38,586 nucleotides of DNA from a virus: positions 1 to 38,586 of the IMG/VR virus record IMGVR_UViG_3300037264_008951; one strand, written 5' to 3'. Position 1 is the stretch's first letter. Every line of letters begins with the position of its first letter. Shown piece by piece: positions 1-38,586 of this stretch. A model generated the notes under the pieces. It ran no database searches, had not been told where the DNA came from, and saw only the letters and a list, made by a program, of their open reading frames with translations. The position numbers and the translations under genes are program-made.

Positions 1-313
1 CGCGCGTTTTTACGTCCACGACCACGCCGCCCTCGACTTCGATATAGACCCGACACCAATAGGTCACGGCTTGCCCCGGTACGGTGTAGCCCAGGTTCTT
101 GGAGCGGGTCTGGTAGTGAAAATCAGATCCCTGGACGGTGTTGGATTCGCCCCAGACGTACACGGCGTTGCCATTGGGGGCATAGAGCACGCCGTCAGGG
201 TAGCCCGCCTTCTCGACCACGGCTGTTATGTCCATGCCGATGAGGGATGACTCCTTGCTCTTGGAGAAGGCTGTAGCGGGTACTAAGAGAATGGCGAGGA
301 ATAGGCGCTTCAT
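1..313 (-). CDS. Exported protein of unknown function (3' end outside window)
   Basis: The product begins MKRLFLAILLVPATAFSKSK, which reads as a Sec signal peptide: a short basic start, a hydrophobic core and a likely cleavage after AFS. The mature part (about 85 residues visible) is polar and aromatic, with VYVWGESNTVQGSDFHY and a YWCRVYIEVEGG stretch that suggests beta strands. Its ATG overlaps the stop of the upstream lipoprotein gene as ATGA, so the two are probably translationally coupled. The family is not recognised and the C-terminus is cut by the window edge. Confidence 0.75.
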   Translation of the reverse strand, partial: MKRLFLAILLVPATAFSKSKESSLIGMDITAVVEKAGYPDGVLYAPNGNAVYVWGESNTVQGSDFHYQTRSKNLGYTVPGQAVTYWCRVYIEVEGGVVVDVKTR

Positions 314-657
314 GGTTGAACCTCCGTGGTGATACGATAGCGGTCGCCCGCATTGCTTACTGGGCCGGTAATGAGGAAAGTGCCATCCGGCATGGCGACG
401 ACGTGATTACGGAAGCAAATGTTGTATCCGAGGCGATTGTAGTCGGATGTAGCAACGAGATTGCCATTCAATAAAACCTCGATCGGCAATGCCGGATCTA
501 GCCCATTTAAGCTAACACACTCATATTGCCCCTGTAGTGTTCCTTGGACAGAGGTCGCATACGGAGCTGGCGGCGTTGACTCCGCGCCCTCAGTGATCTT
601 CTTGATCGAATTACAAGCGGGCAATAAGATGACAAATAAGGCTATAAACGACCTCAC
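310..657 (-). CDS. Small lipoprotein, 115 aa
   Basis: The frame is open further upstream, but the GTG at 657 is the likely start because it places the signal sequence VRSFIALFVILLPACNS at the N-terminus. LPAC is a good lipobox, with lipidated Cys predicted at residue 15. The mature region has a short TPPAP linker and then a roughly 80-residue polar domain with a Cys pair candidate (YECVS, YNICF). The start overlaps the stop of the 31-codon membrane-peptide gene as GTGA, and the stop overlaps the next ATG, so the three genes form a tightly coupled operon. It could be an outer spanin by position and lipidation, but no spanin-like proline-rich or coiled region is clear. Confidence 0.7.
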   Translation of the reverse strand: MRSFIALFVILLPACNSIKKITEGAESTPPAPYATSVQGTLQGQYECVSLNGLDPALPIEVLLNGNLVATSDYNRLGYNICFRNHVVAMPDGTFLITGPVSNAGDRYRITTEVQP

Positions 658-749
658 CGCGACACCGCCACAACCACCAAATAGATGATCCCGAATAACC
701 CCATCACAATCATCATTTCGCCAATCAATTGTAGTCCTTTCTTGATCAT
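654..749 (-). CDS. Micro-membrane protein, 31 aa
   Basis: This very short gene starts MIKKGLQLIGEM and continues with one hydrophobic segment (MIVMGLFGIIYLVVVAV) ending in SR. It is supported by a near-perfect Shine-Dalgarno (AAAGGAGG, about 7 bases before the ATG), a sigma70-like promoter just upstream, and a GTGA overlap with the lipoprotein gene. The topology is probably a single helix with the basic N-terminus inside. Function is unknown; the form fits a small holin, pinholin or exclusion peptide, but nothing in the sequence decides this. Confidence 0.65.
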   Translation of the reverse strand: MIKKGLQLIGEMMIVMGLFGIIYLVVVAVSR

Positions 750-775
750 AAGCTAGCCTCCTTTTACTACTCCTA

Positions 776-803
776 ATCATACCTGCGCAAGTACGCAAAT
801 CAA
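776..803 (-). promoter_or_regulatory. Sigma70-like promoter for the 749-to-1 operon
   Basis: On the minus strand TTGATT (798-803) is followed after 16 bases by TATGAT (776-781). Transcription would begin about 20-25 bases before the ATG at 749, leaving room for the strong AAAGGAGG ribosome site. Confidence 0.5.
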
Positions 804-898
804 GGACAATTCAGTGACATTCCTGTGAATAATTGGGCGAATATGGTCAAAATAGGCTATTTACAGCATATAGATAGGAATGAGTATGAAACACTTTG

Positions 899-914
899 GC
901 CTAATTAATTAGGC
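899..914. repeat. 16-bp perfect palindrome
   Basis: GCCTAATTAATTAGGC reads identically on both strands. It lies about 150 bases upstream of the minus-strand operon starting at 749 and is a candidate operator. Confidence 0.5.
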
Positions 915-928
915 GTATATACTCTGCC

Positions 929-949
929 TGGTTAGGATATAACTAACCA
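929..949. repeat. 7-bp inverted repeat with 7-base spacer
   Basis: TGGTTAG at 929-935 is matched by CTAACCA at 943-949. It sits 15 bases from the palindrome at 899-914, which suggests a cluster of protein-binding sites. Confidence 0.45.
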
Positions 950-1655
950 ATCGCTCTAATCTAATTAATCTATTCTATTCTAGTTATCATCTGTTCTCAT
1001 CCCAATCAATTGATCTATTCTCATTGCCTTTGTCTTTACCTTCTTCTAAGTTACTCGCTTCCCTTCTGTTCAGCCGAAGCGCACACACAGTCATCCGTTG
1101 ACTTGAGAGAAGTAGCGCCTCGCCCTCTGACTACTGCTCGCTGGCCTTCCGGTAAGCCGGAGTGGGGGCCGTTGGCTTTTGGATGTAGTTTGTAAAGGGT
1201 TGAAATTCACGTCGCGCATTTTTTCTCGACGGTAGAAGCGGTTGAATAGATAGCGTATATTTGAGCTAGCTGGACTGTCGCATCGGCGGGCTAGCTTCTG
1301 ATAATCTCCATTAAGGTTTATTCAACAGATTCGTATTTGATCTATAACACGTATCGATTTACAATTCCATTTGAACAACCGGCATATTATGGCGTGCTAG
1401 CACTCAATCAAAGCACTACGTTGCTCTGTTAAGAAGCATCCTAGCACTCTATCTGAAGCTCAAGTGAGCTGTAGATTTAAAAGAATGCTTAATCCTGAAA
1501 CCACTTTCCCCATTGTAAATTTCCCATGGATCGTTCCATCTCCTTCGCCGTTAGCTCACGCGCATCTTTCTCTCAATTCACCGGCAATCCCGGTAAATGG
1601 GAGATCCCGGGGCGCTCCGGTTAAAAAGAAGGTTCAGGGAAAAGGGTGGTAAGCA

Positions 1656-1688
1656 TTCCACGTAGAGCTGTTCCACGAATGTTCCACG
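1656..1688. repeat. Three direct copies of TTCCACG
   Basis: Copies begin at 1656, 1671 and 1682, with start-to-start spacings of 15 and 11 bases. They lie just downstream of the 1738-3940 operon end. The motif is short, so chance cannot be excluded. Confidence 0.35.
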
Positions 1689-1737
1689 CCTGGAGAGAAA
1701 AGGAACTCTATTTCTTCAGAGCTATGGGAAAGGAACC

Positions 1738-1989
1738 CTATTCTCCGATCAGGTGAATATGTGATTTGGCGAAGGCGATGATGAGAGCGGAGCGGGCTTC
1801 TGGGGAGATTGGGTAGAGTTCTTTTACCTCTTCGGCAAGGTTAAGGTGGATGATGGTTCCGAGCTTAGTGGGATTATTTTCAAGTGCTCGCATGGCGTCA
1901 GCGGAAGCTTTTTGGACAGGGAAGGCGAGGAGGCGAGTGAGTTGGACGAGGAGTTGGTGAGATTCGAGGAATAGTTCTTCTTGGTTCAT
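1738..1989 (-). CDS. Hypothetical protein, 83 aa
   Basis: A mostly helical acidic protein beginning MNQEELFLESHQLLVQLTRLL, with no cysteine and no membrane segment. Its ATG overlaps the stop of the 98-aa gene upstream as ATGA, which fixes the start. It is the last gene of the small-gene operon running left from 3940. The family is not recognised. Confidence 0.65.
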   Translation of the reverse strand: MNQEELFLESHQLLVQLTRLLAFPVQKASADAMRALENNPTKLGTIIHLNLAEEVKELYPISPEARSALIIAFAKSHIHLIGE

Positions 1990-2282
1990 GGCAATTCCTC
2001 CGGCCTACAGGTACTTCGCCAGAAGTAGTTGACGGTAACAGCATCCTCGTCTTCCATTTCGATCTGGTTGGTTTCGGTGTTCCAGATGACTTTGCCGCTT
2101 TCCCAATCGGAACGATCAATGACGATGGCGTGGATGTCGCCGGTAACGCCGTCGACGCGGAGCTCGTTGATGACTTCTGTGAGGCAGGCATCGGGTTCAA
2201 GTTCCCCGCAGGGGCCCGCCATTTGGTGAGAGGTTTTGGCGTGGGAGAGGGTGAGGCCGATGGCGAGGGCGAACCAGGTCAT
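1986..2282 (-). CDS. Probable exported protein, 98 aa
   Basis: The N-terminus MTWFALAIGLTLSHAKTSHQ resembles a short signal peptide with cleavage after SHA, although it lacks an early basic residue. The mature domain has two cysteine pairs (GPCGELEPDAC and STCRPEELP) and a beta-type centre (DIHAIVIDRSDWESGKVIW), compatible with a small disulfide-bonded domain. The ATG follows directly on the TGA of the preceding gene, and its own stop overlaps the next start. Function is unknown. Confidence 0.65.
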   Translation of the reverse strand: MTWFALAIGLTLSHAKTSHQMAGPCGELEPDACLTEVINELRVDGVTGDIHAIVIDRSDWESGKVIWNTETNQIEMEDEDAVTVNYFWRSTCRPEELP

Positions 2283-2504
2283 TCAATAATCCGGTTTTTC
2301 ATAAATCTCCAAGAGCAACCCAAACCTCGAATTCCACTTCCCATTGGCCTTCCTCTCTCTGCGTATTTCGTACAGCCTGTGGCTTTCGTCCATGATGGGG
2401 ATGCCGTGGTGGCGGATGATGAGACTCCTTTTCATTTCCCAGGGTAAGCATGCGTATTCTGCCCGGATCATGCCCGCCATCTCCCAGATGGGCGTGGGGG
2501 TCAT
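2283..2504 (-). CDS. Hypothetical protein, 73 aa
   Basis: The ATG at 2504 is chosen because it overlaps the stop of the 54-aa gene upstream (ATGA) and has GGAG a few bases before it; the frame is open for nine codons further. The product starts MTPTPIWEMAGMIRAEYACL and ends in a basic/aromatic tail (WNSRFGLLLEIYEKPDY). A compact alpha/beta domain is plausible. The stop TGA is followed directly by the ATG of the next gene. Confidence 0.6.
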   Translation of the reverse strand: MTPTPIWEMAGMIRAEYACLPWEMKRSLIIRHHGIPIMDESHRLYEIRRERKANGKWNSRFGLLLEIYEKPDY

Positions 2505-2665
2505 TTCTCTCCTGCCGCATGCCACAGCCATTCATGCGCGTAAACTTCCCGCATGGTGATGAGTTTTTCGTAGAAGTTTGCCTCACTGGCCTGGTCGCCG
2601 AGCTGGAGCAGGAGGTTGTCTATGGCCGCGACGATGTTTCTATAGCGATTGGCGATGTCGTTCAT
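2501..2665 (-). CDS. Hypothetical helical protein, 54 aa
   Basis: The reading frame begins MNDIANRYRNIVAAIDNLLL and ends HAAGEK. It is helical and leucine-rich in its first half, with a WLW cluster near the C-terminus. Both ends are ATGA overlaps: with the 75-aa gene upstream (2662-2665) and the 73-aa gene downstream (2501-2504). This makes the small gene convincing despite its length. Function is unknown. Confidence 0.6.
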   Translation of the reverse strand: MNDIANRYRNIVAAIDNLLLQLGDQASEANFYEKLITMREVYAHEWLWHAAGEK

Positions 2666-2889
2666 TTTTTCTCAACCTCCCGCTGCATGGTGATACGGTA
2701 CTCTGCATCCTGCATGGCGAGATGGTAGGTTTGAAAACTGCGGTGGGCATGTAGAAGTTCTTCCGGGATAAAGATTTCCTGGCTACCGAAGGCGACCTGG
2801 ATTCCGTGTAGCTTAAAAAACACCATACAATCTTTGCCCATTTTGAAGACGGGGTTTTCTTTGCTGCCGACGTTATTTGCCATGGTCAT
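2662..2889 (-). CDS. Hypothetical protein, 75 aa
   Basis: Starts MTMANNVGSKENPVFKMGKD and ends in a charged helix (YRITMQREVEKK). The middle (DCMVFFKLHGIQVAFGSQEIFIP) looks like a beta hairpin. A second possible start lies two codons later, but the first ATG overlaps the upstream stop (ATGA) and is preferred. Function is unknown. Confidence 0.65.
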   Translation of the reverse strand: MTMANNVGSKENPVFKMGKDCMVFFKLHGIQVAFGSQEIFIPEELLHAHRSFQTYHLAMQDAEYRITMQREVEKK

Positions 2890-3062
2890 TCCTCGATCAA
2901 GATGTAATCATCATCGGATGATTTCTGCACGACAACTTCCTTCCCTTCTAAGTTCCGCGCCACAAACCATTCCTCGCCCACGAACAGGATACGCATGTAG
3001 TCATCCGTCGCCCAGTATTCCTTGCGGACTTTTTTGTTGATGAGGGAGTCGGTGATTTTCAC
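2886..3062 (-). CDS. Hypothetical protein, 58 aa
   Basis: A GTG-start gene (VKITDSLINKKVRKEYWATD) ending DDDYILIEE. The centre (MRILFVGEEWFVARNLEGKE) has alternating hydrophobic residues typical of a small SH3-like or beta-barrel domain. The GTG overlaps the upstream TGA and the stop overlaps the next ATG, so it fills the gap between its neighbours exactly. Function is unknown. Confidence 0.6.
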   Translation of the reverse strand: MKITDSLINKKVRKEYWATDDYMRILFVGEEWFVARNLEGKEVVVQKSSDDDYILIEE

Positions 3063-3259
3063 TTATCGCCCAGGAGTTTTTGGGCTTCCTCATCCACGAT
3101 TTTATCATCCATAAGTTTTATAGGATCAAGAGTGTTTTTCCAATTCAGGGCCACTTGCCGGTAGGCGTCTCGTTCTTTTAACAGTCGATTAGCCAATTTA
3201 CTTAATTGACCTAAAGCTTCATGTTTATAAGCATCATCTATGTCTTCTTTACTCACCAT
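3059..3259 (-). CDS. Hypothetical coiled helical protein, 66 aa
   Basis: The product MVSKEDIDDAYKHEALGQLS is predicted fully helical, with heptad-like leucines through LSKLANRLLKERDAYRQVAL. The frame is open upstream to 3310, but the ATG at 3259 lies just after the stop of the preceding gene, so the shorter form is preferred. The ribosome site is weak. The stop overlaps the next GTG. Function is unknown. Confidence 0.55.
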   Translation of the reverse strand: MVSKEDIDDAYKHEALGQLSKLANRLLKERDAYRQVALNWKNTLDPIKLMDDKIVDEEAQKLLGDK

Positions 3260-3270
3260 GGTCGCGGGCC

Positions 3271-3498
3271 TTATATCTCTTCTCTTTGTTCTTTTCCGCA
3301 TTTGACGCACTTACGCTTTTGCCAGATATCCTCAGAATCAAGAATGTGTCCTTTTAAATAGACTTTCATTAGTTGCTTAAATTGTTCCCACTTAGTCCAT
3401 TCGTGTGGGTTAAAAAATCCACAATCATTTTTTACCGTCTCATGAGGACGACTTGCGAAGTCGTTAATCATTTTTCTCTGTTCTTCAATGTAATTCAT
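3271..3498 (-). CDS. Small CxxC-containing protein, 75 aa
   Basis: Starts MNYIEEQRKMINDFASRPHE after a strong ribosome site (GGGAGGGG before the ATG). The C-terminus carries KCVKCGKEQREEI, half of a zinc ribbon, and an earlier Cys (NDCGFF) with nearby His could complete a metal site. It follows the GNAT-like gene after a 22-base gap. The role is unknown. Confidence 0.65.
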   Translation of the reverse strand: MNYIEEQRKMINDFASRPHETVKNDCGFFNPHEWTKWEQFKQLMKVYLKGHILDSEDIWQKRKCVKCGKEQREEI

Positions 3499-3520
3499 AC
3501 CCCTCCCATCAGAAACGGCG

Positions 3521-3940
3521 TTAAATCTTCCTCTTCAGCACCACAGAATCAACCGCCCACCCATTTTTCAGGGAGCGTAAGAATGCCGTGGTGTTGCGGC
3601 GCGTGAAGAACGCCATCTCCGTGGCTCCACGAACGCTCGCCCACTTTTCGAGATGGCAGTCAATCTCCGTAAGATGCTTTTTACTTCCAGCCCGAATAAC
3701 GACTTGGTGGACAAGGCAGACCTGTGTGCCGTACTCCGTGGGTAGGATTTCCGCAAAGAAGTAGCCAATGATTTCCCCCTTTTCGCTGATGACCCAAAAA
3801 TCGCTGTCTTGCTTCTGGGTGAGTTTACGAATTTGGTTCTTAATGGACTCGACGGTTCTTTCATGGTCCCCCGATCGTCTTAAGAATTCACTGCACAAGC
3901 TTCCGAATTCTGTTGGAAAATGGACAGCGGTGCTGATCAC
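3521..3940 (-). CDS. GNAT-like acetyltransferase domain protein, 139 aa
   Basis: The pattern fits a compact GNAT fold: a helical start, DFWVISEKGEIIGYFFAEI as the central hairpin, VCLVHQVVIRAGSKK as the strand before the cofactor loop, a helix HLTEIDCHLEKWASVRGATE, then a final strand/helix (AFLRSLKNGWAVDSVVLK). The acetyl-CoA loop is degenerate (RAGSKK in place of Q/RxxGxG/A), as in many small phage GNAT-like proteins, so activity is uncertain. The start is GTG at 3940 with no in-frame ATG upstream. It is first in the leftward operon. Confidence 0.6.
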   Translation of the reverse strand: MISTAVHFPTEFGSLCSEFLRRSGDHERTVESIKNQIRKLTQKQDSDFWVISEKGEIIGYFFAEILPTEYGTQVCLVHQVVIRAGSKKHLTEIDCHLEKWASVRGATEMAFFTRRNTTAFLRSLKNGWAVDSVVLKRKI

Positions 3941-3946
3941 TGATTC

Positions 3947-3976
3947 ATCATATGTAAAAAATCAAACGCTTGCCAA
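3947..3976 (-). promoter_or_regulatory. Sigma70-like promoter of the leftward small-gene operon
   Basis: Minus-strand TTGGCA (3971-3976), an 18-base spacer and TATGAT (3947-3952). The predicted transcription start falls at about 3940, the GTG of the GNAT-like gene, so the message would be almost leaderless unless the true start codon is further in. Confidence 0.5.
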
Positions 3977-4004
3977 GTTAAAAAAATGGGGTGATATTCA
4001 AGAT

Positions 4005-4211
4005 ATGAAGCGACGCGAGATCAACAGGCTGGTGAACGTGGCCATCCTCCTGGACCGAAGAAACAGGCGGGTGCCCTGCATCGGGTGTCATTGTCCCCGG
4101 ATGGTGATTCGTTACCGCACGATTGAACGGTTCGAGACGGTTTGCTGCCGGAAGAGGGTTTACCCGGACGCCATGACCTTGATTAAGTTACTGCCAGTGA
4201 CTCGGAAGTAA
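4005..4211 (+). CDS. Small cysteine-rich basic protein, 68 aa
   Basis: Reads MKRREINRLVNVAILLDRRN followed by RRVPCIGCHCPRMVIRY and ETVCCRKRVYPDAM. CxxCxC and CC about 20 residues apart could bind zinc, and the excess of Arg/Lys suggests nucleic-acid contact. The ribosome site is weak (GGTGA about 11 bases upstream). It would be the first rightward gene, divergent from the GNAT-like operon. It may be a regulator, but the family is not recognised. Confidence 0.5.
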   Translation: MKRREINRLVNVAILLDRRNRRVPCIGCHCPRMVIRYRTIERFETVCCRKRVYPDAMTLIKLLPVTRK

Positions 4212-4214
4212 AAG

Positions 4215-4249
4215 CTAAAGTTGACTTTAGATTTAACAATTGTTATTGA
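4215..4249 (+). promoter_or_regulatory. Promoter-like site with two overlapping operator-type palindromes
   Basis: CTAAAG-TTGA-CTTTAG (4215-4230) is a perfect inverted repeat covering a possible -35 (TTGACT, 4221-4226). TAACAATTGTTA (4234-4245) is a perfect 12-bp palindrome in the spacer. A weak -10 (TATTGA, 4244-4249) follows at 17 bases. It lies 45-80 bases upstream of the packaging/structural genes beginning at 4296. Confidence 0.45.
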
Positions 4250-4295
4250 TGGCGAGGCTTTTTCAAAATGAGCACTCGCTTTAAAGGGGGCACAA

Positions 4296-4511
4296 ATGCC
4301 ACTCAATTCTTGGCTTCGCCAACACTTAAGTAAACGACTTCTCCAGAGACCAGGCCAGGAAGGCCGCAAGATCAAGGAATCCATGGGTGATGACATGGAA
4401 GAAGTGATGGGTAAGACTTACGCAGGCGAAGTGGGTGCTTTAACTGAAGCCGAAAAGAAGAAACTCCAGCCAAAAAAGAAATCCATGTTGAGCTTTTTAA
4501 GGAGGGATTGA
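4296..4511 (+). CDS. Hypothetical basic protein with MPLNSWLR start, 71 aa
   Basis: Begins MPLNSWLRQHLSKRLLQRPG, continues with an acidic helix (SMGDDMEEVMGKTYAGEVGA) and ends in a lysine-rich tail with FLRRD. The ribosome site is AAGGGGG about 7 bases upstream. The first eight residues are identical to those of the next gene, one base downstream. By position, before terminase, it may be an accessory packaging or head protein, but no family is recognised. Confidence 0.7.
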   Translation: MPLNSWLRQHLSKRLLQRPGQEGRKIKESMGDDMEEVMGKTYAGEVGALTEAEKKKLQPKKKSMLSFLRRD

Positions 4512-4512
4512 C

Positions 4513-4764
4513 ATGCCGCTTAATTCCTGGCTTCGCAATAAATTGGGGCGTAGTCGTTACAGTTACGAAGGGAAAGGTTCGATTCTTTATGACAGCGAGA
4601 ACAAAAGCGCCACGAAAATTGGCAAGAAAAATATAGATCCGCTTGCATGGCTTACACCGAAAGGTCCTTCCCGCGTAAAGCACATTTCTTCTGGCCGTGA
4701 AAATGAGATTTCGATGAAGATGTTTAAGAAAAAATCCAAGATTATTCTGCCGAAGTACAACTAG
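4513..4764 (+). CDS. Hypothetical basic protein with MPLNSWLR start, 83 aa
   Basis: Begins MPLNSWLRNKLGRSRYSYEG after a good ribosome site (AAGGAGGG). It shares the first eight residues with the preceding gene, after which the two differ. It is rich in Lys and Ser, with IDPLAWLTPKGPSRVKHI in the middle and KKKSKIILPKYN at the end. The shared leader suggests a common targeting or interaction tag, or a partial gene duplication. Function is unknown. Confidence 0.7.
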   Translation: MPLNSWLRNKLGRSRYSYEGKGSILYDSENKSATKIGKKNIDPLAWLTPKGPSRVKHISSGRENEISMKMFKKKSKIILPKYN

Positions 4765-4771
4765 CGGAGCA

Positions 4772-5038
4772 ATGCCACTACCGCCGAAATCTTATGGAAA
4801 GTTTGGCGAGCGGGTGTGTTTGGATGATGAAAAGCTGGCTAAGGCTTATCAATTGCTCTGGGATTATTTGTATTTCAGACTGAAGCAGCGTGGTAAAGAT
4901 AAAAAATTTTTGAGGAAAAAAATCTACATTAAAAATGTGACCCAGCTATCCGTAGCGCTAAATAGCGGCACCGCTCGCCCCGAGTTTCCACTCCGCCCTT
5001 TCTACAAGATTAAACTACCGAGCATCGCCCCCCTATGA
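4772..5038 (+). CDS. Hypothetical protein, 88 aa
   Basis: Starts MPLPPKSYGKFGERVCLDDE after GGAG. The first half is an amphipathic helix region (EKLAKAYQLLWDYLYFRLKQ) with a basic segment (KFLRKKIYIKN), and the C-terminus is proline-rich. Its stop overlaps the ATG of the small-terminase candidate (ATGA). It may act with it in packaging, but this is only positional. Confidence 0.65.
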   Translation: MPLPPKSYGKFGERVCLDDEKLAKAYQLLWDYLYFRLKQRGKDKKFLRKKIYIKNVTQLSVALNSGTARPEFPLRPFYKIKLPSIAPL

Positions 5039-5448
5039 ACCTTCCTGTTAAAAAAACCGCCAAGTTGGAAACCGTGTCGGTGGCGGAGATTGTTGAAGCG
5101 CAGGCCAAAGATTTGATTAACACTTCCGAAGGTTTAGAGCTTCTGGAAAAACTTCTCAAGGAAACTTTCCCGCAACCGAAAATTCGTGACTACATCCGCG
5201 ACCTTTGTGAAGCCGAGGACATCAAGATGTCGAAGATGGGTCCGTACAAAACCCCGAACTGGCGGGCGAGAAAGGATGGGCTGGACAAGGTACTCGATCT
5301 TCTTAATTTTAAGAGGGTCGTGGATATGACCGGCCAGCGTGTGCCGACGAAGGTTGTCTTCAACACGATCATCGTAGGTTCAAATGCCAAAGAGCAGCGG
5401 GTAAAAGTGGCTGATGGTGTCCCACGCGAGCCGGTGAAAAAGAAATGA
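5035..5448 (+). CDS. Candidate terminase small subunit, 137 aa
   Basis: The protein is mostly helical, with KIRDYIRDLCEAEDIKMSKM and then NWRARKDGLDKVLDLLNFKR. The latter resembles the region in small terminase subunits and packaging regulators that precedes the oligomerisation domain. The C-terminus is a beta-type stretch (TKVVFNTIIVGSN) with a basic tail (VKKK). It overlaps TerL by 4 bases (ATGA). In this family the subunit recognises the genome and recruits TerL. The call is mainly by context, size and partial motif. Confidence 0.5.
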   Translation: MNLPVKKTAKLETVSVAEIVEAQAKDLINTSEGLELLEKLLKETFPQPKIRDYIRDLCEAEDIKMSKMGPYKTPNWRARKDGLDKVLDLLNFKRVVDMTGQRVPTKVVFNTIIVGSNAKEQRVKVADGVPREPVKKK

Positions 5449-6866
5449 GAAAGGCTATCGAGAAAGTTGGCGATGAGGTTCGGATTAATATTTTTCCGAA
5501 GCAGGAGGAATTTCTCTCCGCTCAGGAAGACGAAGTGCTTTATGGTGGGGCAGTTGGGGGCGGGAAATCGTATGCAGTGATTTTGGGAGCCTTGCGTCGT
5601 CGGTTGGAGTATCCTGGTAGCAGTGGTATTATTTTTCGGCGCACTTTTCCCGAACTTGAGCATTCTGTTATTAGAACAACACGAGAACTTTATCCGCACT
5701 TCGGAGCCAAATACAATTCATCGAAACATGAATGGAAATTTCCGAATGGTTCAATCCAAAGCTTCGGTTATTGCGAAAAAAATGGAGATGTATACCGATA
5801 CCTGTCTGCGGAATTTCAAGATGAATGGTTCGATGAGGCCACCACATTTACGGCTTTCCAATTTCAGTATCTCACTTCGCGTTGCCGTTCTTCAATTCCG
5901 GGCGTTAAGCCGATTGTTCGCTTGACATCCAATCCGGGTAATATAGGGCATTCGTGGGTGTACGAACGATTCATAAAACCATCGGAAGTTTCGAAACGGT
6001 GGAAGAATGCGCGTGATGGGAAAACCATGGCCTTTATCCCCGCTTTTCTGAAAGACAATCCAGCGCTCATTGAGAATGACCCTGATTACATAAATCGACT
6101 AAAAACACTCCCCGAGAAAAAGTATTTGGCATTGGCGGAGGGTCGCTGGGATGTTTTCGAGGGGACCTATTTTGAAAATTTTGACCCCCGCGCTGGCCAT
6201 GGTGTTCTTTGGAATATTCGCAAACCTGACACCTATACGATGAAATTTCTGTCAATGGATTGGGGGTATTCTGATCCGGCGGTTATTTATTGGTATGAAA
6301 TAACCCCGATGGGACGGATTTATATTTATCGAGAACTTTACGTGACCCGCCGTTCGCCCAAAGAACTCGCCAAGGACATTCTTGATTTATGCCCGCGAGA
6401 AGAGGAGTATCTTTATTTGACGGCTTCGCCGGAAATTTGGGGGAAGACGGCGGACACGGAAGGTGGTGGACAACCAATCCAGGCACTCATGCAAGAAGTT
6501 TTGAAGGATCGCATTATCATGAAGCCTGCCAATAATTCTCGGGTTATTGGCTGGCTCAAGGTTCGTGAATTTCTTTTCCTCGCACCAGACGGTTTGCCAT
6601 GGGTGCAGATTTCCCCCAACTGCACGAATTTGATTCGTACATTACCATCTTTGATACATGACGAAAAAAAAGTTGAGGATGTTGATGAAAATGGGGATAC
6701 CGATTGCGCAGAAAGTGTTCGATATGGGCTGGTGAGCTTAAATGAAGTGCCAAAAGAGGTTCTGACTCCCTACGAGTCTACATATGACCGAATTTTCCGC
6801 ATCGACCGCAATGGCCACAACCGCGATCCACAGATTCCCCTGCCGCAAACTCGCGGCGGATATTAG
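5445..6866 (+). CDS. terL: Terminase large subunit (DNA packaging ATPase/nuclease), 473 aa
   Basis: The ATPase half carries a Walker A variant GGAVGGGKS (residues 34-42), Walker B WFDEAT (about 128-133) and a coupling motif region TSNPG (161-165). The C-terminal nuclease of the RNase H type shows its first acidic residue in LSMDWGYSDPAV (D272) and a terminal acidic motif DTDCAESVRYGL near 428-439. Length is typical of phage large terminases. It cleaves concatemeric DNA and drives it into the prohead through the portal encoded downstream. It is coupled to the upstream gene by ATGA. Confidence 0.96.
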   Translation: MRKAIEKVGDEVRINIFPKQEEFLSAQEDEVLYGGAVGGGKSYAVILGALRRRLEYPGSSGIIFRRTFPELEHSVIRTTRELYPHFGAKYNSSKHEWKFPNGSIQSFGYCEKNGDVYRYLSAEFQDEWFDEATTFTAFQFQYLTSRCRSSIPGVKPIVRLTSNPGNIGHSWVYERFIKPSEVSKRWKNARDGKTMAFIPAFLKDNPALIENDPDYINRLKTLPEKKYLALAEGRWDVFEGTYFENFDPRAGHGVLWNIRKPDTYTMKFLSMDWGYSDPAVIYWYEITPMGRIYIYRELYVTRRSPKELAKDILDLCPREEEYLYLTASPEIWGKTADTEGGGQPIQALMQEVLKDRIIMKPANNSRVIGWLKVREFLFLAPDGLPWVQISPNCTNLIRTLPSLIHDEKKVEDVDENGDTDCAESVRYGLVSLNEVPKEVLTPYESTYDRIFRIDRNGHNRDPQIPLPQTRGGY

Positions 6867-6874
6867 GAGGACTT

Positions 6875-7174
6875 ATGAGTAAAGTTGCACGACTGAATGC
6901 CATCGCCATGACGCCTGAAAAATATGACATGCCGACCGATCTTCATGTGAATCTAAATAAATTCAAGGAATTGGATGACTACGATGTGGGCCATAAATGT
7001 ACTTTCACCGGCACAGGTGTGGTTCGTTCAATTTCCAAAAACAAAGATGGCGACAGTAGCATGACCATTGATGTCACGTCGCTGAAAAAAGGAGTGGAAT
7101 CTTCCAGGAATGAATCCAAGGGAGAATCCAGCGCCGTCACCAAGGGAAAGGGGGCGTCGTATATTGGGGTATGA
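6875..7174 (+). CDS. Hypothetical protein between terL and the GroES-like gene, 99 aa
   Basis: Follows terL after 8 bases with a strong AGGAGG site. It begins MSKVARLNAIAMTPEKYDMP. The middle (CTFTGTGVVRSISKNKDGDS then MTIDVTSLKK) looks like a small beta barrel, and the C-terminus is Ser/Lys/Gly-rich and probably disordered. Phage proteins of this size next to terminase/portal are often capsid-associated, but no family can be named from the sequence. Confidence 0.7.
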   Translation: MSKVARLNAIAMTPEKYDMPTDLHVNLNKFKELDDYDVGHKCTFTGTGVVRSISKNKDGDSSMTIDVTSLKKGVESSRNESKGESSAVTKGKGASYIGV

Positions 7175-7187
7175 AAAAGGAGTAGTT

Positions 7188-7223
7188 ATGCCAAAGAAGA
7201 AAAAGAAGAAAAAAGGATACTAA
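7188..7223 (+). CDS. Micro-ORF of 11 codons, MPKKKKKKKGY
   Basis: An 11-codon frame with a clear Shine-Dalgarno (AAAAAGGAG, 5 bases before the ATG). It codes for seven consecutive lysines followed by Gly-Tyr. Its TAA shares one base with the ATG of the GroES-like gene (TAATG), so it may be a coupling leader or a genuine polycationic peptide. Both AAA and AAG codons are used, so it is not a simple homopolymer run. Confidence 0.5.
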   Translation: MPKKKKKKKGY

Positions 7224-7810
7224 TGGAGCCGGTTCTTAAGCCTGAAAAATTGGCTTGGCCTGATGGTGCCCGCCTTTATGGTGATCATTTTATTGCAAAC
7301 ATCTTAAAGGCGGCAGAACCGCACCCGCAGATTGTGATTCTGGACCCTGACCCACGCAACCAGCGGATGAAACCGGACGCTTTCCCTGTGGTGGTTGAAG
7401 AAACGGGGCCAACTTGTGAATTGGTGCGACCGGGCGATCGTATCGTGTTGGAAAGATGGCAGTGGGCGCAGCATGAGATTGGCGAGGGTCGCTTTGTAGC
7501 GCGAGAGCGCGAGGTTTTGGTTTGCGAGAACTCTGTCCCGGCGCCGGGGGTGATCGTGGTAGACGTGATTGATGGGGAACGAAAGCCCTGGGGGCTCGCG
7601 TTGCCGCAGACTTATAAGCCTGCCGCACGAAAATATGTTCATGGCCGGATCAGTCGCAGCGCCTATTCAAATTTTAAGGTTGGTTGGGAGATTTGGTTTG
7701 AGAAATACGAACATGGGCAATATCGATTTAACGACAAAATAATCTGGCGTGTAGATGAGACAATGGCCTTGATGGTTGGAATGCCCGCGCCGATCCTGGA
7801 GGTGGTGTAA
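7223..7810 (+). CDS. Tandem GroES/Cpn10-like co-chaperonin, 195 aa
   Basis: Two consecutive Cpn10-type units can be read. The first (about 30-105) has a strand QIVILDPDPRNQ, then VVVEETGP, RPGDRIVLERW and VAREREVLVCEN. The second (about 106-195) has GVIVVDVIDGE, then LALPQTYKP matching the GroES mobile-loop shoulder (IVLP), KYVHGRIS, FKVGWEIWFEKYEHGQYRFND and IIWRVDETMALM. These follow the family pattern GD-x-VLF...G...IL-x-E-x-D-ILA. GroES caps GroEL during folding, and T4 gp31 is a phage analogue needed for capsid folding. The two-domain fusion is unusual. It sits between terL and portal, with TAATG couplings on both sides. Confidence 0.7.
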   Translation: MEPVLKPEKLAWPDGARLYGDHFIANILKAAEPHPQIVILDPDPRNQRMKPDAFPVVVEETGPTCELVRPGDRIVLERWQWAQHEIGEGRFVAREREVLVCENSVPAPGVIVVDVIDGERKPWGLALPQTYKPAARKYVHGRISRSAYSNFKVGWEIWFEKYEHGQYRFNDKIIWRVDETMALMVGMPAPILEVV

Positions 7811-8274
7811 TGGCAAAAAAATGGATTAAAATAAGTAAACAACCCGCACCGGAAGTTGTGAAGCCGAAAAAAAAAGAAATCGAGAAGCCGGAAGTCGTGA
7901 AACCGGCTTATCCAAAGAAAGAAATTTCAGGTCGATCCATTGAAATCATGCCGGTTTCCATGATCAATAATAATTCAGCCGTTGTCACAAATGGATTGGA
8001 TCAAGAAATTCGTGATTTCCAGGTGGTTCTTTCTTATCACACCTTGATGGGAATTCCGGTGAGCCAGCGGGTAAATGAATTTTATGAATCTGGGGATGAG
8101 CGTCTCGTGGGCCGTTCTTTCTTGCCGAATCTTCTTTTGCCTGGCCAGCGCCTTCGGTTTCGCCTCCTTCGGAAAAGAAATGCCCATGGCGGCGATTGCA
8201 CCGTCCGTGTTTCTGGAAAAACGATCGACGGGAAGGTGGTTTCTGATGAGGAAAAGATTTTGTTGATCATGTAA
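7810..8274 (+). CDS. Ig/FxLYD-like beta domain protein with Lys/Pro-rich N-terminus, 154 aa
   Basis: Residues 1-40 are a basic, proline-rich linker (MAKKWIKISKQPAPEVVKPK). Residues about 42-154 have the strand pattern of an immunoglobulin-like fold: IEIMPVSMINNNSAVVTNGL, then FQVVLSYHTLMGIPVSQ, LLLPGQRLRFRLLRK and CTVRVSGKTIDGKV. In phages such domains often decorate capsids, but a role here is not shown. It is coupled to the GroES-like gene by TAATG. Confidence 0.6.
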   Translation: MAKKWIKISKQPAPEVVKPKKKEIEKPEVVKPAYPKKEISGRSIEIMPVSMINNNSAVVTNGLDQEIRDFQVVLSYHTLMGIPVSQRVNEFYESGDERLVGRSFLPNLLLPGQRLRFRLLRKRNAHGGDCTVRVSGKTIDGKVVSDEEKILLIM

Positions 8275-8296
8275 AAGTCTTGACGCAGGAGAAAAC

Positions 8297-8614
8297 ATGG
8301 ATGAAGTTAAGAAGAACGGAGAAGGTCCTGAAAATGAAGTTCCTCAGGCCCCGAATGATGGTACGCAAGAACAAAAAGAGACTCGGCGTGCCGTTGAGGG
8401 ACCGGGATTCGGAATCGACGAGGAAGGATATTTTTTTGTTAAAGCCCACATGAGCTTTCCTTACGCTTTGTTGCAGGGTGTTTTACATGAAGCATCTGAG
8501 TTTTTGCAAGAAAATCACCCGAATTCGATGAAGGCACGGGTGAAGAGAGCCGAAGAAAAGAAAATTATTCAGCCGAAACCAGGATTTCGGGGATTCAACA
8601 TCTTCAAGAGGTAA
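8297..8614 (+). CDS. Hypothetical protein, 105 aa
   Basis: Preceded by CAGGAGAAAAC at good distance. The first 35 residues are acidic and Gln/Asn-rich (probably disordered). The rest has one hydrophobic stretch (FVKAHMSFPYALLQGVLHEA) and a basic C-terminus (FRGFNIFKR). It lies directly before the portal gene. The family is not recognised. Confidence 0.65.
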   Translation: MDEVKKNGEGPENEVPQAPNDGTQEQKETRRAVEGPGFGIDEEGYFFVKAHMSFPYALLQGVLHEASEFLQENHPNSMKARVKRAEEKKIIQPKPGFRGFNIFKR

Positions 8615-8617
8615 AAA

Positions 8618-10816
8618 TTGGCAGTCAAACTCCCAGAACGATCAGAAAACGGAAAAAAGACGCCCCTGGCGAAGTTGACCAACCCGCCGGTGGAGTTGGT
8701 TGAGTCGGAAAGCGAGATTGAGGCGGTTGGGGAACGATTCAAGCGTCGCAAAATCAAGCTCGAGGACGATGACCAGGGTCTTCTTGAAGACAAACTCAAG
8801 CGAATCATCAATGATTGGTACGATAGCCGCTCGAATCTTGTTTTAAAGCTCCGCGAGTGGAACGATCTTTACGAAGGGGTCGTGACGGTGACCGACAGTC
8901 CGTGGCCGGGCGCGTGCCACCTCCACGTTCCGCTCCCCAAGATCAAACTGCGCGAGATTCGGTCTGTTTTCATGCGCTCGACCATGCGCCCCATCCCTTT
9001 CTTGCTCACCAAGTATGCTGGACCCCAGGGTAACTATGAATCCACCAAGGAATTCACGAAAACCCTGGAAGATTTTGTTGAAGACAAGATCAAGAACGAC
9101 ACCAACGTTCACGACACCCTAAAAGAAGCCATCATCCCCTCCTTCCGGGACGGGACTTGCCCTATCCAGCTCACCTGGGAAACAGACACCGAGATGGTGG
9201 TTGATTTCAAAACGTACTCCAAGATTGACGACTTTGTGGTGGACTATCCGACCGCCAAAGACGCGGGGATCTCGGATGAGAAGTACAGCAAGATCCTCCA
9301 TCAACTTGGCAACGGCGATCCGTATGACGTGCGCTACGAATACGAGGTCGTGAACTACGACGGCCCGCGCGCCTACATTGTTCCGCTCATTGACTTTGTG
9401 CATTGGCCGGTTTTTATCCCACGGATCGAAGACTTGCTCTGCTTCGGGAAGCGGGTCTGGTACACCGATTACAAACTTCAGGAGATGGTAAAAATCGGCA
9501 AGTTTGACCAAGATGATATTGATTCGATCATTGCCTCTGGCGGTGAGCCCAGATCCAAAGAGGCGTACACGCAATCGCGTGACAATATCGAAGGAATCAA
9601 CCGCTACGCCAGCGCGAAAGCCAATGAATACGAGTTCTTTGAGTTGGTGATCAAGGCGTCGCTCACCGAAAAAGATCGCGAAGACAACATCAAACGCAAG
9701 TACCTCGCCTACTACCACTTTACCAGCGGCAAGATTCTCTATTTGACCGACTACCCTATCCGCAAAGGCAAGCCCAATTATTTCTTGCTTCGTCCCATTC
9801 GCCGAGATGGTCGGATGCTCGGCATGAGCTTGGTCGATGACATTTCGGATCTTTGTGAAGAAATCGATATCCTCCACCGCCAGCGCATCAATTCTCGAAC
9901 CATCTCTCACGTCCCGTCTTTTAAAGCTAAGGACGCTGCCAAGAACAGGTTTGATCCTTCAGATAAACGATTGCGGTTCCGCCCCGGAGTGGTCTTCTGG
10001 CTGGCTAATACCGATGATGTGCAACAGTTCGATATCCGGCCAGTTGACCTTTCGGGCTCCGTGGAAGAAGAGATGATGCTTTATCAGTTGGTGGACATGG
10101 TGACTGGTTCTACCTCGGGGAATTCAGGGGCACTAACCCCCCTGGACCCTCGGGCGCCCGCGCGCAAGCAACAGGAAATGCTTCGCCAATCTTCCAACCG
10201 CATCGATGACTACGTTGAAAGCTATATCTCAGTGTTCGGATCTATTGGATCGTTCATGGTTGATCTTTACTATCAATATGGATCAGATCGGATTAAGTAT
10301 TACACGAGATCAGAGGACGGTCTTTTACTTCAGAATGAAATGGATCGTGCCAAGCTTTATAACCCAAATGTCACTTTTGTTGTAAACGGAACCTCTGTCT
10401 TTGAGAGTCCTGACCAGGAATTCCAGCGGGCCGTTGAGATTGACAACATCTTGGCGCAGAACCCGGTCACAGCCCAGGACCCAACCATTCGCCGCAATTC
10501 TTTGGGTCGTATCCTTTCTGCCAGCCGGACCCAAGATTACAAGGCGCTCATGCCGCCGGAGCAACCAGCGGAAGGAGTCACTGACCCCGGAACGGGCCTT
10601 CTCAAAAATCCGGCTGAAGAAGAACTTAAGCAGAAAGAGATGATGCAGCAGCAAAAGCTGGCGGCAAAGGTAGGAGCTGAAGACACTCGCCACCAGAACA
10701 AAATGACTCAAATTGGGGCTCAGGGCGAGATTGACGCCGCACTCCAAACACAGCAAATCGGAGCTGATCTTTTAAATCAGCAACTAGGAGCAGAAAATGG
10801 CCCACAAGGTAGTTGA
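8618..10816 (+). CDS. Portal protein, 732 aa
   Basis: The length matches podovirus portals of the P22 type (about 725 residues). Portal-like features include DSPWPGACHLHVPLPKIK near residues 94-111, a long alpha/beta wing, a central helix region (QRINSRTISHVPSFKAKDAA) and a glutamine-rich helical C-terminal barrel or coiled coil from about 670. The start appears to be TTG at 8618 after AAGAGG, as no better in-frame codon is near. Twelve copies would form the ring through which TerL pumps DNA and to which adaptor and tail attach. The N-terminal VKLPER resembles the scaffold N-terminus. The gene overlaps the next by 20 bases. Confidence 0.85.
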   Translation: MAVKLPERSENGKKTPLAKLTNPPVELVESESEIEAVGERFKRRKIKLEDDDQGLLEDKLKRIINDWYDSRSNLVLKLREWNDLYEGVVTVTDSPWPGACHLHVPLPKIKLREIRSVFMRSTMRPIPFLLTKYAGPQGNYESTKEFTKTLEDFVEDKIKNDTNVHDTLKEAIIPSFRDGTCPIQLTWETDTEMVVDFKTYSKIDDFVVDYPTAKDAGISDEKYSKILHQLGNGDPYDVRYEYEVVNYDGPRAYIVPLIDFVHWPVFIPRIEDLLCFGKRVWYTDYKLQEMVKIGKFDQDDIDSIIASGGEPRSKEAYTQSRDNIEGINRYASAKANEYEFFELVIKASLTEKDREDNIKRKYLAYYHFTSGKILYLTDYPIRKGKPNYFLLRPIRRDGRMLGMSLVDDISDLCEEIDILHRQRINSRTISHVPSFKAKDAAKNRFDPSDKRLRFRPGVVFWLANTDDVQQFDIRPVDLSGSVEEEMMLYQLVDMVTGSTSGNSGALTPLDPRAPARKQQEMLRQSSNRIDDYVESYISVFGSIGSFMVDLYYQYGSDRIKYYTRSEDGLLLQNEMDRAKLYNPNVTFVVNGTSVFESPDQEFQRAVEIDNILAQNPVTAQDPTIRRNSLGRILSASRTQDYKALMPPEQPAEGVTDPGTGLLKNPAEEELKQKEMMQQQKLAAKVGAEDTRHQNKMTQIGAQGEIDAALQTQQIGADLLNQQLGAENGPQGS

Positions 10817-11156
10817 AAAGCAAACCATCATTGAATGCCAGGAAACCGTTGCCTATTGGGAAGCATTGATTGCCAACATAAAGCGTTGTTCTTCTGGGGG
10901 AAGAGACGCTGTCGAATCGGGCATGAATGCCATCCGTGACCTTGAGTTTGATGCCGGTATTCAAAAGGATAAAAACTTACGGCGTGGTGATGATATTGGC
11001 GCAAATTTGGCGCGGATTTATCAGGGGATGCAGGAAGCCTATCAGAATGTGATCACGATGTTTGAGAAGCCGGAGATGATGGTGGCGCGCTACGACTCGA
11101 TTTTAAAGGAGACGCAAAAACGTCTTGATGAACTCAAGCAGCTCGAACAACGGTAG
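10797..11156 (+). CDS. Hypothetical helical protein, 119 aa
   Basis: Starts MAHKVVEKQTIIECQETVAY within the last codons of the portal gene and is almost wholly helical, ending in a charged coiled coil (ILKETQKRLDELKQLEQR). The ribosome site lies inside the portal (CTAGGAG). It probably acts in the head assembly module. The family is not recognised. Confidence 0.7.
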   Translation: MAHKVVEKQTIIECQETVAYWEALIANIKRCSSGGRDAVESGMNAIRDLEFDAGIQKDKNLRRGDDIGANLARIYQGMQEAYQNVITMFEKPEMMVARYDSILKETQKRLDELKQLEQR

Positions 11157-11361
11157 CAATGGCACTACCACAGGTAGTGGTGATTTCAAGTTTTGCAACC
11201 ATTGTAGTAAGCCTATTTTCCGGTATTGGATTTCCCCGGATGCAGAAAAAGGTTGCGTAATATTGAAACTTCAGGTTAGTTGTAGGAAGGAAGGCTGTTT
11301 AAAGCCCAACATGGTCGAAATGAAAATCGACCTAACAAAATTCTTAAGTCCCGCCGCTTAG
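11125..11361 (+). CDS. Zinc-ribbon protein, Com-like, 78 aa
   Basis: An Asn/Ser/Gly/Thr-rich leader of about 18 residues precedes FKFCNHCSKPIFRYW, then ILKLQVSCRKEGCLKPNMVE. The CxxC...CxxxxC arrangement with a strand between resembles the small Com-like zinc ribbons of Mu-type phages, which act on mRNA, but similarity is limited to the metal pattern. It overlaps the previous gene by 32 bases, and the exact start (11125 or 11128) is uncertain. A terminator follows 28 bases after the stop. Confidence 0.55.
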   Translation: MMNSSSSNNGSNGTTTGSGDFKFCNHCSKPIFRYWISPDAEKGCVILKLQVSCRKEGCLKPNMVEMKIDLTKFLSPAA

Positions 11362-11388
11362 GGACCATTTAATAAGAGCGCATTTTAA

Positions 11389-11437
11389 GGCTCATCCTGT
11401 CTGGACGCGAGATCCAGATGAGGATGGGCTTTTTTTA
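11389..11437 (+). terminator. Strong Rho-independent terminator
   Basis: A stem of about 16 pairs (GGCTCATCCTGTCTGGA against TCCAGATGAGGATGGGC, one bulge and one G-U pair) with a CGCGAGA loop is followed by seven T residues. It separates the packaging genes from the capsid and tail genes. An outer pairing between GAGCGC (11376-11381) and GCGCTC (11445-11450) is also possible. Confidence 0.85.
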
Positions 11438-11463
11438 TGTGCAAGCGCTCCAAAGGAGAAAAG

Positions 11464-12324
11464 ATGTCGGTTAAATTGCCAGAAAAAGCACAAGAAGACC
11501 CAAAAGAAGAAGTCAAAGAGGAAGACGCAGATAATCTTCCACCGGCTGATGATACGTCCCCTGAGCCTGCCGCTGAAAAAACGCCTGCGGCTCCCGACAA
11601 AACCCGCGACCTGGAATTAGAGTTAGCGGAAGCGAAAGGGCGTCTCAGTGTTTTGGAGAGCAAAAAAACCGAATCATCCACTCCGCAGATTTCCAGTGAA
11701 GAGGATCAGTATTACAAAGCCAAAGCCATTGTGATGGGTGACATGTCGAGTCTTGATGATGAGTCATTCGGAAAGAAATACAACATGGATAAAGCAAACG
11801 TCCGTCTCCACTACGTTGAATATGAAAGAAACATGGATAGACAAAAGAATCAAGAGCAAATTGCCCGCATGCAAGCCGAAAACGATGTCCTCTCGAAATA
11901 CGGAAAAAATTTCGCCAAATACAGGTCCGACGTAACCCAGGCCATTGACGAAGCCTCCCCGGAAGTGCGACGCGATCCGACTCGCCTTGCAAAATTCATG
12001 GAGCGGACGTATTTGGCGTTTTCCCGTGATGACAAAGACGATACCTCGGAACAGAAATCAACCAAACAAAAAGAGAAAGGTGAATCCATGCGAAGAATTG
12101 TGAATGACTTTGATGCGCCGTCAGCTTCTTCGGATAAAAACAAAGGCCGCAAAGAAGAGAACGACGACCTGGAAGGAGAGGATCTTGAAGTGGGACGCCA
12201 TTTTGGAATTCGCACCAAATCCGAGCGTGAGAAATACGCTGGAAAATACCTGGAAATGAACATGGGTGGTGGTGTGATTTTCAAGGACCCGAAGATTGGG
12301 TTTGAGAAGGTCGTTAAGAAATGA
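11464..12324 (+). CDS. Candidate scaffold protein, 286 aa
   Basis: The ATG at 11464 is preferred over the upstream frame start at 11437 because AAAGGAG lies just before it. The protein is highly charged: an acidic Pro/Glu/Asp region (residues 10-50), a coiled-coil centre (LELELAEAKGRLSVLESKK, then NQEQIARMQAENDVL) and a basic/acidic tail ending KVVKK. High charge, coiled coils, low aromatic content and a place just before decoration and capsid genes fit an internal scaffold. MSVKLPEK at the start resembles the portal N-terminus. Confidence 0.65.
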   Translation: MSVKLPEKAQEDPKEEVKEEDADNLPPADDTSPEPAAEKTPAAPDKTRDLELELAEAKGRLSVLESKKTESSTPQISSEEDQYYKAKAIVMGDMSSLDDESFGKKYNMDKANVRLHYVEYERNMDRQKNQEQIARMQAENDVLSKYGKNFAKYRSDVTQAIDEASPEVRRDPTRLAKFMERTYLAFSRDDKDDTSEQKSTKQKEKGESMRRIVNDFDAPSASSDKNKGRKEENDDLEGEDLEVGRHFGIRTKSEREKYAGKYLEMNMGGGVIFKDPKIGFEKVVKK

Positions 12325-12605
12325 TTTTAGAGGAGCGGAAGCGCCGTACTTCATCCACCAACGGTGGTGATATCGGTCGGATGCTCCACCCCTCGCCAAC
12401 AGCGGGGACGGGAAAGCCGGAACGGAGTTCGTTGGAGTTGAATGTATACCGATGTCGTCAGTGCGGATTTCGCTGCGACTCGGAACGAGTGCAAAGTCCG
12501 GGGTTCACTTCAACTGGTAACGGTGGAGTGACCGTTGTAAATGGCGATCCACAGGTGGCAAGCGGGTCTTGCCATTTTTGTGGAAGCCAAAATAGCAGAG
12601 CCTAA
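12321..12605 (+). CDS. Small zinc-ribbon protein, 94 aa
   Basis: Overlaps the scaffold stop (ATGA). After a basic Ser/Thr/Gly-rich first 38 residues it has YRCRQCGFRCDSERV and, about 35 residues on, GSCHFCGSQNSRA: a CxxC/CxxC zinc ribbon with a long loop. Such ribbons are common among small phage proteins of unknown role. Location between scaffold and decoration genes suggests a head function, but this is only positional. Confidence 0.65.
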   Translation: MILEERKRRTSSTNGGDIGRMLHPSPTAGTGKPERSSLELNVYRCRQCGFRCDSERVQSPGFTSTGNGGVTVVNGDPQVASGSCHFCGSQNSRA

Positions 12606-12616
12606 CAGGAGGCAAC

Positions 12617-13327
12617 ATGAGAGTTTCAAGCGGATATGCACCAGTAAAAATAAAAGTTCCGATTTTAACGGCGGCTGACATTTCACAGGGCGCTGTAATT
12701 ATGGCCGGAGCCACGGGCGAGACGGATTTGGGCACAGCGATCTTGGGCGCGAGTGCTGCGACCAATTCCCTTGGTCTTTCTACCGGCCCTTGGGATTTTG
12801 AAACCCTTAGCACTTCGGCTGTCACTGGCGCGACTTGGAAGTTCATGGATATCGAACTCTTCGATCGTTATGCGCCAGTTTGGGTTGAATACGACCAGGC
12901 GGACACGGCAGCCGTGGCTTCTACTTCAGGAACCACCGTGACGATCACTTCCCTTGAAGACAACATCAACGGATCATTCCTTTACGCTGTGGCTGGGACT
13001 GGAGCCGGTAAATTGGCTTTCGTACAGGATTCAGCGTCCGGCTCGTGCATCTCGAAAACCGCGACTGGTTGGGATTCCACCACGACCGTCATCAAGATTC
13101 TTCGTTTCGGCCATGGGTTGGCAAAACTCAATACCGGCTCCACAAAAATCGGAACTGATGCTGCTGCTGGTTCATGGACCATCGCTGTTTTGGAGACATA
13201 CATTGAAGCCGTTGGTATTCCGCTCCAATTAATTGATCCAAGCAAGCATGACAACCTGACGCTCACAACCCCACGGTTTTACGCGAAAGTTGCTGTCCGT
13301 GACACCATCGGACACACAATAGACTAA
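12617..13327 (+). CDS. Probable capsid decoration/cement protein, 236 aa
   Basis: A Thr/Ala/Gly-rich beta protein placed directly before the major capsid gene, with a strong AGGAGG site. The opening (VKIKVPILTAADISQGAVIM, then GATGETDLGTAILG) resembles the beta-barrel start of head-decoration proteins. A later stretch (LEDNINGSFLYAVAGTGAGK) looks like a second beta domain. It would bind the capsid surface. No signal peptide, in contrast to the similar protein at 14776. Confidence 0.6.
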   Translation: MRVSSGYAPVKIKVPILTAADISQGAVIMAGATGETDLGTAILGASAATNSLGLSTGPWDFETLSTSAVTGATWKFMDIELFDRYAPVWVEYDQADTAAVASTSGTTVTITSLEDNINGSFLYAVAGTGAGKLAFVQDSASGSCISKTATGWDSTTTVIKILRFGHGLAKLNTGSTKIGTDAAAGSWTIAVLETYIEAVGIPLQLIDPSKHDNLTLTTPRFYAKVAVRDTIGHTID

Positions 13328-13343
13328 CAGGAGGAAATGAAAA

Positions 13344-14246
13344 ATGGCCGTAATAAGCGAATCAGCTTTTACCAACACTGTTACGCCAGCGATTAAAAAG
13401 GTCTTCGTTAATGCCTTCAACGAAGACGCTGATAGCTCGCTGATCGGGGAGTTCTACAACACCGTAACCTCGGAAAGAAAAAAAGAGACGTATTTCGAGG
13501 TGGAGGATCTGGGCAACATGCCGGACTTCACGGGTGAACTCACCTACAACGAATTCCGTGAAGGGAATTCAAAGGACCTGACCCCATCAGAAATTGCGAT
13601 GGGCCTGAAAATTGAACGGAAGCTTGTCGATGATGACCTGTATGGCGTGATCGAAGCCTTGGTTTCCCAGATGGGATCTGTGGCGCGCTATCGCATGGAG
13701 ACGGATGGAGTTGGTCCGTTTACCAGTGCGTTTAGCACCACCTATACTGTCTTCGATGGCCTGGCGCTGTGCAGCGGTTCGCATACCTTCGTCAGCACCT
13801 CCACCACGCAGTCGAACAGCGGAACCTCCGCTCTTTCGTATGCGGCGCTGGAAGCGGCGATGATTGCCATGCGTAAATTCACCAACTCACAAGATCGCCG
13901 GATGGTTGGCGTGATGCCGGATACGCTCTTTGTGCCGGTGGACTTGGAAGTGACAGCTTGGGAAATCATCAATTCTCAGCTTCGTCCGGGCACCAACAAC
14001 AACGACGCTTCTTTCTTCTTCAACAAGTTCAAGGTTCGCTCATCGGTTCTTCTTTCCGACACGAACAACTGGTTCTTGATTGACTCGAAGAAAATGAAGC
14101 AGTTCTTGATCTGGCAGCAGCGGATTCCGCTTGAATTCAACAAGGATCAGGACTTCGACACATACGTGAAGAAGTATTCGGCCTACATGCGGTATGTGAA
14201 TTCGCCGCTGCATTGGCCATGGATATACGGACAAAATGTCAGCTAA
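13344..14246 (+). CDS. Major capsid protein, Mu gpT-like HK97 fold, 300 aa
   Basis: Features in common with the Mu gpT family are an N-terminal arm and SERKKETYFEVEDLGNMPDF hairpin, the E-loop-like LTYNEFREGN, a long helix (LYGVIEALVSQMGSVARYRM) and a C-terminal A-domain with MKQFLIWQQRIPLEF and the ending NSPLHWPWIYGQNVS. The length (300) fits. The ATG follows AGGAGGAAATGAAAA. It probably forms the icosahedral shell together with scaffold and decoration proteins. Confidence 0.85.
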   Translation: MAVISESAFTNTVTPAIKKVFVNAFNEDADSSLIGEFYNTVTSERKKETYFEVEDLGNMPDFTGELTYNEFREGNSKDLTPSEIAMGLKIERKLVDDDLYGVIEALVSQMGSVARYRMETDGVGPFTSAFSTTYTVFDGLALCSGSHTFVSTSTTQSNSGTSALSYAALEAAMIAMRKFTNSQDRRMVGVMPDTLFVPVDLEVTAWEIINSQLRPGTNNNDASFFFNKFKVRSSVLLSDTNNWFLIDSKKMKQFLIWQQRIPLEFNKDQDFDTYVKKYSAYMRYVNSPLHWPWIYGQNVS

Positions 14247-14274
14247 AAATAAATCTTCCACTTAAGGAGATGGT

Positions 14275-14754
14275 ATGAATCTGCAAGAAGCAGCGGTAAC
14301 ACAAACGCCAAAGCACTTGAGCTATGCTGAAGAACAGACGCTTAAGCAAAAAATTCAGCAGCTTGAGGACGCTAGAGATGGCGTAGAAGTTAAAGGCGCC
14401 CAAGGGGTTGTCAACCAAGCCAAGGACAAGAAAATCGTCAGCGCAAATCTGGATCGACTGAAAAAGATTCAGGAAGCGCAGGCGGTTCAGCGCGCAGATG
14501 GAGTTGAGCGAGCGGAGCTTGAAAAGGAAGAAAAGATTCTCCGCGATCGCCTTGATCCAGGGATGACATGGGATCAGTATTCGACGACCCAACGAAAACA
14601 CGGGATGCGTTACCAAAAGCTTGTCGGGCAGATCCAGAAATGGAACTCGGATCAAAAGTATCAAGCTGACGTAGCCAGGTGGAAATACATACGTCGTCGC
14701 CTGGACCCAGACGATCCAAATATTTCAAACACAATGCACTTATTTCACGACTAA
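14275..14754 (+). CDS. Helical protein following the capsid gene, 159 aa
   Basis: Nearly all helix, with coiled-coil segments (LSYAEEQTLKQKIQQLEDAR, then DRLKKIQEAQAVQ and RAELEKEEKILRDRL) and a C-terminal WKYIRRRLDPDDPN. The ribosome site AAGGAGATGGT is strong. It is placed between capsid and adaptor genes, so it is probably a minor head or neck component. The family is not recognised. Confidence 0.7.
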   Translation: MNLQEAAVTQTPKHLSYAEEQTLKQKIQQLEDARDGVEVKGAQGVVNQAKDKKIVSANLDRLKKIQEAQAVQRADGVERAELEKEEKILRDRLDPGMTWDQYSTTQRKHGMRYQKLVGQIQKWNSDQKYQADVARWKYIRRRLDPDDPNISNTMHLFHD

Positions 14755-14775
14755 ATTCCAAGGAAGGTGGTGACA

Positions 14776-15423
14776 ATGAATAAATTTAAAGCCTTAATAT
14801 TGACGGCTTGGGCGGTTGCCGTCTTCGGGGTGGTTGGATACGCGACACGCGGCGATATTATGGCACTGCATGGTGAAGGAGTGCTTCGCGGCATTGAAGT
14901 TTGGCGTATCACGTCCACAGGTGATATTAAAATCTCAAGCACTTCGTCTCATACGAATCTTGATTTCGATGCTGACAGTGGTGCGATCAGGCTTGGTGGC
15001 GCAGCGGCAACGTCTGTTTCCGCAGCCTTCCCGAGCGTACAGGTTCTTTTTGTCAACGGTGCGGCTGCTAGTATTCCACGAGGAAGCATTGTTGTCGCCA
15101 CAACAGCAATGACTTCTGACAAATTCCAAAATGGTTCAATTGTTGCGGCCATAGCTACGACGACTGTTTTGGGCGTGGCTTCAGCCGATGTGGCCAGTGG
15201 CGCAGTTGGTTATATGACTGTCGCTGGTTATGCCCTTGCGCTTACAACCGGAATTGTGAATATTGGAGATGTATTGATCACAACTTCCCCCACGGGCGGA
15301 CCCAAGGGCTATGCTTCAGTTACATTCTCTACGGTTACATGGAGCAATCCGCGCAGTGATTTTGGGATTGCTGTTGCGACAGGGAATCCGGCTGGTGGAC
15401 TTACCCTCATCAAGCTTCCGTAA
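14776..15423 (+). CDS. Signal-peptide-bearing beta protein, capsid-decoration-like, 215 aa
   Basis: The N-terminus MNKFKALILTAWAVAVFGVV is a clear Sec signal peptide (basic start, hydrophobic core, cleavage after GYA). The mature part resembles capsid cement/DUF2190-type barrels: IPRGSIVVATTAM, VLGVASADVASGAVGYMTVA, TTGIVNIGDVLITTSPTG. The frame is open three codons further upstream (GTG 14767), but the ATG with AAGGAAGG before it is preferred. A virion protein of this type would normally stay in the cytoplasm, so the signal sequence is notable. Confidence 0.65.
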   Translation: MNKFKALILTAWAVAVFGVVGYATRGDIMALHGEGVLRGIEVWRITSTGDIKISSTSSHTNLDFDADSGAIRLGGAAATSVSAAFPSVQVLFVNGAAASIPRGSIVVATTAMTSDKFQNGSIVAAIATTTVLGVASADVASGAVGYMTVAGYALALTTGIVNIGDVLITTSPTGGPKGYASVTFSTVTWSNPRSDFGIAVATGNPAGGLTLIKLP

Positions 15424-15429
15424 TGGTGC

Positions 15430-16182
15430 GTGTACGTGAAATGGCCTCTTTTGGAGTCGCCTCTTAAAAAGACTCTCGCCGCTCTTCTTTTCTTAGCGGC
15501 GGTTTCTTTTCCGTCAGATTCGTTCTGTCTCACGCTCAGTGAGCTTAGGACGCAAATCAGAATCCGTATTCTTGATACGAATTCCTCCCGCCAGCGTTAT
15601 ACCGACGCGCAGCTAAACGCACTTATCAATGAGACCCACAGAGACGTAACGAATTTTTCGTGGGTAGTCCGCAAAAGTGACGACTTTGAACTTTCGGCGG
15701 GAACAACGTTTTACAGTGTCCAGGCAGACCTATTGCATATCGACCGTGTAACCTGGCGGCGTCGCAACATTCCAGAGGCGACTTTTACGAGTCTTGACAG
15801 TGCCGCTGAGTTCGGGGATTGGGGACTTGCCGCAGGGCCACCGCAGTCTTATTTTCAAGATCCGAGCCAGCCGGACATGATTGGTTTCTATCCTTGGCCA
15901 AACAACTCATCTTCCACCGGTACAGTTGTGGTTTATTACGCAGCACAAGCCAACAGTCTTTCCAGTGATTCAGATGAGCCTTTCAGTGGCGAGGACCGCT
16001 ACCAGACTTGGGCGGATATTCTGATTTATGAGCCCTCCTACAAGATCATGTTGATTGAAGGGGAAGACACCAAAGCGGGGGAATATAAGGCGTACTCAGA
16101 AACACGGCTACGCAACATGATGGAGAAGTTGGGGCTTCGCCAAAATTATATTCCCGGTGTCGCAGGGCCCAATCCTCGATGA
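15430..16182 (+). CDS. Head-tail adaptor-like protein with N-terminal signal sequence, 250 aa
   Basis: Residues about 34-110 follow the pattern of the helical adaptor of short-tailed phages: LTLSELRTQIRIRILDTNSS, then RYTDAQLNALINETHRDVTN and FYSVQADLLHIDRVTWRRR. These adaptors form the ring between portal and nozzle. In front lies a 33-residue extension with KK, LAALLFLAAVSFPSDSFC, which reads as a cleavable signal peptide. The start is GTG (15430 or 15436) without a good ribosome site; the upstream gene ends in TAATG. The last 37 bases overlap the HNH gene on the other strand. Confidence 0.75.
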   Translation: MYVKWPLLESPLKKTLAALLFLAAVSFPSDSFCLTLSELRTQIRIRILDTNSSRQRYTDAQLNALINETHRDVTNFSWVVRKSDDFELSAGTTFYSVQADLLHIDRVTWRRRNIPEATFTSLDSAAEFGDWGLAAGPPQSYFQDPSQPDMIGFYPWPNNSSSTGTVVVYYAAQANSLSSDSDEPFSGEDRYQTWADILIYEPSYKIMLIEGEDTKAGEYKAYSETRLRNMMEKLGLRQNYIPGVAGPNPR

Positions 16183-16823
16183 GTTCTTCTATGACAAAAA
16201 GCGCAAAGTGGAATTACATTCATCCAATTTTCTCGATCATATCCCTTATGGTGATGCCAGTGATTAGCCATTCGTGGACAATAAGAGCAAGGCAGCGTTT
16301 TCGCTTTTTGAAGTTCTCCGGCAATAATTCGATTGTTCACATATTGCATTGCTTTTACTTTATGGCCATATTTTTGTCTGTATTTCTTCGCCGCCGCATG
16401 TTGGACATCACGGCCTTTTTTTGTGGAAACGTAATTTCTGAAGGCTCTCATTATCATGGCTCTGCCGCGATCAGTCTGAAGAAGATTTTTAAGTCTAATT
16501 CTTTGACATTTCTTGCAATTCCCCTGATAGCCTGTTTTGGAATCAAGTCTTCGGTTGAACTCCGTGGACATTTTCGTTTCTAGGCATTTTGAGCAAGAAA
16601 TAAGGAACGATTCCCTACCATGAGATTTATTAAATTCTTTAAGTTTTTTATATCTTCTCCTGGCGGAAGAATTATGCGCCTCTCTTCCGCGCGGGGTTTT
16701 TCTGTAAATAGCGTTTTTTATATTTGTGCAGAGTTTGCAGTGACATCTTGGTCTTCCGTTTTCCTTAATATAAAAAGCATCCCAAGGCTTAGTAATTCCA
16801 CACGCATCACATTTCTTTTCCAT
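16146..16823 (-). CDS. HNH endonuclease (free-standing, antisense in the structural operon), 225 aa
   Basis: Two zinc-finger-like pairs (CDACG...CKLC and CSKC...CKKC) precede a C-terminal HNH core: LPCSYCPRMANHWHHHKGYD, then NVIPLCAFCHRRTHRG, with the metal-binding Cys pairs and the HHH/H catalytic set present. HNH proteins nick or cut DNA and often spread as homing genes in phages. It runs against the structural operon and fills the space between adaptor and nozzle genes. Its last codons lie antisense to the adaptor gene end. It appears intact. Confidence 0.85.
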   Translation of the reverse strand: MEKKCDACGITKPWDAFYIKENGRPRCHCKLCTNIKNAIYRKTPRGREAHNSSARRRYKKLKEFNKSHGRESFLISCSKCLETKMSTEFNRRLDSKTGYQGNCKKCQRIRLKNLLQTDRGRAMIMRAFRNYVSTKKGRDVQHAAAKKYRQKYGHKVKAMQYVNNRIIAGELQKAKTLPCSYCPRMANHWHHHKGYDRENWMNVIPLCAFCHRRTHRGLGPATPGI

Positions 16824-16826
16824 TTA

Positions 16827-19730
16827 TTGTTGCTTATACCATTTTTTTCTTCATATGCCGAAGAAGCCAGTTTCTCGCTGAAGGATTTCAGTGGTGGCCT
16901 TTACTCCAATCAATCTGGAAACCGTATCCCGGACACGGCAGTCACCGCCTTGGAAAATTATGTTTCTGATGTTCCGGGTGAATTGATAGAGCGAAATGGA
17001 TACCAAAAACGCGACTCCACCATCCTCGGCGGCACAAAAGCGGTTACTGGCTTGTGGGAATTTGTTGACGCTTCAGCCAATCAATGGATCATTTCATTTT
17101 CTTCGCAATCGTATTATAGAAACACCCTCGGCAACACCCCAACGAAATTCGGCCAAAACGTCACAGTTACCACCGCCACGCCCGATTGTGCGGTTAATCT
17201 GGGAAGAATTTGGTGCGTGAATGGCGCGGATGCCCTGTGGTGGTTTGATGGCACCACGACAGGCACCGTTGCCTCCGCACCAAAAGGAACTTTGATCGAG
17301 TCGTGGCGAACTCGCTTGGTGATCGCCAACATATCGGGGGCACAGTCCACGGTTCGCTTCTCTGAAGACGGCGACGGCGAATCATGGACGTTGGGCGGAC
17401 TTGCCACGGACCCTTTTGCTATTCAGATCGGAGGCGCTAATGATGGATTCAACGTCACCTGCCTTTGGGGCTCCTACTTGGACAACTTCATCATCTCTCG
17501 AAAAAAGGACACATGGTACGTCTCTGGATTTGATCAGGAAGATGTAGAAACAAGAAATATCTCAAGAGAAATCGGATGTCTTCAGCCTGGGTCGATACGT
17601 GAGTTTGATGGTTCCCTCCTTTTTCTTTCTAACCGTGGCATGGAAGAAATGCGTGGAATAACTATAACCAACATCTCTGAGCCGATTCGCAACATCACCG
17701 ATGATCTAATAAAGAACACCGCCAGCCTGAAAAGCGTTACAGAAACAGATGGAGAAGACTGGAATGCGGGAACGCTTGTTCTAGATGTTTCCTCGTCGGT
17801 TTCATTGGGAGCCCTCGCTGCCAGAACAACGGATTGGACGCAAACAACAGCGGCGGATTTTGGTTCAGGCACGTTTGACAATACGGTTTTTTCTGACACC
17901 ATCACGACACCCGGATCGATTGTTACGACTTTTCCAGAAGGATTTTCCTCTTATCGAAATGGAACATCCGGAACAAAACATGTGTGGAATAATTTTCAAT
18001 CTGGGAATAATCCAATCAATCCAACCACAAGTATTTCTATCTCAACAAACACGCTCAAATTATTTAGCACAGCTAACAATAGTGATTCTAATTCTGGTGT
18101 TAACGTCTACACATCGACACCACTAGCTGATTTTCGCCAAGGAACAACTTACCACTTTAAAATAAGTGGTTTCGAGTGCTACAATCATTCCAGCAATTCG
18201 GAGCTACGGTTTCATCTAGTCATTTCTTCTCGACAACCAAACGGAACAACTACGATCCCTTTTAATTTTGGTAATTATTTTCGTCTTTCAATTGATAGAA
18301 ATGGTACGTGTGCGGCGGCTGGTTTAAAAATCAGGATATTGAACAATAGTTCCGACGGAGACGTTAGTTTCTCAAATGCGGTTTTCTCCGCCACGGGAAC
18401 TGCTGTTGATTTTTTCATTGCCACCACTACTTATCAATTGACCATCACGGGATCTACGCATACAACAGTTTGGGCACGTGGCAATCATACCTGGCCAGCG
18501 TGTTCTCCTTATGCGTATCTTATTTGGGCTAATCAAAGCGATATCCTCCCAGGCTCTGTCTTTATTGATGATTTCTCTGTCACGCCGCAAACCTTCACCT
18601 ACACAACATCCTCCTACGACACAGGCATTACTTCTCCTATTTGGGGAACATTCACTCGCAATGTCGCGGGGGAGGGGTCTATCCGGTACACGACCGAAGT
18701 AAGTGACGACAATGTTTCTTTTGATTCTGCCCTTACTGTTTCCCATAGCCAGAATGTCCCATCAGCACGTAAGCGCTTCATAAAACTAAAGGCTATTTTC
18801 CCAACCTATGTTTCCCCGGCAACGGCCACTGCGACCCAACTTGACGATTTCCGAATCACTGCCGGGTCTTCTGGCACATTTACTTCTCAAATTCTTTCTA
18901 TTGGGACATTGATTTCATCTTGGAGTACCTTTGTCGTAGATGAAACGAAGGTTGACGGGACCATCGTTTATCAATTCGGGTCCACGAACACCACCAGCGT
19001 GAGCGCCATCACCAATTGGCAAACCATTACTTCTGGTGCTATCCCCACGGTGGCCACAGGTTCCTACGCCGCTTTCCGTGCTTTTTTTGTGGTCAATTCA
19101 GGGACGGGATCTGCTTCTATTCAATCTGCCACGATCAACTGGAATGAAGGCGGCGCAACTCAATCTATGGCATCTTGGAATTTCGACCGCCGTTACTGGC
19201 TTGCTTACACCACCGCCACCGCGACAAGTGCGCGCAACGATAGAGTTCTCATTTATCAACGCAACAGAACTTGGACCATCTTTAAGCTCCCCATCGCTTC
19301 TTTTGCTACCTGGCGCGACAAGCTTTACTTTGGGGACTCCAATGACACCGGCTACGTCTACAACTTCGACATTGGCAATACCGATGACGGCAGCGCCATT
19401 ACCTCCATCTTACGCACAAAATCCTATGACCTCGGAGAATTCAACCGCGACAAATCTTTCCGCAGCGCCTATGTGAACTACCTCGGGAACACGGGGTTTA
19501 CCGGAAGCATCTCGCTGACCTACGACTTAGACAGAAACGGCGGGACTTACGTGCTGGGGACTTCAAATATGAATGAGTCTATGGGCCAGATTTCAGCGAA
19601 ATTTCCTTTTCCGGCAACGAATCCAATCGTTGGTAAGGAAATTCAGTACACGATCGTGAAATCGGGAACAGGGGATCGCCTCAAGCTTTACGACATCCGC
19701 ACGAACTTCTCCTTGGGAGAGTCAGACTGA
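16827..19730 (+). CDS. Tail nozzle/stopper-like beta-propeller protein with inserted carbohydrate-binding-like domain
   Basis: The conserved part starts FSLKDFSGGLYSNQSGNRIP and NYVSDVPGELIERNGYQKR, typical of podovirus nozzle/hub proteins, followed by propeller blades (GLWEFVDASANQWIISFSSQ, GDGESWTLGG) and a closing half (NDRVLIYQRNRTWTIFKLP onward). Between about 17930 and 18590 an Asn/Ser/Thr-rich jelly-roll segment ends GSVFIDDFSVT, like carbohydrate-binding modules; discoidin-like beta repeats follow. Just before the conserved part is LLLLIPFFSSYAEEA, the end of a signal peptide. The frame is open back to 16620, but that part lies antisense to the HNH gene. The true start (TTG 16827, ATG 16674 or other) is unresolved. 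Confidence 0.7.
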   Translation: MLLIPFFSSYAEEASFSLKDFSGGLYSNQSGNRIPDTAVTALENYVSDVPGELIERNGYQKRDSTILGGTKAVTGLWEFVDASANQWIISFSSQSYYRNTLGNTPTKFGQNVTVTTATPDCAVNLGRIWCVNGADALWWFDGTTTGTVASAPKGTLIESWRTRLVIANISGAQSTVRFSEDGDGESWTLGGLATDPFAIQIGGANDGFNVTCLWGSYLDNFIISRKKDTWYVSGFDQEDVETRNISREIGCLQPGSIREFDGSLLFLSNRGMEEMRGITITNISEPIRNITDDLIKNTASLKSVTETDGEDWNAGTLVLDVSSSVSLGALAARTTDWTQTTAADFGSGTFDNTVFSDTITTPGSIVTTFPEGFSSYRNGTSGTKHVWNNFQSGNNPINPTTSISISTNTLKLFSTANNSDSNSGVNVYTSTPLADFRQGTTYHFKISGFECYNHSSNSELRFHLVISSRQPNGTTTIPFNFGNYFRLSIDRNGTCAAAGLKIRILNNSSDGDVSFSNAVFSATGTAVDFFIATTTYQLTITGSTHTTVWARGNHTWPACSPYAYLIWANQSDILPGSVFIDDFSVTPQTFTYTTSSYDTGITSPIWGTFTRNVAGEGSIRYTTEVSDDNVSFDSALTVSHSQNVPSARKRFIKLKAIFPTYVSPATATATQLDDFRITAGSSGTFTSQILSIGTLISSWSTFVVDETKVDGTIVYQFGSTNTTSVSAITNWQTITSGAIPTVATGSYAAFRAFFVVNSGTGSASIQSATINWNEGGATQSMASWNFDRRYWLAYTTATATSARNDRVLIYQRNRTWTIFKLPIASFATWRDKLYFGDSNDTGYVYNFDIGNTDDGSAITSILRTKSYDLGEFNRDKSFRSAYVNYLGNTGFTGSISLTYDLDRNGGTYVLGTSNMNESMGQISAKFPFPATNPIVGKEIQYTIVKSGTGDRLKLYDIRTNFSLGESD

Positions 19731-19780
19731 TGACAGGAATGAAAACTCAGGCTAAGTTGATGATAAGGAGAACTTTGTAA
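19730..19780 (+). CDS. Possible 16-codon coupling ORF
   Basis: ATG overlaps the nozzle stop (TGATGA) and its TAA overlaps the ATG of the next gene (TAATG). The peptide MTGMKTQAKLMIRRTL is basic. The AAGGAG used by the next gene lies inside it. It could simply be a spacer that keeps ribosomes moving into the next gene. Confidence 0.25.
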   Translation: MTGMKTQAKLMIRRTL

Positions 19781-20997
19781 TGGCAATACGAATTCCGTCA
19801 ATTAATCTAATTAAGCGGCCAAGGCTTCCGCAAATGAATCCAGGTCCTAGTCCGACGGTGACGGCGGCACAAGTCCCACCGCCTATGCCGCAGATGCCGC
19901 AGTTTAACTCTGGCCCAACAGCACAGGCACCAGCGCCTATGCCGCAGTTTAATCAGTTCAGCTTCCAGAATCCCTACATGTATGGGGCCGGACCCGGCAT
20001 GACCCCTCCTTTTCGTATCAACGCCATGAACCAGCCGATCGCGGGCCAGCAAACTTTTCAGCAAGGGATTAACGCCGCTCAGCCACAACAGGGAATCACC
20101 CCAGAGCTTCAGCAAGTGCTGGACATTATTCGCCAGAACCAAAATTACGCAGGTCAGCAAGGAATGTCTCAAGCACAAGCTTTGGCTGGCAGGCGTGGAC
20201 TGGCGGGGTCAAGCATTGAGCAATTCGGGGTCCAGCAAGCCAATGAATCGGCCTCTCGCGCGGGTCAAGAGCAAATGGCGAACGTTCTTTTGCAGAATGT
20301 TCAACGCCAGCAGGCGCTTCAGGATCTTCAGACGAGAGGGTATTTTGAAAGAGCGGGACAAGAAGCGAGTCTTGGGGCTCAACTTGGCACCGCTGAGGGT
20401 CAATTGACCTCTGATGAGATCGCTTCTTTGCGGAATATCCAACTCGCCAATCAGCAGATGGAGCTTCAACGATCTCTGGGTGAGCGTGGGATTGACGCGC
20501 AAATGGCCAATATTGGTGCTCAACGAGACATTGCGGCAGATGAACAGCGCAACGCTTTAATCGGGACGGGAGCAAGTCTTTTTGCGCCGTATCTCATGGG
20601 GGGTCTTTTTGGGGCGCCCGGTGGTGGCGGAGGCGGCGGTGGGGGTCTTGGCGGTCTTTTTGGCGGTGGAGCTGCTGCGGCAGGAGTGGGCGGTGTCGCC
20701 AATACCAGTGCAGGGGCTCTCGGGGCTTCAAGCTCTCTATTCCCTGGCGGTCTCGGAACGGTTGGAACACCAGCCGCCGGTGGAATTCCTTTCTTGCCAA
20801 TTGCTGCGGGAATTGGTGGGGCGTTGGCTATGCGTAATGCTGTGGATAAAAACACTTTTGGGACAACTGCTTCCGGTTTCCTTGAGCCAATTTTTAAACC
20901 TGAACAAAGCATAAAGAAACTTGGAAAACTTATTAAAAATCCATCCCAAATAGGAAAAAAGGTCGGCAACGCCGTAAAAAACGTCTTTAGGTTTTAA
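19780..20997 (+). CDS. Probable internal/ejection protein, 405 aa
   Basis: The first 110 residues are Pro/Gln/Met/Asn-rich (for example PPPMPQMPQFNSGP). The centre is a Gln/Ala-rich helical segment (SSIEQFGVQQANESASRAGQ, then VQRQQALQDLQTRG). It is followed by a hydrophobic glycine-rich stretch (LFAPYLMGGLFGAPGGGG, codons 20580-20680), then further hydrophobic Ala/Gly segments and a basic tail ending KVGNAVKNVFRF. This mixture is usual for proteins carried in podovirus heads and ejected to form a channel. The ribosome site AAGGAG is 9 bases upstream. Confidence 0.55.
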   Translation: MAIRIPSINLIKRPRLPQMNPGPSPTVTAAQVPPPMPQMPQFNSGPTAQAPAPMPQFNQFSFQNPYMYGAGPGMTPPFRINAMNQPIAGQQTFQQGINAAQPQQGITPELQQVLDIIRQNQNYAGQQGMSQAQALAGRRGLAGSSIEQFGVQQANESASRAGQEQMANVLLQNVQRQQALQDLQTRGYFERAGQEASLGAQLGTAEGQLTSDEIASLRNIQLANQQMELQRSLGERGIDAQMANIGAQRDIAADEQRNALIGTGASLFAPYLMGGLFGAPGGGGGGGGGLGGLFGGGAAAAGVGGVANTSAGALGASSSLFPGGLGTVGTPAAGGIPFLPIAAGIGGALAMRNAVDKNTFGTTASGFLEPIFKPEQSIKKLGKLIKNPSQIGKKVGNAVKNVFRF

Positions 20998-21743
20998 TGT
21001 GCTTCATAGCAGCAGCCGTGACAAAAGATTCGGGGGTCCTTGCGTGCGACAGTGCGAACTACAACACGGAGACGGGGGAAATGAGCTTCGAGACGCCCAA
21101 GCTCTCGATCTGGAATGGGAAATATTTGGCGACTTTTGTTGGAACGAATACCTATTTCTCCCGCATCGACGAGAAGAAGTTTCTTCTGCCGATGGATCAG
21201 TTGTCACTTTACCTTCAGGGGTATCTTAAAGAAATGAAGCCAGACGTGGAAAATTTAATGAAAGAGTCGATTTCCGATCCAGACGAAAATAAACCATATT
21301 TCTGTTTGTATGTGATGGGATTGCATGGGAAAAGACCGACGTTGGCTCAGTTTAACAGTTTCCTTGATTTCGCTCCTAAGTACCTTTGGAACGATGGAAG
21401 TCAGCCTGTTAAGTTTGCGACTCTTCTGTATGGCGACGACTCGGTTCCTGGGAAGGCGCAGATATTTAAAGACAGCACAAAATTCATGGAAGCGGAAGCT
21501 GAAAAATACAGATTAAAACCAGGGACAGGAAATAGCGACGTGAATGTTTATCAGCATCAGTCATTGACCCCCGGACTTCTGGCGGAGATTCTGACACGCG
21601 GCATTTACAAGAAAGCGGACCTGGAAGAAACCATCGGCACCAAGAAAAAATACGCGGGCGGTTCGGTAAGCGCAGGCGTTGTTCATTCAGATGGCAGGAT
21701 TTATTCATTGTCAGGCATGGAGGTGATCAGTGGCAGTCGTTGA
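20997..21743 (+). CDS. Ntn-hydrolase / proteasome-subunit-like protein with Cys at position 2, 248 aa
   Basis: The TAATG overlap with the previous gene fixes the start, so residue 2 is Cys (MCFIAAAVTKDSGVLACDSA). This resembles the proteasome beta/HslV opening TT-x-VA...DG-VLAADSR, with the nucleophile expected to be exposed by Met removal. Next come FETPKLSIWNGKYLATFVGT (like the KI...GD...G-SG region) and a C-terminal SVSAGVVHSDGRIYSLSGME strand pair. Cys replaces the Thr of HslV, as in some Ntn amidohydrolases. It lies among ejection-protein genes. A role in virion maturation or in the injected cell is inference only. Confidence 0.6.
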   Translation: MCFIAAAVTKDSGVLACDSANYNTETGEMSFETPKLSIWNGKYLATFVGTNTYFSRIDEKKFLLPMDQLSLYLQGYLKEMKPDVENLMKESISDPDENKPYFCLYVMGLHGKRPTLAQFNSFLDFAPKYLWNDGSQPVKFATLLYGDDSVPGKAQIFKDSTKFMEAEAEKYRLKPGTGNSDVNVYQHQSLTPGLLAEILTRGIYKKADLEETIGTKKKYAGGSVSAGVVHSDGRIYSLSGMEVISGSR

Positions 21744-22761
21744 TCCTCAATTTAATTTGGCCCCGTCTTACGCGATGATCCAGCAGGCACTTCAGCAGCG
21801 GGCGGCCATAGAAGGTCAAAGTGGCGCTTCTAGTCCCCTGGCGACCATTAACGCCATCGCTTCTCCGATTGCCGAGCAGCAGCAGTTGGCGAGCGCCCAG
21901 CAGTTTGAAATGGACAAGATTCGGCAGAAGTCGTTGATCGACATGGCGGAGAAGAAGGCGACTGAAGAACCAACCGAATTGGTAACGAAAGACGGGATTC
22001 TCGAATTCTTGGACGCCATGGATTCCAGGGAAGGGAACGAAAATCTCTTTGATGATTTGATTGGCAAGAGGATGACTGAAAAAGAAGCCAGGGCTGAGGC
22101 GACGCGACGACTTTCCATGAAGGCTGAAAAAGAGAAACAGGCGAATGAGATTGATTTAAAAAAACAACGGCAGGCAGAACTTAAAGAAGAAAGGGACAGA
22201 AAATTTGAAGAACGGCGCGGAGAAGAGAAAGAAAGGATCATAAATAAATTTAATCAATCCAATGGCGTTGTTCGCATAAACCAATCGATAGATGCCGCAA
22301 AAACAATTCGTGAATTGGCCAACAGTGGAAATCCTATTGCGGCATCGGCTATTCCCACATATATGGCGCGGGCAAGCGGAGAAGTGGGAAATTTATCTGA
22401 ACCAGACAAAGCTCCCTTTGGCGGTAGTAGGGCTATTTTGCGACGTATGGAGGCAGCATTTGAAGAAGCTTCTTCTGGTGGCATGTCGGATGCCAACCGT
22501 CAGTTCATTAACGAACTTTCAGATTTGATGGAACAAACAGCCAATGCCAACAAAAACGAGCGAGCCAGAGAGCTTTCTTCCCAATATGGAAAATCTTCAG
22601 ATTATCTCGACAAAAAACAGATTTACGAGTTTCTTCGTCCAGAAGGTACAGGCTTGCGCCCTGGCCATACCATAAAGCAAATGAAAAGTAAAAAAGATGG
22701 GAAAATACGTGAAATTGAATTTGACAGGGCCGGAAAACCAGTGAGGATAATTGAAGAATAA
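21730..22761 (+). CDS. Probable internal virion protein, coiled coil, 343 aa
   Basis: Starts GTG at 21730 directly after GGAGGTGATCA, a near-perfect match to the 16S anti-Shine-Dalgarno, inside the end of the previous gene. The sequence is charged and helical throughout (EKEKQANEIDLKKQRQAELK, then EERDRKFEERRGEEKERI). It has no membrane segment. Position between two ejection-type proteins suggests it travels in the head with them. Confidence 0.55.
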   Translation: MAVVDPQFNLAPSYAMIQQALQQRAAIEGQSGASSPLATINAIASPIAEQQQLASAQQFEMDKIRQKSLIDMAEKKATEEPTELVTKDGILEFLDAMDSREGNENLFDDLIGKRMTEKEARAEATRRLSMKAEKEKQANEIDLKKQRQAELKEERDRKFEERRGEEKERIINKFNQSNGVVRINQSIDAAKTIRELANSGNPIAASAIPTYMARASGEVGNLSEPDKAPFGGSRAILRRMEAAFEEASSGGMSDANRQFINELSDLMEQTANANKNERARELSSQYGKSSDYLDKKQIYEFLRPEGTGLRPGHTIKQMKSKKDGKIREIEFDRAGKPVRIIEE

Positions 22762-24473
22762 TGGCTATTGATTTAGATGAATTTGAGGACGTTGACTTGA
22801 ATGATTTCGAGGAAGTGACCCCCACGGGCCTTCCGTCTATCAACGAGCCGACCACGGTGACACCGCCCAATCAACCCGAGGGGATTCAGGTGCCAAAGCC
22901 TGTGCAATCAATTGCTCAACAAATTCTTGCTCCTACCCGCGCAACACGTGGTGTTGCCGTTGGCATAAAGAATTTTCTGGAAGGTGTTTCCCCGGCGGGG
23001 GCAACGTCTTTCATGTCTGGACTTCCTGGATCGCAACTTACACTGCCAGATTTGATTCAACTTAAAAACAATGTCGATAAAACCGTCGAACGCGCCACTG
23101 CTGCTTATCAGCCAGGATTTGAGCCGCAGCCGGGCGAAGAAATCCCTGCTTTCCTTGGAGAAGCCGCTGGCGTTGCCGGAATGCTGGCACCTCTAGCGGC
23201 TGCTGCTCCTGCCGTGGCTGGCGCGGTTGGAGCAACTTCTCCACTTGCCGTTGCCGGAGTCACAGGGGCCGTTGATGCGGCGACCGGCATGGGCCTTACC
23301 GCTTTACAGCAGACTTCCGAGAAAGGGACCGTCTCGCCAGGTGAAGTTGGATTGGTTGGCGCAATTTCCGGGGCGATTCCGTTTGGAAAGCCAATTTATC
23401 AAGGCATAAAAGGCGCTGCCACGAAACTCCTGCCAGAAGTATTGGCGTGGAGCCAAAAAGCGCCTAAAAGATCAGTGAAAATACGCCTTGATGATCCAGA
23501 AATTATGAAGGTTGTTCAGGGAACAGAAGAATCATTAAAGGCGGCTGTTGATGATGCAACGACAGCGTTAAACCAGATTCGTGAAGAAGCTGGGACACAA
23601 CTTCGCAAGGTGAAGGTTGATTTGGGTCTTGAAGTCGCCCCAGAAGAAGAAATTGCGCAGTTGGCAACCAGGGGATCTCCCGAAAAAATTGCACGAGAAG
23701 AAATAAAACAAATGGGTGGTGTCGAAATTGGTGTTGGTGATGATTTTGCGCAGGAAGTTGCCCAAGCTTACGAGGCAGCAAAAAAAGTACCTGAATCGCA
23801 ACGCCTTAAATACCTTTACAACTTAAAGAATCAAATCAACGAAGCTGTCACATTCCGACCTGGCGTTGTTAAGCAGATTGGTCCAAAATCAGAGGGTCGG
23901 TTGAAAACCATCGCTGGAAAAGCTGACAAGGACATGCTGGAACTTCCTGGCGGCGATCGCCTGAAGGAAGGTAACGAACAATTCCACAAAGCCGCTGGAC
24001 TTTATGATGAGCTGCAAAAGAAGCTCGAAACTCCCGGAATGGCAGAAGATTCTTTAGCGAAAATTTTTCGCGGTGATTTAAGCGTTATTACCGAAGGTAA
24101 AAATAGGGAAGTCCAGGCACTTTTGGATAAATTAGACGAGATGGCCGGGAAACCTGTAACTAAACAAATTTGGCGTGAAATGACAGTTAAACATTTCAAA
24201 AAAGGATTAGGTCGTGGTCTCGGATCATTTTTGACTGGTCAGGTTGGTCTTGGAATAGCAGGAAAGGCAGCATTCGCAAGCAATCCAATTCTTGCCGCTG
24301 GTGCATTGGCTACCACTGCACCCCTTGTTTCACCTCGCATAGCTTCTATGTCTATTGCTGCTGGGCAAAAAGCTTCCCCTTATATTAACCGCTTCCTTTC
24401 CACAATTTCCAACCCCAAATTACAAAGCGCGATTATTTCAGCTATCGCCACTCCAAAGGAGAGAAAAAAATGA
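22761..24473 (+). CDS. Probable ejection/internal protein with membrane-active segments, 570 aa
   Basis: The N-terminus is acidic (MAIDLDEFEDVDLNDFEEVT). Hydrophobic Ala/Gly segments lie at about 130-175 (GMLAPLAAAAPAVAGAVGAT) and 485-540 (GIAGKAAFASNPILAAGALA), with a long charged helical region between. This is the layout of large podovirus ejection proteins that cross the envelope ahead of the DNA. TAATG couples it to the gene before and ATGA to the one after. No lytic transglycosylase motif was recognised. Confidence 0.55.
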   Translation: MAIDLDEFEDVDLNDFEEVTPTGLPSINEPTTVTPPNQPEGIQVPKPVQSIAQQILAPTRATRGVAVGIKNFLEGVSPAGATSFMSGLPGSQLTLPDLIQLKNNVDKTVERATAAYQPGFEPQPGEEIPAFLGEAAGVAGMLAPLAAAAPAVAGAVGATSPLAVAGVTGAVDAATGMGLTALQQTSEKGTVSPGEVGLVGAISGAIPFGKPIYQGIKGAATKLLPEVLAWSQKAPKRSVKIRLDDPEIMKVVQGTEESLKAAVDDATTALNQIREEAGTQLRKVKVDLGLEVAPEEEIAQLATRGSPEKIAREEIKQMGGVEIGVGDDFAQEVAQAYEAAKKVPESQRLKYLYNLKNQINEAVTFRPGVVKQIGPKSEGRLKTIAGKADKDMLELPGGDRLKEGNEQFHKAAGLYDELQKKLETPGMAEDSLAKIFRGDLSVITEGKNREVQALLDKLDEMAGKPVTKQIWREMTVKHFKKGLGRGLGSFLTGQVGLGIAGKAAFASNPILAAGALATTAPLVSPRIASMSIAAGQKASPYINRFLSTISNPKLQSAIISAIATPKERKK

Positions 24474-25114
24474 AAGTTTTAAAACGTCTTTTAATTACGG
24501 CCGCTATCCTCGCCGTCCCGCTTCTCGTGAAAGCAGAAGGCCCCTACGAAAGCATGTCGCGGGATAAAACGATGGTTGTTCATTCAACAAGAACGATTGC
24601 TGTTGGTACCGGGGTGGCATTTACCACGCATTCAATTCTTGTTGATCTTTCCAGCGTAACCACTTTTAATCACGACGAAACAGGTGTTATTCATATCTCC
24701 CGCATTGAGCTTTACGTTGATAAATTGGCGGCTTCTACTGGGACAGTGAAAGTGGGTGTTGTGAACAACGTCAATATCGCGACCGGCAGCGTTACCTTCT
24801 TCGGGCGTCTTTCCTTCGAGAAGAATGTCTCCAATACGCAGCCAACGCTTGTTGTGAACATCGAGGAATCGCTTGTACGTACGGATGCCGTTGCTCCAGC
24901 GCCAGGGGGTGCGAACGTCGGGGCGACGCCGTTCATTTATTCTAATGACAACTTAAACGAGTCGACTCTTTTCCAAACAGACATTAATTTGCCGACTCCA
25001 AATGGAAATATTCCTCCTGGATTGGGCGATATCATTCTTTATGCTGCAAACAACGATGTCACGAACACTATTAATGTGATTGCGACTATTTATTATCACA
25101 CGCATCAGAGGTAA
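24470..25114 (+). CDS. Signal-peptide-bearing beta protein, probable tail/appendage component, 214 aa
   Basis: MKVLKRLLITAAILAVPLLV followed by KA/EG is a textbook signal peptide (KxxKR start, cleavage after VKA). The mature protein is Thr/Val/Asn-rich beta structure (IHISRIELYVDKLAAS, VTFFGRLSFEK, LGDIILYAANN). It overlaps the upstream gene by ATGA. It probably belongs to the fibre set that follows. The family is not recognised. Confidence 0.65.
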   Translation: MKVLKRLLITAAILAVPLLVKAEGPYESMSRDKTMVVHSTRTIAVGTGVAFTTHSILVDLSSVTTFNHDETGVIHISRIELYVDKLAASTGTVKVGVVNNVNIATGSVTFFGRLSFEKNVSNTQPTLVVNIEESLVRTDAVAPAPGGANVGATPFIYSNDNLNESTLFQTDINLPTPNGNIPPGLGDIILYAANNDVTNTINVIATIYYHTHQR

Positions 25115-25117
25115 CGA

Positions 25118-26209
25118 TTGCGCAGATGGATTCTTTGCTCGTCATTTCTTTTAACTGCTTCTCTCTCCTGGGGGAAGCCGCGTAATCCTTTACCCCAAAC
25201 GCCGGACCAGATCTGGCAAAACGACCTTGACCTTCTCCAAGACATAAACACGGGTCTTGAAGAAGTCTCTGTTTCTTCCTCCAACCTTCCGTCGGGATCT
25301 ACGCAATACATCCAAAACAGAAACACCCTCCAATCCGGCGCTACGTTTTATGTGTCAAGCGGGACGGTTGCTGGTGATTTTCGAGTGACAGGAAATGTGT
25401 ATTTTGGAACGGGTACAGCGCGGGCACTTATTAATGATATGCCGAAGGTTCAAGTTGAGGGAATTGATTTTGATGGTTCAGCGATTGCATCAATAAGGAA
25501 CCAAGACAACGCCGGGGGAGCTTCTTTGGTTTTATCGAAAACAAGAGGAACGACCGTTGGCTCAGTCACAGCCGTGACAAACAACGATATTTTGGGAGTA
25601 ATTTATTTTTCTGGGGCGGATGGAACCAGTGTGGTCCAAGGGGCGAGGATTCAGGTGCTTGTCAATGGAACCGTTGGAACAAACTCCATGCCTTCTGAGA
25701 TGTTTTTACAAACAGCTCCCGCTGGTTCAACAACCCCGATATCGAACCTCATCGTTAATCCAGGCGGGGAAATTACACGTCCCATGCACCCATCCTTCTT
25801 GGTCACTTCGTCTTCTGATTCAATTAATGCCACAGGTGACGGGACCGAGGCGACCGTTACTTTTCATGATGAAATTTTTGATCAATCTGGGGCGATTACA
25901 AATTCAACGTTTACTGCTTCCATCACGAGCAAATACACTTTTTCCGTTGGAGTGAGAATTGAAAACACAATCGCTTCTCACGACCGATACATAGTTTCTT
26001 TAAGAACAAGCAATCGAGATTACAACGTTGAGTTGTCAACAATAGGCGCGAGGGATTTTTATTCACACCATATTTCTGTCCTCTGCGACATGGACGCGAA
26101 CGACACGGCTTTCGTCACGGCAATTGTTACCAACAGCACGAAAGTTGTGGAAATAAGTGGTGCGGTCGGAGATAGGATCACGTGGTTTTCTGGAAATCTT
26201 CAAGATTGA
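25118..26209 (+). CDS. Tail fibre/appendage protein with signal peptide and C1q-like tip, 363 aa
   Basis: TTG start after AGAGGTAAC. The N-terminus LRRWILCSSFLLTASLSWG is a signal peptide. The middle (SLVLSKTRGTTVGSVTAVTN, then ILGVIYFSGADGTSVVQGAR) matches the shaft-type sequence commonly found in phage fibres. The C-terminal 130 residues (EATVTFHDEIFDQSG, SKYTFSVGVRIEN) resemble the trimeric C1q/TNF jelly roll used as receptor-binding tips. The role is probably host recognition. Confidence 0.7.
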   Translation: MRRWILCSSFLLTASLSWGKPRNPLPQTPDQIWQNDLDLLQDINTGLEEVSVSSSNLPSGSTQYIQNRNTLQSGATFYVSSGTVAGDFRVTGNVYFGTGTARALINDMPKVQVEGIDFDGSAIASIRNQDNAGGASLVLSKTRGTTVGSVTAVTNNDILGVIYFSGADGTSVVQGARIQVLVNGTVGTNSMPSEMFLQTAPAGSTTPISNLIVNPGGEITRPMHPSFLVTSSSDSINATGDGTEATVTFHDEIFDQSGAITNSTFTASITSKYTFSVGVRIENTIASHDRYIVSLRTSNRDYNVELSTIGARDFYSHHISVLCDMDANDTAFVTAIVTNSTKVVEISGAVGDRITWFSGNLQD

Positions 26210-26217
26210 GGGTGATT

Positions 26218-26517
26218 ATGAAAAAGCTAATTATGTTTTTTGCACCATGCCTCATGGCAAGTATTGTGTTTGCCGAATGGTGCACTTCTGAAATCCCCAA
26301 AGAGGACATCGCTATCGTTGAGACTTCTGTGATGGATGCTGAGGAATGGATTCGTACCGCTTGGAACAAAAAGGTTGCTGATCGGAAAGAAGCAATCATA
26401 AAGGAAGAAATTCAGGATTCGCTTCAAAATGATCGCGCTATTCCAGCGAAAAAAGAAGATATTTTGAAAAACGCGGTTAAACGACTTGGAAAAAGAAAAG
26501 AAAGAGAAGCGAAATGA
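26218..26517 (+). CDS. Exported helical protein, 99 aa
   Basis: MKKLIMFFAPCLMASIVFAE is a signal peptide with cleavage after VFA. The mature part is charged helix (EDIAIVETSVMDAEEWIRTA, then KKVADRKEAIIKEEIQDSLQ), possibly a coiled coil. The frame is open upstream to 26182, but the ATG with GAGGGTGA before it is chosen. The stop overlaps the next ATG. It may be a chaperone or a fibre accessory; unknown. Confidence 0.65.
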   Translation: MKKLIMFFAPCLMASIVFAEWCTSEIPKEDIAIVETSVMDAEEWIRTAWNKKVADRKEAIIKEEIQDSLQNDRAIPAKKEDILKNAVKRLGKRKEREAK

Positions 26518-26753
26518 GTGTTATTGACCATCATCTAATCCGTTTCTCTCCGACCAAGATCCCTGAGCAGCGCTTTGACCCGGATGGTAATGGAAATTAT
26601 ATTTATCAAGGCTGGTCTTGGGAACAGAACACGCTCACGAGCACGAGTTCCTGGATGATCGCCAAACTGACCTACAATGGATCGAATCAATTGATAAGGA
26701 TTCAGGTTAAGAGCAATGTTATTTGGGATAACCGTGCTGCCCTATCTTGGTAA
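26514..26753 (+). CDS. Hypothetical beta protein, 79 aa
   Basis: Starts MSVIDHHLIRFSPTKIPEQR. The stretch YIYQGWSWEQNTLTSTSSWM looks like beta structure, and the C-terminus is [19 protein letters not shown]. It overlaps the neighbours at both ends (4 and 38 bases). Its place in the fibre operon suggests a small virion component or a fibre chaperone. Confidence 0.6.
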   Translation: MSVIDHHLIRFSPTKIPEQRFDPDGNGNYIYQGWSWEQNTLTSTSSWMIAKLTYNGSNQLIRIQVKSNVIWDNRAALSW

Positions 26754-27369
26754 GCTAAAAACATCTGAATTCTGGCTTACGGTTCTTGGCTGCGGATTCC
26801 TGTGTTACGACGCCTTCCTGTCTACTCGTATTGCCACAAACCACGCCATCGGAATTTTGATCGTGTTGTCCGCCTACATGATAGCCCGCTCCTTCTTCAA
26901 AAGATCACGCACGTCATCAATTGGCTTTCTTACCAGTGAATTCTATTTTCTGATCGCCGGGGTGGTTGTGTTTTTTCTTTTACACAAGAGGGGCCAATTG
27001 GAGAGCGGGCACTTCATTTTGTTTTCCGCGATTCTTATCGGTGCTTACATTTTGTCGCGCGGGAACACTAAAAGACTTGAGGTGCGCGCGATGCCATTCC
27101 TCTTGTTTTTTCTTCTCATCTCCCCAGCCAATGCTGAAGAATATAAATACAGATTTAATCCATTTACAAACAGGATGGACATCGTAGTCAATATATCATC
27201 CACAAGCGTCGGTTCTCTTATTGACGTATCAACAGCCACCATCATCGATGGTCAATGCTTGGTTTGGTCATCAGCAAGCAGTAGTTTTCAGCCAGGGTCG
27301 TGTGCTGCCACGACAACCGGGGCGCTCTTACTTGAAGACGGCGGAATTTTGCTTCTCGAGGACCAATGA
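26716..27369 (+). CDS. Duplicated holin-like membrane domain fused to a signal-peptide protein, 217 aa
   Basis: Residues 14-64 and 70-121 are two copies of one pattern: [12 protein letters not shown]...[13 protein letters not shown] and [12 protein letters not shown]...[14 protein letters not shown], each with two hydrophobic helices, like small phage holins with TSEF near the membrane entry. At residue 126 a new signal sequence begins ([15 protein letters not shown]), followed by [16 protein letters not shown] and a short Ser/Thr/Leu domain. Either this is one membrane-anchored protein or the C-terminal part is also made separately from 27091. Confidence 0.6.
27091..27369 (+). CDS. Possible internal-start product: exported 92-aa protein
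   Basis: An in-frame ATG at 27091 has GAGGT 7 bases before it and opens directly into a signal peptide ([15 protein letters not shown], cleavage after ANA). Translation here would release the C-terminal domain as an independent exported protein. Its stop overlaps the start of the large fibre gene (ATGA). Confidence 0.4.
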
Positions 27370-29402
27370 AAAAACTACTTTATTTTCTTCTATTCGTTCC
27401 GTCTGTTGCTTTTGCTGATTCTAAGCTCACTGCCTTGACGGAGCTGTCCAGTGCAACAGCAGACGATCTTCTCTATGTTGTCGACCAGCCCGGCGGAACA
27501 CCCGGTTCCAGAAAAATAATATTTAACAATCTTCAGAAATCTATCACGGTCTTGGGTGCAACAACGACCATCGCTATCCCATCAGTCGGGAGGGGCGTTC
27601 TCCAAACAATTGGGACCAGTTCAACGGTCGTGACCCAGGCTGTGTCTTTATCGAGTCAGGTTATTGGGAATTTGCCGGTAACGAACCTCAATTCAGGGAC
27701 TTCGGCTTCGCCAACGACATTCTGGCGCGGGGATGCGACATGGGCCGCGCCCGCTTCTGGTGGTTCTTCCGCCTTGGCTGTTTCGACGGCAGGCGTTATC
27801 GTTTCAAGCCCGACTTCAAACATAAATTTCGTTTCACATTTTAATGGAAGCCTAGACGGGACAACCACCGCCCAAATCACATTAAACCCATCCACCGTCA
27901 CCTTGCTTGGCGCAACGATTGAAGTCGCTGAGATATCAAACGTGAATGCAGGTACAAATTTAACCGCCGACTTGGAAGAAGAGGCGCATGCAACTGAGCA
28001 TGAGAATGCGGGAGCCGATGAGATAGCCGTAACGGGGCTCTCCGGTCTACTGGCAGACCCGCAGACGATTGTTGTTTCCACAAACAGCCTTGTGGTTAAT
28101 ACGAGCACGGGGATTAATTTTGTAGCTGGCTCAAATGTAACAATTTCTGGAACTGCGACCAGTAGCAACACGATCATCACGATTTCCGCAACAGCCGGAA
28201 GTGGTGCGCCATGGCCCATCGCCGTTGCCACCAACAGCGTCGTCATTTCAAGCCCTACGTTTAAGATTAACTTCATGCCTCCATTCCAAGGCACTCTCGA
28301 CGGGGCCACGACAGCGCAAATCACGTTAAATACTTCTAGCGTAACTCTCTTGGGACCAACAATCGAGGTTGCTGAAATATCCAACGTAAATGCGGGAACC
28401 GACTTAACGGCTGATCTCGAAGAGGAAGCTCATGCTTCAGAGCACGAAAACAGCGGAGCAGATGAAATCAGCGTTACCGGCTTATCGGGTCTATTGGCAG
28501 ATCCGCAAGAGATTCGGTTCAGCACGGGCGGGGTTGTGGTGAGCGTCAGCACGGGACTCAATTTCACCGGGACGGCTCCTATTGTTTTAACAGGAGCGGA
28601 ATCTGGGAATCGTGGAGATCTGACCATCGCTATCACTCAAAACGCCGGAACGGATGTTACCGCCGATCTTGAAGAAGAGGCCCACGTGGCAGAACACCAA
28701 AACGGCGGCGCGGATGAAATAAACCTAGCTGGGCTGGATGGCCTCTTGGCTGACCCACAAAAAATCGTTGTCTCAACAGGCGGGATTATCGTCAACACCA
28801 GCACTGGGATCAATTTTGTGGCTGGCGCGAATATTTCAATTTCTGGAATAGCCACAACAAGCAACACAGTGATAACAATTACCGGGACTGGAAGTGGAAG
28901 CGGTGTAAGTGTTTATCCGGCAACAGCAGCGGCACGGTTTGATTTCGGAATGAATGTCTCATCGGTCAATGTTTCGACACAAAACGTAGCCGTGAGCTTG
29001 ACGTATGATTCGATTAATGTTCGCCTCAAGCTCTCCACGAATACCCATGTTGACGGCATCTTAACGAGTTCAGGGAATGCTTCTGGTTTTTCAACTATCG
29101 ACCGTGGTCTTACGGTCAATGCTGGGAACTATTCGACGAGTGGGTCGTCTTCGGCTTTTACGGTTAAAGGAGCCGCTGGGATTAACTTGCTCTTGGCGGA
29201 CCCGATTGCAAACACCATAACCTCCGCCATCACCACGAGCGTCGGATGGACGCCCGTATCCGCTGCCGATCAAGCATGTAACACGACATGCACCTCTGCT
29301 TGCGCTTTTGGGCTTGGTTTAACGGCGGGGAACATAACGGGAAGTATCTTGGCGTGCACAGACGCGACTGCAGATGTGTGCCTGTGCCTGGGGCCTACCT
29401 AA
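27366..29402 (+). CDS. Tail fibre with signal peptide, three repeats and Cys-rich tip, 678 aa
   Basis: [18 protein letters not shown] is a signal peptide (cleavage after AFA). The mature start [20 protein letters not shown] is the usual opening of many phage fibre proteins. Three copies of a block with [16 protein letters not shown] and GADEI...GL.GLLADPQ lie at about 27942-28070, 28386-28511 and 28641-28765. The last 50 residues carry eight Cys ([29 protein letters not shown]), suited to disulfide bonding outside the cytoplasm. It probably forms a trimeric shaft that binds the host. Confidence 0.75.
27942..28765 (+). repeat. Three-copy protein-coding repeat in the fibre gene
   Basis: Each copy codes for about 42 residues with EEEAHAxEHExxGADEI and LLADPQ. 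Copies 1 and 2 belong to a larger duplicated unit of roughly 440-450 bases beginning near 27785 and 28230. The third is shorter and more diverged. Confidence 0.75.
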
Positions 29403-29729
29403 GTGAATTTAGGAAAATGGGCACCCATCTTCTTCGCTCTCTGTACCGGAGTAAGCGATACGGCGTATCGAACACATGTGTTTGGAATAATTCATCAGGC
29501 TTTGACTGTCGATGATTTGAATGAACAAAATAATTATGCGTTTCGTTTTATTAGAAAATCGATACGCTATTCAAAATTAGGCGCCAATGAAAACATAGCG
29601 GCACGCTGTTTTTTGATTGAACTCTATTGTGAAGAAAGGGGGATTCCCATTAGCCGAGCCTCTATTTATCGCCATGGTATGAAACATTGGATTGATGAAA
29701 ATTTTCCAGGAGAAGGCATTGAACCGTAA
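29403..29729 (+). CDS. Hypothetical protein, 108 aa
   Basis: A GTG-start frame beginning directly after the fibre stop (VNLGKWAPIFFALCTGVSDT). It continues as a mostly helical protein with FRFIRKSIRYSKLGANENIA and a C-terminal HWIDENFPGEG. The ribosome site is weak. It could be a fibre assembly protein by location. The family is not recognised. Confidence 0.55.
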   Translation: MNLGKWAPIFFALCTGVSDTAYRTHVFGIIHQALTVDDLNEQNNYAFRFIRKSIRYSKLGANENIAARCFLIELYCEERGIPISRASIYRHGMKHWIDENFPGEGIEP

Positions 29730-30864
29730 AAACATACTCATGCTTTTGTTTTTGCTTTCGACGCCGAATGTTTTTTCGGAGATGCAATCATTGCGCGGCC
29801 AGCAGATGATAGGCATCCCAGATTTCCTTGTCAGTGCCGTATCTGGATTTGCATGGGCTGCGCCTGTTTTAGATGCTGCCGGAGAGATAGCGGCGGCGGT
29901 TTTCAGATTCCCAAACGATGCGACCGTGAGACGTGTCGGAATACGAACGGCCAATATAACGACCGGCGCAACAATCGACATGCGGCTGGAATCAATTGAT
30001 CCAGATACTGGGAATCCGTCTGGAAATCTCTACTGCACCAATTCAAGCGGAACACTTACCATCGCCAGCACAAATGACAGTGTTTGGGTAATGTCTCAGG
30101 CTTTTGTAGCAGATTGTAATGTTGTGCGTGGGACATTGGGTGCCGTTGTGATTCTCCATCGGGGTGTGTTTAATGGCCAAATAGCAACAACCCTGAACGA
30201 AGATTTGCAAAATTTCCCGTTTACAGTTTCTTCTAATTCAGCGTCTGGATATGTGCGATTGGAACGATCCCCTACTTTTGCGCTTGAATACAGTGATTTC
30301 AGTTATGAGCCTATTGCCGGGATAGCCCCCATATCTGCATTTTCCAACACAAATTTTAACCACACCGATGCGACCAATACACGAGGACTAAGATTTCGAC
30401 TTCCTTTTAACGCTCGAATCGTTGGGGCGTGGTTATTTACGCTAGGCGCGGCGGAACAGAACATTAAACTTTTTGATTCGGACGGTGCTTCTGTCATTGC
30501 TTCCGTGAAGCTATCAACAGCATCCATGTTTAATGATGCGTCAACCAGATTGGTATTTGCCACCTTTACTTCATCAGCAACACTTCTCGCAGACCAATGG
30601 TATCGACTTGTTCAATCGCCAACAGGTCCGTCCGATGTGGCTGCTTGGACAATCAGCGTTACTTCGCCAACCAACATGGCAACGCTTCCATTCGGGGATA
30701 ATTTTCATTTAACAACGGCAGCTAATCCAACGCAAGAGTCGAGTTGGACAAACACGACAACCGTTCAGAGGCCGCTGATCGGTCCTATTATCGACGGCAT
30801 TGATACCTCTGGTGGATCGAATATATTTTATGACTCAACGCTTTATGATGCGGTGATTCAATAA
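29719..30864 (+). CDS. Signal-peptide-bearing beta protein, probable tail appendage, 381 aa
   Basis: The preferred start is TTG at 29719 with AGGAG 6 bases upstream; TTG 29692 and ATG 29695 are in-frame alternatives without such a site. LNRKNILMLLFLLSTPNVFS is a signal peptide. The mature protein holds two beta jelly-roll-like halves (VRRVGIRTANITTGATIDMR; LRFRLPFNARIVGAWLFTLG). It ends IFYDSTLYDAVIQ. TAATG couples it to the endolysin gene. Probably a capping or receptor-binding appendage. Confidence 0.65.
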   Translation: MNRKNILMLLFLLSTPNVFSEMQSLRGQQMIGIPDFLVSAVSGFAWAAPVLDAAGEIAAAVFRFPNDATVRRVGIRTANITTGATIDMRLESIDPDTGNPSGNLYCTNSSGTLTIASTNDSVWVMSQAFVADCNVVRGTLGAVVILHRGVFNGQIATTLNEDLQNFPFTVSSNSASGYVRLERSPTFALEYSDFSYEPIAGIAPISAFSNTNFNHTDATNTRGLRFRLPFNARIVGAWLFTLGAAEQNIKLFDSDGASVIASVKLSTASMFNDASTRLVFATFTSSATLLADQWYRLVQSPTGPSDVAAWTISVTSPTNMATLPFGDNFHLTTAANPTQESSWTNTTTVQRPLIGPIIDGIDTSGGSNIFYDSTLYDAVIQ

Positions 30865-31319
30865 TGGATGAGAAAATAAAACTTCATCGGCCCGTGGCTG
30901 CTGAATTCAAGATATCCAGTCCCTATGGGCCGAGAATTCATCCGGTTACTGGGGAGACCGGGAAAATGCACTACGGTGTTGACTTTGCAACACCATCAGG
31001 GACTCCCATTGTAGCGGCCCTAAGCGGCATCATCGCGCGCATCGGCTGGGAAGATGAGAATGATCACGGCAAAGGATTCGGTCTGCGTGTTTGGCAGCGC
31101 TGTGGAGATATTTTTATTTGCTACGCGCATCTTTCGCAGGTGGAAGTTTACGCCGGGTACAACGTTACGGCTGGCGAAAGGATTGGGTTAACAGGAAATA
31201 CGGGGGCTTCTTCGGGAAGTCATTGCCATGTCGAAGTGAGAAAAGGGGGGATTGCTGGATTTAAAGGTGTCGAGTTCGAGTTCATTGAAGATATTGAACG
31301 ACCACTGGATGCTGCATGA
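30864..31319 (+). CDS. M23 (LytM-type) endopeptidase, probable endolysin, 151 aa
   Basis: Shows the full zinc-peptidase set: H36-x3-D40 in MHYGVDFA, catalytic H89 in CYAHLS, and H120-x-H122 in GSHCHVEV, with SSPYGPRIHPVTG before. M23 enzymes cut peptide cross-links in peptidoglycan. It has no signal peptide, so a holin would be needed for access. It opens the lysis cassette and is coupled to both neighbours (TAATG, ATGA). Confidence 0.9.
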   Translation: MDEKIKLHRPVAAEFKISSPYGPRIHPVTGETGKMHYGVDFATPSGTPIVAALSGIIARIGWEDENDHGKGFGLRVWQRCGDIFICYAHLSQVEVYAGYNVTAGERIGLTGNTGASSGSHCHVEVRKGGIAGFKGVEFEFIEDIERPLDAA

Positions 31320-31675
31320 GTGAAAAAACCACTCATGATTTAGAGATTGAGATTCTTGAGCTTAAGGGAAAATTTGAGCTTTTGAATCAAGTAGTCCTCC
31401 AACAAAAGGAGAGATTGGACAACAGCTCTGCCACTGGTTTTAAGGCGTGGGAAGCTTTTCAGAGGATGGAAGGCGAGATTGGGGGGCTCAAGGTCAAAGT
31501 TGATAATCTTGGGAAGGATTTGGCCATCACGGACGAGAAAGCAAAAGACGCTGGAAAATGGGCGAAGGATGCGCATATCAAATACGATGGATTTAACACA
31601 AAGATCCTCTGGGCGATTTTGCTTTTGTTTATTGGAATCATTATTAAATTCCTAGCAACGGGGAGACTTGTTTGA
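31316..31675 (+). CDS. Coiled-coil protein with C-terminal membrane anchor, 119 aa
   Basis: Residues 7-80 form a coiled coil (LEIEILELKGKFELLNQVVL, GGLKVKVDNLGKDLAITDEK). Residues about 95-113 are one membrane helix (ILWAILLLFIGIIIKFLA). This is the layout of XhlA-like lysis helper proteins and also of some inner-membrane spanins turned around. It lies between endolysin and cyclase, with ATGA and TTGA overlaps. A lysis role is likely. Confidence 0.65.
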   Translation: MSEKTTHDLEIEILELKGKFELLNQVVLQQKERLDNSSATGFKAWEAFQRMEGEIGGLKVKVDNLGKDLAITDEKAKDAGKWAKDAHIKYDGFNTKILWAILLLFIGIIIKFLATGRLV

Positions 31676-32277
31676 AAGAAACAGATGAGAGGTTGATGCA
31701 TTGCTTTATCGGATTTTTTGATGTGCGCGGATTCGGCAATTTTGATAGGCGTGTTACCGACCCGGAATCGGAAATTTTGCCGTGGAGAAAACAATACCGA
31801 AAGATCATAGATGATTTTGAAAAAAAGACAGGGTATTTCATTAAGAGGACCGGCGACGGGATCGTCATTTTTCAAGAAACAGATCCAAATGATGCTTGGT
31901 ATGACGGGGCGAATTTCTTAGAGAATTGTCATGGCTTTATGCTTTTGATGAAGGATCTCAATAAAAAGAAAAAGAGCCCCCGCCCTGATGGAGTTCGATT
32001 TCGCTGCTCCTATGGAGCCGTCTGGAAAGAACCCTGTCGGCAACTCGGGAAAGATTATTTCGGCTACAAGGTGAATTTGACGGAGAGAATGCTTCATCAG
32101 CATAAAGAGGCATGTTTCATTATTACGGAATCACTCAAAGAGCAATTAAAAAATGCCCAATGCAAGAAGATGGGTTTTTGTTTCAAGCACGCGGGCATAG
32201 ATTCGTCGATACAGGTTGATTCAATCTATGAAGCAGACCTGCGGTTGCAGTGGCTCTTTTGGAAAAGACGCAGATGA
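31672..32277 (+). CDS. Class III nucleotidyl (adenylate) cyclase domain protein, 201 aa
   Basis: A stand-alone catalytic domain with every key position visible: first metal Asp D17 in FFDVRGFGNF; K58-x2-G61-D62 in KRTGDGIVIF (substrate Lys and second metal Asp); D128 in KDYFGYKVN at the adenine-selecting position; N135 and R139 in VNLTERM (transition state). This pattern fits conversion of ATP to cyclic AMP. No regulatory or membrane domain is present. Start TTG overlaps the upstream stop; ATGA links it to the next gene. It sits within the lysis cassette. Confidence 0.78.
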   Translation: MKETDERLMHCFIGFFDVRGFGNFDRRVTDPESEILPWRKQYRKIIDDFEKKTGYFIKRTGDGIVIFQETDPNDAWYDGANFLENCHGFMLLMKDLNKKKKSPRPDGVRFRCSYGAVWKEPCRQLGKDYFGYKVNLTERMLHQHKEACFIITESLKEQLKNAQCKKMGFCFKHAGIDSSIQVDSIYEADLRLQWLFWKRRR

Positions 32278-32546
32278 CAAACTCCTGGGGCCGCTTGGTT
32301 CGCGGCATCAACACCATGGGGGTGGAGGGGACTTACCTTGAGGATGTCTCCGAGACAACACCTGGATATGCGCTGGGGGTGGCGGTTATCGTGAAGAACA
32401 TAAATGAAACATTTCTCATGCGTAACCATGACACGCTGTCTGATGAGGAAATATGGGACATGGCGAAAATTTTAATGAAAGAAAAGGGAATAAAAATTCC
32501 AGAGATAGAAAAAGAAGGGCCAATTGAACCTCGGACGCTGGATTGA
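32274..32546 (+). CDS. Hypothetical protein, 90 aa
   Basis: Begins at the ATGA overlap with the cyclase gene (MTNSWGRLVRGINTMGVEGT); the frame is open upstream but that part lies inside the cyclase. It has a beta start (YALGVAVIVKNINETFLM) and a helical half (DEEIWDMAKILMKEKGIKIP). No known motif. Coupling suggests a function tied to the cyclase or to lysis. Confidence 0.6.
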   Translation: MTNSWGRLVRGINTMGVEGTYLEDVSETTPGYALGVAVIVKNINETFLMRNHDTLSDEEIWDMAKILMKEKGIKIPEIEKEGPIEPRTLD

Positions 32547-32620
32547 TTTCTGGAAAAATAAAGGAATAAAAATTTCATGGGTGTGGAGATTTGGAAAGGA
32601 GTTAAAAAAGGAGGAAAATC

Positions 32621-32851
32621 ATGTTCCAGAAAATAATCGACTTCTTCATACGGAAGAAGGTGGAAGGTGCGACAGAGGGATTGACGAAGGTCAGCAAAAC
32701 AAAAGTATTCATGACCATTGAAGCTATCTTGATGGCTGTTGAATTCGCTTCTCAGTATTTTGGATACGCGGTTGTCATCCCTGATAACATCCACAAACTT
32801 CTTTATACGTTGGCCGGAATAGCGTATGCCGAGCGTGCTCTCAAGGGCTAA
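32621..32851 (+). CDS. Holin-like membrane protein, 76 aa
   Basis: An excellent ribosome site (AAAAAAGGAGG) precedes MFQKIIDFFIRKKVEGATEG. Hydrophobic segments lie at about 29-47 (VFMTIEAILMAVEFASQYF) and 58-71 (KLLYTLAGIAYAER). Size, topology and place after endolysin fit a small holin that would release or activate the M23 enzyme. The last 11 bases overlap the convergent gene. Confidence 0.6.
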   Translation: MFQKIIDFFIRKKVEGATEGLTKVSKTKVFMTIEAILMAVEFASQYFGYAVVIPDNIHKLLYTLAGIAYAERALKG

Positions 32852-33353
32852 CAGATCGATTTCTTTTCCCATAAATAATCACTGATCGAGCAGCTTTCTT
32901 GAAAACAAGATAACTGTAAATAGCTCTTATTTTATCTTGGCGTGTTCTCGCTCGCCTAAATAAGTTAAGTATTTGTTCGACGGATTTGCATTTTTCATGA
33001 CGAACTTCATACGGCATACATTTATTGCACTTAAATATTTCCCCATCGAAATACATCTTCGCCACATGGACATTGCATTTGCATTTCATCCGCCAAAACT
33101 TCTTCCAGAAGTCCACGCGCTTTAAGAAAAAACCCTGCGTTCGCTGCTCTGCGTTTACGTCGTAATAAAGAGTGAGGTATCCATCTTTTTCTTTGACGTT
33201 CGCATGGAAATTTACGTGGATTTTGTCTCCGGTGATGCCGGTGGCAAGGAAGTAACCTTCAGCAACAGAGGGGATCGGCAAGCGGCTTACGATGTAGGCA
33301 ACGTGGAAATTGGGGTATTCGACGTGGTATCTGCCGACTTTTCTTCTAGACAA
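32841..33353 (-). CDS. Zinc-ribbon-containing protein, 170 aa
   Basis: The start is TTG at 33353 with only weak ribosome signal. The first half is beta-rich (YHVEYPNFHVAYIVSRLPI, KDGYLTLYYDVN), and the centre carries RMKCKCNVHVAKMYFDGEIF followed by KCNKCMPYEVRHEKC, a plausible zinc ribbon. The C-terminus is basic and helical. It is the last gene of the leftward accessory operon. Function is unknown, and nucleic-acid binding is possible. Confidence 0.6.
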   Translation of the reverse strand: MSRRKVGRYHVEYPNFHVAYIVSRLPIPSVAEGYFLATGITGDKIHVNFHANVKEKDGYLTLYYDVNAEQRTQGFFLKRVDFWKKFWRMKCKCNVHVAKMYFDGEIFKCNKCMPYEVRHEKCKSVEQILNLFRRARTRQDKIRAIYSYLVFKKAARSVIIYGKRNRSVSP

Positions 33354-33939
33354 CTTCTGGGATAAGGCTTATCAACTTCTCAGCTTTCACAAGAATGGAT
33401 TGGCCATCTTTTGTGGTGAGCAGAAATGAAGATTCGTCTGGCGTGATAAAGGTAACGCGGCCCTGCTTCATGGAGTTGTCCGGGGCCGTAAATTCAACCC
33501 AACGACCCACAGAGACTTCCCCCTCATTTCCCTGTGTTTTTGCCACTTCCGAGATGGCTTCTTTAACAATTTCTACTGAACTTGTGGGCGCTTTGGTGGG
33601 TATGATAACCGGCGGCTCTGGTTCATCGGGCGGCAGTTCATCCTGCATGATGGCTTCGATTTCTTCCACGGGTTTATTGGACAGGCCATTAACCACTTTC
33701 TGCGTGAGCATTTCTCTGGCATCCACTTTGCCCAATTTATCAATATGCAAAAGCTCCGATGCTTCTAAAATAGCTACCTCGTCAACAGATGTTCCTTTCA
33801 TAAGAATAAAAATAAGTGGTCGTTGCTCAGCAAATTTTTTCAGAAGATCTTTCCAAGAGACACTGCTCAAATATTCGTCTAGAAAAGGTTTGCGCCGAGT
33901 GAGGCTTGTTGATAGTGGTCTGCCGACTTTGCCGCTCAT
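33346..33939 (-). CDS. Hypothetical protein, 197 aa
   Basis: The start at 33939 is chosen because GGAG lies 6 bases before it and it overlaps the upstream stop (ATGA); an ATG four codons earlier is possible. The N-terminus MSGKVGRPLSTSLTRRKPF contains GRP flanked by basic residues, like an AT-hook. The centre is helical and acidic with a proline-rich linker (LPPDEPEPPVIIPTKAP). The C-terminal 50 residues (VGRWVEFTAPDNSMKQGRVT) look like a small beta barrel (KOW/SH3-like). It may bind DNA. Confidence 0.6.
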   Translation of the reverse strand: MSGKVGRPLSTSLTRRKPFLDEYLSSVSWKDLLKKFAEQRPLIFILMKGTSVDEVAILEASELLHIDKLGKVDAREMLTQKVVNGLSNKPVEEIEAIMQDELPPDEPEPPVIIPTKAPTSSVEIVKEAISEVAKTQGNEGEVSVGRWVEFTAPDNSMKQGRVTFITPDESSFLLTTKDGQSILVKAEKLISLIPEVV

Positions 33940-34199
33940 ATTCTGCTCCATGTTGAAGCGATAAGATTTATCACTGCTGGTGGTTCATCGCCAATAACCA
34001 GATAATAAAAGACTTCCATGTTGTTCACAATGCCTCGCTTATAAGGCTTGGTTTTTGACTTAAGAACAATCTCTCCGCCTTTGCATTCACGAACATAAAT
34101 TCGGCCTTCTTTTATCGCCCCGCCCCAGGCATCGAACTCATCAAAACAAAGCGGCGGCACTGCTGGAATATTTTCATAGTTTTTGATTGGCAACTTCAT
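33936..34199 (-). CDS. Hypothetical protein, 87 aa
   Basis: Starts MKLPIKNYENIPAVPPLCFD. The centre (GRIYVRECKGGEIVLKSKTK) is beta-rich and the end carries EVFYYLVIGDEPPAVINLIA. It overlaps its upstream neighbour by 26 bases and its downstream neighbour by 4. The family is not recognised. Confidence 0.55.
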   Translation of the reverse strand: MKLPIKNYENIPAVPPLCFDEFDAWGGAIKEGRIYVRECKGGEIVLKSKTKPYKRGIVNNMEVFYYLVIGDEPPAVINLIASTWSRI

Positions 34200-34443
34200 T
34201 TTCCGTCCATGTTTTTCCGCTCAGCATCGCTCGCACCGTTGATTCACTTAAGTGGATACGTCTGGCAATTTCATTGGCATCGCACCAGCTCGGATGTCGA
34301 GGTGCGCCGACTGGCCGCTTATGGAGAGAGAAATACCCCCGTAAAAGCTGTACCCGCCATTTCGTTAATCTTGCCCGACCGTTTCTTTCGCCCCTGACCA
34401 TAAATCGGCGGGGAGGAAAAACGCCCTCTCCGGCATCTTCCAC
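34174..34443 (-). CDS. Helix-turn-helix DNA-binding protein, about 75-89 aa
   Basis: The C-terminal part reads DANEIARRIHLSESTVRAML then SGKTWTENE, a clear helix-turn-helix of the type found in HTH domains fused to or neighbouring phage HNH and regulator proteins. The N-terminal region is basic and Pro/Gly-rich. The start is uncertain: the first codon at 34443 or an in-frame start at 34401 (MVRGERNGRARL). It may regulate this operon. Confidence 0.55.
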   Translation of the reverse strand: MEDAGEGVFPPRRFMVRGERNGRARLTKWRVQLLRGYFSLHKRPVGAPRHPSWCDANEIARRIHLSESTVRAMLSGKTWTENEVANQKL

Positions 34444-34489
34444 CGCCCGCGAGCCCCGTGGGCCACTAACCTAACCCCCAGGACATAAA

Positions 34490-34705
34490 TTATTTCCGTT
34501 TCAATCTTTTAAAACTTCTCAGTAGCCCGCTCAGGATATCTCGTGAGCTGGTCCAATTGCTGTAACGCAGCCTGCGTCGCGCTAGATCAATAAACTTCTG
34601 AAACTTTGAAAGCGGCGGTACTTCTGTCTTTGCAATCTGCGCGATTCTGAACCTGTATTTCTTTACGAATTTCATTCTTCTCAGATTCCGAGAAAGAATG
34701 TTCAT
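34490..34705 (-). CDS. Very basic small protein, 71 aa
   Basis: Composition is rich in Arg and Lys (MNILSRNLRRMKFVKKYRFR, then ARRRLRYSNWTSS and SFKRLKRK). No motif is recognised; a nucleic-acid-binding role is possible. The ribosome site is weak and the start could be the second Met (residue 11). Support is moderate. Confidence 0.45.
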   Translation of the reverse strand: MNILSRNLRRMKFVKKYRFRIAQIAKTEVPPLSKFQKFIDLARRRLRYSNWTSSRDILSGLLRSFKRLKRK

Positions 34706-34720
34706 GCTCAGTCCAGTGTG

Positions 34721-35035
34721 CTAATTCTTGGACGCATCCGTTAAGCCAAAGGAAAGATAGTTTTCCGATATGTCGATCACGGGCCGGTGCAGCGCTGGCA
34801 TGAAGTTGAAGGTCTTCCCCCGCACCGTCAGAATCCAGCGGCGACCGTCAAAGGGGTTGAGCCAAGTGCGAAAGCCCTCGGCGTGATAAATCTGGCGAAG
34901 TTCGTTCAGACGAGCATAGGACCGGCTCACCACTTCGTACCACCGGGCTCCGGCTTTGTCGAAATGGACCAAGAATCTCATTTTGCGGAAAACCGCTTTC
35001 GTAAGATGGTACTTAAGCTGTGCGTCCATGCACAC
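34721..35035 (-). CDS. Hypothetical protein, about 104 aa
   Basis: The frame opens at GTG 35035, with an ATG two codons in (35029). The sequence is mixed alpha/beta (AVFRKMRFLVHFDKAGARWY, then RSYARLNELRQIYHAEGFRT and GRRWILTVRGKTFNFMPALH). A promoter-like site directly upstream would put the transcript start near 35029. The family is not recognised. Confidence 0.6.
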   Translation of the reverse strand: MCMDAQLKYHLTKAVFRKMRFLVHFDKAGARWYEVVSRSYARLNELRQIYHAEGFRTWLNPFDGRRWILTVRGKTFNFMPALHRPVIDISENYLSFGLTDASKN

Positions 35036-35036
35036 A

Positions 35037-35066
35037 TATGTAGAATATTGCTTAGCATTGCGTCAA
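35037..35066 (-). promoter_or_regulatory. Promoter-like site upstream of the 34721-35035 gene
   Basis: Minus-strand TTGACG (35061-35066), an 18-base spacer and TACATA (35037-35042), preceded by an AT-rich AAAATATTTC. The start point would fall next to the ATG at 35029, giving a leaderless message. Confidence 0.35.
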
Positions 35067-35255
35067 GAAATATTTTGCCGTGTCGCGGTTCGCCATTCCT
35101 AGAACCCTTCGGCGCACTTGCCCAAAGTATCCGAGCATCCTAGCCTTCTCCAAGAGAAGCGATATCTCCGGTCTGAACCTTTGGTACGTACGGATTTCTC
35201 GATCACGGCTTTGAAATTTGTCAAGAAATATTTTTGTTTGGAGTGTGCAAATCAA
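35052..35255 (-). CDS. Doubtful small basic protein, 67 aa
   Basis: An open frame (MICTLQTKIFLDKFQSRDRE) fills most of the space between two better genes, but it has no good ribosome site. It overlaps the upstream gene by 35 bases and contains a repeated promoter-like sequence (AAAATATTTCTTGAC twice). It may be a chance frame across a control region. Confidence 0.3.
   Translation of the reverse strand: MICTLQTKIFLDKFQSRDREIRTYQRFRPEISLLLEKARMLGYFGQVRRRVLGMANRDTAKYFLTQC
35062..35234. repeat. 15-bp direct repeat, two copies
   Basis: GTCAAGAAATATTTT occurs at 35062-35076 and again at 35220-35234. On the minus strand each copy reads AAAATATTTCTTGAC, i.e. an AT-rich element running into a -35-like hexamer. 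Confidence 0.5.
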
Positions 35256-35457
35256 AGAACATCTCCATTTTGTCTTCGTCTGCCTTGAGCCAGCGTTTCT
35301 GCATAACCGTGTATTGAACGATCATATCTTCCAAAGCTGCCAGAAGTTCTTCGCGGGATAGCTCTTGGATTGGGCGACCCCTGTAAAACGTAAAAAGACG
35401 CTCCTGGGTCATTCTGGGCCCCGTAAATGCGTTATTTGGCGTTTTTCGTAAATCCAC
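35221..35457 (-). CDS. Hypothetical protein, 63-78 aa
   Basis: The strongest part is MTQERLFTFYRGRPIQELSR then EELLAALEDMIVQYTVMQKR, a short strand pair and a helix; it ends HTPNKNIS. The start may be GTG 35457 or ATG 35412; neither has a clear ribosome site. The family is not recognised. Confidence 0.55.
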   Translation of the reverse strand: MDLRKTPNNAFTGPRMTQERLFTFYRGRPIQELSREELLAALEDMIVQYTVMQKRWLKADEDKMEMFFDLHTPNKNIS

Positions 35458-35506
35458 CTCGACGGAGAGGCCTTCCCGCTCGACGAAGGTGGGTTATCCC
35501 GAGTAC

Positions 35507-35731
35507 CTAAGCGCCATTTTCGTCGCTCCTAGCCCATTTTTGAGCGAAATTAGTGGCTGGCAAGATTGTTTCCGACCCTGTTTTCGCGTTTCTGGCATCC
35601 CTGGGGTCCTTTTCCACCACTTGCACCTTGTGCCCCCGCCTCAGGTGCTCCTTTACGTTGATCTTCTGGCGGATGTCGATACGACAAGCGATGCACCAAT
35701 TTATGCCCTTCGGCTTCTTTGTCTCGTTCAT
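35507..35731 (-). CDS. C2H2-type zinc-finger protein, 74 aa
   Basis: The N-terminal half contains WCIAC, a spacer (RIDIRQKINVKE) and HLRRGH, giving C-x2-C-x12-H-x4-H, a classical zinc finger pattern. The rest is basic/acidic and probably flexible. It overlaps the stop of the 22-codon membrane-peptide gene (ATGA), which fixes the start. Possibly a DNA-binding regulator. Confidence 0.6.
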   Translation of the reverse strand: MNETKKPKGINWCIACRIDIRQKINVKEHLRRGHKVQVVEKDPRDARNAKTGSETILPATNFAQKWARSDENGA

Positions 35732-35796
35732 TTTTCAATCCAAAGAAGGATTCCATAAATTCCAATCACAACAAGAATTATTAGGAGAGCGATCAT
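35728..35796 (-). CDS. Micro-membrane protein, 22 aa
   Basis: Codes for MIALLIILVVIG, then IYGILLWIEK: one hydrophobic helix with a C-terminal Trp-Ile-Glu-Lys. Both ends are ATGA overlaps with real genes, which strongly supports translation. The last residues and underlying DNA match the 17-aa peptide at 37107-37160. Confidence 0.6.
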   Translation of the reverse strand: MIALLIILVVIGIYGILLWIEK

Positions 35797-36110
35797 TTTT
35801 TCTCCATCAAAAGCTTTTCGATTCTGACTAGCCTTTCAAAATTAGCCGTCGCGTGTGGATTCCTTTCATGCTGAGCGTCTGAGTAGTTTTGGTTGTAGCG
35901 CATGACCCGATCTAAAAACCAACCAAACATCCACACCCCGGCGTAGCCAATTGGAATTGCCAAAGCAAGCATAGTCCAAGTGCTTTTAATACCGATAAAA
36001 GGCTTGATCTTGTCACTCGCCGCGACCAAGAGAAGTGAGAAGTTAAGAAACCCAAGGAACTGATAGCCAAGATCGAACCTGAATTTCTGGTTGAACAAAA
36101 ATTTCCTCAT
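35793..36110 (-). CDS. Two-helix membrane protein, 105 aa
   Basis: A basic start (MRKFLFNQKFRFDLGYQ) leads into a hydrophobic helix (FLGFLNFSLLLVAA), a short loop and a second helix (WTMLALAIPIGYAGVWMFGW). A charged cytoplasmic tail follows, ending in a coiled segment (FERLVRIEKLLMEKK). It is coupled on both sides by ATGA to the glycosyltransferase half and the micro-membrane peptide. A role at the envelope is likely. Confidence 0.65.
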   Translation of the reverse strand: MRKFLFNQKFRFDLGYQFLGFLNFSLLLVAASDKIKPFIGIKSTWTMLALAIPIGYAGVWMFGWFLDRVMRYNQNYSDAQHERNPHATANFERLVRIEKLLMEKK

Positions 36111-36667
36111 TTACTTTTCTCCACCAAGAGATTTATCTCATCGTTGATCTTCCCAGCCACGACTTTTGGTGCAAAATGTGTGAGATAAGTTTGGTATCCG
36201 CCGTTTCTGATATGTTGATTGAGCGTCTTGTTTGTAACGACTTCCTTGATGCGTACTGCAATATTGGTCGGGGTATATCCAAACATCACGTTCTCGCGAT
36301 AGTTCATCTGAGGTATGGCAAATTCACTTAATCCATGAACAACAAGACACGCTTTCAAAGCCCAACAAACCAGATGTCTTGTATATGCTGCTTGGTAGTC
36401 ACCCGCGTTATTTAAAAGCAACACGCAATCAGCCTGAATGAGTTCAGAATTTAGGTCTTCCACCCACCCACGTAATTTGATTCGTGGATGCTTCAGCTTT
36501 TCTTTGATAAATGGCACCGGTTCTCCGGCTCCAATCACATGGATCTCGTAATCGTCCAGAATCTTTTCCAGTTCAGGAAGTACCTCGCACAGCAAATACT
36601 TGAGGCCATAAGTGGACCCGCTGCGATCCAAATAACCAAAATGGCCGATGATCTTTACTGTTTCCAT
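36107..36667 (-). CDS. GT-B glycosyltransferase, C-terminal (donor-binding) half, 186 aa
   Basis: Reads as the second Rossmann domain of a GT4-type enzyme: VKIIGHFGYLDRSGSTYGLK, EIHVIGAGEPVPFIKEKL, IKLRGWVEDLNSELIQADCV and LVVHGLSEFAIPQM, then FGYTPTNIAVRIKEVV. The usual EX7E donor motif is not well kept. The matching N-terminal half is the separate upstream gene, overlapping by 13 bases in another frame. Together they could act as a two-subunit transferase; alternatively one gene was split by a frameshift. Confidence 0.65.
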   Translation of the reverse strand: METVKIIGHFGYLDRSGSTYGLKYLLCEVLPELEKILDDYEIHVIGAGEPVPFIKEKLKHPRIKLRGWVEDLNSELIQADCVLLLNNAGDYQAAYTRHLVCWALKACLVVHGLSEFAIPQMNYRENVMFGYTPTNIAVRIKEVVTNKTLNQHIRNGGYQTYLTHFAPKVVAGKINDEINLLVEKSK

Positions 36668-37110
36668 GTGTTCCCAATATAGATGGATCTCTTGTGGCCA
36701 AGTTGCGTGTAATAGTCGGCGTTACAAAACGTGACGTTGGCGATCACGTCCACTTTCTTCATTAAATTCCAATGGTCTTTTTTTAAGCGTCTGACTTCAA
36801 GCCATTGGCCTATCTTGTTCCTTAACGTCGGTTTTTTGCCTGTAAATAATTCAAAGTTTTTGAAGTAGGCTTTAAGATTCACGGGAGGGATATCGCCGTG
36901 ATAGGCAACAATCGGAATTCCGGTGTCTACATTATTTTTTATCCCCGACATGCTATATAGTGTCAAAATTACATCTGGCCCATCTAGTAGTGGATAATGA
37001 GAGACATAAACTTCATGGCCCAGCAGTTTCAATTCTTTGATGATTGCCTCGCAAGTCACTGGCACGGCTGTCTTTTGTTTTACCTCATCCATGATGGCGA
37101 GAATTTTCAT
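36655..37110 (-). CDS. GT-B glycosyltransferase, N-terminal (acceptor-side) half, 151 aa
   Basis: Starts MKILAIMDEVKQKTAVPVTC with a helix EAIIKELKLLGHEVYVSHYP, followed by DVILTLYSMSGI, PIVAYHGDIPPVN and VDVIANVTFCNADYYTQLGH, the layout of the first domain of GT4 enzymes. It ends ...IYIGNTWKQ where the interdomain linker would continue into METVKIIGHF of the next gene. The ATGA overlap with the micro-membrane peptide gene fixes its start. Confidence 0.6.
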   Translation of the reverse strand: MKILAIMDEVKQKTAVPVTCEAIIKELKLLGHEVYVSHYPLLDGPDVILTLYSMSGIKNNVDTGIPIVAYHGDIPPVNLKAYFKNFELFTGKKPTLRNKIGQWLEVRRLKKDHWNLMKKVDVIANVTFCNADYYTQLGHKRSIYIGNTWKQ

Positions 37111-37160
37111 GGTTCAATCCAAAGAAGAATCACCAGAATAATTAAGCTAATCCCAATCAT
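37107..37160 (-). CDS. Micro-membrane protein, 17 aa
   Basis: Codes MIGISLIILVILLWIEP. Its ATG overlaps the stop of the membrane protein upstream and its TGA overlaps the ATG of the glycosyltransferase half. The C-terminal ILLWIE and the DNA behind it match the 22-aa peptide at 35728. It is probably inserted in the inner membrane. Confidence 0.55.
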   Translation of the reverse strand: MIGISLIILVILLWIEP

Positions 37161-37342
37161 TTTTTGCTTCTCTCTATCGCTTCTTGGTTTGAAAAACATG
37201 CAGTCTCGTAACCTTTTTCCCGCGCTTTCCACCCAGCGCGAAATCCATACAAATAACCCACCCAACCACCAATAATCAAACTCAATAAAGTCAGTAAAGT
37301 CAGTAAAATATTTTCCACCACCACTCCCTCGCCTCCCTGCAT
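37157..37342 (-). CDS. Small membrane protein, 55-61 aa
   Basis: The frame opens at ATG 37342, but a GTG at 37324 (VVVENILLTLLTLLSLIIGG) has GGAGG 7 bases before it and may be the true start. There is one strong membrane helix (NILLTLLTLLSLIIGGWVGY) and a basic tail (GFRAGWKAREKGYETACF). A tandem 9-base repeat codes for TLLTLL. It overlaps both neighbours. Confidence 0.6.
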   Translation of the reverse strand: MQGGEGVVVENILLTLLTLLSLIIGGWVGYLYGFRAGWKAREKGYETACFSNQEAIERSKK

Positions 37343-37542
37343 TTAACGTCCCACAACCAAAACGGAAACGCAATCACACAGCCAATTAAAGTGCCGAGAT
37401 AACCGATCAGCACAAATGGGAATGAGAGGGTGCGGTAAATGTATTTCATCTTGCCCCCCCAAAACCGATCATCTTTTTTTTCTCCGCATTTGCATTCATC
37501 AATGGTTCCAGCGCAATCGAGGCAGCGTGACTTATCTTTCAT
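37300..37542 (-). CDS. CxxC-containing membrane protein, 80 aa
   Basis: Starts MKDKSRCLDCAGTIDECKCG at an ATGA overlap with the lipoprotein gene. The four clustered Cys could bind a metal. Next is a hydrophobic region (FPFVLIGYLGTLIGCVIAFP) and an aromatic, basic tail (EAREWWWKIFY). Function is unknown. Confidence 0.6.
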   Translation of the reverse strand: MKDKSRCLDCAGTIDECKCGEKKDDRFWGGKMKYIYRTLSFPFVLIGYLGTLIGCVIAFPFWLWDVKCREAREWWWKIFY

Positions 37543-37748
37543 TTCCCAGCTTCCTTTTCCTTGAATCTCCAAACCACAACGCCGTCTTCTCTAAGTCCAA
37601 TTTCTACGCCATTTAAAAAACCTTGCTTCGTATATTCACTGTCGAGATTAACAACGGGATGGCCTAACCATTTAACCTGACAGCCGTAACAAAACAATAA
37701 AAATACACTCAAGCCAAACATGAGGAGAATTACTCCCTTCGTGGTCAT
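37539..37748 (-). CDS. Probable small lipoprotein, 69 aa
   Basis: MTTKGVILLMFGLSVFLLFC then YGCQVKW: a signal sequence ending in a non-ideal lipobox (FCYGC), so lipidation is likely but not certain. The mature part is about 46 residues with EIGLREDGVVVWRFKEKE. It could be an exclusion or envelope protein. ATGA overlaps occur at both ends. Confidence 0.6.
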   Translation of the reverse strand: MTTKGVILLMFGLSVFLLFCYGCQVKWLGHPVVNLDSEYTKQGFLNGVEIGLREDGVVVWRFKEKEAGK

Positions 37749-38017
37749 TCTTCCCCCGCTTCCTTTTGGGGGTCACGCGGTGGCAATATTCTTACTCTGT
37801 ACTTCTGTTTTTTTTCATCAAAACAGGCATCCGCTTCTTCTTTGGTAAGTTTGAATTCACCAACTTTTCCCTGCTCGGTCGGCTCGTTATAAGCATCACG
37901 GAATACTTTCTGTAAATTTTTAGTCAGTCTCTCGTCGTGTTGTTCACAATAAATGGAGCCTTCCTTGGCCTGTCTTATTTCTCCGTGGAAATACTCGCAG
38001 ATTTCGCAGTTCTTCAT
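37745..38017 (-). CDS. Small Cys/His protein, 90 aa
   Basis: The start at 38017 is set by the ATGA overlap with the 88-aa gene; the frame is open further. MKNCEICEYFHGEIRQAKEG then SIYCEQHDE gives CxxC...CxxH, a possible zinc site. The rest is charged helix. Function is unknown. Confidence 0.6.
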   Translation of the reverse strand: MKNCEICEYFHGEIRQAKEGSIYCEQHDERLTKNLQKVFRDAYNEPTEQGKVGEFKLTKEEADACFDEKKQKYRVRILPPRDPQKEAGEE

Positions 38018-38280
38018 TTCTCCGCTTCCTTGAGGAGAGAGAGGATTGCTTTCTCGCTCGCTAAACACCCATAGCTAATTTCATTTTGTCGAAAGTCGGG
38101 TGGTAAATTGTCTGTTTCTTTCCAAAGTTTTACGCATTCGTCAGCCGCCCGTCTTATGCCCCTCTCCTCGGCTTCGTTGAGGGCTTCCGTTAATTCATAA
38201 ATCATTTCCGCACAGAATGCGGGGTCGGTATTTATGCGCCATCTATAATGCAACCTCTCCGCAATTTCTCTATTCGTCAC
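38014..38280 (-). CDS. Hypothetical helical protein, 88 aa
   Basis: Starts GTG at 38280 directly after GGGAGGGAT (VTNREIAERLHYRWRINTDP). It is helical and acidic with EMIYELTEALNEAEERGIRR and a Cys at DECVKLW. The ribosome site region is an exact copy of one 174 bases upstream. The family is not recognised, but this type is common among phage accessory genes. Confidence 0.6.
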   Translation of the reverse strand: MTNREIAERLHYRWRINTDPAFCAEMIYELTEALNEAEERGIRRAADECVKLWKETDNLPPDFRQNEISYGCLASEKAILSLLKEAEK

Positions 38281-38469
38281 ATCCCTCCCTTCTGGCAGAC
38301 GCAGGTCATTTCTTCCCTGATCTCTCTTTTTTCATTGGTTTTAATTTTCTCTTATTCACTCCATAATCATGGTAAGTAACTGTCCCGTCTTGGTCTGTGA
38401 CTACCAATGTTTTTTCAAGAATGATCTTTTTTTTACGCCTCTTTTTCACTTCACATCCCTCCCTTCTGG
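38277..38469. repeat. 19-bp exact direct repeat containing a ribosome site
   Basis: TCACATCCCTCCCTTCTGG occurs at 38277-38295 and 38451-38469. On the minus strand each reads as GGGAGGG followed by GTG, i.e. a translation-start cassette before two different genes. Confidence 0.75.
38306..38449 (-). CDS. Very basic small protein, 47 aa
   Basis: Starts GTG at 38449 (VKKRRKKKIILEKTLVVTDQ), overlapping the stop of the 24-codon gene (GTGA). It has a small strand pair (LVVTDQDGTVTYHDYG) and a second basic cluster (NKRKLKPMKKERSGKK). It may bind nucleic acid. Support comes from the repeated strong ribosome site and the overlap. Confidence 0.5.
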   Translation of the reverse strand: MKKRRKKKIILEKTLVVTDQDGTVTYHDYGVNKRKLKPMKKERSGKK

Positions 38470-38520
38470 CCTATAGTCTCTGCGTTCCTCCGCTCCTTCG
38501 TCGCTTTTAGCGGGTGTCAC
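38446..38520 (-). CDS. Micro-ORF, 24 aa
   Basis: GTG start with GGAGGTG about 7 bases upstream; the peptide runs VTPAKSDEGAEERRDYRPEG then RDVK and is fully polar. GTGA overlaps link it to genes on both sides. It could be a real peptide or a coupling leader. Confidence 0.4.
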   Translation of the reverse strand: MTPAKSDEGAEERRDYRPEGRDVK

Positions 38521-38586
38521 TTGAACACCTCCACTAGTCCTGGCCAATGATATTCCTTGCCACAGAAGCACAGATGGGGTCCGTCC
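38517..38586 (-). CDS. C-terminus of a protein cut by the window edge
   Basis: The last 22 codons read DGPHLCFCGKEYHWPG then LVEVFK. CFCG with a following His may be part of a zinc site. Its stop overlaps the GTG of the 24-codon frame. Confidence 0.5.
   Translation of the reverse strand, partial: DGPHLCFCGKEYHWPGLVEVFK

Follow-up and report, generated by a model that had tools for sequence, protein, structure and literature searches.

We describe a clade of podovirus-type tailed phages whose virion, on balance, appears to be made in two cell compartments and joined when the holin opens the inner membrane. The split across that membrane is itself probable: filled heads would be cytoplasmic, the whole tail would reach the periplasm via Sec, and the two would be joined at the breach or at a docking site. 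Export of the outer parts through Sec is strongly indicated by their predicted N-termini, because they carry Sec/signal-peptidase-I-type signals, and we infer that these signals would be cleaved and that joining would be timed by the holin. The clade set comprises seven contigs: the window (the whole stretch of DNA analysed, an IMG/VR virus record of 38,586 bases) and the metagenomic relatives G022 (37,118 bases), G025 (41,209 bases), G024, G023, G026 and G027. Large terminase, portal and major head protein are all encoded in the window, which also has the podovirus-type features of an SU10-family adaptor followed by a stabilisation/nozzle protein.

Signals on the products of the window

Signals were called with a home-made scorer for tripartite signals (cut-off 30) that demands small residues at the predicted cleavage site. 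All of 11 well-known E. coli signals scored above 30, and among 75 annotated proteins of P22, SU10 and ctKR88 the only positives were Rz, Rz1 and one holin, none being structural; the chance level, taken from shuffled N-termini of the outer genes, is 2% positives. Seven of the ten outer or tail products of the window were positive (14776, 15430, 24470, 25118, 26218, 27366 and 29719), and the terminase, portal, scaffold, major capsid protein, ejection proteins and M23 peptidase were without a signal. A preliminary description of the window had proposed both halves of this pattern, the Sec-type signals on tail and fibre products and their absence from the capsid, scaffold, portal, terminase, ejection and M23 proteins; both are borne out, with the six relatives in agreement. 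The features are as follows.

5445..6866, plus strand: terminase large subunit (PHROG 979, 3e-53); no signal
8618..10816, plus strand: portal (PHROG 1216, 1e-13), 50-54% identical in relatives; no signal
11437..12324, plus strand: scaffold-like protein (position, composition), kept in all seven contigs; no signal
13344..14246, plus strand: major capsid protein (PHROG 371, 1e-21), 62-63% identical in three relatives; no signal
14776..15423, plus strand: outer protein, first gene past the head block; signal 14776-14844 (..VVGYA; MNKFKALILTAWAVAVFGVVGYA), score 44.1
15430..16182, plus strand: SU10-type head-tail adaptor (Pfam PF24175, 1.2e-16; phrog_399); signal about 15430-15522 (KKTLAALLFLAAVSFPSDS)
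16146..16823, minus strand: HNH-endonuclease-like gene (Cys/His zinc motifs, reading frame, translation)
16827..19730, plus strand: tail nozzle (stabilisation-type) protein; damaged signal remnant 16806-16859 (ITFLFHLLLLIPFFSSYA)
19780..24473, plus strand: ejection-type block (19780, 20997, 21730, 22761; position, and order kept in G022 and G025); no signals
24470..25114, plus strand: outer protein, predicted beta-sandwich; signal 24470-24535 (..LLVKA; MKVLKRLLITAAILAVPLLVKA), score 50.0
25118..26209, plus strand: tail fibre (PHROG tail fibre, 1.5e-13; cyanophage tail-fibre matches); signal 25118-25174
26218..26517, plus strand: small protein; signal 26218-26274 (..IVFA; MKKLIMFFAPCLMASIVFA), score 40.7
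26514..26753, plus strand: small outer-block protein; no signal, likewise in its orthologue L064:7264
27091..27369, plus strand: small protein, hydrophobic N-terminus to ANA; borderline
27366..29402, plus strand: tail fibre; signal 27366-27416 (..VAFA), score 39.1, fibre N-terminal domain next
29719..30864, plus strand: outer protein; signal 29719-29778 (..NVFS; MNRKNILMLLFLLSTPNVFS), score 36.7
30864..31319, plus strand: M23 peptidase, endolysin candidate (Pfam PF01551, 1.9e-21); no signal
31316..31675, plus strand: lysis-cassette protein with hydrophobic C-terminus (membrane anchor), from sequence and a weak XhlA match

The tripartite layout is clear in 14776, 15430, 24470, 26218, 27366 and 29719 (the last with the Shine-Dalgarno (SD) motif AGGAG 6 nt upstream of its TTG start), and 25118 is weaker yet positive (MRRWILCSSFLLTASLSWG, score 30.7 against the cut-off of 30). 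The signal ending in ANA that had been assigned to 27091 stands in part: the hydrophobic N-terminus exists, but no basic residue precedes the core and the scorer is negative at this start, whereas the orthologue in G022 (L064:7502) is positive. The AlphaFold2 model of 24470 is middling (pLDDT 63), with weak jelly-roll matches.

For the nozzle, the hydrophobic core and SSYA site described earlier exist, but the start and basic n-region have been broken by the inserted HNH-like gene, which lies between adaptor and nozzle, overlaps both ends and removes the nozzle start region. With TTG 16827, the best start, all that is left is a stub of 11 residues that has no basic n-region and is negative with the scorer; a longer in-frame start, ATG 16620, is also present, the nozzle frame being open antisense through the HNH gene. 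This gene, named from its motifs, has no Pfam match above the cut-off and is absent from this place in G022 and G025, whose nozzles, 49% and 42% identical to that of the window, both have intact signals. The C-terminal domain of the window nozzle is homologous to the 'phage stabilization protein' of ctKR88 (hhalign probability 94.6%, E 7e-8); direct profile comparison with SU10 gp17 and P22 gp10 was not significant, and structure prediction was uninformative (pLDDT 32).

Across the clade, the scorer finds a basic n-region, a hydrophobic core and small residues at -3/-1 in 40 genes, which score like the signals of OmpA, PhoA and DsbA. This likeness argues against reading the hydrophobic N-termini as propeptides or virion plugs that are removed by another protease or retained in the particle. 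Such processing has a parallel in P22, whose record annotates N-terminal processing and whose gp7 has a 20-residue propeptide cut by the host protease OpdA, but here one tripartite layout recurs on unrelated adaptor, nozzle, fibre, LamG and beta-sandwich proteins, and we consider propeptides quite improbable.

Three reasons for the signals had been offered, of which the best fit is tail assembly in or at the periplasm or membrane. Envelope tethering is a poor fit: the signals are short (mean 21 residues), small residues stand at the site, and inspection by eye of the adaptor, nozzle and fibres revealed no lipobox. Disulfide formation fails as a general reason, as 24 of the 40 exported proteins have no Cys or only one, and the fibre tip, credited earlier with eight Cys, has six and is not conserved. 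Exported proteins with at least two Cys do have mostly even numbers (15 even, one odd), but so do the inner proteins (14 even, five odd).

Several other frames of the window deserve mention. At 26716-27369 a single open frame joins several membrane-like hydrophobic segments, the segment ending in ANA and a conserved domain, the last part alone being conserved in G022. The family-less protein 20997-21743 among the ejection genes, found at the same place in G022 and G025, has an N-terminus that by eye suggests an Ntn hydrolase. A guanylate-cyclase-like gene adjoins the lysis genes (31672-32277; Pfam PF00211, 22.5 bits, cut-off 21.9), and at 36107-37110 (minus strand) two neighbouring frames resemble halves of a glycosyltransferase, one of them matching PF13692 just below the cut-off.

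Conservation and probable gain of the signals

Scans with the terminase, capsid or adaptor alone returned distant loci or none, the portal scan yielded three contigs (52% identity), and capsid and portal alignments added three further relatives; the relatives' portals are about 50% identical to that of the window. The contigs, being metagenomic, may be incomplete, and four of the six relatives are partial, stopping short of the adaptor and nozzle genes. In every relative, genes located past the head block bear signals, and whichever of the terminase, portal, scaffold, capsid and ejection genes the contig contains are free of them. Over the seven contigs, 40 of 45 outer or tail genes bear signals against 0 of 59 packaging, head and ejection genes (Fisher 1e-23), a figure that is partly circular because some outer genes were classed by position. 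An independent core gives the same picture: signals are present on the adaptors (3/3), on the nozzles (2/3, the third being damaged by the HNH-like gene), on the LamG proteins (2/2), on the fibres 25118 and 27366 with their orthologues (4/4), and on L064:13251 (virion structural PHROG, 5e-38), and the fibre, LamG and virion-structural PHROG matches sit behind signals. In a neutral ORF set, 39 of 199 frames of the clade (19.6%) are signal-bearing against 22 of 764 (2.9%) on 50 other viral contigs.

Signals are borne by orthologues of 14776 (G022, G025, G026, G023), 24470 (G022, G025, G027), 25118 (L068:16022), 26218 (L068:16934) and 27366 (G022), and by both adaptor orthologues, 47% and 38% identical to that of the window. 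The signal sequences diverge and their character is retained, even where the gene order of G025 differs, so the extensions proposed for the window are kept in homologues of the clade. In the terminase of G022 (L053:5555-7843) the frame is 762 aa long, about 290 more than in the relatives, by an apparent in-frame insertion.

The possibility that the signals are a start-site artefact or chance hydrophobic N-termini has some footing in the TTG or GTG starts of some genes and in the few genes that lack a clear SD. An SD nevertheless precedes the signal in most signal-bearing genes, 37 of 40 have no SD-bearing start within 60 residues past the signal and in the other three it lies well inside the mature protein, shuffled N-termini rarely score (the 2% given above), and adaptor, nozzle and main fibres have intact signals in relatives. 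The possibility is thus extremely improbable and was rejected, and the suspicion that the true starts lie downstream of the hydrophobic segments does not hold.

The signals appear instead to be additions in front of ordinary virion domains. The three adaptors match SU10_adaptor (PF24175) with 62 (window), 76 (G022) and 71 bits (G025; cut-off 27), the profile beginning at residues 35, 24 and 31 behind predicted signals of 31, 22 and 21 residues, i.e., the domain starts 2-10 residues past the predicted cleavage site at profile position 2-6 (in the window, residue 35 is position 2). Likewise, the fibre domain directly behind the signal of 27366 matches proteins of Melnitz-3, HTVC008M and PSS2 at their residue 4-5. 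No signal was found on nine outgroup SU10-family adaptors (SU10, three viral contigs and five contigs of Elusimicrobiota genomes) or on four outgroup nozzle-type proteins. Because these outgroup proteins are without signals, while the clade's domains start just after the predicted sites, the signals were most likely gained in this clade and retained even as the sequences diverged to 40-50% identity and the gene order of G025 was altered.

Comparison with known systems agrees with this. The SU10/P22 podoviruses (Kuravirus SU10, P22; PF24175 adaptor, gp10-type nozzle) share with the clade the SU10-family adaptor domain and the arrangement of terminase, portal, scaffold, capsid, adaptor, nozzle, ejection and fibre genes in one block, but their tail proteins start without signals. 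Podovirus ctKR88 (MW202524), whose portal is the nearest match in the phage collection (22% identity, 2e-10) and which has the nozzle homologue mentioned above, differs in having signals on 0 of 17 structural-region proteins tested; that nozzle homologue, too, is signal-less. Five SU10-adaptor contigs of Elusimicrobiota genomes (G342, G245, G193, G235, G334), whose presumed host phylum is that of the clade, have five adaptors that are all signal-less, as are the nozzle-type neighbours checked in G342 and G334; a habit common to phages of the host phylum was therefore rejected.

On unrelated viral contigs, linked to the clade by terminase only, one or two signal-bearing family-less proteins lie beside the terminase or portal (L005:11486-13228; L008:7338-8234 and 9188-10933; L009:14178-15893 and 15881-16633; L019:4787-5353), and the phage adaptor of L009 is without a signal. 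These genes are possibly a wider, milder form of the clade's habit.

Proposed assembly in two compartments

In known podoviruses, the adaptor ring, nozzle and fibres are added after DNA packaging. The division of signals in the clade follows this order, the post-packaging parts being the signal-bearing ones. This suggests separate cell compartments for the building of head and tail, and the signals argue against tail parts being made and put together in the cytoplasm. In the scheme that we propose, the procapsid, scaffold, portal, terminase and ejection proteins, being without signals, would yield a DNA-filled head in the cytoplasm, where other tailed phages fill theirs too, and the adaptor ring, nozzle, fibres and surface proteins would leave through the host Sec translocon, lose their signals and fold in the periplasm. 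Since the M23 endolysin also lacks a signal, a holin would be needed for lysis; once it breaches the inner membrane, the tail parts in the periplasm would mix with the filled heads, the adaptor binding the portal first, followed by nozzle and fibres. Holin holes can reach several hundred nm (PMC12162936), wide enough for a podovirus head. Against the scheme stand the damaged nozzle signal of the window, the absence of a signal from 26514 and a holin without confident identification.

The adaptor and nozzle of P22 stabilise the packaged DNA, so heads awaiting an exported adaptor would need another closure. A small conserved signal-less protein encoded after the portal (10797-11156) is, as a guess from its position, a candidate DNA retainer. 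Selective reasons that would fit the scheme are evasion of cytoplasmic proteases or immune sensors, access to periplasmic chaperones, and the blocking of premature joining.

The main rival is docking at the membrane before lysis, in which the tail is built from the exported parts, either at the inner membrane or spanning it, and filled heads attach to it through the portal from the cytoplasmic side, perhaps with membrane wrapping or extrusion. It predicts the same signal pattern and would let an exported adaptor reach the portal without waiting for lysis, but nothing recognisable as a phage-encoded channel or as a tail part spanning the membrane was found, and the signal-less M23 endolysin with its membrane-anchored neighbour points to ordinary lysis; we regard docking as unlikely. 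Virion proteins of the Inoviridae do enter the Sec pathway via cleavable signals. These phages differ, however, in being filamentous and extruded without a terminase-filled capsid, and homology to the clade was not recognised; the proteins searched included no recognisable inovirus coat or extrusion protein, and the window encodes a terminase-portal-capsid virion and lysis genes. Filamentous phages use host secretion (PMC4823517). For tailed phages, no precedent of an exported tail was found in the literature searched, coverage of which was partial.

Host and biological meaning

GATFYVSSGTV, a motif that fibre 25118 of the window shares with a fibre of G022, points to Elusimicrobiota as host or gene source. 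When searched as a degenerate DNA pattern over species genomes it was found in eight stretches: the titles of seven name Elusimicrobia, and the last, from a bacterium, has neighbour genes that are closely similar; fibre 25118 is about 50% identical to L079 (E 1e-8). From these fibre sequences, Elusimicrobiota are probably the host of the clade. When the first half of the window was compared with 341 Elusimicrobiota genomes, the CRISPR-spacer-like matches proved to be noise, none of them lying near an array. The portal was absent from these genomes, and no prophage of the clade was seen. Elusimicrobia genomes (L078-L085) encode large secreted proteins that share GATFYVSSGTV with the phage fibres, which suggests that these fibres and the surface proteins of the host have exchanged sequences.

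The occurrence of the motif in chromosomal, mostly signal-bearing Elusimicrobia proteins also favours another view, namely that export serves only the fibres and surface proteins, for display on the infected host (exclusion, adhesion), these having been taken with their signals from secreted Elusimicrobiota proteins and the signals of adaptor and nozzle being a by-product. The single signal-bearing family-less genes by head genes on some unrelated viral contigs are in line with this; yet adaptor and nozzle have signals in every relative that reaches them, bar the HNH-disrupted nozzle, despite 40-50% identity, and display is improbable.

Assembly of tailed phages is taught as cytoplasmic, with tail parts closing the portal right after packaging. 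If assembly in two compartments is true, a clade that exports all its post-packaging parts breaks this rule and raises the question of how the DNA is kept inside before the adaptor reaches the head. It would also provide a route by which tail proteins avoid cytoplasmic proteases and immune sensors or use periplasmic chaperones, and the clade, whose members are probable phages of the poorly studied Elusimicrobiota, would then be a natural control for the order in which heads and tails are put together.
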